From Clostridia bacterium (GTDB taxonomy: Bacteria; Bacillota; Clostridia; Christensenellales; Aristaeellaceae), in assembly GCA_017526525.1 (NCBI GenBank), contig JAFXRG010000044.1:1-54119 (forward strand): DNA of 54,119 bases, written 5' to 3'. Below the pieces are notes generated by a model. It searched no databases. It saw only the letters and a program-made list of their open reading frames with translations, and had not been told where the DNA came from. The position numbers were made by a program, and so were the translations under genes. Position 1 is the first letter of the stretch, and the number at the start of each line of letters is the position of its first letter. Positions 1-54,119 of the stretch are shown piece after piece.

Positions 1-40
1 CCGAAAGGTACCGGGGGTTCGAATCCCTCTCGCTCCGCCA
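1..40 (+). tRNA. tRNA-Ser, 3' part only (anticodon outside window)
   Basis: The window opens inside a tRNA. A T arm (GGGGG stem, loop TTCGAAT), the acceptor strand TCGCTCC, discriminator G and an encoded CCA are visible. The bases before the T arm (ccgaaaggtacc) look like the end of a long class II variable arm. Together with discriminator G and the tRNA-Ser that follows, this favours serine. The anticodon is not in the window. Confidence 0.75.
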
Positions 41-50
41 GCCTTGACAT

Positions 51-141
51 GGAGAAGTACCCAAGTGGCCGAAGGGGCTCCCCTGCTAAGGGAGTAGTGT
101 CAGTGATGGCAGCCCGGGTTCAAATCCCGGCTTCTCCGCCA
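51..141 (+). tRNA. tRNA-Ser(GCT)
   Basis: This is a complete class II tRNA. The acceptor GGAGAAG pairs with CTTCTCC, the discriminator is G and CCA is encoded. The anticodon stem ctccc/gggag encloses loop CTGCTAA, giving anticodon GCT (serine AGC/AGU codons). A long variable arm precedes a T loop TTCAAAT. It lies 10 nt after the preceding tRNA, so the two are probably cotranscribed and stop at the hairpin that follows. Confidence 0.95.
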
Positions 142-148
142 GAAAATA

Positions 149-180
149 AACGCTGCGTTCTCATCGAATGCAGCGTTTTT
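149..180 (+). terminator. Rho-independent terminator of the tRNA pair
   Basis: An 8-bp stem AACGCTGC/GCAGCGTT runs into a T tract eight bases after the tRNA-Ser(GCT) CCA end. Confidence 0.8.
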
Positions 181-207
181 CACATATATATGTTTTCTAT
201 TCCAGCC

Positions 208-244
208 ATTCCCCAAAATGAAGAACATTTCAATTTCGGGGAAT
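208..244. repeat. Palindrome at the 3' end of the AAA ATPase gene
   Basis: Arms ATTCCCCAAAAT (208-219) and ATTTCGGGGAAT (233-244) pair with one mismatch around a 13-nt loop and span the stop codon of the ATPase gene. The core ATTCCCCAAAA also forms the arm of the palindrome upstream of the same gene (1481-1523). Confidence 0.7.
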
Positions 245-1438
245 ATCCTGGTCCAGCCAGTCTGCAGCATCAATAACGTGAATTCCTTCATGCTGGTATT
301 CAGGCTGCCAGATCCGTGCGATCAGCAACCTGGGGTATGCATCCATGATCTTCAGAAGCGGCGCGATCTCCCGTTCAAAAGTGTCCTGTGAGGAAATATC
401 ATTGGCAACCTGAATATACAGTTTTACCCCCTGCTTTATCGCAACAAAGTCGATTTCCTTCTTGTACAGGACACCGACATACACTTCATAACCGCGGCGT
501 AGCAGTTCAATTGCAACAATGTTCTCCAGCACACGGCCATAATCCATGTTCCGGGTTCCAAGCCGGGCAAAGCGAAAACTTTGGTCAGCAAGATAATACT
601 TATCCTCAGAATGCAGGTACCGTTTTCCCTTGATATCGTATCTCCTGATTCGATAGAACGCAAAAGCTTTACATAGGGCAGTGATGTATTTTCCGACTGT
701 TTTATGATCCACCTTCATTTTCCCGGAAGCCAGCGTGTCTGTAATGGTGCGTACCGAGGTAACATTACCGATGTTATCCATCAGGAAATCAATCAGTTTC
801 TGAAGAAGCTGTTCATTTTTCAATTTGTATTTTGTCATGATGTCCCGAACAATCAGGGCATTCAAGACTTCTGTGTTGATATAACGGTATTTCTGGATTT
901 CATTTTTATACAGATAAGAGCCTGCCATTCCGCCTTCCGTGATATACTTTGTCAGACTCCTGTAATTGTTTTCAGACGGGTAATAGTCAAGATATTCCTT
1001 GAAAGAGAACGGATAAACATGGAGCTCATAAGTGCGTCCGACAAAGAGTGTGGCGAGATCACTGCTCTGCAGGAATGCGTTTGATCCGGTTACATAAATG
1101 TCATACTTTTCTTTGGCGTGAATGCTATTGATCGCCTTTTCAAACGATATGCACATCTGAATTTCATCGACCAGCAAATAATTGTTCTTCTCCGGTAAAT
1201 AACGATCCTCAACATATTTCTCCAGTGCATGATATTCCAGGAGGTCTTCGAAATCGGTCAGATTGTAATTGATGTGTATGATGTTGGATTTTGCATCGTG
1301 AGTAGTAATCCATTCTGAAAAGGCTTCCAGCAGTTTGGACTTGCCGCATCTCCGCACTCCGGTAATAACCTTGATATCCGGGGTAAGCAAAAGATCTTTC
1401 AATTCTTCCAGATAGGCAATACGTTTGATCAGTTTCAT
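230..1438 (-). CDS. AAA_14/DUF4143 family ATPase
   Basis: A 402-residue ATPase of the archaeal-type AAA family (AAA_14 followed by DUF4143) that is abundant and often multicopy in anaerobic bacteria. Its function is not established. Walker A is GVRRCGKS (residues 27-34) and Walker B is YLLVDE (87-92). The C-terminal third (roughly 240-400) fits DUF4143, with a PD-(D/E)XK-like stretch around EIDFVAIKQG. The start ATG has GGGAGG 7 nt upstream. The gene stands alone: tRNAs lie downstream on the other strand and a decayed gene upstream. It is bracketed by two related palindromes, the upstream one 43-85 bp before the start, where it could act as an operator. No partner gene is seen. Confidence 0.85.
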   Translation of the reverse strand: MKLIKRIAYLEELKDLLLTPDIKVITGVRRCGKSKLLEAFSEWITTHDAKSNIIHINYNLTDFEDLLEYHALEKYVEDRYLPEKNNYLLVDEIQMCISFEKAINSIHAKEKYDIYVTGSNAFLQSSDLATLFVGRTYELHVYPFSFKEYLDYYPSENNYRSLTKYITEGGMAGSYLYKNEIQKYRYINTEVLNALIVRDIMTKYKLKNEQLLQKLIDFLMDNIGNVTSVRTITDTLASGKMKVDHKTVGKYITALCKAFAFYRIRRYDIKGKRYLHSEDKYYLADQSFRFARLGTRNMDYGRVLENIVAIELLRRGYEVYVGVLYKKEIDFVAIKQGVKLYIQVANDISSQDTFEREIAPLLKIMDAYPRLLIARIWQPEYQHEGIHVIDAADWLDQDIPRN

Positions 1439-1480
1439 ACGGAAGCCTCCCGATCCATAGTGTCCATTTATTATATATTA

Positions 1481-1523
1481 TTCATTCCCCAAAAACAATA
1501 AAATTATCATTTTGGGGAATGAA
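1481..1523. repeat. Perfect 14-bp inverted repeat upstream of the AAA ATPase gene
   Basis: Arms TTCATTCCCCAAAA (1481-1494) and TTTTGGGGAATGAA (1510-1523) are exact complements around an AT-rich 15-nt centre. The position in the likely promoter region suggests an operator. The same core at the gene's other end instead suggests element boundaries. Confidence 0.8.
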
Positions 1524-1746
1524 AAGCCGTTCTGGCAAGTATATACATTGTCACCGGCTTATACTATCAATACTTCTATGAAACATTATTGCGGAATCCG
1601 CATTTTTGTTCAATAGAGTTGTGCTCGAAACAGGTGTAGCAGAATTCGTTATAAGCATTATAGCAAAAGGAGTTTCCCTATCATATGTAAAGCTATAAGC
1701 TTCCCCGAACCCCACACCTAGCGTGGGGTTTTAGTGGACCAAATAA
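1524..1746. other. Intergenic stretch with one strong hairpin
   Basis: No gene is seen here on either strand. The one clear structure is an 8-bp hairpin AACCCCAC (1708-1715)/GTGGGGTT (1723-1730) followed by TT. It could be a terminator, but its shape also resembles subterminal hairpins of IS200/IS605-type elements. No transposase remnant is visible. Confidence 0.5.
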
Positions 1747-1773
1747 GGGAACTGTGGCGGATGCACAGTTCCC
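1747..1773 (-). terminator. Hairpin, possible terminator of the decayed gene
   Basis: A perfect 10-bp stem GGGAACTGTG (1747-1756)/CACAGTTCCC (1764-1773) has a 7-nt loop. On the minus strand it is followed by TTATTT, so it could end transcription of the degraded gene that stops at 1796. The T tract is weak. Confidence 0.45.
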
Positions 1774-1795
1774 CTTGGCAGAAACAAGTGAATGA

Positions 1796-2270
1796 TCATT
1801 TCCGCATATCGATCACAAAGTGTTGAGAACCCATCTTGTCAAACCTGTCCTTTGCGGCGTCAAACTCTTCTTTGGAAATGTCATTGCCGTCTTTGGTGTA
1901 GGATTTTGCACCGCAATCCTTGCAAATCCATTCGAGGTATTCCCCATCCGACATACGAATGCACATGCCGTCAGGGGCATAGGAATGGGAAAAATTACCG
2001 AAGTTCTTTGTTCTCCGGCATCCAGCCGGTAAACTCCTTCGCGGGATTCACGGGCCGGATTTTCAATGGGATGATCCGAACCGTGACGCACGGGTATGTT
2101 GTCTATTCTTATCAGATTGTATTCCTGCGGCAATACAGCGTCAAGCGTATATGACAGATTTCACTGCCGTTCAGAGAAACCAATCTGTATTGTATGTTTT
2201 GCAAAACAGTATCCCTGTTCTGGATTTGTCCGCTATCAGAGCCCGGCATACTGCCCGTATGGAACAATTT
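1796..2270 (-). pseudogene. Frameshifted small zinc-finger-type protein gene
   Basis: Three overlapping frames on the minus strand each give protein-like stretches that join end to end. The 5' part reads like SGQIQNRDTVLQNIQYRLVS. It continues in a second frame (AVLPQEYNLIRIDNIPVRHG), then a third (PAKEFTGWMPENKEL). It ends in a 56-codon frame (1796-1966) with a CxxC motif (ICKDCG) and terminal VIDMRK. No single frame spans the region and no good start was found, so I read this as a gene broken by several small indels. The 3' frame could still be a short protein starting at 1966. The family is not recognised. Confidence 0.45.
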
Positions 2271-2343
2271 CTGTGAAAGAATACAGGCAGTAGTACCGTT
2301 ATATAGGCGGATGATAACCAATGGCAGGACAGGAGGCGAAAAC

Positions 2344-3684
2344 ATGATGCGGATCCGGAGAATGCTGTGCATGGCACTGGCTGTGTGCGTGCTTGGTTCT
2401 GTTCTGCCGTCCCTGGCTGAAGGAACCTCCATAAAAGCCCTGCAGGAGCGGCTGATCTCCCTGGGATACGAGATTGGAGCCGCGGACGGGATTATCGGAA
2501 AGAATACTTCCGCGGCAATTATGCTGGCCCAGGAGACCTTGCGGGAAAACGGGCATGATGTCCAGCCTTCAGGAGCTCCGGATCCGGAAACTGTTTTCCT
2601 GATTATGCAGGAAGAAAATACAGACCTGTTGCGAACCCTGCGGCCGGGAAGCTGGGGAAACCGGGTGAAACAGGCCCAGAGGCAGCTGGCAGGCCTGAAT
2701 CTCCTGCAGGACAGCGCGGACGGAATATACGGTGCAAACACGGAAAACGCGGTAAAGGCTTTTGAAGAAGCAATGGAAGCGCAGGATCCGGAGACGATAA
2801 CAGCCGACGGAAGACTGACGCCGGATGAATATGACCTGCTGATGAGCAACCTGGGCGCATACGGGTTTGAAGCGCCGATCTTTTTTGATGAAAACCATCC
2901 GGAGGAGCTGAACGGAAATTACCTTTACGCAAAGCACGCCTGCCTCATCAATGCGGTAACCGGGGAAACCCTGCTTGAAAAGGACGCGGATACCCCGGCT
3001 GAACCCGCCAGCACCACAAAGATCATGACGCTGATCACAGCGCTATCCCTGTGTGATCCGGACAAGTTGATCGTGATCCCTGCGGAAGCGCTGGATGTTC
3101 CGGCCGACAGCACAAAGGTACCGGTATATCCCGGGGAAAAGATGACCATGAAGGATCTTCTTTACGGGATGATGATCCGATCCGGGAATGACGCGGCGAA
3201 CTCAGTTGCGGTGCTGTGTTCCGGAAGCGTGGATGCTTTTGCGGAAGAGATGAACCAGAAAGCGGAACAGCTGGGAATGACCAACTCCCATTTCGTAAAT
3301 CCGCATGGCTATACGGCGGAAGGGCATTATACCAGTGCCCGGGACCTGGTAACGGCAGCACGGTACGGCCTGACACAGCCGCTGTACAGGGAGATCGTAA
3401 CCTGTTTATGTTACACCCTGCCGGTAACGGAGCAGCGAAAAGACCCACTGATCTCCCTGAAATGGGAGATCTATAATCCCGGCTCCGAATACTATATTCC
3501 CCACGCGGCAGGCGGAAAAAGCGGATACACCTCCACAGCAGGATTCTGCTACGTGGGAGCATACCAGGAAAACGGAATCACGCTGATTGCGGCAGTGATG
3601 GGCGGAAGAGGAAGGAATATGGCCTGGACGGACCTGCGCCGGCTGTTTGCATATGGCATGGAAACAGAAAAAGCCGCTGAATAA
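2344..3684 (+). CDS. D-alanyl-D-alanine carboxypeptidase (S11) with peptidoglycan-binding repeats
   Basis: A 446-residue exported peptidase that trims the terminal D-Ala from peptidoglycan stem peptides. Residues 1-25 form a signal peptide ending near SLAEG. Two PG_binding_1-like repeats follow (about 27-85 and 100-165, each with a DGI-G-NT motif). The S11 penicillin-binding catalytic domain covers about 190-440. The active-site set is complete: STTK with Ser223 and Lys226, SGN at 280-282, and KSG at 392-394. The frame is open further upstream, but the ATG at 2344 has AGGAGG 7 nt before it and starts the signal peptide, so I use it. N-terminal peptidoglycan-binding repeats are a clostridial style of D,D-carboxypeptidase. 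The MATE-fusion gene converges on it from downstream. Confidence 0.92.
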   Translation: MMRIRRMLCMALAVCVLGSVLPSLAEGTSIKALQERLISLGYEIGAADGIIGKNTSAAIMLAQETLRENGHDVQPSGAPDPETVFLIMQEENTDLLRTLRPGSWGNRVKQAQRQLAGLNLLQDSADGIYGANTENAVKAFEEAMEAQDPETITADGRLTPDEYDLLMSNLGAYGFEAPIFFDENHPEELNGNYLYAKHACLINAVTGETLLEKDADTPAEPASTTKIMTLITALSLCDPDKLIVIPAEALDVPADSTKVPVYPGEKMTMKDLLYGMMIRSGNDAANSVAVLCSGSVDAFAEEMNQKAEQLGMTNSHFVNPHGYTAEGHYTSARDLVTAARYGLTQPLYREIVTCLCYTLPVTEQRKDPLISLKWEIYNPGSEYYIPHAAGGKSGYTSTAGFCYVGAYQENGITLIAAVMGGRGRNMAWTDLRRLFAYGMETEKAAE

Positions 3685-3714
3685 CAGCCCGCACGAGCAT
3701 TCATTCAGCATCTT

Positions 3715-5565
3715 TTATACGGTAATGGATATAAAATTCACGCCGTAGATATAGGAATATCTGATCTCCTGCGCGAAGGACTTCACAATCCGGATGCCAA
3801 CGTTCTCCAGCGCGTCCCCGGAAGCATTGTACTCGTATTTGGCGAAGGGATCCCGCTCAGCGCTGCTGTCCTTGATTCGCATGACCATCCGTTCATGGCC
3901 GAATACGACGATATGAACGTCGATATTGGGATTCCTCTCACCGATATGCTTCTGGTACGCGAGTATATTGAATACAATCTCCTCCAGTGCCAGGCTGCAG
4001 TAAAAAGATTTTTTCCGTTCCGGGAATCTTTTCCCGCAGACTTCAGCGAAATCCGCCGTAGCCGCTTTCGCGTCCTCTTCCGACTCGATATGGAAATCGT
4101 GCGTTGTGTAATTGTCCTCCAGGGGCAGTACCAGCAGCCTGTTCACAAGGCCTTTGTTCCTGCGGCCCATGACGTACGCACATATAACCGCGTAGGCGGC
4201 TGTTACCACCAGCTGGACGGCAATGCCGATCCAGATTCCTTCCGATCCGAAAGCCCGCGCAAGAAGGACAAACACGGGCAGCGTCAGGATGTTCAGGACG
4301 ATGGAGATCGAATAAACGATTTTCTTTTTGCCGATGGCCTGGAAGTACGCCAGGTAGTAGCAGATAAAGGAATTCACAAGATACCCGACGGCACTCCAGC
4401 GCATAAGGGTCACGGTCTCGTCCAGGACAGTTTCCCGGACCATCAGGGCATATACAGGCCTTGCGAAAATACACAGGAGGGCTGAAAGCAGGGCGGAGAG
4501 AGTGATCCCCTTCAGCAGGGAATACCTGAAGATTCCCCTCAGCATTTTATGGTCTTTTTCCTCAATGAGCATCGTCTGGATCATCCGTACAGGACTGATA
4601 ATCGCTTCAGACACGGAGAGGAAAATGAATTTGGTCATCTTGAAAACGGAGAATGCCGCCATGGCTTCCGTTGTGCCCACCATGCTGATGACATTGTTGA
4701 TCACCGTATTGAAAACGATGGAGGACACATTCTTGAAGGCGGAAGGGGCGCCTTCCCGGATCGTCTCCAGCAGGTATCCCCTGTTCATGCCGAACTTTCC
4801 CTGCAGGAGAATTTCCCGCGGTTTTTCCGGAGCTTCTGCCTGCTGCGGGCCGGCCGCGGTTTCCCTTTTCCGTCGCAGCGTGAAGCGCCTGTCAAAAAAG
4901 TGGACGGACAGGATCAGCAGCGCCGCGTAATAGCTGATGGAAGTTGAATAACCGATTCCCCTGATTCCCATGCCGATGATCACAAACAGGATATTCAGTC
5001 CCACGTTCACAACAGTCATGACGATTGTGGCAAGATTGATCAGCTTCTTTTTCTCGTCCAGCTGGAACAGCGCAATCATGTACAGGGTGAGCAGATGTGC
5101 GGGCGCTCCGACCGCGAGGGATCGCAGGTAGTCAACCGTCGGCTGCAGCATTTCCCCGTTCGCGCCGAACAGCCGGGAGACCGGAACAGACAACGCAATG
5201 ACGGCGGCCGCGATAATTATCGACAGCCCGGCTGTGAAAGCCAGGGACGTGTAAAAGACCTTTGAAACTTCGTCAAATTTGTTCTGCCCGATTTTCCGGC
5301 CGATCACTACCTGCGCGCCGCTCGAAAACAGGAGGGAAATGCATTCCATGGTTTTCGTATAGGGATAGACAATACCGATCGCCGCCAGCTCGGGCACTCC
5401 CAGGCCCTTTGACGCGATCACACCGTCGCAGAGGGAGGCAATGGAGCCGGCCAGGAAAAGAAGCAATGAAATCAGGTAACCGTTGTTGAATACTTTAATC
5501 AGAACAGGTGTCTTTTTCACCTCGGCCTCCGTTTTCATTTCTGCAGTCAGAAGAATCTGAAGCAT
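3715..5565 (-). CDS. MATE-family transporter fused to an RsbW-like ATPase domain
   Basis: A 616-residue membrane protein. Residues 20 to about 470 carry the hydrophobic, two-lobed layout of MATE (multi-antimicrobial extrusion) transporters. Residues 483-616 are soluble and look like an anti-sigma-factor/serine-kinase ATPase (HATPase_c_2). The N box is ALEEIVFN (Glu528/Glu529, Asn533), the G1-like Asp is in RIKDSS (Asp566) and the G2-like turn is NVGIR (about 589-593). The ATPase part therefore keeps the nucleotide-binding signatures, and the reading frame through the junction is unbroken. RsbW-type domains usually bind or phosphorylate an anti-sigma antagonist, so a transporter that signals, or is gated by a partner, is an inference. 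No clear ribosome site favours the first Met over the Met at residue 10. Confidence 0.85.
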   Translation of the reverse strand: MLQILLTAEMKTEAEVKKTPVLIKVFNNGYLISLLLFLAGSIASLCDGVIASKGLGVPELAAIGIVYPYTKTMECISLLFSSGAQVVIGRKIGQNKFDEVSKVFYTSLAFTAGLSIIIAAAVIALSVPVSRLFGANGEMLQPTVDYLRSLAVGAPAHLLTLYMIALFQLDEKKKLINLATIVMTVVNVGLNILFVIIGMGIRGIGYSTSISYYAALLILSVHFFDRRFTLRRKRETAAGPQQAEAPEKPREILLQGKFGMNRGYLLETIREGAPSAFKNVSSIVFNTVINNVISMVGTTEAMAAFSVFKMTKFIFLSVSEAIISPVRMIQTMLIEEKDHKMLRGIFRYSLLKGITLSALLSALLCIFARPVYALMVRETVLDETVTLMRWSAVGYLVNSFICYYLAYFQAIGKKKIVYSISIVLNILTLPVFVLLARAFGSEGIWIGIAVQLVVTAAYAVICAYVMGRRNKGLVNRLLVLPLEDNYTTHDFHIESEEDAKAATADFAEVCGKRFPERKKSFYCSLALEEIVFNILAYQKHIGERNPNIDVHIVVFGHERMVMRIKDSSAERDPFAKYEYNASGDALENVGIRIVKSFAQEIRYSYIYGVNFISITV

Positions 5566-5674
5566 GTTTTGCTGTCTTCAGGTTTATTATAAACCAATGC
5601 CGCCAGGTTTAAAAGAGCTACCCGTAACTCCGGCTGGTCGTCTGCAAAAACCCGCTTATTCGCGCGAAAAAGCC

Positions 5675-5703
5675 TTGTTTATGTTTTTTCATTATGATAT
5701 ATT
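5675..5703 (+). promoter_or_regulatory. Sigma-A-type promoter of the hybrid kinase gene
   Basis: TTGTTT and TATATT are separated by 17 bp. Predicted transcription starts near 5710, leaving a leader of about 120 nt before the kinase ATG. A palindrome overlaps the -10 box. Confidence 0.6.
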
Positions 5704-5720
5704 GAGTTATATATATCATA
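5693..5720. promoter_or_regulatory. 10-bp AT-rich inverted repeat over the -10 box (operator candidate)
   Basis: TATGATATAT (5693-5702) and ATATATCATA (5711-5720) are exact complements around 8 nt. The left arm covers the -10 box and the right arm covers the predicted start site. Repressor-site geometry is inferred. Confidence 0.5.
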
Positions 5721-5828
5721 AGTTCTGAATAATTCTGCATGAATTTTTCAATGACGCAGTGCTGTCTGCGTTTCCCGGAGGATCCTTGCAGGTTCGCTGT
5801 GCCTGATCCGGCGTAAAACGGAGGTTTT

Positions 5829-7304
5829 ATGAAAGACGTTTTCCTCTACCTGATGATCTATGCTGGCAGTGCCCTGATGGCTTACAATATATACCGCTAC
5901 CTGTGTTTTTCCAGGGATGTCCGGAAGCATGGAAACTGGGATCAGGAGCAAAGGCTTTTTTATCTTCCCATCTGGCTGCTGGTCATGTTTCTCATCGGAT
6001 ACCTGATTGTCGGTTTTTTCGGAAAGCCGGATCTGGTTATGGCGGGTATTCTTTTCGGCGGGAGCATTTTCGTGTTTGCCATGCTTCATCTCATCCGCCG
6101 GATTTTCAGCAGGATTCAGGAAAACGAGCAGCTTGAGGTGAAGCTGTCCGCCGCCGAGGAAGCCAGCAAGGCAAAAACATTCTTCCTTTCCAATATGTCC
6201 CATGATATCCGCACGCCGTTGAATGCCGTTATCGGATATGCCACGCTGGCAAACCGGAAGGATGTTACATACGAACAAAAAAGTGAATATATCGGCAAGA
6301 TTGAAACCGCCAGCCGCCAGCTTTTGGAAATCGTGAATGACGTGCTGGATATGAGCCGCATCGAAAGTGGAAAGTTCAGTCTCGAGCCGATCCGTATGGA
6401 CCTGGAAAAGTGTGTGCAGGAAGTAAGCGATCTTGTCAGGATCCAGCTGGAAGCGAAAAAAATCGAATTGTCCGTGTCCTGCGATGTTTCACACAAATGG
6501 GTCCTGTGTGACAAGGCGTTGCTGGATCGTGCCCTGATGAATCTGCTGTGCAATGCGGGAAAATTTACGGAAGAGAACGGCAGCGTATCCCTCCGGATAA
6601 AGGAGCTTGCCGGAAACAGCAAAACCTGCAATTATGAAATCCGTATAAAAGACACAGGCATCGGCATGAGCAAGGAATTTGCAGAGCGTTTGTTTGTTCC
6701 CTTTGAACGCGAACGCACCTCAACGGTCAGCAAGATCCAGGGCACCGGGCTCGGCCTTGCCATCACCAAGAATATTATCGATATGATGGGAGGCAGCATC
6801 ACCGTCCAGACCGAGAAAGGAAAAGGAACGGAATTTACAATTTCCGTGGGCTTTCCCCCGACGGAACCGGAAACGGAAGTCCTTCCCGGCGAAGTCGATG
6901 AAATCTCCTTTGAAGGCATGCGCGCCTTGCTGGTCGAGGATAATATGATCAACATGGAAATTGCGCGGATGCTTCTTGAACAGGCAGGGTTCCTGATTGA
7001 AACTGCAGAAAACGGGAAAATTGCCCTGGAAATGACGGAAGCCTCCGAGCCGGGATACTATGACGTAATCCTGATGGATATACAAATGCCTGTGATGGAT
7101 GGATACACAGCTGTACAGGCCATCCGCAGTCTTCCGGATGCCAGGCTTGCCGGAATTCCCATCATCGCCATGACAGCCAACGCGTTCCAGGAGGATATCA
7201 AAAAAGCAGAGGAAGTCGGGATGAACGGGCATATCGCAAAACCGCTGGATATCCCGCAGATGAAAGCCACCCTGCAGCAGGTGCTGAAAAGCACCCGGAA
7301 ATAG
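5829..7304 (+). CDS. Hybrid sensor histidine kinase with receiver domain
   Basis: A 491-residue membrane-anchored hybrid kinase. Hydrophobic segments at about 4-26, 44-64 and 68-90 form a short membrane sensor without a large extracellular domain. A HisKA helix pair follows with phospho-acceptor His125 in MSHDIRTPLNAVIGY. The ATPase domain has N box LMNLLCNAGKF (237-247), G1 DTGIGM (275-280) and G2 GTGLGL (305-310). The C-terminal receiver (about 364-485) has the acid pair Glu370/Asp371, phospho-acceptor Asp417 in LMDIQMP and Lys471. GGAGG lies 4 nt before the ATG. No output regulator is adjacent, so phosphotransfer to a distant HPt or regulator is inferred. A similar kinase gene was probably lost next door (9805-10063). 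Confidence 0.93.
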   Translation: MKDVFLYLMIYAGSALMAYNIYRYLCFSRDVRKHGNWDQEQRLFYLPIWLLVMFLIGYLIVGFFGKPDLVMAGILFGGSIFVFAMLHLIRRIFSRIQENEQLEVKLSAAEEASKAKTFFLSNMSHDIRTPLNAVIGYATLANRKDVTYEQKSEYIGKIETASRQLLEIVNDVLDMSRIESGKFSLEPIRMDLEKCVQEVSDLVRIQLEAKKIELSVSCDVSHKWVLCDKALLDRALMNLLCNAGKFTEENGSVSLRIKELAGNSKTCNYEIRIKDTGIGMSKEFAERLFVPFERERTSTVSKIQGTGLGLAITKNIIDMMGGSITVQTEKGKGTEFTISVGFPPTEPETEVLPGEVDEISFEGMRALLVEDNMINMEIARMLLEQAGFLIETAENGKIALEMTEASEPGYYDVILMDIQMPVMDGYTAVQAIRSLPDARLAGIPIIAMTANAFQEDIKKAEEVGMNGHIAKPLDIPQMKATLQQVLKSTRK

Positions 7305-7509
7305 TCTGCGTTTCGCGTGTCCAATGCCGAAGCGGATCCTGAATCAGTTTTTTGAAAAATCTTGTCATCTGCTGCCTAAAGCTGTATCCTGACAGGGAGT
7401 TCGGAATAAAAAACGGTGACGAATTCCATTTGAAAACGCGCAATTCCGCATACTGAAAGCAGAAAACAGCGCACCCGTTCCGGCTTGCCGGATCAGGTGC
7501 GGATAAGCC

Positions 7510-7541
7510 ACAGGCTCCTGTCGTATACGGCAGGAGCCTGT
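7510..7541. terminator. 11-bp hairpin between convergent genes
   Basis: ACAGGCTCCTG (7510-7520) pairs with CAGGAGCCTGT (7531-7541) between the convergent kinase and phosphatase genes. No good T tract follows on either strand, so terminator function is only likely. The rest of 7305-7573 shows nothing recognisable. Confidence 0.5.
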
Positions 7542-7573
7542 ACAGTCATTCGGTCCGTTTGGCATTCCAGCCT

Positions 7574-9748
7574 TTACTGCCTGCCGATTCCTTTATATTC
7601 CAGGCACAGCATGGTCAGGTCGTCAAATTGTTCCGCGTCCTGAACAAAACGATCCACGGCGCCGCGAACATTCTTCAGGATCTGTTGCGGTGCAGCGTCC
7701 GGATCTTCGTTCAGTGCGTCAATCATCCGTTCGGTGCCAAACAGCTCCTTGTCCATGTTATTGGCCTCCGCCACGCCGTCGGTGTACACAAACAGCTTAC
7801 TGCCGGGCTCCATCTGGATTTCGTAGGGATGATACTTTACGCCTTCCATGCCGCCGATCACAAAGCCGTGCTTGTCTTTATACAGTTCAAAAGGTTTTCC
7901 GGGACGCCGGAGCGCCGGAATCTCGTGGCCGGCGTTGGCTGCGATGAGCTTGCCGGTTGACAGTTCAAGCACGCCGAGCCAGACCGTTACAAACATCTGC
8001 ATTTCGTTGTTGGAGCAGATCGTATCATTGGCACGCCGCAGGATTTCCTCCGGAGAGCATCCCATCATGGCAGCACTCTGCAGCACAATCTTCGATGCCA
8101 TCATGAACAGTGCCGCCGGAACTCCCTTGCCGGAAACATCTGCAATCACAATACACAGGTGATCATCATCCACCAGGAAGTAGTCAAAGAAGTCGCCGCC
8201 GACCTCCTTGGCCGGATCCATGGTGGCAAAAATATCAAATTCAGGACGTTCCGGGAAGGCCGGGAAAATATGGGGAAGCATCGATGCCTGGATATTGGTG
8301 GCCAGCGCCAGCTCCGTTCCGATGCGTTCCTTTTCCGCGGTAACCGAACGAACCTGATCCACATACTGCAGGGTCCGGGCGGAAAGCGTTGCAAAGGATT
8401 CTGCCAGCGCTTCAACCTCATCGCCGGTACGGTAGGTATCCTCCATTTTAAACTGAAGGTCCTCCCCGCCCAGGGAAACCACCCTTTTGGTCATGATGGT
8501 CAGGGGTTTTACAATGCGTTTGGCCAGGAGCAATGCACCGGTCAGTCCCAGGATGGCTGCCGCAGCCAGCAGTACAATAATGGTCGTCCGTGCGCGGGAA
8601 AGCTCTTCCGTAAAATTGTTTCTTGCTTCGGTCAGAATATCGTTATGCTGCTGTTCCATCAGGATCGTCGGCTGGTCGGTGGTTTCCTTGTTGACCAGGG
8701 TAAGGATGCTCCAGCCCACCGTTCCGATAGGCGCCCCGGCCATGTACCAGGAAGATCCGTCCGCCTCAATCAGCCGGATATCGGTATTTCCCTTCAGGGC
8801 GTCAGTGACAAACGCCGCCAGTTCCTTGTTCTCCGCATTCCTCAGGTCTGTCGCCTCATCCCCGGTTTTTGCCTGGAAAGTCCCTTTTGACCCGGGTGAA
8901 AAAACAACATGTCCCTGGTTGTTGACAATGCAGATAAACCCGACTTCACCGCTTGAGGCATTTACATAGCTCTCCATATTGTCAAGAAACAGATCCGCGC
9001 CGGCAACCGCCACCAGCTGTCCGTCCGCGTAGACCGGAACCGAGCACATCACGCAGCTCTGCCCCGTAAAAACATCCGTCACCAGATCCGTAAAATAAAG
9101 GTTCCCTGTTTCGTTCGCTCCCCGGAACCATTCCCTCTCCCGGATCGGAATCGGAATAATCTTCCCTTTTTCGTCAAACTTGGACGATGCATGATCGTCC
9201 ACCAACAGCATAACGCCTTCCGGCAGGGCAATGTAGCAGGAATCCACCTTATTCCTGGAGTAGACGGACAGCATCATTTCGGAAAGGTTCCCGATCAGTC
9301 CCAGTTTTTCCGCGATAACGGGGTCTTCCGTATTCACGCCTTCTTCCGTCAGCAGCTGAATGCTCGCCTTTCCGTCTGCGTTTTTTTCCGGCAGCGGCGT
9401 CTCCCGGGCGGAATAACGCTCGGAATGCTCAAACAGCAGTCTCGTATAATCCCCGAGGCTTTTCACGATATCCGCGGTATCCGAAAAAATGTTGTCCGCA
9501 ACCTGGGCCTGCAGCTGGGTGCTGGTCGTAAGGCTCTGGTTGATCACCGCCTGCATGGTGTTTTCCGAAATGCTGGTGATGGACGCTCTCTGCTTTTCGT
9601 TTGCGTCTGACACCAATGCATTAATCGAGTTCATCTGATGAAAAATCACCACGGAATAAGCTGCCATCACCAGAATTACAACAATCAAAACCAGGTTGAA
9701 GATTTTTTGCTGGATCCCGCCCAACGTGAAGTGCTTGAATTGTCTCAT
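7574..9748 (-). CDS. SpoIIE/RsbU-type serine phosphatase with dCache-like sensor and HAMP
   Basis: A 724-residue sensor phosphatase. The first membrane segment is 17-37. A large extracytoplasmic sensor (38-387) has dCache-like features (WFRGANETG, then VPVYADGQLVAVAGADL). The second membrane segment is 388-410 and HAMP spans about 411-463. The C-terminal PP2C/SpoIIE phosphatase covers about 490-720, with metal-binding aspartates in GGDFFDY (Asp519/Asp522) and ADVSGKG (Asp537) and a later YTDGVAEA. Such proteins dephosphorylate anti-sigma antagonists (RsbV/SpoIIAA-like). None is encoded nearby. An AGGAG site precedes the ATG. Upstream on the same strand is a kinase gene with an internal deletion, so the promoter at 10144-10172 probably drives this gene. 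Confidence 0.92.
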   Translation of the reverse strand: MRQFKHFTLGGIQQKIFNLVLIVVILVMAAYSVVIFHQMNSINALVSDANEKQRASITSISENTMQAVINQSLTTSTQLQAQVADNIFSDTADIVKSLGDYTRLLFEHSERYSARETPLPEKNADGKASIQLLTEEGVNTEDPVIAEKLGLIGNLSEMMLSVYSRNKVDSCYIALPEGVMLLVDDHASSKFDEKGKIIPIPIREREWFRGANETGNLYFTDLVTDVFTGQSCVMCSVPVYADGQLVAVAGADLFLDNMESYVNASSGEVGFICIVNNQGHVVFSPGSKGTFQAKTGDEATDLRNAENKELAAFVTDALKGNTDIRLIEADGSSWYMAGAPIGTVGWSILTLVNKETTDQPTILMEQQHNDILTEARNNFTEELSRARTTIIVLLAAAAILGLTGALLLAKRIVKPLTIMTKRVVSLGGEDLQFKMEDTYRTGDEVEALAESFATLSARTLQYVDQVRSVTAEKERIGTELALATNIQASMLPHIFPAFPERPEFDIFATMDPAKEVGGDFFDYFLVDDDHLCIVIADVSGKGVPAALFMMASKIVLQSAAMMGCSPEEILRRANDTICSNNEMQMFVTVWLGVLELSTGKLIAANAGHEIPALRRPGKPFELYKDKHGFVIGGMEGVKYHPYEIQMEPGSKLFVYTDGVAEANNMDKELFGTERMIDALNEDPDAAPQQILKNVRGAVDRFVQDAEQFDDLTMLCLEYKGIGRQ

Positions 9749-9804
9749 GGTTTCTCCTGCTTTCCTTTATTTTTTTGACCTGATCGGGCGTTTCCCGTCT
9801 TCAG

Positions 9805-10063
9805 TCATTGTTTTCCGCCTTCCTCGGCTTTGTAAACCAGGTTCCCCAGCACCTGAATCAGCTGGTCCGATTCCACGGGTTTGCTGAGATGGGCGTTCAT
9901 CCCGGCCTGCAGAGACCGCTGAACATCCTCGTCAAAGGCGTTTGCGGTCAGGGCAATGATCGGAATACGCTTCGCATCCCATCATCAGGCCGAGCAGAAA
10001 ACAGAACAATCGCCGGGTAAACCGGACTCCGGATCTGTCCGGAACAGAAATGCGGTTTGTCAT
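9805..10063 (-). pseudogene. Hybrid histidine kinase gene reduced to its two ends by internal deletion
   Basis: The 5' end is intact: an ATG at 10063 with AAGGAG upstream starts a basic then hydrophobic segment (RRLFCFLLGLMMGC). Near 9975-9985 the sequence jumps to the C-terminal part of a receiver domain in a different frame (RIPIIALTANAFDEDVQRSL, then MNAHLSKPVE), which ends at the stop at 9805. The LTANAF and KP signatures are those of receivers in hybrid kinases, as in the neighbouring intact kinase. The simplest reading is an out-of-frame deletion of nearly the whole sensor, kinase and front of the receiver. The remnant lies directly upstream of the phosphatase gene. Confidence 0.75.
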
Positions 10064-10143
10064 CTTGATTACGGCTCCTTGCAGTATGAGACTGTGTGAT
10101 GTTTTCATGGACAGAAGAATGTCTGTTTGACAAAAACAAGTTT

Positions 10144-10172
10144 ATTTTACCATAAAAATGTACTTTACGGAA
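10144..10172 (-). promoter_or_regulatory. Extended -10 promoter upstream of the deleted kinase gene
   Basis: On the minus strand TGGTAAAAT (extended -10) lies 17 bp from a weak TTCCGT. It sits about 75 nt before the remnant ATG and now probably serves the downstream phosphatase gene. Confidence 0.45.
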
Positions 10173-10210
10173 CCCTTTCCATGCATCTTATCGTATTCTG
10201 ATTGAATTTA

Positions 10211-10259
10211 AAAAAGCACCGTTTCCCCGGGAATTTACCGGGGGAATACGGTGCTTTTT
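10211..10259 (-). terminator. Bidirectional Rho-independent terminator
   Basis: The long stem AAAAAGCACCGT...ACGGTGCTTTTT has an inner TCCCC/GGGGA pairing and U-rich runs on both strands. It lies 48 nt after the Dabb gene stop. Confidence 0.85.
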
Positions 10260-10306
10260 GCTCACCGGCTCAGAACCGGCCGCAGGATCGGGCAGACTTT
10301 GCTTTT

Positions 10307-10597
10307 TCAGAGGATTTCGTAGTCGCAGGCGGCGGATTCGCTGCGCACTTCATGCATACGCTTTTTTACCGGCATGTGAACCGGATGCGTCTGGTAGGCG
10401 TCGAAGGCCTCCCGGGTTTCAAACTCGGTAATCAGGGCCAGATCGTAGCTGCGCTCGCTGTGCAGAAAATCCGCGCCGGCCTCCAGGCTGACCATGCCCT
10501 CGATTTTTCCTTTCATTCCGTAAAAATTTTTGACAAGCTGGGGAATTTCATCCTTGAATTCATCCTTGATTCTGAACATAACAATGTGCCGGATCAT
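10307..10597 (-). CDS. Dabb-family (stress-responsive alpha/beta barrel) protein
   Basis: A 96-residue protein matching the Dabb family of small ferredoxin-like dimeric barrels. The start MIRHIVMFRIKDE, the central DLALITEFETREAFDAY and the late HPVHMPV are family hallmarks. Roles in the family range from stress proteins to small enzymes, and no substrate can be inferred here. AAGGAG precedes the ATG. It is a single-gene unit with its own promoter (10644-10671) and terminator. Confidence 0.88.
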   Translation of the reverse strand: MIRHIVMFRIKDEFKDEIPQLVKNFYGMKGKIEGMVSLEAGADFLHSERSYDLALITEFETREAFDAYQTHPVHMPVKKRMHEVRSESAACDYEIL

Positions 10598-10643
10598 GTT
10601 TTTTCTCCTTTTCTGACATCAAAAATAGATCTGTGCGGACTCC

Positions 10644-10671
10644 ATTATAGCGCATCTTTCCGAAAGAACAA
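10644..10671 (-). promoter_or_regulatory. Promoter of the Dabb gene
   Basis: On the minus strand TTGTTC and TATAAT are separated by 16 bp. It is divergent from the GGDEF/EAL promoter, with the 25-bp tandem repeat between them. Confidence 0.65.
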
Positions 10672-10672
10672 G

Positions 10673-10722
10673 CCTGTTTTCCGTAAACTGGCTGTTGCCT
10701 GTTTTCCGCAAACTGGCTGTTG
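10673..10722 (+). repeat. 25-bp tandem duplication between divergent promoters
   Basis: Two adjacent copies (10673-10697 and 10698-10722) differ at one base (CCGTAAAC versus CCGCAAAC). Each junction creates TTGCCT, and the second copy's TTGCCT serves as the -35 box of the rightward promoter. Confidence 0.85.
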
Positions 10723-10748
10723 CCTGAAGTTCCGGGTATTGGTATAAT
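10720..10748 (+). promoter_or_regulatory. Promoter of the GGDEF/EAL gene
   Basis: TTGCCT and TATAAT are separated by 17 bp. Transcription starting near 10755 leaves the ATG at 10763 without a ribosome site, which supports the downstream GTG as the real start. Confidence 0.75.
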
Positions 10749-10804
10749 ACAATTGTCCGGTCATGAAGTATCAAATCGCACATTGCGGGAGAGGAGGTCT
10801 TTCG

Positions 10805-13657
10805 GTGGATTACTTGCTCGGAAGACATTTTATTTCCCTCGCGCTGATTCTCCTGTTTGCCATCTGGCTGATCGCGCAGCGGGCAACCCGGGACAGGGAA
10901 CTGCGCTATTTCTGGCTGACCCTGATTTGCTGCTTCTTTCTGATCCTGGAGGATCTGTTTGAAAGCTCGGCGAGCCTGGATCCTTCCCTGCGGTTCTGGC
11001 GAACCCTGTTATCTGTCGCCGGCTATTTCCTGCGTTCCGCCGCCACCGTCGGACTGGTGCTGGTGGTCTGCCGGCCGGAACAGCGGCGCAAAACGCTTTG
11101 GCTTCCCTGCCTGCTGAATCTGCTGCTGTGTTCCACGGCGTTTTTCACGGACCTGGTTTTCGGTTTTAACGAAGACTACGTTTTTTACCGCGGCCCGCTG
11201 GGCTTCGTTCCTTTTGTGGTTCCCCTGTTCTATCTGGGGGTTCTTCTCTGGCTGACCTTCCGTCATTTCGGGGATAACGGCAGGAAAGCGGACCAGCTGA
11301 TTCTGCTTCCCTGCACGGTGCTGTGCCTGGTATCCGCCGGGCTGGATGCCACCCGCGGCGGTGTCCGCCTGCATGAAGCGATTATGATCAGCTGTATCTT
11401 TTTCTATGTGTTTCTCCGCTCCTATGACGTCCGGCGGGATTCCCTGACCCTTCTGCTGAACCGTCAGTCCCTCTATGAGGACTGCGAATCCCTGGATAAA
11501 AACATCTGCGCCGCCGCTTCCCTGGATATGAACGGCCTGAAGACCATCAACAATGCGGAAGGCCACAGGGCCGGCGACGCGGTGCTGAAAAAAATCGGCG
11601 AAACCATCCTGTCCACCCTGGATGCCAATATGCGGGCATACCGGATCGGCGGGGATGAATTTGTCATTCTTTTCTCCGGCATGGATGAAATTACCGTCCG
11701 GGAAAAGGTAAACCGGATCCGTAAAAGCCTGGAGGAATCCGGCTGCAGTCTTTCCGCCGGATACGTGATGCGGGAGGAAAACGAAGATCCGGAATCCCTG
11801 CTCCGTCGGTCAGACCTGAAAATGTTCGAAAACAAGGCGCTGTATTACAAGGATCGCCGGCATGACCGGCGCCAGGACCGGCGGGGCGGTTCCGATGCTT
11901 CCGTAAACGAAATCACAAAACGAAAGCTGGAGGAATCTCCGCAGCCGGTTGCCGTCTGCCGGTTCCGGGATCACGGAACGGAAGTGCTGACGGTTTCGGA
12001 GGGCTTTTGCCGGCTCTTTGGTTTTTCGGATCGGGCCCAGGCCCTTTCCGCCCTGGAGCATGACATCACCGGGAACGCGCATCCGGATGACCTTGAACGC
12101 CTTTCCGGCGCAATCCTGCGTTTTTCTACCGGCAAGGAATACCTGGATGTGGTGTACCGCATCCGGGCCGATCTGAAAACCGGCTGGCGCGTGGTGCATG
12201 CCCGCGGCTCCCTCCTGCATACGTCCGATGATACCCGGATCGCCTATGTGTGGTTCATGGACGAAGGCGTTTATATTGAGGGCGAGGAGGCCTCCGGCAC
12301 CACCATCAACCGGGCCCTGAACAAAGCGCTGCATGAAGAAAGCATCCTCCATGCCACCCATTTTGACCCGCTGACCGGCCTGCCCAACCTGGCCTGGTTC
12401 TTCCAGCTTACCGATGCCGGGAAGGAAAAGCTCTTTGCCGAGGGTAAACAAGGCTGCCTCCTTTATATGGACCTGAACGGCATGAAGTATTTCAACCACC
12501 GCTACGGTTTTGCCGAAGGCGACGCGCTGCTGCGGTCCTTTGCGGAAATCCTGGTGAACATCTTCGGCCGGGAAAAATGCTGCCATATTGCCGCGGACCG
12601 CTTTGTGGCCTGCGCGCCGTCGGATGAGGCGGAAAGCATGGTCCAGCAGCTCTTCGGGGAAGCGGAACGGATGAACGGCGGCCGGACGCTTCCGGTCCGG
12701 ATCGGAATCTATTCCACCGAAATGGAGCTTGTACCGGTCAGTTCCGCCTTTGACCGGGCCAAAATGGCCTGCGACGCCATCCGCAAGTCCGATTCTTCCG
12801 GGTTTAATTATTACAGCACCGAGCTGCGGGATGAGGCCAGGAGGCATCAGTACCTGACTGAAAACATTGACAAAGCCATTAAGGAAAGATGGATTCAGGC
12901 ATATTACCAGCCGATCATCCGTTCCTCGGATGAAACCCTCTGCGATGAGGAAGCGCTGGCCCGGTGGATCGATCCGGTGGAGGGATTCCTTTCCCCCGCC
13001 AGCTTCGTTCCCCTGCTGGAAAAGGCCGGACTCATTTATAAGCTGGATCTGTGCGTCCTGGATCAGACCCTGGAAAAAATCAAGCTCCTGGAAAAGGCCG
13101 GACAGCGGGTGGTTCCGCAGTCCATCAACCTGTCCCGGGCGGATTTTGACGCCTGCGATATCGTGCAGGAAATCCGCAGGCGGGTGGATGCCGCCGGGGT
13201 CAGCCGCAATATGATCACCATTGAGATTACGGAAAGTATTATCGGCAGCGACTTCAATTTCATGAAGGAGCAGATCACCCGTTTCCAGACCCTGGGCTTC
13301 CCAGTCTGGATGGACGATTTCGGCAGCGGCTATTCCTCCCTGGATGTGCTGCAGAGCATTCCCTTTGACCTGATCAAGTTTGACATGAGCTTTATGCGAA
13401 AGCTCCACGAAGGCGAGCGCGGAAAAATCATTCTCACCGAAATGATGAAAATGGCCTCCTCGCTGCAGGTTGACACCATCTGCGAGGGCGTGGAAACGGA
13501 GGGACAGGTCCGCTTCCTGCAGAAAATCGGCTGTACCAAGCTGCAGGGCTATTATTTCGGCAAGCCCGCGCCGTTTGTGCCGCCGGAAGAGCCCACCCCG
13601 GAAACGGCGTCTGCCGAAAGCACGGATCCCGCGGAGGATCCCGGCAAAAACACGTAA
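10805..13657 (+). CDS. Membrane-bound dual GGDEF/EAL cyclic-di-GMP protein
   Basis: A 950-residue protein that makes and/or degrades cyclic-di-GMP. I start at GTG 10805, which has AGGAGG 7 nt upstream; the ATG 14 codons earlier has no ribosome site. An N-terminal membrane domain (about 1-205) has six or seven hydrophobic segments. A first GGDEF domain (about 215-350) keeps RIGGDEF (282-286) and looks active. A PAS-like region (about 375-510) follows. The second GGDEF-type domain (from FDPLTGLPN) has AADRF in place of GGDEF and is probably inactive as a cyclase. The C-terminal EAL domain keeps EALARW, the Asn of INLSRADF, ITESI, DDFGSGYSSLD, the Lys of LIKFD and EGVETEGQ, so phosphodiesterase activity is likely. 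Confidence 0.92.
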   Translation: MDYLLGRHFISLALILLFAIWLIAQRATRDRELRYFWLTLICCFFLILEDLFESSASLDPSLRFWRTLLSVAGYFLRSAATVGLVLVVCRPEQRRKTLWLPCLLNLLLCSTAFFTDLVFGFNEDYVFYRGPLGFVPFVVPLFYLGVLLWLTFRHFGDNGRKADQLILLPCTVLCLVSAGLDATRGGVRLHEAIMISCIFFYVFLRSYDVRRDSLTLLLNRQSLYEDCESLDKNICAAASLDMNGLKTINNAEGHRAGDAVLKKIGETILSTLDANMRAYRIGGDEFVILFSGMDEITVREKVNRIRKSLEESGCSLSAGYVMREENEDPESLLRRSDLKMFENKALYYKDRRHDRRQDRRGGSDASVNEITKRKLEESPQPVAVCRFRDHGTEVLTVSEGFCRLFGFSDRAQALSALEHDITGNAHPDDLERLSGAILRFSTGKEYLDVVYRIRADLKTGWRVVHARGSLLHTSDDTRIAYVWFMDEGVYIEGEEASGTTINRALNKALHEESILHATHFDPLTGLPNLAWFFQLTDAGKEKLFAEGKQGCLLYMDLNGMKYFNHRYGFAEGDALLRSFAEILVNIFGREKCCHIAADRFVACAPSDEAESMVQQLFGEAERMNGGRTLPVRIGIYSTEMELVPVSSAFDRAKMACDAIRKSDSSGFNYYSTELRDEARRHQYLTENIDKAIKERWIQAYYQPIIRSSDETLCDEEALARWIDPVEGFLSPASFVPLLEKAGLIYKLDLCVLDQTLEKIKLLEKAGQRVVPQSINLSRADFDACDIVQEIRRRVDAAGVSRNMITIEITESIIGSDFNFMKEQITRFQTLGFPVWMDDFGSGYSSLDVLQSIPFDLIKFDMSFMRKLHEGERGKIILTEMMKMASSLQVDTICEGVETEGQVRFLQKIGCTKLQGYYFGKPAPFVPPEEPTPETASAESTDPAEDPGKNT

Positions 13658-13664
13658 AAAAATG

Positions 13665-13700
13665 CTTCCCGGAAAATCTTTTCCCGGGAAGTTTTCTTTG
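13665..13700 (+). terminator. Terminator of the GGDEF/EAL gene
   Basis: CTTCCCGG (13665-13672) pairs with CCGGGAAG (13684-13691), followed by TTTTCTTT, a few bases after the stop. Confidence 0.75.
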
Positions 13701-13710
13701 AAATCCGGAG

Positions 13711-14481
13711 CTATTTCCTCAGCCTCCGGATTTTTTCCGTGGTGTAATCCTCCACCTGTTTCCAAAGCCGTTTCAGCTGTTTCTTGTGGGTGCAGAGCTT
13801 TTCCGGGCAGTTTTTGCAGCGAAGGTATTCGTTGGTGTTTTCCGAAAACCGTTCCGGATACCGGTAAAAAGTGATCTCCCACCGGATCAGCAGGGCAACG
13901 GACAGGGCCAGCAGGCTCCAGGTGTACCCGCTCCGAACAAAGAAAAGCGGCGTGAACATCATCGCATAATCCCAGTTGTAAATCCGGCAGGTTCCGCAGC
14001 ATTTGTTTTTGAGAAACCAGGTCTGGAAGGGGCAGAAAAACAGGATGCAGATCATATCGCACACCGAATATGCGCTGCACAGGAGAATCAGGATTCCGTC
14101 GTCCAGCACCCCCGCCATCCGCAGGGCGCCGATCAGCCCGTTAAAGATAATCCAGATCAGCGCCACCAGCACGGTGCTGTTGTTATCGTGCACAACAATG
14201 GTCGTTTCCCCGGATTTGATGTAATTCCTTTTGAACTGTTTCTGGCATCCCGGACTCTCCATCCGGGAAGGAAAAAAGCGCAGGATCATTTCAAAAACAA
14301 AAACAGCCCAGGTAATCACAAGAATTGCCGGCCGTTTTTCAATCAGGACGGTGATCGGCTCTCCGGCGTTGATGCGGGAGGAAATATAGAAAACGGCCAG
14401 CAGCAAAAACAGAACCGACCGGTATCCCAGCCGGATATAATGCAGAATGGTAATCTTGCTGTATTTTCGGACTGCAGTCAT
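13711..14481 (-). CDS. Cysteine-rich multi-pass membrane protein, unknown function
   Basis: A 256-residue protein with about five hydrophobic segments (around 20-38, 52-68, 104-122, 126-150 and 180-200). Two Cys clusters stand out: KNKCCGTCRIYNWD after the fourth segment and RCKNCPEKLC near the C-terminus. The C-terminal tail is strongly basic. The Cys pairs suggest a metal site or thiol chemistry at the membrane, but I do not recognise a named family and assign no function. The minus-strand promoter at 14517-14545 serves it, and the GGDEF/EAL gene converges on it. Confidence 0.8.
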   Translation of the reverse strand: MTAVRKYSKITILHYIRLGYRSVLFLLLAVFYISSRINAGEPITVLIEKRPAILVITWAVFVFEMILRFFPSRMESPGCQKQFKRNYIKSGETTIVVHDNNSTVLVALIWIIFNGLIGALRMAGVLDDGILILLCSAYSVCDMICILFFCPFQTWFLKNKCCGTCRIYNWDYAMMFTPLFFVRSGYTWSLLALSVALLIRWEITFYRYPERFSENTNEYLRCKNCPEKLCTHKKQLKRLWKQVEDYTTEKIRRLRK

Positions 14482-14516
14482 GGTGTTCCCCCTTCAGTGC
14501 CCTCTGAAGCGCCTCT

Positions 14517-14545
14517 ATTCTACTCCGGCCGCCCGGTTCTGTCCA
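14517..14545 (-). promoter_or_regulatory. Promoter of the Cys-rich membrane protein gene
   Basis: TGGACA and TAGAAT are separated by 17 bp on the minus strand, about 35 nt upstream of the ATG. Confidence 0.6.
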
Positions 14546-14650
14546 TATTCCGGTCCGGCTGTTTTTTTCATCCATAAAATAGTATAATAGGCGGTGTCAT
14601 CCTGAGCGCAGTCCAATAACCTTTGTCCGGTATTTCTCCGGCAAGCGCTG

Positions 14651-14680
14651 CAAAAGGCCGCCCGTTCGGGCGGCCTTTTG
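14651..14680 (-). terminator. Strong terminator after the ABC-2 pair
   Basis: A perfect 13-bp stem CAAAAGGCCGCCC/GGGCGGCCTTTTG with loop GTTC lies just after the permease stop. It reads as a terminator on both strands. Confidence 0.9.
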
Positions 14681-14689
14681 CCGTGGTTT

Positions 14690-15475
14690 TCAGCGGATGT
14701 CCTTCCGGCGGTATTGCAGGTAAGCTGCCGTCACGCCGCAGGCCGCCAGGGCGGCGCCGGCCAGGAGCCGGGTTCCGTGAATCGCCCCTTTGCTCAGGAT
14801 TTCCGCTCCGTCCGCGTATCCGAAGGGCGTAATATACTTCAGCACTTCCGCCCGGCTCGTCAGGTTTGCGATGATATTGACGAAATACAGGGCAATGGCC
14901 AGCCCGAGTCCGATGCCGAGGCCTCCGCGCCACAGGAACGCGGAAATCCCCAGGCAGATGCATCCCAGTTCAACCTGCAGCAGGTAAAACGCCAGGTGCA
15001 GCAGCGCAATTTCCTTCCAGGGCACCGCCTCGCCCACCGCGGCAATGGAACCCACCGCCAGCAGGAAAACCACCAGGTTCAGCGCCGTAATCTGAATCAG
15101 CACCGCGGCCAGCTTCCGGGTCACAATTTCCGTCCGTCTCAGGGGATGGGTCAACAGGAACTCCGCAGTGCCTTCCTTTTCCTCTCCTGCCAGGGCGCTG
15201 ATGCCGGCCAGTGCCGCAAACAGCGCGCCGCCGATGCCCAGGATATTGCCGCATTCAATGCCGTAAAATCCCTTCAGCGTACCGAAGTCCAGTGTATCCA
15301 GTCCGAAGGCGGCGGAAAAGGCGCCCATGGAGGAAAACAGGGAACTGATGCTCTCTGTCTGGGATTTCATCTCCGGATACATAAACAGACAGATCACGAT
15401 AAACGCGCCGATGGCGCAGGTCCAGATGGTCAGGCTCTTCCACGCCCGGCGGAGTTCATGGCGGATCAGCGTCAT
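14690..15475 (-). CDS. ABC-2 type transporter permease
   Basis: A 261-residue integral membrane permease with about six hydrophobic segments and the family-typical EEKEGTAEFLLTHPLRR loop, found in ABC-2 exporters whose ATPase is the upstream gene. The frame is open further upstream, but the ATG at 15475 has GGAGG nearby and overlaps the ATPase stop codon (ATGA), so the two are translationally coupled. The exported substrate cannot be told. Drugs, lipids or bacteriocin-like peptides are the usual cargo in this family. Confidence 0.88.
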   Translation of the reverse strand: MTLIRHELRRAWKSLTIWTCAIGAFIVICLFMYPEMKSQTESISSLFSSMGAFSAAFGLDTLDFGTLKGFYGIECGNILGIGGALFAALAGISALAGEEKEGTAEFLLTHPLRRTEIVTRKLAAVLIQITALNLVVFLLAVGSIAAVGEAVPWKEIALLHLAFYLLQVELGCICLGISAFLWRGGLGIGLGLAIALYFVNIIANLTSRAEVLKYITPFGYADGAEILSKGAIHGTRLLAGAALAACGVTAAYLQYRRKDIR

Positions 15476-16362
15476 GCCTGCTCGCCTCCCTTCCCGTAAA
15501 AATGAAGGAATATTTCTTCCAGGTCCGGCTCCGCGATCGTCAGGTCGCTGATCTCTTCCCGGGCCAGGGTCCGGATCAGTTCGTTCACGTCCCCGCTGTA
15601 AAGGAAGCTCACCATGCCACCCAGTTCGTTCCATTCCCGGGCTTCCGGCAGCATTTCTTTCCGGAGGCTCCCCCGCAGCGTAACCCGCCTGGCATGGGTC
15701 TGGGACAGGGCTTCCACGCTGTCGCACGCGATAATGCTTCCTTCCCGGATCACTGCAGCCCGGACGCAGTAGCGCTGTATTTCCGACAGTACATGGCTGG
15801 ACAGGAAAACGGTCACGCCCTTCCGGTTCGCCTCCTGCAGGATGCAGAAAAACTCATGCTGCATCAGGGGATCCAGTCCGCCGGTAGGCTCGTCCAGGAT
15901 CAGCAGCTCCGGCTCATGCTGCAGCGCGCATACGATTCCCACCTTCTTCCGGTTGCCGAAGGAAAGGTTTTCCACCTTTTTCGCCGTATCCAGCTGCAGC
16001 CGTTCGCACAGTTCCGCGGCCCGGCCCGTACAGTCCTTGCCCCGCAGGTCCGCCGACAGCTTCAGGATCTCCCGGACGGTCAGTCCCGTATACAGCGCTG
16101 TATCCGAAGGCAGGTATCCGATCCTTTTCAGGATTTCCTTCCGTTCCCTGCCGGTCGGGTCCAGCCCCAGCACCCGAGCTTTGCCGGAGTTCGGATGAAT
16201 CAGCCCCAGCAGGGTCCGGATCGTCGTGGACTTTCCCGCTCCGTTCGGCCCGATAAATCCGAAAAACTCTCCCGGGGCCACGGTCAGATCCAGTTCCCGG
16301 ATGCCCCGGGCTTTCCCGTAAAACTTTGTCAGCTTTTCCGTACAGATTGCCTGTTTTTCCAT
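15472..16362 (-). CDS. ABC-2 exporter ATP-binding protein
   Basis: A 296-residue ATPase of the CcmA/DrrA type. Walker A is GPNGAGKST (about 39-47), Walker B is LLILDEPTGGLDP and the H-loop is SSHVLSE. The signature motif reads LSFGN, the variant seen in this subfamily in place of LSGGQ. The C-terminal 80 residues form the usual extension of this subfamily. AAGGAA precedes the ATG. It forms a two-gene operon with the permease, between a promoter (16399-16427) and a terminator (14651-14680). Confidence 0.92.
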   Translation of the reverse strand: MEKQAICTEKLTKFYGKARGIRELDLTVAPGEFFGFIGPNGAGKSTTIRTLLGLIHPNSGKARVLGLDPTGRERKEILKRIGYLPSDTALYTGLTVREILKLSADLRGKDCTGRAAELCERLQLDTAKKVENLSFGNRKKVGIVCALQHEPELLILDEPTGGLDPLMQHEFFCILQEANRKGVTVFLSSHVLSEIQRYCVRAAVIREGSIIACDSVEALSQTHARRVTLRGSLRKEMLPEAREWNELGGMVSFLYSGDVNELIRTLAREEISDLTIAEPDLEEIFLHFYGKGGEQA

Positions 16363-16398
16363 TCCGGTTTCCTTCCTTCCGGTTCATTTCCGCTTATG

Positions 16399-16427
16399 AT
16401 TCTACCCGGCATCGCATCGTTTGTCAC
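16399..16427 (-). promoter_or_regulatory. Promoter of the ABC-2 operon
   Basis: GTGACA and TAGAAT are separated by 17 bp on the minus strand, 37 nt before the ATPase ATG. Confidence 0.65.
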
Positions 16428-16442
16428 GGACGGAAGCAGCGA

Positions 16443-16491
16443 ATAAAAAAACGCTATTCCTCCGATTCGGAAAAATAACGTCTTTTTTTCG
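16443..16491 (-). terminator. Terminator between the membrane remnant and the ABC-2 operon
   Basis: On the minus strand CGTTATT pairs with AATAGCG (one G:T), with an inner CCG/CGG, followed by seven T residues. Confidence 0.65.
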
Positions 16492-16765
16492 CTCCGGGTT
16501 TTCCTCCGCCAGCGGGATAAACACATCCGGCAGCGTCCGCGGCAAAAAAGCCGGCCAGCGGGATCCTGGCTGAAAGCACGTAGGGTTTCCGGCTTCGCTG
16601 GCTCAGGTAGGTTGCTTCACAGGCATAGATCACAAAATTGTACAGCAGGCAGAACAGCAGCAGATGATACACACATCGGAGTCCGTAAATGATCCACACC
16701 GGCGTGTCCGGATTTGCCGCAATCAGCCTGTGCAGCAGCAGATCCGCGCAGACGGCCGTAATTTG
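16454..16765 (-). pseudogene. Remnant of a membrane sensor domain (as in membrane GGDEF proteins)
   Basis: An open minus-strand frame without a start codon at its front encodes two amphipathic/hydrophobic helices (ITAVCADLLLHRLIAANP, then YHLLLFCLLYNFVIYACEA) and SQRSRKPY. This pattern resembles the N-terminal membrane domains of clostridial GGDEF proteins. A stop codon (TAA) precedes the frame, and its last 25 codons look unprotein-like. I read it as a truncated fragment left between recQ and the ABC operon. A short functional membrane peptide cannot be excluded. Confidence 0.4.
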
Positions 16766-16827
16766 TTACAAATTTTTTCGGTTTTTTCAAAGCCTCCCGG
16801 AGCGCGATGAAAACGCGGAGAATGCCG

Positions 16828-18876
16828 TCAGATGATCCCAAGCTTCTTCAGGCGGCTCCGGATCGCTCCCTGGGTTCTGCGGTGGATTTCCGATAACTGT
16901 TTGGTGGTTTTTCCTTCGTGGCGTTCCCGGATCAGCTGCCGGTCCTCCTCCTTTGTCCAGGGCTGATAGGCTTCGGTGCTTCCTTTTGCGATCACCTTGT
17001 CTTTAAAGGCCTGGAAACTTCCCGGGTGATCGGATTGCTTGCTTTTTCCGGATTTTTTTGCTTTTCCGCTTTTCGTTGCAGGCGCATAGCGCTCAATAAC
17101 CTGCAAAATCCGGTCCCCGTAACGGTTGGCTTTGAACAGGCCCATCCCGTCCACGGCGGCCAGCTGCTTTTTGGTCCGCGGAAGCGTTCTGCAAAGATCC
17201 CGAAGCGTGCTGTCGGAAAACAGCGCGGACGCCGCGACATATTCGCTGGCGGAAATTTCATACCGAAGCTGCTGCAGCGCCGTAAGCAGGCTCTCATTCC
17301 CGGTATTCTGCCGGGCTTTCATTCTCCGCCGCATTACCACCCTGCGCTTGCTGAAAAGAACCTCCGTCGACTGGCGGTTCAGCTTCAGGCATTCCGTTTC
17401 GTCGCGTTCCAGATACCCCTGGCTTATAACGGCTTCCGTAATATCGCGGATGGCCTCCTCCTCAAGATCGTTCATCAGTCCGAAGGTCGTCAGCTCCGCC
17501 GGAACGATCCCCTCCGGCGCGGGATCCGGAAGCTCCCCGTGCATCAGCGGAACAATGACCTCCTCCGGAAACCGCTGGCCGGTTCTCGCCACGCAGGAAA
17601 GGATCATCTGGGCCTCCATGGTAATATCCTGGTGTTCGCAGTCCGGAACGCAGTTGGAGCAGTTTCCGCAGTTGTCCGGGGCCCTTTCCCCGAAATAGCG
17701 GAGGAGTCCCTGCCGCAGGCACTTCCGGGATTTCGCGTAGAACGTCATCCACTTCAGGCGTTCCTCATCCTTTTCCCGCACCTGCGCCTGTTCCTCCGGT
17801 GTCAGGTCCGGATTTGGTTCCGAATGTTCAATCAGCCAGCGGGCGGTTACCACATCCTGCGGCGCATACAAAAGAATGCAGTCCGCGTCGCATCCGTCCC
17901 GTCCGGCCCGGCCTGCCTCCTGGTAGTAAGCTTCGAGGCTTTTGGGCATGTTGTAATGGATTACATAGGATACGTTCGATTTGTCAATTCCCATGCCGAA
18001 CGCGTTGGTTGCAACCATGATCCGTTTCCGGTCAAACAGAAAATCTTCCTGGTTTTTCCGCCGTTCCTCCGCGTCCAGCCCCGCATGGTACCGTGTCGCC
18101 GGAAACCCTTCCCGCTCAAGCTGGGCGCATACCGCCTCCACGTTTTTGCGCGTGGCGCAGTAAATGATTCCGGACTGGCGAAACCGATCCCGCAGCAGCT
18201 CTGAAAGCGACTTGTCCCGGTCCCGGGGCTGATAGACGGAAAAAGAAAGATTGGGCCGGTCAAATCCGGTGGTGATCATCACGGGATCCTTCAGCCGCAG
18301 ATTGTCCAGGATGTCCTTCCGGACGTTCGGCGTAGCTGTCGCCGTAAAGGCCCCGACAGCAGGGCGCCGGGGCAGGGCGGCAACAAACTCCGGTATTTTC
18401 AGGTAATTGGGGCGAAAATCCTGCCCCCATTGGGAAATGCAGTGCGCTTCATCCACCGCAACCAGCGGGATTTCCATATGCCGGCACATCTCCTGAAAGC
18501 CGGGAGCCTGCAGCCTTTCCGGCGCCACATACAGGATTTTAAAAGCTCCGCCGGCCGCCTGGTATGCGGTTTCCCGGTATTCCGCTTCGTTCATGGCGCT
18601 GTTCAGGAAGGCCACGGGAACTCCCCGGAGCTTCAGTGCCGTCACCTGGTCCTTCATCAGGGAAATCAGGGGGGAAATCACCAGGGAGGTTCCGGGCAGT
18701 ATCATCGCCGGAATCTGGTAACACAGGGATTTCCCGGATCCGGTCGGCATCACGCCGAGCACATCGTTTCCGTTCAGCAGTCCTTCCGCCAGTTCCTGCT
18801 GCCCGGCTCGGAAGGAATGATGTCCGTACACCCGGTTCAGGATCTCCCCGGCCTTTTCCATCTGATTCATCTTCAT
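16828..18876 (-). CDS. recQ: ATP-dependent DNA helicase RecQ
   Basis: A 682-residue RecQ-family 3'-5' helicase acting in recombinational repair. Walker A is MPTGSGKS, the DEAH box is VDEAHCISQWG, and motif VI QEAGRAGRDG is present. The Zn-binding cysteines (KCLRQ, then CGNCSNC) and RQC region follow. An HRDC-type domain comes next (from about 510: TALQQLRYEI and a later VDGMGLFKANRYG). The last 55 residues (WTKEEDRQLI to the end) form a Myb/SANT-like helix-turn-helix extension, beyond the usual RecQ length of about 600. The ATG at 18876 is used. The in-frame ATG at 18870 has GGGG at better spacing and is an alternative. Confidence 0.93.
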   Translation of the reverse strand: MKMNQMEKAGEILNRVYGHHSFRAGQQELAEGLLNGNDVLGVMPTGSGKSLCYQIPAMILPGTSLVISPLISLMKDQVTALKLRGVPVAFLNSAMNEAEYRETAYQAAGGAFKILYVAPERLQAPGFQEMCRHMEIPLVAVDEAHCISQWGQDFRPNYLKIPEFVAALPRRPAVGAFTATATPNVRKDILDNLRLKDPVMITTGFDRPNLSFSVYQPRDRDKSLSELLRDRFRQSGIIYCATRKNVEAVCAQLEREGFPATRYHAGLDAEERRKNQEDFLFDRKRIMVATNAFGMGIDKSNVSYVIHYNMPKSLEAYYQEAGRAGRDGCDADCILLYAPQDVVTARWLIEHSEPNPDLTPEEQAQVREKDEERLKWMTFYAKSRKCLRQGLLRYFGERAPDNCGNCSNCVPDCEHQDITMEAQMILSCVARTGQRFPEEVIVPLMHGELPDPAPEGIVPAELTTFGLMNDLEEEAIRDITEAVISQGYLERDETECLKLNRQSTEVLFSKRRVVMRRRMKARQNTGNESLLTALQQLRYEISASEYVAASALFSDSTLRDLCRTLPRTKKQLAAVDGMGLFKANRYGDRILQVIERYAPATKSGKAKKSGKSKQSDHPGSFQAFKDKVIAKGSTEAYQPWTKEEDRQLIRERHEGKTTKQLSEIHRRTQGAIRSRLKKLGII

Positions 18877-18906
18877 ACCCCGAAATCCGTCATTTTTCTT
18901 GTACCT

Positions 18907-18935
18907 ATCATAACATGCAGGTCATTTCCCGGCAA
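18907..18935 (-). promoter_or_regulatory. recQ promoter
   Basis: TTGCCG and TATGAT are separated by 17 bp on the minus strand. The predicted start site is about 24 nt before the recQ ATG. Confidence 0.65.
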
Positions 18936-19029
18936 GGCATACCAAAAACGGATCTCCCGAAGGGGACCCGCAATTTCCGTTTCAGGGCCTGTCCGCAAAT
19001 CCGGCCGGTTTTTCCCGGAAAAACAGCCG

Positions 19030-19443
19030 TCAGGCCTTCGTATGAAATTCATGGCTGCATCTGGGGCAATGGATTTCCTTTTCGCCGGTTCCCCGATTCA
19101 GCCGCAGCAGCGTCCTGCATTGCGGGCATTTGAAATACTTATACTGTTTCATTCCTTTCAGGCGTCTGAAAAACTGTTTTGTTTTCAGGACAGCATTCCG
19201 GAAAAAGAATGTGAATTTCCGGTTTTCTTCCTGCCTTTTGGTTCTGTTTTTGGAAAAAAAGCGGAAAACAAACACACCGCACAGCCCGTAGCTGATATAA
19301 AACAGCCAGTACAGCCCGGTAAACGCCGAAACCATCTGTACCGCCAGGCTGAGGATCAGCAGCGCCATTCCGAGCTGGTCCGGCCCGTTCCGGACCGACA
19401 TGAACCGGGCAAACCTGAACAGCAGATTCCTGAAAAAAGTCAC
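19030..19443 (-). CDS. Small membrane protein with C-terminal zinc ribbon
   Basis: A 137-residue protein with two adjacent membrane segments (about 25-45 and 46-64), a basic linker and a C-terminal zinc ribbon with CPQC (106-109) and CPRC (126-129). The frame extends upstream, but GTG 19443 with AAGGAAAG 7 nt before it begins a sensible membrane protein, so I start there. Membrane proteins ending in a zinc ribbon are common in Clostridia and mostly uncharacterised. It lies between recQ and tRNA-Ala, all on the minus strand. Confidence 0.75.
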   Translation of the reverse strand: MTFFRNLLFRFARFMSVRNGPDQLGMALLILSLAVQMVSAFTGLYWLFYISYGLCGVFVFRFFSKNRTKRQEENRKFTFFFRNAVLKTKQFFRRLKGMKQYKYFKCPQCRTLLRLNRGTGEKEIHCPRCSHEFHTKA

Positions 19444-19594
19444 GGAGCATCTTTCCTTTCTTAAGCACCCTGCTGCCATACATGATACCTTTTCTCCCGG
19501 CAAAACACAAACCATTTCTTTACCGGCCTGTCCGTGTCCGGCTGCAGTTCTACGTTGCAGTTTCTTTTGAATGTCCTGTTTTTGACACTTGCGC

Positions 19595-19632
19595 AAAAAC
19601 AAAACGCGGAAGTCTTATAACTCAAGACTTCC
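19595..19632 (-). terminator. Terminator of tRNA-Ala
   Basis: GGAAGTCTT (19608-19616) pairs with AAGACTTCC (19624-19632). On the minus strand it is followed by GCGTTTTGTTTTT, directly after the tRNA. Confidence 0.85.
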
Positions 19633-19639
19633 ACGATTG

Positions 19640-19712
19640 TGGAGCATAGGAGATTCGAACTCCTGACCCCAACACTGCCAGTGTTGTGCGCTACCAACTG
19701 CGCTAATGCCCC
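19640..19712 (-). tRNA. tRNA-Ala(GGC)
   Basis: A complete cloverleaf. The anticodon stem CAACA/TGTTG encloses loop CTGGCAG, giving anticodon GGC. The acceptor GGGGCAT/ATGCTCC contains the G3:U70 pair that defines alanine identity, and the discriminator is A. CCA is not encoded (the gene continues CAA), unlike the tRNA-Ser genes at the left edge. Confidence 0.95.
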
Positions 19713-19762
19713 GAACAGATGGTATCTTATCACAACTCAGTTCGTTTGTAAAGCTTTTTTTC

Positions 19763-19791
19763 TTTAAAATTGCACCGGCCTGTGATAAAAT
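19763..19791 (+). promoter_or_regulatory. Promoter of the M32 carboxypeptidase gene
   Basis: TTTAAA and TAAAAT are separated by 17 bp, about 25 nt before the ATG. The -35 box is weak. Confidence 0.5.
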
Positions 19792-19816
19792 GCTTGCAAA
19801 GGGAGTGTGATACCGT

Positions 19817-21316
19817 ATGACATTGCAGCAGGCAATTGAAAAAATGGACGAACTGGAAAAGGCGTTTTACGCGATCAATCATGCCTCGTCCATACTTTAT
19901 GTGGACGGGGATACCGTGGCGCCGAAAAATTCCTGGAAGGGCCGGGGCAAAGCCCTGGGGTATCTCAGTGAGCTGACCTACCGCCTTCTCGTCAACCCGG
20001 AAACCGGCGAGGTGCTGAATACCGTGCTTCAGGGAAAAAACGAAACCGACGAGGTCACCTTCCGCCGGGCGGAAATGCTGAAAAAGGAATATGATGAACT
20101 GCACGTGCTGCCCATGGAGGAATATGTTGCCTTTCAGGAACTGACCAACGAAGCCTCCTCGGTCTGGCATGATGCCAAGGAAAAAAGCGACTGGGCGATG
20201 TTCGCTCCCCTACTGGAGAAGATTGTCGCCTCCCGGCGCCGCTTTGCCGCGCTGAAAGCGCCCGGAAAGCCGGCCTATGACGTGCTGCTGGACCTGTTTG
20301 AAGAAGGCGCTTCCATGGAAATGCTGGATCCTTTTTTCCGGACCCTGCGGGAAGAGCTTTCCCCGGTTATCCGGGAAGTGGCTTCCCGGGAAAAACCGGT
20401 TCCCGCCTTTATGAAAGCCTCCTGGCCCGTGGACCGGCAGCGGATTTTCTCCCAAAAGATCATGGAGCTGGAAGGCATTGATCCCCTGAACTGCACCCTG
20501 GGGGAAACCGAGCATCCCTTTACGGACGGCACCAACAAATGGGACGTGCGGATCACCACCCACTATCATGAGGAGGATCCCTTCTCCAGCCTGTACAGCG
20601 TGATTCATGAGGGCGGCCACGCCTTGTACGAACTGGATGTGCGGGATGACCTGCAGTTTACCTGCCTGTCCGACGGTGTAACCATGGGCATTCATGAAAG
20701 CCAGTCCCGTTTCTATGAAAACATCATCGGCCGCAGCCGTGCCTTCTGCACGCCTCTCCTGAAAATCCTTCGGGAAGTATTCCCGGATCAGGTTCGGGGC
20801 GTCACGGAGGAAGAGCTGTACTCCGCCATCAACCTGTCAAAGCCGTCCCTCATCCGCACCGAAGCGGACGAACTCACCTATTCCCTTCATGTCATGATCC
20901 GCTATGAGCTGGAAAAAGCGCTGATCGCGGGAGACCTTGCCGTAAAGGATATTCCCGGGGAATGGAACCGGCTTTACCGGGAAATCCTGTCGGTTGAAGT
21001 CCCGGATGACCGCCGGGGCTGCCTGCAGGACAGCCATTGGTCCGGCGGCGCCATCGGCTATTTCCCCTCCTACGCGCTGGGCAGCGCCTACGGCGTACAG
21101 ATGCTGCACGAAATGGAAAAGACCGTGGATGTCTGGTCCGCGGTAGCCCGGGGAGATCTCTCTCCCGTCACCACCTGGCTGACGGAGAAAATCCATCAGT
21201 ATGGTTCCCTCCGGAAGCCCCAGGATCTGCTTCCCGCCGCCATGGGCGGTCCGCTGGACGCAAAAGTCTATACGGCCTACCTGAAAAAGAAATTCGGTGA
21301 GCTTTACAGTCTCTGA
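19817..21316 (+). CDS. M32-family metallocarboxypeptidase
   Basis: A 499-residue cytosolic zinc carboxypeptidase (Taq/Pfu type), which removes C-terminal amino acids from peptides with broad specificity. The zinc motif is HEGGH (264-268) with the third ligand in the HESQS block (293-297). IRTEADELTY and the late SGGAIGYFPSYALGSAYG are family hallmarks. Length is typical. A GGGAG ribosome site precedes the ATG. It is a single-gene unit that converges on the DUF4867 operon. Confidence 0.93.
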   Translation: MTLQQAIEKMDELEKAFYAINHASSILYVDGDTVAPKNSWKGRGKALGYLSELTYRLLVNPETGEVLNTVLQGKNETDEVTFRRAEMLKKEYDELHVLPMEEYVAFQELTNEASSVWHDAKEKSDWAMFAPLLEKIVASRRRFAALKAPGKPAYDVLLDLFEEGASMEMLDPFFRTLREELSPVIREVASREKPVPAFMKASWPVDRQRIFSQKIMELEGIDPLNCTLGETEHPFTDGTNKWDVRITTHYHEEDPFSSLYSVIHEGGHALYELDVRDDLQFTCLSDGVTMGIHESQSRFYENIIGRSRAFCTPLLKILREVFPDQVRGVTEEELYSAINLSKPSLIRTEADELTYSLHVMIRYELEKALIAGDLAVKDIPGEWNRLYREILSVEVPDDRRGCLQDSHWSGGAIGYFPSYALGSAYGVQMLHEMEKTVDVWSAVARGDLSPVTTWLTEKIHQYGSLRKPQDLLPAAMGGPLDAKVYTAYLKKKFGELYSL

Positions 21317-21324
21317 CACGCAAA

Positions 21325-21350
21325 CGGGCGCTGCCATCCGGCAGCGCCCG
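21325..21350. terminator. GC-rich hairpin between convergent genes
   Basis: An 11-bp stem CGGGCGCTGCC/GGCAGCGCCCG with loop ATCC lies 8 nt after the carboxypeptidase stop and 16 nt from the DUF4867 stop. It lacks a T tract on both strands and may terminate both transcripts weakly. Confidence 0.55.
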
Positions 21351-21366
21351 CTGACTTTCATGGGAT

Positions 21367-22002
21367 TCAGATCAGATCCGCGATATCCGGGTTTTTGCCC
21401 TTGATGAGCACTTTGGCTCCCTGGGCCGCTTCGGAAGAATCCGCATGAGCCAGCAGCCACTTGTTGGCCGCCCAGAGGATTTCGTCCTCCGCGTTCTTCA
21501 CGGTGATTTCGGGCTTGTCCAGGTTGGTTCCCTTCGGCAGCACGATCACAACCTTGAAGCCCTGTCCCTTCTTTGCGCTGCAGGGAGCGTAATGCAGGGT
21601 GGTGGCGTAAACCTCCACCAGCACGCCGGCGGGGCAGTAATACGCCGCAACCTTTTCCGCGTCAAGTTCACCGTTTACCAGATCCTCCCGCTTGGCCAGC
21701 AGGAGAATGAAATCCTGGGTACCCACGTTCAGTTCGCTGTCCCGGTGATACTCCAGGCAGTTCATCTTTGTGTTGTGGCCGTTGCACCAGCCCAGCTGGA
21801 TGGGCATGCCGCCGTAGGCATTGTTCCGCAGTTCCTTTTCAATGGCCAGGGCCTGCAGCTCCGCCTGCTCCGGCACATAGTCCACGCCGTCCGGGCAGGG
21901 CGTAACCTTGTCCAGGGTCTCCAGCAGTTCCTTCAGGTCGTAGCCTTCCAGGATCTGTCCGTAGTTCCGGAAAGAAGGATCGGTGACGGGTAAAATTTTC
22001 AT
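21367..22002 (-). CDS. DUF4867 family protein
   Basis: A 211-residue soluble protein fitting DUF4867, a family largely confined to Clostridia. Conserved features visible are NNAYGGMPIQLGWCNGHN, LEYHRDSELNVG and YATTLHYAPC. The His/Glu-rich, beta-strand pattern (HRDSELN...LHYAPC) suggests a cupin-like barrel with a metal site, which is inference. GGGAGG lies upstream of the ATG. It is the last gene of the leftward run that includes tgt, 54 nt after it. Confidence 0.8.
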   Translation of the reverse strand: MKILPVTDPSFRNYGQILEGYDLKELLETLDKVTPCPDGVDYVPEQAELQALAIEKELRNNAYGGMPIQLGWCNGHNTKMNCLEYHRDSELNVGTQDFILLLAKREDLVNGELDAEKVAAYYCPAGVLVEVYATTLHYAPCSAKKGQGFKVVIVLPKGTNLDKPEITVKNAEDEILWAANKWLLAHADSSEAAQGAKVLIKGKNPDIADLI

Positions 22003-22056
22003 ATTCGTTTTCCTCCCTTTATCTTCACCCGGGCTCCGCCCGGGCTGTTTCCCTGC

Positions 22057-23199
<1,143 letters not shown>

Positions 23200-23985
23200 T
23201 CACAGCAGCTCATCCGTGCCGATTTCCTTGTATTTGTCAAACTCCTCCAGCTTCTGAACCACATCCGGCTGAATATGGATCTGTTCCGGAGTTCTTTTTT
23301 CTTCGGTGTCCTCCGGCACCATCAGCAGATCCGCATACAGGCTCCAGACGTTGCCCTCCGGCATGCTGTGGAACGTCATTTTTTCATGGGTAATGGGATG
23401 TTCAAAAACCAGCTTGTATCCCCACAGGGCAATCTGCTGCCCCGGTATCCCGCTGCCGTAGCGGTTGTCTCCCCACAGTGGAAGGCCGATATTGCTCATC
23501 TGGGCCCGGATCTGGTGTTTCCGACCCGTTTCCAGCTTGATGCCGCACAGGCTGGTTCCATCCCGGCTTTCAATGCGGCGTCCGTGAAGAATTGCCAGCT
23601 TCCCGCCCTTTTCGTCCGCTTCGCAGACCACTTCCCGGTTGGAAATCGGATCATGAATCAGGTAATCGGTCAGCGTAAACTGCTCCTCCGCTTCCCCCAT
23701 CACCACGCACAGGTATTCCCGTCCCATCCGGTGTTCCCGCATCTGGGCGTCCAGCCGGCCCGCCGCCTTGCTGGTGCGGGCAAAAACCATGAGCCCGCCC
23801 ACCGGCCGGTCCAGCCGGTGCACCAGCCCCAGGTAGACGTTTCCGGGTTTATGGTATTTCTCCCGGATGTACTCCTTCAGCAGGCTCAGCAGATCCGGAT
23901 CCCCGGTCTGGTCCGCCTGGGAAAGCATGTTCGGGGGTTTAATCACCACCAGCACATGATTGTCCTCATAGAGTATGTCAGGCAC
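23200..23985 (-). CDS. RluA-family RNA pseudouridine synthase
   Basis: A 261-residue synthase that isomerises uridine in rRNA or tRNA. The catalytic Asp59 lies in HRLDRPVGGL, and the later LETGRKHQIRAQM and GDNRYG motifs are typical. There is no S4 domain, so it is the short RluA/RluC-like form. The start is GTG at 23985 with GGGAGG upstream, overlapping the end of the methyltransferase gene by 8 nt, which suggests translational coupling. Confidence 0.92.
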   Translation of the reverse strand: MPDILYEDNHVLVVIKPPNMLSQADQTGDPDLLSLLKEYIREKYHKPGNVYLGLVHRLDRPVGGLMVFARTSKAAGRLDAQMREHRMGREYLCVVMGEAEEQFTLTDYLIHDPISNREVVCEADEKGGKLAILHGRRIESRDGTSLCGIKLETGRKHQIRAQMSNIGLPLWGDNRYGSGIPGQQIALWGYKLVFEHPITHEKMTFHSMPEGNVWSLYADLLMVPEDTEEKRTPEQIHIQPDVVQKLEEFDKYKEIGTDELL

Positions 23986-24841
23986 GCTGCCACCTCCCGC
24001 TGGCGCCGCACGGCAGCACGCCGCCCGTGGTAACCGGCAGGCACAGCTCCTCGCTGTCCGCCCGGCCGCCGAAGCGGCGGACCACGCATTTCTCCAGCAT
24101 GTTGTTCAGCACGCTGGCCTGGAATCCGGTGGTATAGCTGTTGATCAGGAAAAACAGCGGTTCCTCGCTCAGCACCTGCGCGCAGGTGTCAATCAGCCCG
24201 TACAGCTCGTTTTCCAGCTTCCAGACCTCCCCGGATGGACCCCGTCCGTAGCTGGGAGGATCCATCAGGATTCCGTCATACCGGTTTCCCCGGCGGATTT
24301 CCCGCTGTACAAACCGCAGGGCATCCTCCACAATCCAGCGGAAGGAGGTTTCCGGCAGTCCGCTGAGCTCCCGGTTTTCCTTGGCCCAGAGCACCATGCC
24401 CTTGGCCGCGTCCACATGGGTCACGTGGGCGCCGGCGGCCGCGCAGGCCAGCGTGGCCCCGCCGGTGTATCCGAAAAGGTTCAGCACCTTCAGGTTCTTC
24501 CGTCCGTCCCGGCGGATCAGGTCGCTCATCCAGATCCAGTTGGCGGCCTGTTCCGGAAACAGGCCGGTATGCTTGAATCCCGTCGGCCGTACGTAGAAGG
24601 AAAGATTTCCGTGGCTCACGGTCCATTTTTCAGGCAGTTTTTCAAGAAATTCCCATTCTCCGCCGCCCCGGTCGCTGCGGTGGTAGTGCGCCTGGGCCCT
24701 GCGCCACAGGGCTTCCTTCCCCTTGGGCCAGATCGTCTGAGGATCCGGCCGGCGCAGGATGATTTCTCCCCAGCGCTCCAGCTTTTCGCCGTCGCCGGTG
24801 TCAATCACTTCATAGTCCTTCCAGCTGTCCGCTAAAAACAT
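23978..24841 (-). CDS. Class I SAM-dependent rRNA methyltransferase (RlmI/RlmK-like)
   Basis: A 287-residue methyltransferase. The SAM-binding motif I is NLFGYTGGATLACA, an acidic HVDAAKG ends strand 2, and motif IV is MDPPSYGRG. These mark the YccW/RlmI-RlmK group of 23S rRNA methyltransferases. The N-terminal PUA domain of RlmI is absent, making this a short variant. The exact target base cannot be told. AAGGAG precedes the ATG. It is followed by a coupled pseudouridine synthase. Confidence 0.88.
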   Translation of the reverse strand: MFLADSWKDYEVIDTGDGEKLERWGEIILRRPDPQTIWPKGKEALWRRAQAHYHRSDRGGGEWEFLEKLPEKWTVSHGNLSFYVRPTGFKHTGLFPEQAANWIWMSDLIRRDGRKNLKVLNLFGYTGGATLACAAAGAHVTHVDAAKGMVLWAKENRELSGLPETSFRWIVEDALRFVQREIRRGNRYDGILMDPPSYGRGPSGEVWKLENELYGLIDTCAQVLSEEPLFFLINSYTTGFQASVLNNMLEKCVVRRFGGRADSEELCLPVTTGGVLPCGASGRWQRA

Positions 24842-24888
24842 TCCCGGATCTCCTTCTGTCAGATGACTGTCATTTCAGCGGCTGCGAT

Positions 24889-26208
24889 TCAGCCGTCCGT
24901 TTCCTCCCCGCCGCCGGGAAAAAGCATATCCTCATGCAGCCGGATCAGGGCTTCCACCACGTCCATACAGTACAGCCGGTCCAGGCCGCCCAGGGCCGGA
25001 TCCGTCTCCACATATTCCCGCAAGGCCCCGGAGTCTCCCTCCGCGGCGCGGGCTGCCAGGCGGTTGGCTTCGTCCACTTCCCGCAGCACCTCCGCCAGCG
25101 CTTCCGGCACCGTGACGCCGGAAGGCTGCTCCGTTCCGTTCTTCAGCCGCAGCGGCGTTTCAATCACCGCGTTCTCCGGCAGCTGGGGCATCTCCCGGCC
25201 GTTGCGCCGGGTAACCGCGGGAATCACCGCCGTTTCCTTCCGCAGCACCGCAAGGGCCAGCTGCATAGGCCGGATCGGCGGCGCCTTGCTCAGCAGCAGC
25301 AGCTGGGCCATGGCGCCTTCCCGCGCCTCCGCCCCCTGCTCCCGCACGGTGTTCATATAAAGAATGCGTTCTTTCCGCTTCTCCACGCTCTCGCCGAACT
25401 CCGGCTTTTCCTCCGGAATAAAATCCGGCTGGGCCGGCAAAAACTCCGCATGATCCGTCACGTCCCCGGCGGGAATCGAGTCCCACCAACCGAGCCAGCG
25501 CCGGCTCAGGCTGCCCAGCTCGTTCTTTTCCGCCGCCTTTTTCAGCTTCGGCAGCAGGTCCGCTTTTCCGTCCCGGATTTCCGTCAGGAAAGCAAAGCCC
25601 GGCAGGCCGGCGGTGGAAACCGTCAGCCGCTCCGGCGGAATCTGCAGCCGTTTTGCGTAGGTTTCCGCCCCGTTGGCGCCTTTCATGGGCGTGCGTCCCA
25701 GTCCCAGGCACCGGTAGCCCCGGTCCAGGAAAACCGCTGTGGTCCGGGCCATGGGCTGCCCAAGATTGATCACCAGTGCCTCCGGGCAGTATTCATCCAT
25801 GCTGTCGCACAGGCTGAGAATGGCTTTCCCGGCCCGCAGGGCATGCATCAGCCCGCCGATGCCGCCGTTCACCCGGGCCTGGTCCGTCAGTCCGGGATCC
25901 TCCTCCCGGTCGCTGCCCAGCGCGTTCCGGTCCATAAAGAACCGGCTGGCTGCCTGGGGATCTCCCGCGTAAATCACGCAGTCCGCACCCTTCAGCGCCT
26001 CTTCCCGGTCACCGGTCACAGTCAGCTTTCCGCCGATCCCGGCATGCCGGATCACGGCGTCCCCGTATCCCTGAAGCACCTCCCGCATCGCCGGGTTGCC
26101 TTCCTCCACGGTGATTTCCGCGTCCGGTTCCTTCCCTGCAAAAAGCAGGTCAGCGAAAAGGGCGGGCAGGAGCGTGGGTACGTCCTGCCCGATCATCGCG
26201 ATTCTCAT
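24889..26208 (-). CDS. Divergent GH4-like (NAD-dependent glycosidase family) protein
   Basis: A 439-residue protein with the overall order of family 4 glycosidases: an N-terminal Rossmann strand (MRIAMIGQD), a substrate-loop equivalent (VINLGQP), and a C-terminal block resembling IPAVTRRNG...LPENAVIETP and the usual helical tail. Hallmarks are altered. The GxGS nucleotide turn reads GQDVP. The metal-ligand Cys region reads LGLGRTPMKGA with no Cys. The GxNH metal His region reads AGLPGFAFL with no His. It may therefore not be a canonical Mn/NAD glycosidase. I start at ATG 26208, which overlaps the ileS stop (ATGA), rather than the longer frame inside ileS. Confidence 0.65.
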   Translation of the reverse strand: MRIAMIGQDVPTLLPALFADLLFAGKEPDAEITVEEGNPAMREVLQGYGDAVIRHAGIGGKLTVTGDREEALKGADCVIYAGDPQAASRFFMDRNALGSDREEDPGLTDQARVNGGIGGLMHALRAGKAILSLCDSMDEYCPEALVINLGQPMARTTAVFLDRGYRCLGLGRTPMKGANGAETYAKRLQIPPERLTVSTAGLPGFAFLTEIRDGKADLLPKLKKAAEKNELGSLSRRWLGWWDSIPAGDVTDHAEFLPAQPDFIPEEKPEFGESVEKRKERILYMNTVREQGAEAREGAMAQLLLLSKAPPIRPMQLALAVLRKETAVIPAVTRRNGREMPQLPENAVIETPLRLKNGTEQPSGVTVPEALAEVLREVDEANRLAARAAEGDSGALREYVETDPALGGLDRLYCMDVVEALIRLHEDMLFPGGGEETDG

Positions 26209-29200
26209 GCTTTCGCAATCCCCAGTTCTGCTTTTTTGCCGTTGATATCCCACTGCTGGCTCACATAGCCTTCCGGCGCGGCACCGCGTGCAATGGCGTT
26301 GGCCAGCGTCGTCCTGCCGATCATGTCGCTGAAAGCTTCCAGCGCCGCCGCCAGTTCGTCGTCGCCTTCATAGTACAGGCGGATACGGTCCGTCACCTCA
26401 AAGCCGGCGTCCTTGCGCATGGTCTGCACCTTGGAAATCACTTCGCGGGCATAGCCCTCGCGGATCAGGTCGTCGCTGAGGTTCGTATCCAGTACCACAG
26501 TCACGCCGTGATCCTCCGCGGCGATAAACCCGGGCTTGTTCATCGGCGTGGTCAGCACGTCGTCCCTGTTCAGCTTCACTTCGGTATCGTCGATCATGAA
26601 GGAAACTTCCTGTCCCTTTTCGAAGGCGTCCACCACATCGTTGCCGTCCATCTGCGCAAGCTGCTGGCCGATTTTGCCCAGGAGCTTGCCGTACTTCGGT
26701 CCCAGCGTCCGCATCTGCGGCTTGAGCTGATAGGTGGTAAAGGCCCGTGCGTCCTCGGTGAAGATGACTTCCTTCACGTTCAGTTCGTCCTCGCACAGTT
26801 CCTGATAGGCCTTTTCAAACTTCGCGCCTTTGACATACAGCTTCTGCACGGGCTGGCGGACCTTCAGGTTCGCTGTGTTGCGGCAGGCCCGGCCCAGCTG
26901 GATGGCTTCCACCAGGGCTTCCATCTGCTCTTCAATATCCTTATCCACCGCCGCGGCGTCGCTCACCGGGAAATCGCACAGATGCACGCTCTCCGGCGCG
27001 CCGGGCACGTTGTTGACCACCAGGTTCTGATAGATTTCTTCAGACAGGAACGGGATGAAAGGCGCGCACAGCTTCGCCAGCGTTACCAGCACGTGGTATA
27101 GCGTCGCGAAGGCGGCTTCCTTTTCTCCGCCCATTCCCTTGCCCCAGAACCGTTCCCGGCCCCTGCGCACGTACCAGTTGCTCAGCTCGTCCACAAAGGC
27201 CGCCAGCTTTCCGGCGCTTTCGGTAATCCGGTAATTGGACAGGTCGTCGTCCACTTCGGCAATCAGGGTATTCAGCTTGCTCAGGATCCACCGGTCCATC
27301 AGGGTCAGCTCGGTCTTTTCCAGCGGATGCGCCAGCGGATCGAATCCGTCAATCTGGGCATACATCGCAAAGAAGGCGTAGGTGTTCTGCAGGGTCGCCA
27401 TAAACTTCCGCTGGCCTTCCTGCACGGCCTCCTCGCTGAAGCGCTTGGGCAGCCACGGTGCAGAGGTCGTGTAGTAGTACCAGCGCACCGCGTCCGCCCC
27501 GAACTTTTCCAGCACTTCAAAGGGATCCACCACGTTGCCCAGGTGCTTGCTCATCTTGCGGCCCTCGGCATCCTGCGTATGGCCCAGCACCACACAGTTT
27601 TTGAAGGGTGCCCGGTCAAACAGCAGCGTGGAAATGGCCTCCAGGGTATAGAACCAGCCGCGGGTCTGGTCAATGGCTTCGGAAATGAAATCCGCGGGGA
27701 AGTTCTTTTCGAACATTTCCTTGTTTTCAAAGGGATAGTGCCACTGGGCAAAGGGCATGCTGCCGGAGTCGTACCAGCAGTCGATAACTTCCTTCACCCG
27801 ATGCATTTCCTTGCCGCACTCGGGGCAGCGGATCGTCACCGCATCGATGAAGGGGCGGTGCAGCTCGATGTCCGGACCCGGATCGTTCACCGCCATTTCC
27901 CGCAGCTCCTGAATGGAGCCGATCACATGCATGTGGCCCTCTTCGCATTTCCAAACCGGAAGGGGCGTTCCCCAGTAGCGTTCCCGGCTGAGGCCCCAGT
28001 CGATCACGTTCTCCAGGAAATTGCCCATGCGGCCGTCCTTGATGTTGTCCGGCATCCAGTTTATGGTCTGGTTGTTGCGCACCAGGTTGTCCCGCAGCTT
28101 GGTCATCCGGATAAACCAGGTCGGCCGTGCGTAGTACAGCAGCGGCGTGTCGCAGCGCCAGCAGAAGGGATAGTCGTGGGCGAAGGGCACCGCCGCAAAC
28201 AGCAGGTCTTGATCCTTCAAGGCCTGCAGAATCAGGGGATCCGCGTCCTTCACAAAGGTGCCCGCCCAGGGGGTGCCTTCCACAAACTTGCCCTGGGTGT
28301 CCACCAGGTTGACAAAAGGCATGTTGTTCTCCCGGCAGACCCGGTTGTCGTCCTCACCGAAAGCAGGGGCAATATGCACGATCCCGGTACCGTCTTCCAT
28401 GGTGACATAATCATCGCACAGCACGATCCAGGCGCCTTTCAGGTCTCCGGCGTACGGGAACAGGGGCTCATATTCCATGCCCTTCAGCTCCATGCCGGTG
28501 CATTCGCTCTCAAAAGCCAGTTCCTGTCCTTCAAAAACCTTCTCCGTCAGGGCCTTGGCCATGATGTACTTCTTTCCGTCCGGCGCGGAGAATTTCACAT
28601 AGGCGTCCCGGGGATTCACGCACAGCGCCAGGTTGCTGGGCAGCGTCCAGGGCGTGGTGGTCCAGGCCAGCAGGAAGGTATTCTCCTCTCCCTTCACCCG
28701 GAAACGGACAAAGGCGGAAGTTTCCTTCACGTTCTTGTAGCCCTGGGCCACTTCATGGCTGCTCAGCGCCGTTCCGCAGCGGGGGCAGTAAGGCACGATC
28801 TTGTGGCCCTGGTACAGCAGTCCCTTTTCATGGATCTGCTTCAGGCTCCACCATTCGCTTTCAATATAGTTGTTTTCATAGGTGACGTAGGGATGCTCCA
28901 TATCCACCCAGAAGGCCACCTGGTCGGACATCTTTTCCCACTCGTGCAGGTACTTCCACACGCTCTTCTTGCATTCCCCGATGAAGGGCTCGATGCCGTA
29001 CTGCTCGATCTGGGGTTTTCCGTCCAGGCCCAGGGCCTTTTCAACCTCCAGCTCCACCGGCAGGCCGTGGGTATCCCAGCCGGCCTTGCGCAGCACGCTC
29101 TTTCCCTTCATGGTCTGGTAGCGCGGGATCAGGTCCTTGATGGCCCGGGTTTCCACATGGCCGATATGCGGCTTGCCGTTGGCCGTGGGCGGTCCGTCAA

Positions 29201-29330
29201 AGAAGGTGAACTGTTCGTTCCCGTCCCGGTAGTGAAAGCTTTTCCGGACGATATCCTTCTCTTTCCACATGGCCGCCGTCTGTTTCTCCCGGGCGGCAAA
29301 GTTCATATCTGTCGCAACTTTGTTGTACAT
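26205..29330 (-). CDS. ileS: Isoleucine--tRNA ligase (long, eukaryotic-like type)
   Basis: A 1041-residue class I synthetase charging tRNA-Ile. The HIGH motif reads HIGHV (in NGKPHIGHV), the editing domain has WTTTPWTLPSN, and KMSK reads KMSKHLGN. Length and internal features fit the IleS2-like long form, which is often less sensitive to mupirocin. GAGGGG precedes the ATG. Only 79 nt separates it from the ABC gene upstream, and I see no T-box leader there, although Gram-positive ileS genes often have one. Its last codons overlap the start of the GH4-like gene. Confidence 0.96.
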   Translation of the reverse strand: MYNKVATDMNFAAREKQTAAMWKEKDIVRKSFHYRDGNEQFTFFDGPPTANGKPHIGHVETRAIKDLIPRYQTMKGKSVLRKAGWDTHGLPVELEVEKALGLDGKPQIEQYGIEPFIGECKKSVWKYLHEWEKMSDQVAFWVDMEHPYVTYENNYIESEWWSLKQIHEKGLLYQGHKIVPYCPRCGTALSSHEVAQGYKNVKETSAFVRFRVKGEENTFLLAWTTTPWTLPSNLALCVNPRDAYVKFSAPDGKKYIMAKALTEKVFEGQELAFESECTGMELKGMEYEPLFPYAGDLKGAWIVLCDDYVTMEDGTGIVHIAPAFGEDDNRVCRENNMPFVNLVDTQGKFVEGTPWAGTFVKDADPLILQALKDQDLLFAAVPFAHDYPFCWRCDTPLLYYARPTWFIRMTKLRDNLVRNNQTINWMPDNIKDGRMGNFLENVIDWGLSRERYWGTPLPVWKCEEGHMHVIGSIQELREMAVNDPGPDIELHRPFIDAVTIRCPECGKEMHRVKEVIDCWYDSGSMPFAQWHYPFENKEMFEKNFPADFISEAIDQTRGWFYTLEAISTLLFDRAPFKNCVVLGHTQDAEGRKMSKHLGNVVDPFEVLEKFGADAVRWYYYTTSAPWLPKRFSEEAVQEGQRKFMATLQNTYAFFAMYAQIDGFDPLAHPLEKTELTLMDRWILSKLNTLIAEVDDDLSNYRITESAGKLAAFVDELSNWYVRRGRERFWGKGMGGEKEAAFATLYHVLVTLAKLCAPFIPFLSEEIYQNLVVNNVPGAPESVHLCDFPVSDAAAVDKDIEEQMEALVEAIQLGRACRNTANLKVRQPVQKLYVKGAKFEKAYQELCEDELNVKEVIFTEDARAFTTYQLKPQMRTLGPKYGKLLGKIGQQLAQMDGNDVVDAFEKGQEVSFMIDDTEVKLNRDDVLTTPMNKPGFIAAEDHGVTVVLDTNLSDDLIREGYAREVISKVQTMRKDAGFEVTDRIRLYYEGDDELAAALEAFSDMIGRTTLANAIARGAAPEGYVSQQWDINGKKAELGIAKA

Positions 29331-29409
29331 GGTTCTTACCCCTCTTCCGTGAGATTCACAAATGTATATATTTCTCCGATTTTATACCGTTTTCCTTTAT
29401 TTTCCTTTT

Positions 29410-32058
29410 TTATTCGCTCCGCAGCGCCACCACCGGATCCTTCTTCGCAGCCAGCCGGGAGGGAATAATGCCCGCGATCAGCGTCAGGATCATGGAAATG
29501 GCCACCAGGATCACTCCCGCAACGGGCGGCAGGAAAGCCGCCAGTCCGGCAATATGGGTCAGGGACTGCAGGATCATGTTGGCAAATATCACCAGCACCA
29601 GGGTCACCGCGATACCGATGATGCCCGCGGAGAAGCCGACAATCAGGGTCTCCGCGTTGAAGACCCGGGCCACGTCCTTCCGGGACGCGCCGATCGCCCG
29701 CAGAATACCGATCTCCTTGGTCCGCTCCAGCACGCTGATGTAGGTAATAATGCCGATCATGATGGAGGACACCACCAGGCTGATGGCCACAAAGGCGATC
29801 AGCACATAGCTGATGGCGTTCACAATGGTGGTCACGCTGGACATCATCAGTTCCAGCACGTCCGTGTACCGGATCTTCTGCTTTTCCTCCGCCTTCGCGT
29901 TGTATTCGCGGATCAGGGAGGTAATCTTTTCCTTGGATTCGAAATCCTTCGGATAAATCAGAATCCGCGAAGGCTTGCTTTCATCGCTGACCCCCAGGGT
30001 CTTCAGGTTGGCTTCCAGGGAGTTGCCGCTCATCATCAGCGTTCCGCGGGAAACAAACTCTTGCAGCAGTTCCTTTGTCAGCAGCGGCTTGTAGTCATCC
30101 GGAATCATGCCATCCGGAATCAGGCCTTTTTCCTCCATCAGCGTCAGGAATTCCGGAACGGTCATGCTGTCCAGCAGGTTCATGGCGTCCGTCACGTCGC
30201 TGGAGAAGGGCTGTCCTGTAAACACATCCCGGTCAGGGGCCTCCAGCTGTTCCTGGACAATCTGGCTTTCCCGGACCTTCCGGATCATCTCCTGCATCAG
30301 TTCCCGCCTGTATCCGATGGTGCCGCTGGCGGATGTGGCCACGGCTCCCTCCGCCGGGCGGAGAATGCCCACAATCCGGATTTCCGGCGCCTCCGCCAGT
30401 TTCGCCGCCATGTATTCCGCGTCATCGCCCCGGTCCTTCCAGATGCTTCCGGATTTTTCGTACCGATCCGTTCCCGGCAGCATCCGGAAGCGGAGGTTCA
30501 TCAGTTCCTCATAGGTGAATTCCAGGTCCACGCTTTCAATGGGCTTGCCCTGCATCAGGTCGGAAAACTGCTGCCGCAGCTCGCCCTGGTCCTTCAGTCC
30601 CAGGGAATAGAGCACATAGTCGCTCAATTCGTTCCGCTGGTTCAGGATCAGCACCACTTCATACTGGCTTTCCGGCAGTCGGCCGGCCAGGACGTCATAC
30701 TGCTGTTCCAGCAGGGTCCTGTTATCCAGCAGGGGTTCGAAAACGCTCAGCCGCTTCATGAAGGTATCCATCATGGTCTGCTGCATACCCGGCATAGAAA
30801 CGCCGGTGTTCATCATGTCCATCATGCCGGTGGCTTCCATGGTGGTGGAGGGATTCACCTGAATCGGCTTTTCCCCGTCCGTCCGGTAAATGGTCAGCGG
30901 CGTGTCGTATTCGTACTGAATCCCGGTAATCAGCTTTTCCATGCCGACAGCGGGATCATCCAGCCATTTCTTGAAGCTCTCCAGGTCGTTTTCCTGAATG
31001 CCGCCCATCCAGGCGCTCATCATCCGGGTCATCCGCCCGCCGGAATAAACCTTTCCGTCCTCGTGCGGCTTGCTTTCCCCGCCCGTGTCCATCAGGGCGG
31101 ACAGCGCATCCGTCACATCCATGGTCTGGGCGTTGATCTCCAGCGGATAGGAGGACAGCGTATCCCGCTGTACCCGGTCTATATAGGCATCCACACCGCT
31201 GGAAATGCTGAGAATCAGCGCAATGCCGATAATGCCGATGGAGCCCGCGAAAGCGGTCAGCAGCGTACGCCCTTTTTTGGTCATCAGGTTGGTCAGGCTC
31301 AGGTTCAAGGCCGTCAGGAAGCTCATGGACCGCTTGGTCCGGCTCTTCTCCTGTCCGGCTGCCTCCGCCGGTTCCGCCGCCCGCTCGGTCCGGCTGTCGC
31401 TGATCACCTTTCCGTCCAGCAGGCGGATAATCCGGTCGGCATACTGGTCCGCCAGCTCCGGATTGTGGGTCACCATGATCACCAGACGTTCCCGGGCAAT
31501 TTCCTTCAGGATTTCCATCACCTGGATGCTGGTTTCGCTGTCCAGGGCGCCGGTGGGTTCGTCCGCCAGCAGGATTTCCGGATTGTTCACCAGGGCCCGG
31601 GCAATGGCTACCCGCTGCATCTGGCCGCCGCTCAGCTCGTTGGGCTTCTTGCGGATCTGATCCGACAGCCCGACCTTTTCAAGGGCTTCCAGGGCCCGGC
31701 GCCGCCGTTCCTCCCGGCCGGTGCCGCTGAGGGTCAGTGCCAGCTCCACATTGGCCAGCACCGTCTGGTGCGGAATCAGGTTGTAGCTCTGGAAAACGAA
31801 TCCCACCGCGTGGTTCCGGTAGGTGTCCCAGTCGCTCTCCCTGAACTGTTTCGTGCTCTTTCCCCGGATGATCAGGTCCCCGTCCGTATATTGGTCCAGG
31901 CCGCCGATGATGTTCAGCAGCGTGGTCTTTCCGCAGCCGGAAGGCCCAAGAATCGCGGCGAATTCACTGTTCCCGAATTCCAGGTCCACCCCCCGCAGGG
32001 CGTGCACCTGCATTTCTCCGCCGGAGTAGACTTTCGTAATCTGTCTGAGTGTCAGCAT
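29410..32058 (-). CDS. MacB-like ABC transporter, ATPase fused to FtsX-type permease
   Basis: An 882-residue fusion. The N-terminal LolD/MacB-type ATPase (1-220) has Walker A GPSGCGKTT, signature LSGGQMQRVAIARAL, Walker B ILLADEPTGALD and an H-loop THN. A basic linker leads to a permease with one membrane helix near 270-290, a large extracytoplasmic domain (about 300-730), and three C-terminal FtsX-type helices with the ERTKEIGILRAIGASRKDV loop. The type handles lipoproteins, peptides or antibiotics. GGAGGAG lies upstream of the ATG. It is probably the first gene of the leftward run (promoter at 32094-32122). Confidence 0.92.
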   Translation of the reverse strand: MLTLRQITKVYSGGEMQVHALRGVDLEFGNSEFAAILGPSGCGKTTLLNIIGGLDQYTDGDLIIRGKSTKQFRESDWDTYRNHAVGFVFQSYNLIPHQTVLANVELALTLSGTGREERRRRALEALEKVGLSDQIRKKPNELSGGQMQRVAIARALVNNPEILLADEPTGALDSETSIQVMEILKEIARERLVIMVTHNPELADQYADRIIRLLDGKVISDSRTERAAEPAEAAGQEKSRTKRSMSFLTALNLSLTNLMTKKGRTLLTAFAGSIGIIGIALILSISSGVDAYIDRVQRDTLSSYPLEINAQTMDVTDALSALMDTGGESKPHEDGKVYSGGRMTRMMSAWMGGIQENDLESFKKWLDDPAVGMEKLITGIQYEYDTPLTIYRTDGEKPIQVNPSTTMEATGMMDMMNTGVSMPGMQQTMMDTFMKRLSVFEPLLDNRTLLEQQYDVLAGRLPESQYEVVLILNQRNELSDYVLYSLGLKDQGELRQQFSDLMQGKPIESVDLEFTYEELMNLRFRMLPGTDRYEKSGSIWKDRGDDAEYMAAKLAEAPEIRIVGILRPAEGAVATSASGTIGYRRELMQEMIRKVRESQIVQEQLEAPDRDVFTGQPFSSDVTDAMNLLDSMTVPEFLTLMEEKGLIPDGMIPDDYKPLLTKELLQEFVSRGTLMMSGNSLEANLKTLGVSDESKPSRILIYPKDFESKEKITSLIREYNAKAEEKQKIRYTDVLELMMSSVTTIVNAISYVLIAFVAISLVVSSIMIGIITYISVLERTKEIGILRAIGASRKDVARVFNAETLIVGFSAGIIGIAVTLVLVIFANMILQSLTHIAGLAAFLPPVAGVILVAISMILTLIAGIIPSRLAAKKDPVVALRSE

Positions 32059-32093
32059 CTGCTCTGCTCCTCCACAAAATGTACAGATAGATT

Positions 32094-32122
32094 ATTTTAT
32101 CATGGAGTGTTCCCCGGCGCAA
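32094..32122 (-). promoter_or_regulatory. Promoter of the MacB-like gene and downstream run
   Basis: TTGCGC and TAAAAT are separated by 17 bp on the minus strand, about 36 nt before the ATG. Confidence 0.65.
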
Positions 32123-32259
32123 TTTTTTTGACAGTTTCTTCCTTATTTTCTGTTAACGCGACTTTTTCTGCCGGATCCGGAAAACATTCCAGGACGCCTT
32201 GCGGATCCGTGCGGTCAGCAGGCCCCCGTCCAGGACGGATTCTCCGAGGATTTCTTTCT

Positions 32260-32288
32260 TTGCATTTCCCTCCTCCGTATGGTATACT
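32260..32288 (+). promoter_or_regulatory. Promoter of the unknown secreted protein gene
   Basis: TTGCAT and TATACT are separated by 17 bp. The predicted start site is about 32295, 31 nt before the ATG. Confidence 0.75.
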
Positions 32289-32325
32289 GAGTCACAAATT
32301 CAAGCGAAAAGGAGTGTATCAGCAC

Positions 32326-33606
32326 ATGAATGTGAATTTAATTTCTGTAATTCTCACAATCATCATGGCATTCACCGGAATCTGCGGCGGTCTGCAGGGC
32401 GCCGGTGTAAAGGATGGCTACGCTGTCGAGCTGAAAGCCAGCCTGGACGGAGATCTTTCCGCCATGGTCCCGGATGAAAACACTGCCAAACAGGTAAGCC
32501 TTGTGCAGTCCCTGCTGGACGCCATTTCCCTCCGCCTTGTGGCCGGTCCCGAATCCGGCCAGCTGGATATCAACGGGGATGCCGGTAATCTCGCCTCCCT
32601 CTCCGTGAAAAAGCAGGAGAACGGCTCCTGGGCGGCGGTTTCCACCCTCTTCCCGTCTTCCGTTGTCACGGTTTCCTCCGAATTCATCAACGCTGCCATG
32701 GCGCAGGTGGGCGGTCTCCTTCCGGGCGGCGCGGCCGGTCTGCCCGGCACGGCGGCCAATGCGGATCTTTCCGGAATTCTGGCAGAAATCCAGCCCCAGC
32801 TGACGGAAATGATCGTCTCCTATACCGGTGCTTTCGGTGAAACGGAAACCGGTTCCTTCACCATTCAGGGAGTGGAATACACCAAACGGGCCCCCTTCAC
32901 CATGACTGCGAAGGAAGCCGTCGCCCTGGCGCTGACCACGCTCAAAACAATTCTGGAAAACCAGAGCGTCCAGTCCCTGCTTTCCTCCGTCTCCCCGGGT
33001 TTCTCCGCGTCGGGCATCGACAATGCACTGGAGAATATCCAGAACACCTCCGAGGAGGATGCTCCCGTTCTCAATGCCGCGAAATATGAAAACGAAGCCG
33101 GAGATACCTGCTTCGACCTGAGCCTTTCCAAGGATCCGTTATCCATTCTCTTCACCCTTGCCACTTCCAAGGGAATCACCCGGGCAACCCTGAAGTACGG
33201 CGAGCAGCTGGATGCTTCCTTCGAAATTGATCCGACGGCGAGAAGCTTTGCCCTGAATGTAACCGCGGTTCCCGCCCCCGGCCAGAACGTCGCGGTCAAC
33301 GCCCTCCTGAAGCTCACCGGAACGGATTCCGGCACCCTGCAGCTCGATCTGAACGTCCCGATGCCGCTTTCTGCGAAAGCTATTGGAGCCAAGGTAGAGA
33401 TCAAGTTCTCCAAGGATGAGCCCGTCTTCGAAGCCTCTGAGGAGCTGAAGACCGTTGTGCTTGACCAGCTCAAGGAAGGCAGCGATGAAATGACCTCCCT
33501 GAACGCGGAACTGGTGGTGGGACTCTCCACCGTAGCCCTGCGGCTCATGAACAAGGTTCCCGCCATCCGGGATCTCCTGATTCCCGCCTCCCCCGTTTCC
33601 AAGTAA
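32326..33606 (+). CDS. Predicted exported protein, unknown function
   Basis: A 426-residue protein. The first 27 residues (MNVNLISVILTIIMAFTGI...) form a signal-type hydrophobic segment. The rest is rich in Ser, Ala, Leu and acidic residues, with no recognised motif. Alternating strand-like stretches (YAVELKASLDGD, QLDINGDAGNLASLSV, TLQLDLNVPMP) suggest a beta-rich extracellular fold. AAGGAG lies 10 nt before this ATG. The frame is open far upstream, but that part is antisense to the ABC gene and precedes the promoter. It is a single-gene unit with its own terminator. Confidence 0.75.
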   Translation: MNVNLISVILTIIMAFTGICGGLQGAGVKDGYAVELKASLDGDLSAMVPDENTAKQVSLVQSLLDAISLRLVAGPESGQLDINGDAGNLASLSVKKQENGSWAAVSTLFPSSVVTVSSEFINAAMAQVGGLLPGGAAGLPGTAANADLSGILAEIQPQLTEMIVSYTGAFGETETGSFTIQGVEYTKRAPFTMTAKEAVALALTTLKTILENQSVQSLLSSVSPGFSASGIDNALENIQNTSEEDAPVLNAAKYENEAGDTCFDLSLSKDPLSILFTLATSKGITRATLKYGEQLDASFEIDPTARSFALNVTAVPAPGQNVAVNALLKLTGTDSGTLQLDLNVPMPLSAKAIGAKVEIKFSKDEPVFEASEELKTVVLDQLKEGSDEMTSLNAELVVGLSTVALRLMNKVPAIRDLLIPASPVSK

Positions 33607-33624
33607 TTCCTTTCACGTTTTTCC

Positions 33625-33655
33625 GGCTCTCCCGTTGATCGGGAGAGCCTTTAAA
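33625..33655 (+). terminator. Terminator of the unknown secreted protein gene
   Basis: A 10-bp stem GGCTCTCCCG/CGGGAGAGCC is followed by TTTAAAATTT. Confidence 0.8.
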
Positions 33656-33672
33656 ATTTGTCCATACAAATC

Positions 33673-33701
33673 TTGTCAAACTGCCTTCCCGGCGGTATAC
33701 T
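33673..33701 (+). promoter_or_regulatory. Promoter of the GH39 gene
   Basis: TTGTCA and TATACT are separated by 17 bp. A start site near 33708 rules out the in-frame ATG at 33703 and supports the one at 33739. Confidence 0.75.
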
Positions 33702-33738
33702 GATGGAAGAGAAAAAAGCACAGGAAAGGCGGAAACAT

Positions 33739-35238
33739 ATGCGTAAAGAGATCGTCCTCCGCGCCGGAGATACCGCACCCTTCAGGAACCTGACAAACTA
33801 CTGTGTCGGCACCGGCCGGCTGGACCTGGCGCTCCACGCGGAATACCAGTCCCAGCTTTCCGCCGTGCAGAATCTGTGCCATTTCCGCTACATCCGCGGT
33901 CATGGCCTTTTCAGCGACCAGATGGGGATTTACCAGGAATGGGGTCCTCCCTTCGCGGAAAAGCAGCAGTGGTATTGTTTCACTTACCTGGACCGGGTCA
34001 TGGATGCATATCTGGAAAACGGCCTGGAGCCCTTCCTGGAAATCGGATTCATGCCGGAAAAGCTTTCCTCCTCCGATCAGACCCTTTTCTACTGGAAAGC
34101 CCATACCGTTCCCCCAAAGGATCCGGAAGAATGGTGCCGCCTGGTAAGGGAAACCCTGAAGCACCTGGTGCACCGTTACGGCCGGGAACGGGTGGAAACC
34201 TGGCCCTGTGAAATCTGGAACGAACCGAACCTCCCCGGCTTCTGGGAAAAGGCGGACAAGCCCGCCTACCTGGAACTGTACCGGATCACGGTGCAGGCCA
34301 TCCGGGAAGTGCTTCCCGCCATGCGCGTGGGCGGCCCCGCCATCTGCGGCGGCACCGGAAGCCAGCAGTGGATTTCCGATTTCCTGGCCTTCTGCCGGGA
34401 CCGGAAACTGCCCGTGGATTTCGTCACCCGTCATGCCTATATGGGCCAGAATCCGGAGCACAAATCCCGCTATCTGTACCATAAAATGAATTCCCCGGAT
34501 GTACTGATTGCCGAAATGCAGGAATCCCGGAACATCATCGACTCCTTCCCGGAGTTCAAAGGCATCCCCATGTATATCACGGAGTTCAACACCAGCTACA
34601 ACCCCTTCTGCCCCATTCATGACACCAACCTGAACGCCGTCACCTGCGCCGCGCTGCTTTCCCGTCTCGGGGATGTGGCCGATGGCTACAGCTACTGGAC
34701 CTTCGGGGATGTTTTTGAGGAGCAGGGAATCCCGAACCGTCCCTTCCACGGCGGCTTCGGCATGATGGCCAACGGCCTGGTTCCCAAGCCCACCCTCTGG
34801 GCCTTCTCCTTCTTTGCCGGCCTTCGGGGCGAATGCGCCTTCCGGGATGATCACGCCGTCATCGTCCGCCGGGAAGACGGCGGCTATGAGGCGGTCCTCT
34901 GGAATCTGTGCGAAGGGGAAAAGGAACCGGTCACCCTGGACCTGACTTTCCCGGTGGAAGGCGATGCCGCCGCGCTGCTGGAGCGGGTGGACGAGGAATC
35001 CTGCAACCCCCTGGCCTGCTGGCACCGCATGGGCGAGCCGGCGGACCTGACGGAGGAGCAGCTGTCCTTCCTCCGTGCTGCGGGCCAGCCTGCCCGGAGC
35101 GTCCTGGTGCCGGAAAAAACAAAGGAAGGAGCCAAAGTCTCCCTGACCCTGGCTCCCAACGCCCTTCTCCGGCTCCGGCTGCTCCCCGTGGTTCCCTCGT
35201 CCGATCCCGGCTATGATTACTCCTGGTACTGTGACTGA
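33739..35238 (+). CDS. Glycoside hydrolase family 39 protein (beta-xylosidase type)
   Basis: A 499-residue retaining glycosidase with a TIM-barrel clan A layout. The acid/base is Glu162 in EIWNEPNLPGFW and the nucleophile is Glu282 in YITEFNTSYNP. The early RGHGLFSDQ is also typical of GH39, and a beta-rich C-terminal part follows (about 370-499). There is no signal peptide, so it probably acts in the cytosol on imported xylo-oligosaccharides or similar. The ATG at 33739 is chosen because it has a purine-rich site (AGGAAAGGCGG) and lies after the predicted transcription start. Confidence 0.9.
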   Translation: MRKEIVLRAGDTAPFRNLTNYCVGTGRLDLALHAEYQSQLSAVQNLCHFRYIRGHGLFSDQMGIYQEWGPPFAEKQQWYCFTYLDRVMDAYLENGLEPFLEIGFMPEKLSSSDQTLFYWKAHTVPPKDPEEWCRLVRETLKHLVHRYGRERVETWPCEIWNEPNLPGFWEKADKPAYLELYRITVQAIREVLPAMRVGGPAICGGTGSQQWISDFLAFCRDRKLPVDFVTRHAYMGQNPEHKSRYLYHKMNSPDVLIAEMQESRNIIDSFPEFKGIPMYITEFNTSYNPFCPIHDTNLNAVTCAALLSRLGDVADGYSYWTFGDVFEEQGIPNRPFHGGFGMMANGLVPKPTLWAFSFFAGLRGECAFRDDHAVIVRREDGGYEAVLWNLCEGEKEPVTLDLTFPVEGDAAALLERVDEESCNPLACWHRMGEPADLTEEQLSFLRAAGQPARSVLVPEKTKEGAKVSLTLAPNALLRLRLLPVVPSSDPGYDYSWYCD

Positions 35239-35251
35239 TCCGGAGGTTTAT

Positions 35252-35497
35252 ATGTTTCTGAAATCATTCCTGTCCGTTTTCACCGGCGCCTTCGGCATGA
35301 TCTTTCGGGTCATGCTGATCATCGCCCTCTGCTTCGGGGGCGGTTTCTGCCTGTTTTCCATGCTGGCCGTTCCCTTTATCTGGGACGGCCTGATCCGCCT
35401 CGGCGGCCTGCTGCTCTGCGCCGCCCTGGTGTACGGTCTTCTCCGCCTCGGAAGGGATAAGGACGACGATCCCGGTCCTGATGAGTTCAGGAGTTGA
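35252..35497 (+). CDS. Small two-helix membrane protein
   Basis: An 81-residue hydrophobic protein with two membrane segments (about 12-38 and 44-65) and an acidic tail (GRDKDDDPGPDE). GGAGG lies 7 nt before the ATG, 13 nt after the GH39 stop, so it is probably cotranscribed. Its last 11 nt overlap the 3' end of queH on the other strand. Family and function are unknown. Confidence 0.65.
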   Translation: MFLKSFLSVFTGAFGMIFRVMLIIALCFGGGFCLFSMLAVPFIWDGLIRLGGLLLCAALVYGLLRLGRDKDDDPGPDEFRS

Positions 35498-36095
35498 CGG
35501 AATACAGGCACCCGCAGTAATTCTGCCGGTACAGCCCGTATTCCCCGGACAGCTGCAATGACCGCAGATACCCGTTCTTCTTTTTGAAATCCGCAAACAG
35601 ATATTTCACCCCGAACCGCCGGGCAGCCTCCTCGCCCGCGCGGTTCACTTTTTCCGCGTTCTTGTGGGGGCTCACGGACAGGGTGGTGGTGAAATACTCA
35701 AACCCGCTTTCCCGTGCTTTTTCCGCGGTATAATTCAGCCGCATCGCGAAACACGCTTCGCAGCGCTTCCCGCCTTCCGGTTCCTCCGCCAGCGACGGCG
35801 CAAAAGCCTCAAAAGCCTCGTGGTTGTATCCGCATTCCATCCATCCGGTGCCGTCCCCCAGCAGCTCCAGCAGCCGCTTCTGTTCCGCCTTCCGGTGAAG
35901 GTATTCCTCCTCCGGTTCAATGTTCGGATTGTAGTAAAGCACCGTCACCTGAAAATACTCCCGCAGCCTTTCCAGCACCGCGCTGGAGCAGGGGCCGCAG
36001 CAGCTGTGCAGCAGCAGCGTCGGCCGCCGTCCCTCCAGGGAGGCAATCTCCGCTTCCATCTCCCGCTGATAGTTCCGCTTTATTTCCTGGGGCAT
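35487..36095 (-). CDS. queH: Epoxyqueuosine reductase QueH
   Basis: A 202-residue QueH (formerly DUF208) that reduces epoxyqueuosine to queuosine in tRNA, the non-orthologous replacement of QueG. Cysteine motifs are LHSCCGPCSS, RCEACFAMRL and YRQNYCGC, giving the metal/Fe-S ligands of the family. Two starts are possible. The ATG at 36095 has GGAGG 8 nt upstream. The in-frame ATG at 36119 has a copy of the same GGAGGTGAAGGGA 13-mer, but with poorer spacing. I use 36095. With tgt at 22057 this supports queuosine metabolism in the organism. Confidence 0.92.
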   Translation of the reverse strand: MPQEIKRNYQREMEAEIASLEGRRPTLLLHSCCGPCSSAVLERLREYFQVTVLYYNPNIEPEEEYLHRKAEQKRLLELLGDGTGWMECGYNHEAFEAFAPSLAEEPEGGKRCEACFAMRLNYTAEKARESGFEYFTTTLSVSPHKNAEKVNRAGEEAARRFGVKYLFADFKKKNGYLRSLQLSGEYGLYRQNYCGCLYSVNS

Positions 36096-36153
36096 TCCCT
36101 TCACCTCCCCGTCTTCCATAATACTCCCTTCACCTCCATCCGTCCACTGAAAA

Positions 36154-36181
36154 ACCGGGAAACGGTTTCCCGCTTCCCGGT
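36154..36181 (-). terminator. Terminator of the cohesin-like/DUF4214 gene
   Basis: ACCGGGAA (36154-36161) pairs with TTCCCGGT (36174-36181). On the minus strand it is followed by TTTTCAG, 23 nt beyond the gene's stop. Confidence 0.7.
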
Positions 36182-36203
36182 GAGTACAGGTTCTCTGTTG
36201 TTC

Positions 36204-37343
36204 TTACAGACCGAAGCCAGCCACGATTCCGGCAAATTCCTGGGAATACGCGAAACCGTCGTTCAGTGCTTCCATGGTCAGCTTTTCATTAATGATCCGG
36301 TCCTTCCAGTAGGCTTTTCCGCCTTCATCCGCCGGACGGCCCAGATACAGCCGGTACAGGGAATCCAGCAGCGCATCCGGATTCTCCACGATCTTCCTCT
36401 GCGCATCCATTTCCGGAGAGAACACGAAGCCCCATGCCACCTGGATCGGGGTCTGTTCCTTGTTCCGCAGCTTGTCGCACCAGTAGTTCAGGCCGCCTTC
36501 GTCGCTGGCGCGGCTCAGCGCTTCGCTGTAGCAGCGGGCTACGAATCCTTCGATACCGGTCAGCTGCTGTCCGCCGCCTACGCTGCCCGCCACGATGCCG
36601 TACTCATCGCAGATGCCCAGGAATTCCTGGCTGCCGCAGAAACCGTTGATCACCGCGTTGCTGTCTCCACCGGCGTTCAGCGTATCCACCCACATGGCTT
36701 TTCCGCCCGGATCGGAGGGACGGCCCAGCATGGTGTTGTACAGGATTTCAACCGTTACGTCGCTGGGGCTCTTCCGGTTCAGGTATTCAGGGCTGAACAT
36801 GAAGTTGCTGATAATCTGGGAGGCGTTCGCCTGGCCGCTCTCCAGCAGGCTCACCCAGTTGTTCAGGCCGCCTTCATCTGCGCTTCTTCCCAGGATCAGG
36901 GAATAGCAACGGCGCACAAAGGAGGAAACCAGGCCTTCAACGATCAGGTTCTGATCCGCCACAGTCAGGGTCGTTTCCTTTTCGTCCCGGTTAAAGGTGC
37001 CGGAAGCGGTGAAGTCCACCAGGGAAGAACCCTTCTCCGCATTGTCCTTGACCTTGAACAGCAGGGAGCCGATGTTTCCGTTCAGCGCGTTGGAGATATC
37101 AGCGATGGCGATCTGGCCGTCTTTGTATCCCTTCTGGATCGTGCCGTTGATTGTCGTATCCTTGTATTCAAACCGCTTGGCGTCGTAGGTATACTTCAGG
37201 ATGGAGAACGCGGCATCCTTGGACTCCACATTGATCGGCACAACAACGTTCTTTCCGGGGTTCGCGGAAATATCTTCCGCCACCGCGCCGCCGACCATGC
37301 ACAGTACCAGGGCCAGCGCCAGAATCATGGAGATTTTTCTCAT
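36204..37343 (-). CDS. Secreted protein with cohesin-like domain and DUF4214 repeats
   Basis: A 379-residue exported protein. Residues 1-22 are a signal peptide (ending GGAVAED). Residues 25-135 look like a cohesin-type beta sandwich (NPGKNVVVPINV, ILKYTYDAKRFEYKD, then GSLLFKVKDNAEKGSS). Two DUF4214 units follow (about 138-250 and 262-375), each with two copies of the motif LGRxxDxGGxxxW. DUF4214 occurs in bacterial surface and matrix proteins, with an unclear role. GGAGGT lies 8 nt upstream of the ATG. It starts 52 nt after the dockerin-bearing surface protein gene, so a cohesin-dockerin contact between the two products is a reasonable guess. Confidence 0.82.
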   Translation of the reverse strand: MRKISMILALALVLCMVGGAVAEDISANPGKNVVVPINVESKDAAFSILKYTYDAKRFEYKDTTINGTIQKGYKDGQIAIADISNALNGNIGSLLFKVKDNAEKGSSLVDFTASGTFNRDEKETTLTVADQNLIVEGLVSSFVRRCYSLILGRSADEGGLNNWVSLLESGQANASQIISNFMFSPEYLNRKSPSDVTVEILYNTMLGRPSDPGGKAMWVDTLNAGGDSNAVINGFCGSQEFLGICDEYGIVAGSVGGGQQLTGIEGFVARCYSEALSRASDEGGLNYWCDKLRNKEQTPIQVAWGFVFSPEMDAQRKIVENPDALLDSLYRLYLGRPADEGGKAYWKDRIINEKLTMEALNDGFAYSQEFAGIVAGFGL

Positions 37344-37395
37344 TTCATGTACCTCCGTTCTTTATTTATATCCGTTTCACAACCATTTCCGGTAA

Positions 37396-40300
37396 TCAGC
37401 CATTTCCGGATACAGCACCGGGCAGCAGTTCCACGTTTTCGCCGCCCAGGTACCGGATCAGGCGCAGGAGATCCTTCTCATCGACGGTTCCGCTGCCGTC
37501 CACATCCGCGTTGTCTTCATTGATCTCAATCAGCTTTCCTGTTTCCGGATCTTTCTCATCCGCCAGATACTTCATCAAGCGCAAAACATCCCGGCCGTCA
37601 ACAACACCGTCATCATTCACGTCTCCCGGTAAACACTCTTTGATAACAGTGATTTGTGAAGATGCACTTACACCACTGTCGGCAGTCGCCTTTATTGTAA
37701 CAATACCAGCTGATTTACCTGTAACTGTACCAAACATGTCAACTGTGGCGATACTATCATCACTGCTGGAATAGATAACCAACTGGTTCTCACAGGTCTG
37801 AGTTCCTGTAGTAACGTAAGCATTGAGCTTCAGGGTTTTCCCTGATTTCAGCGTTGTTTTGTCCGGAGCAAGCTTAATTGCGGTCACATCTTTTCCGTCG
37901 ACAATACCGTCCTCATTTACATCCCCCGGTATAGGATCGCTGGTAACACTGATTTGCGAAGATGCGCTCACACCACTGTCCGCGGTTGCTTTTATTGTCA
38001 CATCACCGGCAGCTTTTGCTGTGACTGTACCATTTGTATCAACCGTAGCAATGCTTTCATCACTGCTGGAATAAGCAACCATCTGGTTCTCATAAGTTTG
38101 AGTTCCCATGGTAACCTTGGCATTGATCTTCAGGCTCTTCCCAGGCTTCATAGATGCCTTGTTCGGGGAAAGCTCAATTGCTGTCACATCTTTACCGTCG
38201 ACAACACCATCCTTGTTAACATCGTCTGGTGAATAATCAATGCTGACGGTGATTTGTGAAGATGCGCTCACACCGCTGTCCGCAGTTGCTTTTATGATCA
38301 CATCGCCGGCAGCCTTTGCTGTAACTGTACCATTTGTATCAACCGTAGCAATGCTTTCATCACTGCTGGAATAAGCAACCATCTGGTTCTCATAAGTTTG
38401 AGTACCCATGGTAACCTTGGCATTGATCTTCAGGCTCTTCCCGGGCTTCATAGTTGTCTTCGCTGGGGACAGTTCAATCGCCGTAACGTCCTTTCCATCA
38501 ACTATGCCATCCTCGTTCACGTCACCCGGTAATATGCTAATAACAGTAATTTGAGAAGATGCACTTACGCCGCTGGCAGCGGTCGCTTTTATCGTCACGT
38601 TGCCCGCTTCTTTTGCTGTGACAAGACCTTTTTTGTCAACCGTAGCGACGTTTTCATCATTACTGGAATAGGTGACAAGCTGATTCTCGCAGGTCTGGGT
38701 TTTCATGGTTACATGTGCATTAATCTGCAGACTTTCCCCGGCTTTCATGGTTGTGTTATTTGGAGAAAGTTCAATTGCTGTTACAGGATAACAAATTACC
38801 AACTTTGTCGTTTCTGATTTTCCACTTATCTCATCTGTCACTGTAATGGAAGTCTCACCCACGCCATAACCACCGATGATCATTCCGCTTTCGTTTACTG
38901 TCGCAAGTTCTTTGTCTTCAATTTTAAAGCTGAAATTCACTACTGCGTTTTGGGGAAGATAATTCACCTCAAATGATTCTTGCGATTTTGCAGCGACAAG
39001 TATTTCCTCTGGCAGTAATATTTTATCAATCTGAGGACCAACGTGAACAACAGTACTTGCAGATATCCCATCCACAGTGACAGTGACAACCGCGTCCCCT
39101 TCTTTACCTGCTGTAAAAAATCCCGCATCGTCAACTGTTAGTATTTCAGGCTGTGAGGATTTCCAGCTTATCATTGGAGATGAAGTTTCCGGGAAAATAT
39201 ATGGATAAATCTGCTGTTTATTACCGACCAACATATCTAACTTTTCAGGAAGCTCTACTTGAACGCCGACAGAAGCATTCGGATCATCCAACAGAACCAC
39301 GTTACAAAAACATCTCCGTGCCCACTGTTCAGCATATGATAACTCATAGCAATAGACAGTTGGCGGATAAATATACACACCAAACATATTTGGCTTGCCT
39401 ATACTTGTTACAGATTGAGGTAGATATATTTTCAAATTCGTATTGGATCGATCAAAAATAGTTGTATTACTTATCTCAGTTACACCATCTGCTATCGTGA
39501 TGCTTTTCAAATTGGAACAATTCTTAAAAGGATAGTCTCCAATATTTTTTATTCCGCTTGGTATCCTAATACTTGACAGATTATCGCAGTTTTTAAAAGC
39601 GTTCTTTCCAATACTTGTCAAACTGTCCGGGATCAATATAGCGTTTAAACTGCTACAGTTTTGAAAAGCATAATCCCCAATATAAGTCACTCCATCCGGT
39701 ATTGTGACGCATGTCAAGCTTGAGCAGTCTCCAAAGGCATATTGTCCAATTCCTTCCACACTGCCCGGTATCAGAATACTCGTAAGGTTTTTGCATTTAG
39801 CGAAAGCATATTCTCCAATACTTGTCATGTTATCCGATAGCGTGATGTTCCTCAGACTACTACATTTATAGAACACATTTCCTGCAATACTTGTTACACT
39901 GTCCGGGATCGTGATGCTCGTCAGACTGCTGCAACCAGAAAAAGCATAGGTTCCAATACTCGTCACACTGTCCGGGATAGTGATGCTTGTCAGACTGCTG
40001 CAGCCAGAAAAAGCATATTTTCTAATGTATGTGACGCTTTCCGGGATCGTAATGCTCGTCAAGCTGCTGCAGGCATTAAAAGTAGATTCCCTTATTACGG
40101 TCACGCCATCCGGGATAGTGATGCTTGTCAGACTGCTGCAGCCATCAAAAGCATGTTCTCCTATTTCGGTCACGCCATCCGGGATAGTGATGCTTGTCAG
40201 ACTGCTGCAGCGAAAAAAAGCTTGATTTCCAATGTATGTCACGCTTTCCGGGATCGTGATGCTTGTCAGACTGCTGCAGCCCCTAAAGGCATATTTCCCA

Positions 40301-40533
40301 ATACTTGTCACACCATCTTCAATGATAACAGTCTTTATTGCCTCACTTTCTCCTCCACCTTCGAAGTCATCTGACATCCTCCCCGTGCCGCTAATTCTTA
40401 ACACTCCGTCATCACTCAACGTCCATGTAACATTATCCCCGCATTTCCCGCTGGTTTCCGCCACAGCAGACACACAGAAACATACTGCCGCGATCATCAA
40501 CAGTACCAAAAGAAATCTCCGTATTTTTTTCAT
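37396..40533 (-). CDS. Large surface protein: BspA-like LRRs, Big2 domains, C-terminal dockerin
   Basis: A 1045-residue exported protein. I start at ATG 40533 (AGGAGG upstream), which begins the signal peptide (1-25); the frame extends 26 codons further upstream. About 12 BspA-type leucine-rich repeats of 23 residues (around 70-370) carry the pattern AF-x-x-CSSLTSITIPDSVTSI. Six Big2-like immunoglobulin domains follow (about 430-965). Single calcium loops of dockerin type (DVNEDGIVDGKD and variants) sit before Big2 domains 4, 5 and 6. A complete two-loop dockerin (DVNDDGVVDGRD and DVDGSGTVDEKD) ends the protein. No sorting motif or membrane anchor is seen, so attachment would depend on a cohesin partner. 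Its DNA, especially around 39150-39650, is more AT-rich than its neighbours. Confidence 0.88.
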   Translation of the reverse strand: MKKIRRFLLVLLMIAAVCFCVSAVAETSGKCGDNVTWTLSDDGVLRISGTGRMSDDFEGGGESEAIKTVIIEDGVTSIGKYAFRGCSSLTSITIPESVTYIGNQAFFRCSSLTSITIPDGVTEIGEHAFDGCSSLTSITIPDGVTVIRESTFNACSSLTSITIPESVTYIRKYAFSGCSSLTSITIPDSVTSIGTYAFSGCSSLTSITIPDSVTSIAGNVFYKCSSLRNITLSDNMTSIGEYAFAKCKNLTSILIPGSVEGIGQYAFGDCSSLTCVTIPDGVTYIGDYAFQNCSSLNAILIPDSLTSIGKNAFKNCDNLSSIRIPSGIKNIGDYPFKNCSNLKSITIADGVTEISNTTIFDRSNTNLKIYLPQSVTSIGKPNMFGVYIYPPTVYCYELSYAEQWARRCFCNVVLLDDPNASVGVQVELPEKLDMLVGNKQQIYPYIFPETSSPMISWKSSQPEILTVDDAGFFTAGKEGDAVVTVTVDGISASTVVHVGPQIDKILLPEEILVAAKSQESFEVNYLPQNAVVNFSFKIEDKELATVNESGMIIGGYGVGETSITVTDEISGKSETTKLVICYPVTAIELSPNNTTMKAGESLQINAHVTMKTQTCENQLVTYSSNDENVATVDKKGLVTAKEAGNVTIKATAASGVSASSQITVISILPGDVNEDGIVDGKDVTAIELSPAKTTMKPGKSLKINAKVTMGTQTYENQMVAYSSSDESIATVDTNGTVTAKAAGDVIIKATADSGVSASSQITVSIDYSPDDVNKDGVVDGKDVTAIELSPNKASMKPGKSLKINAKVTMGTQTYENQMVAYSSSDESIATVDTNGTVTAKAAGDVTIKATADSGVSASSQISVTSDPIPGDVNEDGIVDGKDVTAIKLAPDKTTLKSGKTLKLNAYVTTGTQTCENQLVIYSSSDDSIATVDMFGTVTGKSAGIVTIKATADSGVSASSQITVIKECLPGDVNDDGVVDGRDVLRLMKYLADEKDPETGKLIEINEDNADVDGSGTVDEKDLLRLIRYLGGENVELLPGAVSGNG
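37620..38760 (-). repeat. Approximately 300-bp tandem coding repeats (Big2 plus calcium loop)
   Basis: Four copies with a period of about 296-303 bp encode a Big2 domain plus a single dockerin-type calcium loop. The middle copies are almost identical at the DNA level over more than 100 bp (near 38020-38145 and 38325-38450), which indicates recent duplication or gene conversion. Confidence 0.8.
39690..40330 (-). repeat. 69-bp tandem repeats encoding 23-residue LRR units
   Basis: About nine consecutive 69-bp units share blocks such as GTCAGACTGCTGCA and CCGGGATAGTGATGCT. Identity is highest between 39890 and 40300. Confidence 0.8.
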
Positions 40534-40568
40534 TGCAATCTTTCCTCCTGTCTTTTTTCTTTTATTGC

Positions 40569-41201
40569 TTACAGTTTCAGCTTGTCCCGGATCTTTTTCT
40601 GTCTGACCCATCGCACCTCCCTGTCAAGTTTGCGGAATAAGTCATGTCCTTTTCGTGCCTGATCCTCCAGTTTTTCATGGAGACTGTCCATTTTTTTGTT
40701 CAGCAGGCTGTGGACAATTTCATTCCGGTATGCGCACCAGTCCCCGATCTCTGAAAGAATCATAAGGATTTCTGCTGCGCGTTCCGGATCATGCAGAGCG
40801 TTCCACAAAATGGATTGTGTTTTTGTTTTCGGCAGTGGCTGCTCCGCTTCTGAAGCAAAACGGAAAACAGCCTCGACAATCTGCCGTTTCTCCTTGATTC
40901 CTGAAATGCTCATCCTGGCATCCGGGCTGATATATTGATGAAGCAATTCCCGGAAACAGCCTACCCGCTCCGATCCGGGACTTGCAACCTTGTATTCATC
41001 TTCTTTTTGCAAAACACCAAGATAGTAAAGCATATACCGGAGCCGGTCCTCCAGACATGCATAATCAATCATGACGGCCTCAAAATAAAAACCGTACTGT
41101 ATTGCTTTTTGGTATTGTTTGATTTGTTCCTGATACGTCGTCTGCTTTTCTTTTCTGCTTTCAACCGGATGAATCTGAGGAACTCTTTTTCTGGCCGCCA
41201 T
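40569..41201 (-). CDS. HEPN-like helical protein
   Basis: A 210-residue, mostly helical, soluble protein. The segment EAVMIDYACLEDRLRYMLYY resembles a HEPN first helix. The later YRNEIVHSLLNK contains an R-x4-H motif (RNEIVH), the catalytic signature of HEPN RNases. The C-terminus is strongly basic. Many HEPN proteins are toxins or RNA-cleaving defence effectors, but non-toxic members exist, so activity is unproven. ATG 41201 has GGAGG 7 nt upstream. The gene lies 88 nt after a small HTH gene and 35 nt before the dockerin protein gene, all on the same strand. Confidence 0.55.
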   Translation of the reverse strand: MAARKRVPQIHPVESRKEKQTTYQEQIKQYQKAIQYGFYFEAVMIDYACLEDRLRYMLYYLGVLQKEDEYKVASPGSERVGCFRELLHQYISPDARMSISGIKEKRQIVEAVFRFASEAEQPLPKTKTQSILWNALHDPERAAEILMILSEIGDWCAYRNEIVHSLLNKKMDSLHEKLEDQARKGHDLFRKLDREVRWVRQKKIRDKLKL

Positions 41202-41289
41202 CACTATTCCTCCCTCTGTCTTTCTGCCTCAGGAAGCACGGCTTCAATCACTGCTCCCAGATCGGAATCCACATTCTCGGAATGACTTT

Positions 41290-41496
41290 TCAGGTTACTT
41301 TCACAGGAAAAAAAATTGTTTCCGGATCCTTCAGATTCAGCGCCTGAATAACCGCTTCCGCATCCTGAAGCCCGAATTGACCGCTGGATACCTTCCTGTC
41401 AAATTCATCTTCTGACATCCCGATTCTTCCTGCAAGTTCCCGGACTGTTATACCTTCCTTGGACAGTTCTTCATTCAGGCGGTTTCGGTCCAGCAT
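41290..41496 (-). CDS. Small Cro-like helix-turn-helix protein
   Basis: A 68-residue protein with an HTH layout: ITVRELAGRIGMSEDEFDRK, then a recognition-helix-like region and AVIQALNLKDPETIFF, an ending seen in small phage-type repressors. The frame is open 35 codons upstream, but the strong promoter at 41537-41565 lies inside that extension, so ATG 41496 is the start. The 88 nt after its stop encode, in another frame, a protein-like tail (DLGAVIEAVLPEAERQ), possibly a frameshifted end of a longer ancestor. It is divergent from the XRE gene. Confidence 0.7.
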   Translation of the reverse strand: MLDRNRLNEELSKEGITVRELAGRIGMSEDEFDRKVSSGQFGLQDAEAVIQALNLKDPETIFFPVKVT

Positions 41497-41536
41497 AGTT
41501 GTCTTCCATCTCCTGTTTTTACATACATATACATAA

Positions 41537-41565
41537 AGTATAGATTGGCAAAAGTAACCTGTCAA
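41537..41565 (-). promoter_or_regulatory. Strong promoter of the HTH/HEPN/surface-protein series
   Basis: TTGACA and TATACT are separated by 17 bp on the minus strand, close to consensus. The predicted start is near 41530, 34 nt before the HTH ATG. It is the only clear promoter I see for the four leftward genes down to 36204. Confidence 0.85.
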
Positions 41566-41741
41566 GTTATTTTCAGTGATTGTATTGAATCTGTCGGACA
41601 TTTTTTCATTTCCTGATTTTTCATTTATTAAAGGGGATTGCTCTTGTTATTCAGATCGTCCTTTGGAGCTTGCCGGCACTGCTTTTCATTTTTTCAATGA
41701 TGTGATATCATGAGACAAAATATAACGCAGGAGGAACGGAT

Positions 41742-42137
41742 ATGAGTAATGCCGGCGAGCGAATCAGGCAGTGCCGTCTTTCCTGCCGTATGACGCAGGA
41801 TGAAGTCGCCGGTTACCTTGGCGTTGCCAAGCAGACGGTTTTCAAATATGAAAATGGAATCATTACCAATATCCCTTTGGAAGCCATTGAAAGGATGGCC
41901 TTGCTTTTCCGTGTTCCGCCAGCTTATCTGGCCGGATGGAAGGATATCCTTCCACAGCCCCTTCTGCTGCACGAAGATGAAGTTCAACTGATTGAGCGAT
42001 ACCGGAATCTGCCGCCGGAAGGCCAGGAAATGATGCAGCGTCAGGCTGACGCCTATCAGATCATGTACAATCGTCCGGAGAATCCTGCTCCGGAAGCAGA
42101 TGAGCCGGATCAAAACACCTCCGGATCCGGGAACTGA
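41742..42137 (+). CDS. XRE-family transcriptional regulator
   Basis: A 131-residue regulator. An N-terminal HTH_3 domain (about 4-62: GERIRQCRLSCRMTQDEVAG, then VAKQTVFKYENG) is followed by a helical segment (LLLHEDEVQLIERYRNLPPE) and a disordered acidic tail. AGGAGG lies 8 nt upstream of the ATG. It is divergent from the HTH/HEPN series, and the 245-bp gap holds the series promoter and a small palindrome (TGATATCA) near its own likely -10. Control of both directions by this protein is inferred from the arrangement. Confidence 0.9.
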   Translation: MSNAGERIRQCRLSCRMTQDEVAGYLGVAKQTVFKYENGIITNIPLEAIERMALLFRVPPAYLAGWKDILPQPLLLHEDEVQLIERYRNLPPEGQEMMQRQADAYQIMYNRPENPAPEADEPDQNTSGSGN

Positions 42138-42206
42138 ATCTGACGGTTTTTTGCTGTTTTCCGAATCCTGTAAGCATGAAACAAGCTTTTGTTCTATGTT
42201 AAAAAA

Positions 42207-42231
42207 GTGGCATCTGACTGTTTCAGATGCC
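42207..42231 (-). terminator. Terminator of the polysaccharide locus
   Basis: GGCATCTGA (42209-42217) pairs with TCAGATGCC (42223-42231). On the minus strand it is followed by ACTTTTTTAAC, so it ends the leftward genes. The XRE gene stops 70 nt away on the other strand. Confidence 0.7.
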
Positions 42232-42243
42232 GCAGAAAAAAAA

Positions 42244-42396
42244 TTATCCCTCCGGAATCTTCCGCTTTTCCCTCCGGAGCAAAATCTTTTCATTGATCAC
42301 CATAATCACGCCAACAATCAGGAACAGGTAATAGGTGAAGAACCGCCAAACCAGCAGGGCCAGTCCGATGGTACCATCTTTGAAAACTCCATCTCC
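42244..42396 (-). pseudogene. 3' remnant of a second UPF0104-type membrane protein gene
   Basis: About 50 codons without a start read VFKDGTIGLALLVWRFFTYY, then a final hydrophobic helix and a basic tail. The same segment appears at the C-terminus of the intact neighbouring gene (FRDGTIGLGLLIWRFFTYYL), with a different tail. This is therefore the end of a diverged paralogue rather than a recent duplication. A stop precedes the remnant in frame. Confidence 0.8.
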
Positions 42397-42445
42397 CGAT
42401 CAAAATTCCGTTTCACCCCAAACCTCCGGTTCCCGGTCCTGACCT

Positions 42446-43483
42446 CTAACCTGTGACCTCCGGCCTTTGCCCGTTTCGTCGTTTCAGCGTCGTCAGCACC
42501 GCAATCGCTCCCGTGATGAGCCACAGGTAATACGTAAAGAACCGCCAGATCAGCAGTCCGAGTCCAATCGTTCCGTCCCTGAACAGGCCCTGAAAATACA
42601 GCAGGAATCCGCCTTCCTGGGCACCGCTGGCACCCGGCAGGGGCGTATAGCTGGCGCTGACAAACAAGAGACATGCCAGCGTCAGGATTTGAATCCCGGG
42701 CGTCCCGCTCTGTCCCAGGGCATAATAGGTAAACACAGCGCTTCCGGTCAGTCCCAGCAGGCTGCATACGCTGCACAGCAACTGCAGTACGATTTCCTTC
42801 GGATGACGGGCAATTTCATTCAGTGCTTCGTGGTAGGTATCCAGCATTCCGGTCACCTGTTCAGTGGCCTTCTCCGAATCACGCACCAGCCGCATCTTCG
42901 TCCCGAGGCGGATCAGCTTCTCCGCCAGCCGCTGGATCCATTTCCGGCGGAAGGCTGCCAGCAGCACCAGCGGAACGGACATAAAATTGATCACCCATCC
43001 GATCCGGGCCGCCCAGATGGCCCCGCCCAGCTGTTCCGCCACAAAATCATGGTGGATCAGGAACAGTGCCAGCGTCAGCATACATACGGTAAACTGATTC
43101 ATCACAAACCGGACCGTCAGAGCCAGCGTCCCGTATTCAACAGGGATCCCTTCCTTTCGAAGGGAATTGATCTGCATTGGCTGCCAGCCGGCTGAACTGG
43201 GCGTAATGCTGCTGTAGTACATACCGATCAGCACCGTCCGGAATGTCCGGAAGAAGGAAATCCTGTATCCCCGGTTCTTCAGGCAGATCTGGTTCCCCAG
43301 CGTTTCGAACCCGGCAAAGCCTGCCCAGCAAAGCAGTAATCCCCCGACCCAGGGAATCTCCAGCCGGGAAATGGCCTCCCAGGCGTTCCCCATCTCAGGA
43401 TTGCTGAAGGCGATGATCACCACGGCGGAGATGGAAAGAAGAACGAAAAGTACGCTCAGGATCTTCTTCAGCTTTGGCTTCAT
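42446..43483 (-). CDS. UPF0104/AglD-type membrane protein (LPG-synthase-TM family)
   Basis: A 345-residue integral membrane protein with about eight helices. It belongs to the family containing the MprF flippase domain and AglD (lysylphosphatidylglycerol synthase TM region). Signatures are MYYSSITPSSAGWQPMQ and YTPLPGASGAQEGGF. In glycan loci such proteins are thought to flip or position lipid-linked intermediates. I use ATG 43483, with GGGGAG 6 nt upstream, in preference to the TTG two codons earlier. It lies 2 nt after the glycosyltransferase stop. Confidence 0.88.
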   Translation of the reverse strand: MKPKLKKILSVLFVLLSISAVVIIAFSNPEMGNAWEAISRLEIPWVGGLLLCWAGFAGFETLGNQICLKNRGYRISFFRTFRTVLIGMYYSSITPSSAGWQPMQINSLRKEGIPVEYGTLALTVRFVMNQFTVCMLTLALFLIHHDFVAEQLGGAIWAARIGWVINFMSVPLVLLAAFRRKWIQRLAEKLIRLGTKMRLVRDSEKATEQVTGMLDTYHEALNEIARHPKEIVLQLLCSVCSLLGLTGSAVFTYYALGQSGTPGIQILTLACLLFVSASYTPLPGASGAQEGGFLLYFQGLFRDGTIGLGLLIWRFFTYYLWLITGAIAVLTTLKRRNGQRPEVTG

Positions 43484-43485
43484 AG

Positions 43486-44589
43486 TCAACTCCCCGAGCG
43501 GTCAAATTTGATCATTTTCCGCCCGAACCGGAAAAAGAAAACCAGCAGCCGCTCCCCGATCCGTCCGGGCAGGCAGCACACCCTTCCCAGCGGATTCCAC
43601 CGCAGCTTTCTGTACAGGGCGGGATCAAATTCCCTCACAGTTTCCCACATCTCCCGGTTCATCCGATGGCTTCGCTCTGAATCTTCAATGAACTGCAGCG
43701 CGCAGACGTTGAACAGCTGGCCGCAGCAGTTATTGATCAGGTATTTGTACAGGTGTTTCGGCAGCTGTTGCAGCTCCTCCAGCCGGTAGGTAGTCATCTG
43801 TGTTTTGGAAACCTCTGTCAGCTGGTCCAGCCGTTTCAGGATATTCTGCTCGTTCACGGACTGGTCGCCCCGCCCGAGATAATAGGCATACAGAGGCGCG
43901 TGATAATAAATCACCCGCCGGGTATGCGCCATCGGCTGGTAAACATACAGATTATCCTCGTAATAGGTGTGTTCCGGCAGGGTGTACCCGATATCCCGCA
44001 GCAGCTGCGTCCGGTAAATCAGGCTGTGGATCACAAACTGGTTCCAGAGATGAAACCGCCGGCTTTCGTCCCAGGTCTTCAGAACGCCCGGCTTCATCGT
44101 CCCGAAATAGGAAATCCGGAAGGCGTTTTCCTGTTCCGGCTGGTCGTATACATAGTCGTGATAAACCAGGTCCGCCTGGTTCCCCGGTTCCGCATGCTGC
44201 CGCAGCAGGTCCATCAGTCCGGGAATACTCTCCTTAATCAGCCGGTCATCCGAATCCAACACCTTAAAATATATGCCTTCCCCGTGGGCAATCCCGTAGT
44301 TCAGGCCGGAACCGTGTCCGCCGTTTGCCTGGTGGTGTACCCGGATAATGGAAGGATATTCGGCCGCCAGCCGGTCGGCAATGGCGCCCGTCTCATCTGT
44401 GGACCCGTCGTTTACGATCAGGATCTCCATTTCCTCCCCGCCGGGCAGCAGGGAATCCACCGCCTTTTCCATGTAGGCGGCGGAATTGTAACAGGGAACC
44501 ACACAGGTCAGCAGTTTACGTACAGGCATAGTCAGGAGACAGCTCTCTTTCTCATCTTCATTTAAGCGTTTCCGCTTTTTCCGGGGCAT
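43486..44589 (-). CDS. Family 2 glycosyltransferase
   Basis: A 367-residue GT-A-fold enzyme that transfers a sugar from a nucleotide donor to a glycan or lipid carrier. Visible motifs are VVPCYNSAAY, ILIVNDGSTDETG, GHGSGLNYGI and the metal-binding KVLDSDD. A second acidic motif, TYYEDNLYVYQP, sits where the ED catalytic pair is expected. The protein ends with a basic hydrophobic helix that may touch the membrane. ATG 44589 has AGGTGA 6 nt upstream. The start lies inside the 3' end of the glf remnant (32-nt overlap in another frame), showing that the two were once an operon. Confidence 0.9.
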   Translation of the reverse strand: MPRKKRKRLNEDEKESCLLTMPVRKLLTCVVPCYNSAAYMEKAVDSLLPGGEEMEILIVNDGSTDETGAIADRLAAEYPSIIRVHHQANGGHGSGLNYGIAHGEGIYFKVLDSDDRLIKESIPGLMDLLRQHAEPGNQADLVYHDYVYDQPEQENAFRISYFGTMKPGVLKTWDESRRFHLWNQFVIHSLIYRTQLLRDIGYTLPEHTYYEDNLYVYQPMAHTRRVIYYHAPLYAYYLGRGDQSVNEQNILKRLDQLTEVSKTQMTTYRLEELQQLPKHLYKYLINNCCGQLFNVCALQFIEDSERSHRMNREMWETVREFDPALYRKLRWNPLGRVCCLPGRIGERLLVFFFRFGRKMIKFDRSGS

Positions 44590-44775
44590 CCGCAATCACC
44601 TGGTCCGTATCACAGTACCGGTAACTGCCCGGCCGTCCGCCCATGACAACGCGCTCTTCGCCCTCCGCCGTCTCAGCGTACCGGTGATACAGCGCTGTGT
44701 TCTTCTCATCCTTCACCGGGTAGTACGGCTCATCCCCCGGTTTCCATGCCGGGCTGTATTCCCTGCTCGACCGCC
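44558..44775 (-). pseudogene. 3' remnant of UDP-galactopyranose mutase gene (glf)
   Basis: About 72 codons without a start encode the C-terminal signature of Glf: REYSPAWKPGDEPYYPVKDE, then ALYHRYAETA, VVMGGRPGSYRYCDTDQV and a stop. In intact Glf of about 370 residues these motifs lie in the last quarter. The preceding codons look unlike Glf. Glf makes UDP-galactofuranose, so the locus once built galactofuranose-containing glycans. Confidence 0.85.
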
Positions 44776-44815
44776 GGCACGCGTTTTCCCGCGGCCGGAA
44801 TACAGCCGCTTTTTG

Positions 44816-44824
44816 ATTATACCA
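44816..44824 (-). promoter_or_regulatory. Extended -10 promoter of the glf'/GT2/UPF0104 locus
   Basis: On the minus strand TGGTATAAT forms an extended -10 box. No good -35 is seen. It lies just upstream of the glf remnant and could drive GT2 and the membrane protein. Confidence 0.5.
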
Positions 44825-44864
44825 CAGCGGGAGGGAAAAGACTATGATTTCGTCCTTTCTCTCC

Positions 44865-44893
44865 TTGTTTGCCGATCCTTTTCATGATAGAAT
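44865..44893 (+). promoter_or_regulatory. Promoter of the GH13 gene
   Basis: TTGTTT and TAGAAT are separated by 17 bp, about 24 nt before the ATG. Confidence 0.55.
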
Positions 44894-44917
44894 CGTTTTA
44901 TTGAAAGGAGAGAGCTT

Positions 44918-46990
44918 ATGTCTGTCAATGATAACATCCTTTCCGCGATCTTTCATGATGAAACCCCTTCCTTCCGCTCGCCGGCGGAGCCGAATCCCGG
45001 TGATACGGTTGCAATCCTGCTCCGGGTTGCAAAGGACAGCGCTTCCCGGGTTGTGCTGCTCTTTGAGTCGATGATTGTCGGCACCGTCATGACCAGGGTC
45101 AGATCAGACTCGTTTTTTGACTACTATGAAGCCTCCATCATCTGCAACCGGGATGAAATCATGTACCGGTTCCTGGTTGAAAGCACGGAAGGCATTCTGA
45201 TGGCGTATGACAAATGCGGTCCCCGGGTGGTGGACACGGTGGTGCCGGACTTCAATCCGGTATACTCCTTCCGTTTTATCCCCGGCTTCCATGTTCCGGA
45301 GTGGTCCAAGGGCGCCGTACAGTACCAGATCTTCACGGACCGGTTCTGCAACGGAGATCCCACCAACGATGTGGTCGATAACGAATATTATTATACCGTC
45401 GGCCATTCCAAGCATGTGGAGGACTGGAACGCCGTGCCTTCGGACACGGATATCCGCTGCTTCTACGGCGGGGATCTGCAGGGAATTATTGACAAGCTGG
45501 ATTATCTGCAGGATCTGGGCATCGAGGTGCTCTATCTCAACCCGATTTTCGTCTCGCCCTCCAGTCATAAATATGACTGCCAGGACTATGAACATATTGA
45601 TCCCCATTTCGGCGTGATCACGGACGACGTGGACCACGTGATGCAAAGCTGGGAAAAGCATAACGGCTACGCGCCGAAGTACATCCGCCGCGTCACCTCC
45701 ATGGAAAACCTGGAGAAGAGCGACGCCCTGTTCGCTTCCCTCTGCCAGGAGCTGCACGCCCGGGGCATGCGCATCATTCTGGACGGAGTCTTCAACCACT
45801 GCGGTTCCTTCAATAAGTGGATGGATCACGAAGGCATTTACCTGGGAAAGGCGGGTTTCCAGCCCGGCGCTTTCCAGAGCATCCACAGTCCCTACCGTTC
45901 CTATTTCCATTTCAACGATTCCGGAAACGGCCGTTCTCCGGTCTATGAAGGCTGGTGGGGTTACACCACCCTGCCGAAGCTGAATTATGAGGATTCTCCC
46001 GAACTGCAGGAGGAAATCCTGCGCATTGCCGAAAAATGGCTGTCCCCGCCCTATTCCATCGACGGCTGGCGGCTGGACGTGGCGGCGGATCTGGGTCACA
46101 GCGCCGAGTTCAACCACCGTTTCTGGAAGGAATTCCGCGCCCGGGTCAAATCCATCAACCCGAATGCCCTGATCATCGCGGAGCACTACGGCGATCCCAC
46201 TCCCTGGCTCAACGGCAAAGAGTGGGACAGCGTTATGAACTATGATGCCTTTATGGAACCCGTCACCTGGTTCCTCACCGGCATGGAAAAGCATTCCGAT
46301 TCCTACCGGGATGATCTGTATCAGAACGGCTCCGCCTTCTTCGGTATCATGAAGGACAAAATGTCCCGTTTCAGCTATCCTTCCCTGATGTGCGCCATGA
46401 ACGAACTGAGCAATCACGATCATTCCCGTTTCCTGACCCGCACCAACCGGATGGTCGGCCGTACTACCACCCTGGGTCCGGGCGCGGCTTCCGCAGGCCT
46501 CAACAAGGGGGTTTTCCGGGAAGCGGTCACCATGCAGATGTCCTGGCCCGGCGCCCCTACCGTCTATTACGCGGACGAAGCCGGCCAGGTGGGCTGGACG
46601 GATCCGGATAACCGCCGCACCTATCCCTGGGGCCATGAGGACAAAACCCTCATCGACCTCCACCGGGATCTGATTCATCTGCGCAGGGAACTGCCGGTGC
46701 TGTCGAATGGATCCCTGAAACAGCTTCTGGCGGATTACGGGCGGATTGCCTATGCCCGTTTCAATGGGGAAAGCCGCTGTATTATTGCGATCAACAACAC
46801 CGGCTCTCCTACAGATTTCCGCCTCTTTGCGCGGAATGCCGGCGCTCCGGAAGGTGAAACCTTCTTCCGCCGTCTCCAGACCTCTCAGGACGGCCATACG
46901 AAGGATTGCTCTGAGGCCGGCGCCGTAGAGGAAGGATACCTGACCTTCGATCTTCCTCCCTTCTCCTCGGTCATCCTGAGCAATCGCTGA
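44918..46990 (+). CDS. GH13 alpha-glycosidase (neopullulanase/cyclomaltodextrinase type)
   Basis: A 690-residue alpha-amylase-family enzyme. An N-terminal beta domain (about 1-125) is followed by the (beta/alpha)8 barrel. Region I is DGVFNHCG, region II DGWRLDVAADLGH (nucleophile Asp), region III IIAEHYGDP (acid/base Glu) and region IV ELSNHDHSR. Domain order and lack of a signal peptide fit intracellular neopullulanase/cyclomaltodextrinase-like enzymes acting on maltodextrins. AAGGAGAG lies upstream of the ATG. It is a single-gene unit convergent with the sugar-binding-domain GGDEF gene. Confidence 0.92.
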   Translation: MSVNDNILSAIFHDETPSFRSPAEPNPGDTVAILLRVAKDSASRVVLLFESMIVGTVMTRVRSDSFFDYYEASIICNRDEIMYRFLVESTEGILMAYDKCGPRVVDTVVPDFNPVYSFRFIPGFHVPEWSKGAVQYQIFTDRFCNGDPTNDVVDNEYYYTVGHSKHVEDWNAVPSDTDIRCFYGGDLQGIIDKLDYLQDLGIEVLYLNPIFVSPSSHKYDCQDYEHIDPHFGVITDDVDHVMQSWEKHNGYAPKYIRRVTSMENLEKSDALFASLCQELHARGMRIILDGVFNHCGSFNKWMDHEGIYLGKAGFQPGAFQSIHSPYRSYFHFNDSGNGRSPVYEGWWGYTTLPKLNYEDSPELQEEILRIAEKWLSPPYSIDGWRLDVAADLGHSAEFNHRFWKEFRARVKSINPNALIIAEHYGDPTPWLNGKEWDSVMNYDAFMEPVTWFLTGMEKHSDSYRDDLYQNGSAFFGIMKDKMSRFSYPSLMCAMNELSNHDHSRFLTRTNRMVGRTTTLGPGAASAGLNKGVFREAVTMQMSWPGAPTVYYADEAGQVGWTDPDNRRTYPWGHEDKTLIDLHRDLIHLRRELPVLSNGSLKQLLADYGRIAYARFNGESRCIIAINNTGSPTDFRLFARNAGAPEGETFFRRLQTSQDGHTKDCSEAGAVEEGYLTFDLPPFSSVILSNR

Positions 46991-47003
46991 TTCTTGAAAG
47001 ATA

Positions 47004-47040
47004 ATGCGGGCAAGCCGAAGCTTGCCCGCATTTTTGTTTT
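47004..47040. terminator. Strong terminator between convergent genes
   Basis: An 11-bp stem ATGCGGGCAAG/CTTGCCCGCAT is followed by TTTTGTTTT on the plus strand, 14 nt after the GH13 stop. Confidence 0.88.
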
Positions 47041-47048
47041 CACAGGGA

Positions 47049-48971
47049 TCAGTGCCGCATCTGGTGATGCTTTTCCTTTTCGCTGTACATGGCTTCATCG
47101 CTCATCCGGATGCACTGTTCCAGGGTCTTCATTTCGTCCAGGCGGATGACGACGGTTCCGCAGCTGGCTTCCACCTGGAAGCTTCGCCTTTCCCGTTCGT
47201 TGATCGCGGCCAGCTCCTTCCGGAAGCGCCGGATAAACTCGTCCGCAGCGCGCTGATCCGCCCCGGAAAGCACCGTCAGGAATTCATCCCCGCCCATCCG
47301 CGCCGTAACGGTATCCTTCAGGGCAGCCGCGTGAAGAGCCTGCGCCATGGCGCGAATCGCAAAGTCCCCTGCCTGGTGCCCGTAGGTATCGTTGATCTCC
47401 TTCAGGTGATCCATGTCGAAAGTAATAAAGGTCATGTATTCCCGCCGGGCGCACAGGCCGGGCCAGTCCGGCAGGATGCGTTCCTCCAGCCCCCGCCGGT
47501 TCAGCAGATGGGTCATCACATCGGTAATGCTGCTGAGCCTGCGCTCCTCATACAGCGCCAGGATCTCATTCCGTTTGTGAATGTTGCTCAGCGCGCCGGA
47601 GAGGACAATATTGAAGTGCTGGAAGAACTGGGACGGAACCTGGTCCGGATAATAATGGAACAATGCGTACCCGTAGGCGAACTCATTCTGGTGCAGTCCC
47701 ATCAGGTACAGCACCTGCGGCTCCGGACGTTCCGCCAGCGCCGGAAGAATCTGTTTTCTGTCAAAGGAGACCATGGGCATACCGCAATCCTGCTTGTCCT
47801 TCATCACATGGACCAGGCACACGGTATCGGTCATTTCCTTCGCAAACGCCGGTTCGCCCTTTTCGTTCCGCCCGTTCTCAAACAGGCATATATACAGATC
47901 CTGCAGTTGCGGGGTATCGCTCTTTTTTTCTATCAGCACCCGGTGCATCTGGTTCAGGTCGTCACATCCGCCCATTTCGATGCTCAGGTAGGTCATTCCG
48001 ACCTCCCGGTTGCTCAGCGCTTCCAGCTGCTGGGAAATACTCTTGTTGAGCGCCGCGTAGTAATGATGATCCCGTTTTCCGCAGCCGCAGCTTTCGCTGA
48101 GTACCAGCTGGGCAGGAATATCAATGGAGACATTCTCCTCCCGGGTGTTCCGGCTGTCTCCGGTGCGGATCTGCCGGTCCAGTTCACGGATGGCCGCCCG
48201 GGCCATTCCGGTAAAGTCCTGTTCCACCGTGGTCAGCTTCAGTTCTTCCAGGTTCAGGCTCGGCACATTGTCAAAGCCGGTCACGATCACATCTTCCGGA
48301 ATCCGGATATTGTTTTTGAGCATTTCCCGGATCAGGCCCGCCGCCATGTAGTCGTTGGCGCAGACCACGGCTTCCGGCCAGTCCTCCGGATCGCTGAACA
48401 AAGCCTTGTAAGCCCCCGGACCGCAGTTGTACCACATGTTCCCGTGGGCAATATCCTTCTCCTCGTCCACCGTCAGTCCGTGGCTCGCCATGGCTTTCCG
48501 GTAGGCGTTCAGCCGGTTCTCGCTGTCCGGGTGGCCTTCGTATCCTGCCAGGAAACGGATTTTTTTCAGTTTGTGATAATCCAGCAGGTGTTCCAGCAGC
48601 GGACTGATGGAATTTTTCTCATCCGTGTGTACGCAGTCCAGCTCCTGGCTGATGTGGCGGACTGCCACCACCGGACATCTGGCCCGTTCCCGGATGGCGT
48701 TCATCAGTTCATCCCGGAAACCGTCAATTTCATAGGTGTCCGGTGCCACCAGGATTCCGTCCAGTTCCTCAATGGGAGCAAAGGAAAACATGGCCCTTTC
48801 CTGCTGATCATAATAATTCTGGCTGGCGAAATACCCCACCGTCGTAAAAACGATAATGTTGTAATCCAGGTGTTTCGCTTCTTCCTCCAGCACACGGTAA
48901 ACCGCATTGTCGAAAAGTGAATAGGCTTTGCAAAGAAACGCGCCGATTGTTTTCCGTTTGCCTGACAGCAT
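47049..48971 (-). CDS. LacI-type sugar-binding domain fused to GGDEF cyclase
   Basis: A 640-residue cytosolic protein with no signal peptide or membrane helix. Residues 8-300 resemble the periplasmic-binding fold of LacI-type regulators (AVVCANDYMAAGLI, VIVTGFDNVPS) but lack the DNA-binding headpiece. A middle region (about 320-480) of unclear type follows. A GGDEF domain (about 490-640) has GGDEF at 560-564, TFDMDHLKEINDTYGH and a late DEAMYSEK, and looks catalytically complete. The design implies cyclic-di-GMP synthesis controlled by an intracellular sugar-like ligand. GGGAGG precedes the ATG. It lies 52 nt after the solute-binding protein gene and is probably cotranscribed with it. Confidence 0.9.
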   Translation of the reverse strand: MLSGKRKTIGAFLCKAYSLFDNAVYRVLEEEAKHLDYNIIVFTTVGYFASQNYYDQQERAMFSFAPIEELDGILVAPDTYEIDGFRDELMNAIRERARCPVVAVRHISQELDCVHTDEKNSISPLLEHLLDYHKLKKIRFLAGYEGHPDSENRLNAYRKAMASHGLTVDEEKDIAHGNMWYNCGPGAYKALFSDPEDWPEAVVCANDYMAAGLIREMLKNNIRIPEDVIVTGFDNVPSLNLEELKLTTVEQDFTGMARAAIRELDRQIRTGDSRNTREENVSIDIPAQLVLSESCGCGKRDHHYYAALNKSISQQLEALSNREVGMTYLSIEMGGCDDLNQMHRVLIEKKSDTPQLQDLYICLFENGRNEKGEPAFAKEMTDTVCLVHVMKDKQDCGMPMVSFDRKQILPALAERPEPQVLYLMGLHQNEFAYGYALFHYYPDQVPSQFFQHFNIVLSGALSNIHKRNEILALYEERRLSSITDVMTHLLNRRGLEERILPDWPGLCARREYMTFITFDMDHLKEINDTYGHQAGDFAIRAMAQALHAAALKDTVTARMGGDEFLTVLSGADQRAADEFIRRFRKELAAINERERRSFQVEASCGTVVIRLDEMKTLEQCIRMSDEAMYSEKEKHHQMRH

Positions 48972-49023
48972 CTTTCAGAGCCTCCCGCTGTTTGATGCAT
49001 TCCGCGCCCGCTGCCGCCCGCAG

Positions 49024-50931
49024 TTATTCAAACATTTCCTCGCCCTCTTCGAGCCCGGTTTCTTCCTCTGCTTCTTCTTCCGGCATATAGTCGCTCAGGT
49101 ATGCGTACTGGAGCGCCTCAGACCAGGAAGAGAATACGCTGGGGGTGTAATCCCGCAGCGCCGCGAGATGGAAGTCCATATACGCGTTGCTGTACAGCGG
49201 AATTTCCGGCAGCACCTGGGAGCGGTATTCCAGATACGCGATCCATTTCCGTACATATCCCGCGCCGTCTCCGGGTTCCGTCCGGCGCAGATCCTCCGCC
49301 AGCTCCGCCAGTTTCGGATCCGTAATGCCGTTCAGCCGGTCCGTTCCGTTTTCATCGTAGTATACGGAGGGATCGAAAACATCCTGGAAGTTGGTTCCCA
49401 CCATGATCATGTCGCAGTCCCGCACATCCTGGCTGTAGAACTTCTTCAGCAGGGCGGGCATGCTCAGCATGGTGAATTCAATTTCCATACCGGCCTCCCG
49501 CAGGTAGGGCGCAAACAGCTCCTCCAGCATCGGTCCGGCCAGGTTGTCGTTCGGATAAACCAGGTGCAGCTGCAGGGGAACCAGCTGGCCGTTTTCCATT
49601 TTGTAGCGCAGGCCTTCCGTGTAGGCGCCGCCTTCCGCGTTCAGGTTCCACCCGGCTTCGTCCAGCAGCGCCGCCGCGCCCGCCGGATCCAGCGGATATT
49701 CCGCCAGACCGTTCAGGTTCAGTTCGCTCCAGTCCGTGCCTTCCGGGGCTTCCTCAATCCAGGATTCCGGAATGTTTCCGCGGGTAATCTGGATCATCCA
49801 CTGGCCGATGCCGTAGTATCCGTTCACCGGGGTGGCCATATTGCCCATATAGTCGGACGCCAGGGTCTCCTTGTCCAGGCACATGGCAATGGCCCTCCGG
49901 ACGTTCACGTCCGCCGTGGGGCCCTTTTCCCCGCAGAAGCTGATAAACGCCAGGCCGTTGCGGCTGTAGGTCTTCATGGCAAAGTTATCGCTCCGCGCCA
50001 GGGCCATACCGGTGGTTACCTGCTCCGTCTGGGAGCTGCGCACCGTCAGGTTCAGGTCCCCGACAATCAGGCCGGCCAGCAGGTCCCGGGAGGGCGTGTA
50101 GCGCACCACGATGTTTTCAATGTAAGGTTTGGATCCGTTCTGGTCGCCCTTGTACTCAGGGTTCAGGGAAAGCCATACGGTTTTTCCGTCATAGTTGGTT
50201 ATCATATACGGACCGGAGGTTACAGAGGGGTGCGAAGCATATCCTGTGGACGGATCCAGAATGGTCCGCTGCAGAAGATCCGCCGTGAGGGCGCCGCTGA
50301 GATAGATGCCGTCTCCGTCATCCTTCACTTCATACCCGGGAGCCAGCACGTGGACAGGCAGCGGGAAAATATCCAGGGTTTTCATGTCATAGAAATACGG
50401 TGTATATTCCTCCGCAATGGTGATGGCAATCTGGTAGTCGCCGATGACACGGAAACCGCTGACTGTCGCCGCCTGGCCGTCATCGTAGGCCTTCCATCCC
50501 AGCACCCGAGAACCGTCCTCCCGCATCCCGCCGGCCTCCTGCAGGGCCTTGGAGGTCTGCAGCAGGAAGCTGAAGGCGTAATCCTTCGCGGTAATGGGCG
50601 TTCCGTCGTTGTAGTGCAGGTCCCGCGCCAGCGCAAACACATAGGTGTTTCTTTCCGTTGTGGTGATGGCGTTGGTAATCACCTGGCCATTCAGCCGGTA
50701 CAGGCCGTTTTCCCCGTCCCAGCTTACCAGATGATAGGAATGGATCATTTTCCGGATGTCCTGGTCGCTGATGTTGCTTCCCAGTGCATCGGACATAAAA
50801 TTGCCGCTGAAGGCGGTGGTCACCCCGACCGTCAGCTGATCATACTTTAATTCACCCGCCTCTTCCGCGGTTGCCAGGCAGCAGCTGAGCAGAAGAACCA
50901 TCGTAAGGATCACGGCAATTGCTTTTTTCAT
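49024..50931 (-). CDS. Family 5 (peptide-type) extracellular solute-binding protein
   Basis: A 635-residue binding protein of the SBP_bac_5 class (oligopeptides, nickel or some oligosaccharides). The signal peptide has the core AIAVILTMVLLLSCCLATA. The adjacent cysteines allow a lipoprotein, although the lipobox (LLSC) is not perfect. Family features are LHYNDGTPITAKDYAFSF, SGPYMITNYDGK, and DVNVRRAIAMCLDKE. The C-terminus is very acidic (EEEAEEETGLEEGEE). No permease or ATPase genes are adjacent, so it is an orphan component. AAGGAG precedes the ATG. Confidence 0.9.
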   Translation of the reverse strand: MKKAIAVILTMVLLLSCCLATAEEAGELKYDQLTVGVTTAFSGNFMSDALGSNISDQDIRKMIHSYHLVSWDGENGLYRLNGQVITNAITTTERNTYVFALARDLHYNDGTPITAKDYAFSFLLQTSKALQEAGGMREDGSRVLGWKAYDDGQAATVSGFRVIGDYQIAITIAEEYTPYFYDMKTLDIFPLPVHVLAPGYEVKDDGDGIYLSGALTADLLQRTILDPSTGYASHPSVTSGPYMITNYDGKTVWLSLNPEYKGDQNGSKPYIENIVVRYTPSRDLLAGLIVGDLNLTVRSSQTEQVTTGMALARSDNFAMKTYSRNGLAFISFCGEKGPTADVNVRRAIAMCLDKETLASDYMGNMATPVNGYYGIGQWMIQITRGNIPESWIEEAPEGTDWSELNLNGLAEYPLDPAGAAALLDEAGWNLNAEGGAYTEGLRYKMENGQLVPLQLHLVYPNDNLAGPMLEELFAPYLREAGMEIEFTMLSMPALLKKFYSQDVRDCDMIMVGTNFQDVFDPSVYYDENGTDRLNGITDPKLAELAEDLRRTEPGDGAGYVRKWIAYLEYRSQVLPEIPLYSNAYMDFHLAALRDYTPSVFSSWSEALQYAYLSDYMPEEEAEEETGLEEGEEMFE

Positions 50932-51063
50932 ACGCGAACGACTCCTTTACTTCTTTACCGGTCTGATTTTTCTTTCTGAGAGAAGAGAGATCCCTCTTCC
51001 TTCCTCATATACAGAACGATACCATGTCTTGTTATATTTCTTCGCGCACAGTCTTTTTTCCTG

Positions 51064-51096
51064 CAAAAGGCCGGGCATATTTTCATATGCCCGGCC
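51064..51096 (-). terminator. Terminator of the MBG surface protein gene
   Basis: A 12-bp stem GGCCGGGCATAT/ATATGCCCGGCC with loop TTTC is followed on the minus strand by CTTTTG, 35 nt after the gene's stop. Confidence 0.8.
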
Positions 51097-51130
51097 CAGG
51101 TCGTTTTTGTTCAGACCTCTCGGTCTCAGT

Positions 51131-54119
51131 TTACTCGATGATTTCGCCGCTGCCGAGTACCGCGTTGCTGATACCCAATGCAGTCCGCTCATCCTCGATG
51201 ATCAGTACGGGATCGCCGTTGCGCAGGATACCGCCGGTCTTGAGCTCGTCGCTTACCATGATCACGGAGATCTCTCTGTCGCCCACAGGCATGGTGCCCG
51301 TCACGACGTCGATCATTGCCGTGTAGCCTTCAGCTTCGGGAACTTCAATCCGGTACTCGCTGCCGGCCGGCAGGTGAACCACGGTGGGCTCCATGACATC
51401 CTCATCCGTACCCAGGGCCGGATAGTGGATCGTCAGCGTGTACAGCACGTGGCTGTAGGTCACGGTCACTTCAATGTCATTATCGCCCATGGTTCCGGCA
51501 ACCGTTTCAATATCCGCGGTGTATCCGGGCATATGCGGTGTCACAACTTCGTACTTCTCGCCGGGAGCATACTCTCTCTCGAAGTTCCTGATTTCTTCAC
51601 CCGCTTCGTTCACGTACCGGATGTGCAGCTTGTGGATTGTTCCGGGCAGCACTGTCAGGGTTCCGAAGGTCTTGGTGAAGTCGTAGTTGGCCGCCAGGGT
51701 TCCGTTGCCCAGGATCACATCGAAGGTGTTGGCTGCCTTGCCGACGTTGGTGATCTGTCCGGTCACGTTGAAGTTGGCGCCTTCATTCGGGGCAAATCCG
51801 TCTCCGCCCACGGTGATGGTGTTGTTCTTCAGTGCCGTGCCGTCATAGGTCTTCTCATCGTCCGCGCTGGTCAGCGTCACCTGCCGCTTCGTGATCACCA
51901 GTTCACCGTTCTCCACTTCGAAGAGGACATTGGTGAAGTTCGGATCGTTGTTGACGAAGTCGTCAGCGGTCATGTTCGTCCGGTAGATTCCGGCGTTCAC
52001 GGCCTTCAGGTCACTGTTGCCGGTGAAGGTGAAGGCGTTCTCGCTGTACAGGCTGTTGCTGATGGACACGATGCTGAATCCGCTCAGGTCATGTTCCGTA
52101 CCGTCGTAGAGGAAGGTTCCGTTGTTGGCGGCGATCCGCACGACCACGGAGTCTTCCGGTGCGATGGTCATTTCCGCTTCCTCGAAGGTCACGGTGTAGT
52201 TGCCCTGTTCGGTCTCACCCGTTGCGGTGATCCTGTGGATTCCGGCGTCTTCGCCTTCCTCGCGCTCCAGGGTGTACTGGATCAGATCCTCGCTGTCGCC
52301 GTTTACCAGGCCGGTAATCGTCGCGCTCAGGTCAGGATCTTCCTCGCCGAACACCTTGATCTTGTCGTTCGCGGTGACGGTGATGGCCTTGGGCGTAATC
52401 GTCAGGGTTCCGGGTACAATCGTGAAGATGTAGTTCCGGTCCGCAGGCTTCTCAGCGCTGATGGCGTAGGTGCCCACGTTGCTGCCGTCTTCGCGGCTCA
52501 GCATCGGGATCACGGCATCCGCGCCGGCCAGGCCTTCCACGCTCGCGGTCAGGGTCGGATCTTCGTCGCCGTAGGTCTTGGTCTTGTTATCCACGGTGAT
52601 GGTGGCCGCCTTCGGGGCAATCACCACGTTCCGGTTCTCGACTTCGAAGACCACGCGTTCGAAGTTGTTGCTGATGTTGGTGAAGTCCGCCGCGGTCAGG
52701 CCCATGCTGTAGGTTCCGGCGTTCCGGGCCGTCACGGTATCGATGCCGCTGAACAGGATATCAGCTTCCGTGTACAGGGTGTTGTCGATTTCCACGTCGT
52801 AGCCGGTCACGCGGTGATCCTGCGCGTCGTAGGTGAATTCATCGCCGTGGGCGGTGATCTTCACGTGGACTTCCGCCACCGGGAGTACCGCCAGGGTGGC
52901 AGGTACAACCGTTACATCATAGTTGCTGTTCGTAATGCTCGTAGTGATTTCGTAGGTGCCTGCATCTTCACCGGGCTCGCGGGTCAGCTTAACCTCGATG
53001 GTATCATCGCCCACCAGGTCGCCTTCGCCGAAGCTGGCTGTGAACTCAGGATCAACCTCACCGTAGGTCTTGGTCTTGGGATCAACGGTCAGCGTGATCG
53101 CCTTCTTGTTGATCGTCAGGTCAGCCGGTACAACCGTCACGACATAGTTGTCATGCTCAATCGCAGTGCTGATCTCGTAGGTTCCGGCATCTTCACCCGC
53201 TTTGCGGCCCAGCTCATAGTCGATGGTGTCGTTGCCGACCAGGTCGCCTTCGCCGAAGCTGGCTGTGAAGGCAGGATCATCATCTCCGTAGGTCTTGCTC
53301 TTCGCATCGACCGTCAGGGTAATCGCCTTCTTATTGATCGTCAGGTCAGCCGGTACAACCTTCACATCGTAGTTGTCATTCTCGATGGTCGTGCTGATCT
53401 GGTAGCTGCCCGCGTTCTCGCCTTCAATACGGCTCAGTTCATAGTCGATGACGTCATCGCCCGCCAGGTCGCCTTCGCCGAAGCTGGCTGTGAATTCAGG
53501 ATCAGTATCGCCGTAGATCTTGCTCTTCGCGTCGATCGTCAGCGTGATCGCCTTCTTCGTCACTTCCAGCGTACCGTTCGCGTAGCTGATGTCGTAGCTG
53601 TCGGTCACATCCGCGCCGTCCGCGTTCACGATCTTCGCTTCGCTCGGTACGTTCGCGCTGATGCCCTTCACGGTCTGGCTGCCGGTGATGGTTACGCTTT
53701 CAATGCTGTCGCCTTCCGCCAGTTCGCTGTTGGTGTAGCTGTTCTTCGTCAGTTCGGTCGCGTCGTACACCTTCGCGTCGCTGTCAGCCGTGATCTTCAC
53801 AGTCTTCTTCGTCACTTCCAGCGTACCGTTCGCGTAGCTGATGTCGTAGCTGTCGGTCACATCCGCGCCGTTCGCGTTCACGATCTTCGCTTCGCTCGGT
53901 ACGTTCGCGCTGATGCCCTTCACAGTCTGGCTGCCGGTGATGGTTACGCTTTCAATGCTGTCGCCTTCCGCCAGTTCGCTGTTGGTGTAGCTGTTCTTTG
54001 TCAGCTCGGTCGCGTCGTACACCTTCGCATCGCTGTCAGCCGTGATCTTCACAGCCTTCTTCGTCACTTCCAGCGTGCCGTTCGCGTAGCTGATGTCGTA
54101 GCTGTCGGTCACATCCGCG
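51131..54119 (-). CDS. Repetitive MBG-domain surface protein (N-terminus outside window)
   Basis: At least 995 residues of a larger protein; the frame is open to the window edge. In protein order it has at least two full 84-residue repeats (VKITADSDAKVYDATELTKN...), then three 75-residue MBG-type repeats (LTIDAKSKIYGDTDPEFTAS...). More diverged MBG/YDG-like domains follow (KTYGDEDPTLTA, KVFGEEDPDLSA, KTYDGTALKNN). Near the C-terminus are two MucBP-like units (IRYVNEAGEEI, then TIHYPALGTDE). The last 30 residues (ILRNGDPVLIIEDERTALGI to the end) contain no LPXTG motif or membrane helix. MBG domains are extracellular beta modules of adhesins. Anchoring mode is unknown. Confidence 0.88.
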   Translation of the reverse strand, partial: ADVTDSYDISYANGTLEVTKKAVKITADSDAKVYDATELTKNSYTNSELAEGDSIESVTITGSQTVKGISANVPSEAKIVNANGADVTDSYDISYANGTLEVTKKTVKITADSDAKVYDATELTKNSYTNSELAEGDSIESVTITGSQTVKGISANVPSEAKIVNADGADVTDSYDISYANGTLEVTKKAITLTIDAKSKIYGDTDPEFTASFGEGDLAGDDVIDYELSRIEGENAGSYQISTTIENDNYDVKVVPADLTINKKAITLTVDAKSKTYGDDDPAFTASFGEGDLVGNDTIDYELGRKAGEDAGTYEISTAIEHDNYVVTVVPADLTINKKAITLTVDPKTKTYGEVDPEFTASFGEGDLVGDDTIEVKLTREPGEDAGTYEITTSITNSNYDVTVVPATLAVLPVAEVHVKITAHGDEFTYDAQDHRVTGYDVEIDNTLYTEADILFSGIDTVTARNAGTYSMGLTAADFTNISNNFERVVFEVENRNVVIAPKAATITVDNKTKTYGDEDPTLTASVEGLAGADAVIPMLSREDGSNVGTYAISAEKPADRNYIFTIVPGTLTITPKAITVTANDKIKVFGEEDPDLSATITGLVNGDSEDLIQYTLEREEGEDAGIHRITATGETEQGNYTVTFEEAEMTIAPEDSVVVRIAANNGTFLYDGTEHDLSGFSIVSISNSLYSENAFTFTGNSDLKAVNAGIYRTNMTADDFVNNDPNFTNVLFEVENGELVITKRQVTLTSADDEKTYDGTALKNNTITVGGDGFAPNEGANFNVTGQITNVGKAANTFDVILGNGTLAANYDFTKTFGTLTVLPGTIHKLHIRYVNEAGEEIRNFEREYAPGEKYEVVTPHMPGYTADIETVAGTMGDNDIEVTVTYSHVLYTLTIHYPALGTDEDVMEPTVVHLPAGSEYRIEVPEAEGYTAMIDVVTGTMPVGDREISVIMVSDELKTGGILRNGDPVLIIEDERTALGISNAVLGSGEIIE
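52875..53549 (-). repeat. 225-bp tandem repeats (MBG units)
   Basis: Three 225-bp units encode 75-residue MBG repeats. Identity is high between the first two in protein order (for example GCCGAAGCTGGCTGTGAA in each). Confidence 0.8.
53552..54119 (-). repeat. 252-bp near-identical tandem repeats
   Basis: Units begin at 53552, 53804 and 54056 (period exactly 252 bp, 84 codons) and differ at only a few bases. The third runs off the window edge, so the copy number is unknown. Confidence 0.9.

Follow-up and report, generated by a model that had tools for sequence, protein, structure and literature searches.

The window, that is, the whole stretch of DNA analysed (54,119 nucleotides of Clostridia bacterium contig JAFXRG010000044.1), belongs to a draft genome of 66 contigs. 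Four leftward genes encode, in order, a Cro-like HTH protein, a HEPN-like protein, an LRR/Big2/dockerin protein and a cohesin/DUF4214 protein, separated by gaps of 88, 35 and 52 nt, and the divergent gene of an XRE protein precedes them. The features of the region are the following:

35487-36119, minus strand: queH, flanking gene (PF02677, 1.2e-65)
36150-37365, minus strand: cassette of ribosome-binding site (RBS), cohesin-DUF4214 gene and terminator
36154-36181, minus strand: intrinsic terminator after the cohesin-DUF4214 gene, 12 pairs
36204-37343, minus strand: cohesin-DUF4214 protein, secreted-type, proposed anchor for dockerin proteins, 379 aa
36757-36878, no strand: 122-nt stretch identical between both cassette copies
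37396-40533, minus strand: LRR_5/Big_2/dockerin protein, secreted-type, 1045 aa
40569-41201, minus strand: HEPN-like protein, 210 aa
41279-41301, no strand: second, degenerate operator-like site at the 3' end of the HTH gene
41290-41496, minus strand: Cro-like HTH protein, 68 aa
41537-41565, minus strand: promoter of the leftward series, TTGACA-17-TATACT, score 11/12
41551-41573, no strand: palindromic operator candidate over the -35 box
41683-41711, plus strand: weak candidate XRE promoter, 9/12, TG before the -10 box
41742-42137, plus strand: XRE protein, 131 aa
42209-42231, minus strand: terminator after the LPG-synthase relic
42244-42386, minus strand: relic of a second LPG-synthase gene, last ~47 codons
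42387-42416, minus strand: 30-nt relic of the queH gene start
42446-43489, minus strand: LPG synthase, flanking gene (PF03706, 2e-34)

The order and spacing of the leftward genes, as well as the single near-consensus promoter and the single terminator that the initial annotation had assigned to them, were confirmed. Of the 12 promoter-like sites that 35900-42600 contains, the leftward promoter scores highest (shuffles average 7.9), and the scan of the same stretch placed no promoter-like or terminator-like site in the three gaps. Judged by this spacing, the four genes would form a single transcript. Independent starts or early stops are possible, because weak same-strand sites lie inside the HEPN and LRR genes, both promoter-like (39708, 39047 and 38260, 9/12 each) and terminator-like (41054, 40886 and 40506).

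A Pfam scan covered eight window proteins, namely the five of the island and three flanking ones. All domains initially named for the surface proteins were matched: LRR_5 (7.9e-114), Big_2 (1.9e-74) and Dockerin_1 (2.5e-22) in the larger protein, DUF4214 (1.3e-38) and Cohesin (3.2e-6; 27.8 bits, cut-off 24.1) in the smaller, with the cohesin and dockerin domains both above the Pfam cut-off. The divergent XRE protein also kept its assignment, since only HTH families were matched (HTH_3, 4.1e-12), and no protease domain is among its matches. As had been noted, phage-type regulators, a possible RNase and a dockerin and cohesin surface pair share a leftward series, with one strong promoter in front.

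Insertion between LPG synthase and queH

LPG synthase and queH are neighbours in G012, G023, G020 and G011, the four relatives closest by LPG synthase, and ~6 kb separates them in this genome. The queH gene is absent from the LPG-synthase locus of G014 and G003, and wherever another same-genus genome has both genes, their listed positions lie apart; adjacency thus characterises the nearest relatives. GC content is 0.44 in the LRR gene, 0.46 in the HEPN-like gene, 0.47 in the HTH gene and 0.53 in the XRE gene, and 0.57-0.59 in the cohesin-DUF4214 gene, LPG synthase and queH. By gene order and composition, the series is an insert, largely of low GC, between the two flanking genes.

Read from the LPG synthase side, the junction consists of 29 nt, the queH-start relic (27/30 identical to G012 and to G023), the LPG-synthase tail (77% amino acid identity over 44 aa to G011), the terminator and the XRE gene, and the intact queH starts across the island from its relic. 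These relics would fit an import together with flanking DNA of a related locus, by partly illegitimate recombination. The patch was apparently imported, and its pieces look assembled from different sources.

Such an odd joint of queH start and LPG-synthase tail could also arise if the contig joined two loci or two strains, and both the 66 contigs of the draft and the 122 nt identical in the two copies of the cohesin gene would suit that explanation. On the other hand, the window and contig C7, at whose end part of the second copy lies, each run through the 122 nt with flanking variants of their own, the presence of LPG synthase and queH on one contig agrees with gene order in the four closest relatives, and the identity at the relic junction, by reading, amounts to just a few bases. 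An assembly artefact is thus very improbable, and an imported insert is the reading followed below.

The regulator pair and a candidate operator

Relatives of the XRE protein were found in 9 of 61 genomes including this one (E<=1e-5), and the loci of the best three (G002, G007 and G012) of the eight other matching genomes were examined. In G002 the XRE gene stands opposite a 68-aa HTH gene, with ImmA-like and large serine recombinase genes near, and in G007, where it is opposite a 76-aa HTH gene, its neighbour is a tyrosine integrase, and phage-like genes follow further out (names by reading). A divergent repressor/Cro-type arrangement with prophage homologues is therefore present in two of the three relatives. 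In G012, where the XRE homologue shares 57% identity across 112 residues, no HTH partner was recognised beside it among frames of at least 60 aa, which, like the commonness of XRE proteins, counts against a switch. The Cro-like name given to the small HTH protein is upheld by 31 and 34% identity to the HTH proteins of the G002 and G007 prophage regions; its Pfam matches fall short, all being below the cut-offs (DUF6471, 0.00015; HTH_26, 0.0041).

Among phage records, 79 match the XRE protein at E<=1e-4 and several are annotated as repressor, all at less than 60% identity and none covering more than 80% of the query, while the viral contigs searched with it gave no match. The XRE and HTH proteins resemble, at the level of sequence, a prophage CI/Cro pair. 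The region has in common with a prophage CI/Cro immunity region the divergence of an XRE and a small HTH gene, a strong cro-side promoter and a palindrome over the -35 box, and homologues lie near integrase genes. Unlike in such a region, HEPN-like and surface genes come after the Cro-like gene, and no integrase or phage structural gene is among the eight proteins scanned with Pfam.

The palindrome at 41551-41573 is a likely operator, and so far a candidate one, because it covers the -35 box and its 18-base core recurs beside the XRE homologue of G012, where the upstream DNA carries two palindrome copies, one with the identical core and one variant. In the window region one palindrome occurs, a number that shuffles also reach, and the operator claim is therefore based on its position and the block common to G012; the intergenic regions of G002, G007 and G103 hold no 8-7-8 palindrome. 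Exact matches to the core pattern in the 61 genomes are the window site and the two G012 sites only. The pattern was derived from these very sites and their recovery is partly circular, so that what counts as evidence is the block that the two genomes share beside proteins 57% identical. One mismatch adds three rows, namely the other strand of the window site and places in G014 and G011, beside which no XRE gene was recognised. The latter two, the only one-mismatch forward matches outside the window and G012 sites, were taken as chance, since the reversed-pattern control gave three such matches.

With up to three mismatches, the window holds two matches including the source site (expected 0.30; 3 of 100 shuffles reached two). 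The other one is the degenerate site at 41279-41301, which has three mismatches and takes part in inverted repeat I1. Promoter inversion through the inverted repeat 41281-41301/41551-41571 was considered and rejected, as shared operator half-sites account for the repeat equally well.

In G012 (locus L113, C12:65000-78834, positions 10735-13668), the XRE homologue and its two operator-like copies have a serine recombinase gene next to them and then NusG-like and Wzz-like genes (by reading), possibly a switch before a polysaccharide locus.

The HEPN-like protein and its family

The HEPN-like protein carries the motif R159-N-E-I-V-H164, an R-x4-6-H motif with a polar residue after R as in the HEPN superfamily. 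In the sections of PMC3710099 drawn on here, HEPN domains are described with this motif towards the end of helix 3, an acidic Ex3[KR] in helix 2 and a variable insert between them. The predicted model (pLDDT 84, pTM 0.81) would place E51 in a helix at 39-61 and R159 and H164 in a helix at 139-167, with a further helix at 174-201, which gives the superfamily order of an acidic residue in helix 2, an insert, the motif towards the end of helix 3, and helix 4. PADLOC gave weak matches to HEPN-bearing models (0.0034 and 0.0052), no Pfam HEPN family was matched, and fold searches with the model yielded nothing significant, with no HEPN protein among the matches listed. Of the initial assignment, the R-x4-H motif stands, joined by the helix order and the weak PADLOC matches, and neither Pfam nor the fold searches add to it. 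HEPN membership is consequently likely rather than proven, because the fold searches gave no significant match.

The family is sparse. Apart from the protein itself, there were no matches among the 61 relatives, three among 396 genomes of the order, three among 391 genomes of the class and one, with two stops, among 398 genomes of the phylum, plus two goat-gut contigs, one of which (L057) matches G690. With G690 and L057 counted once (5,348 bases each, same reading frames), six distinct places lie outside this genome: G103, G257, G463, G690/L057, L058 and G1114. The other two matches were set aside as due to chance: G108 (E 0.0044), which has one stop and lies antisense to an RbfA-like gene, and G579 (E 0.0084), which falls within a longer frame resembling a ligase, both by reading. 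Phages, plasmids and viral contigs contained no relative when searched with the HEPN-like protein, the G690 homologue and a two-row alignment. In a five-row family alignment, W, R and H are aligned in all rows, which share W-x3-R-[ND]-x3-H; the residue after R is N in four and D in L055, E-x3-[KR] occurs in 3/5 rows, and E-D-R is common to all five.

The neighbours of the family genes vary. One homologue lies near an integrase-like gene, and in L057 an HTH-type gene is found ~2.5 kb from the homologue (both by reading). In L058 (5788-10618), the family gene comes after two PPM-like phosphatase genes, a protease-FHA-like gene and a vWA-FHA-like gene (by reading).

The protein probably acts as an RNase, of an anti-phage or abortive type. 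Tha, a prophage-borne HEPN defence of Staphylococcus aureus phages, has a comparable HEPN-type motif (R-N-S-I-M-H, against R-N-E-I-V-H here) and a prophage-type control region, the two being likened by motif and setting; as the cited part of the source has it, Tha is expressed from the cI promoter, whereas the HEPN-like gene lies on the cro side (PMC11087260).

A toxin-antitoxin-like unit would make the HEPN-like protein the toxin, the HTH or XRE protein the antitoxin and repressor, and the surface genes bystanders. HEPN domains are indeed described as widespread toxins (PMC3710099, in part), and in G103 (L050) an XRE gene also faces a HEPN-family gene. Nevertheless, the G103 frame is without the N-terminal part, no XRE relative was detected around L111, L112, L057 and L058 (tblastn, E<=1e-3), and none of the eight scanned window proteins matches a nucleotidyltransferase-antitoxin family, so this organization is unlikely.

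The surface pair and the make-up of the island

A search of this genome with the cohesin-DUF4214 protein gave 19 matches, the protein itself among them. The whole cassette, from RBS to terminator, has a second copy with 96% nucleotide identity, split between one end of contig C7 and one of C30, with 125 nt of overlap between the two contigs; the terminator therefore arrived with the cohesin-DUF4214 gene. Both copies look constrained, because dN is 0.007 and dS 0.18 over 379 codons, and the 122 nt identical between them are a possible assembly path switch. Two dockerin genes and a DUF4214 paralogue 44% identical, the latter with no cohesin match at E<=1e-3, adjoin the second copy, and on C30 an LRR-dockerin gene also comes after a DUF4214 gene. 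At locus L042 (G000:C7:46100-66058, positions 7964-19957), reading recognised a series made up of an FHA/FtsK-like gene (EssC-like), a kinase-like gene that includes repeat and DUF4214-like parts, a DUF4214 paralogue and the second cohesin-DUF4214 copy, and this may be the home locus of the family.

Genome-wide, 18 dockerin matches (E<=1e-5) and two cohesin matches (E<=0.001) were found, and the latter are two genes, each for a DUF4214 protein; since the genome is 64% complete, cohesins may be missing. Two of the 36 other same-genus genomes have one dockerin each and none has a cohesin, and in the order sample dockerins and cohesins each occur in 5/24. The 17 other dockerin proteins carry LRRs (five), transglutaminase-like (four), choline-binding (four), cyclophilin-like (one) and thioredoxin (one) domains, some of them shared, and six have no further domain at E<=1e-5 (one read only in its last 279 residues). 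Neither these 17 (E<=1e-5; one partly read) nor the dockerin protein of the window contain a glycoside hydrolase. Dockerins on carbohydrate-active enzymes and multi-cohesin scaffoldins, which define cellulosomes, were not found in this genome at 64% completeness.

The closest parallel in the literature consulted is that of the group 4 dockerins of Ruminococcus flavefaciens, which, according to the portion of PMC2930009 used here, are likewise carried by LRR and transglutaminase-like proteins and for which a possible role in cell-surface structuring is suggested by its authors; in this genome, by contrast, no glycoside hydrolase occurs among the 17 other dockerin proteins and the only two cohesin matches are both DUF4214 proteins. 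A literature search found no paper combining DUF4214, cohesin and dockerin. The LRR-dockerin and cohesin-DUF4214 proteins are proposed to pair with each other and would belong to a genome-wide, non-cellulosomal dockerin/cohesin system. That 18 dockerin matches go without a recognised glycoside hydrolase and that both cohesins are borne by DUF4214 proteins suggests that DUF4214 can serve as the anchor of such a system. Moreover, LRR_5 and DUF4214 are joined in one polypeptide in 5/5 proteins of other species, picked because their loci had LRR matches, and these fusions in relatives suggest that cohesin-dockerin pairing replaced a covalent link.

None of the six HEPN-family loci (81,669 bases) contains an LRR or DUF4214 relative (E<=1e-3), and one, in G103, contains an XRE relative. 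Likewise, 0/18 surface loci (145,942 bases) have a HEPN, HTH or XRE relative, these 18 being a chosen subset and several of the compared loci spanning only 2-5 kb. Among the loci compared, both halves coexist in the window alone, although read-through could still couple them. Co-occurrence in related genomes was the check that the initial annotation had set for its idea of a conserved joint system, and the outcome that it had named as refuting, HEPN and surface genes apart, appeared in the sampled loci, where the idea was thus not borne out. On these sequence comparisons, the grouping is a composite island rather than a conserved system, and the surface genes have another history than the regulator/HEPN part.

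The explanation judged reasonably probable is a composite island between LPG synthase and queH, in which the upstream part would be the control region of a lost prophage, with a CI-type XRE facing a Cro-type HTH, the HEPN-like gene would be cargo in the cro direction, and the downstream part would be the LRR-dockerin protein with its cohesin-DUF4214 anchor. XRE would bind the palindrome over the -35 box and keep the leftward promoter off, and its loss or titration would allow the HTH and HEPN-like proteins to be made. Transcription of the HEPN-like gene probably starts at the phage-type promoter and probably extends by read-through into the surface pair, as the gaps are free of terminator-like and promoter-like sites.

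The same promoter and gaps would also serve one working module, in which a domesticated phage switch turns on RNase and surface apparatus together, for example by altering a surface to which phages bind at the same time as infected cells are slowed by the RNase. The G012 XRE homologue, with its operator core beside a serine recombinase and then NusG-like and Wzz-like genes (by reading), is in keeping with this, as is the control of adhesin development by XRE proteins common to Caulobacter and a phage in the part of PMC10688885 cited here. Three observations stand against such a module and render it quite unlikely, namely the lack of co-occurrence in relatives (0/6 and 0/18), the cohesin gene being a cassette with its own terminator, and the varied neighbours of the HEPN genes. 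One function shared by the HEPN-like and surface genes is accordingly possible but unsupported. As to the two roles initially offered, a defence unit with captured surface genes, also unproven, fits the composite island better than a switchable surface module does.

If the read-through is true, a phage lysogeny promoter would set the expression of a surface anchor, a route for phage remnants to rewire surface structures. In its fullest form, which is decidedly doubtful, a prophage CI/Cro switch would have been taken over so that one transcript controls a HEPN RNase and one of the two detected cohesin anchors, phage-related signals would alter RNA decay and cell-surface make-up, and the surface pair would be a non-covalent version of the LRR-DUF4214 fusions of the five relatives.

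Additionally, the complete C-terminal dockerin of the LRR protein is preceded (window positions 37860-38540) by single half repeats of dockerin type (GDVNxDGxVDGxDV), which alternate with Big_2 domains.
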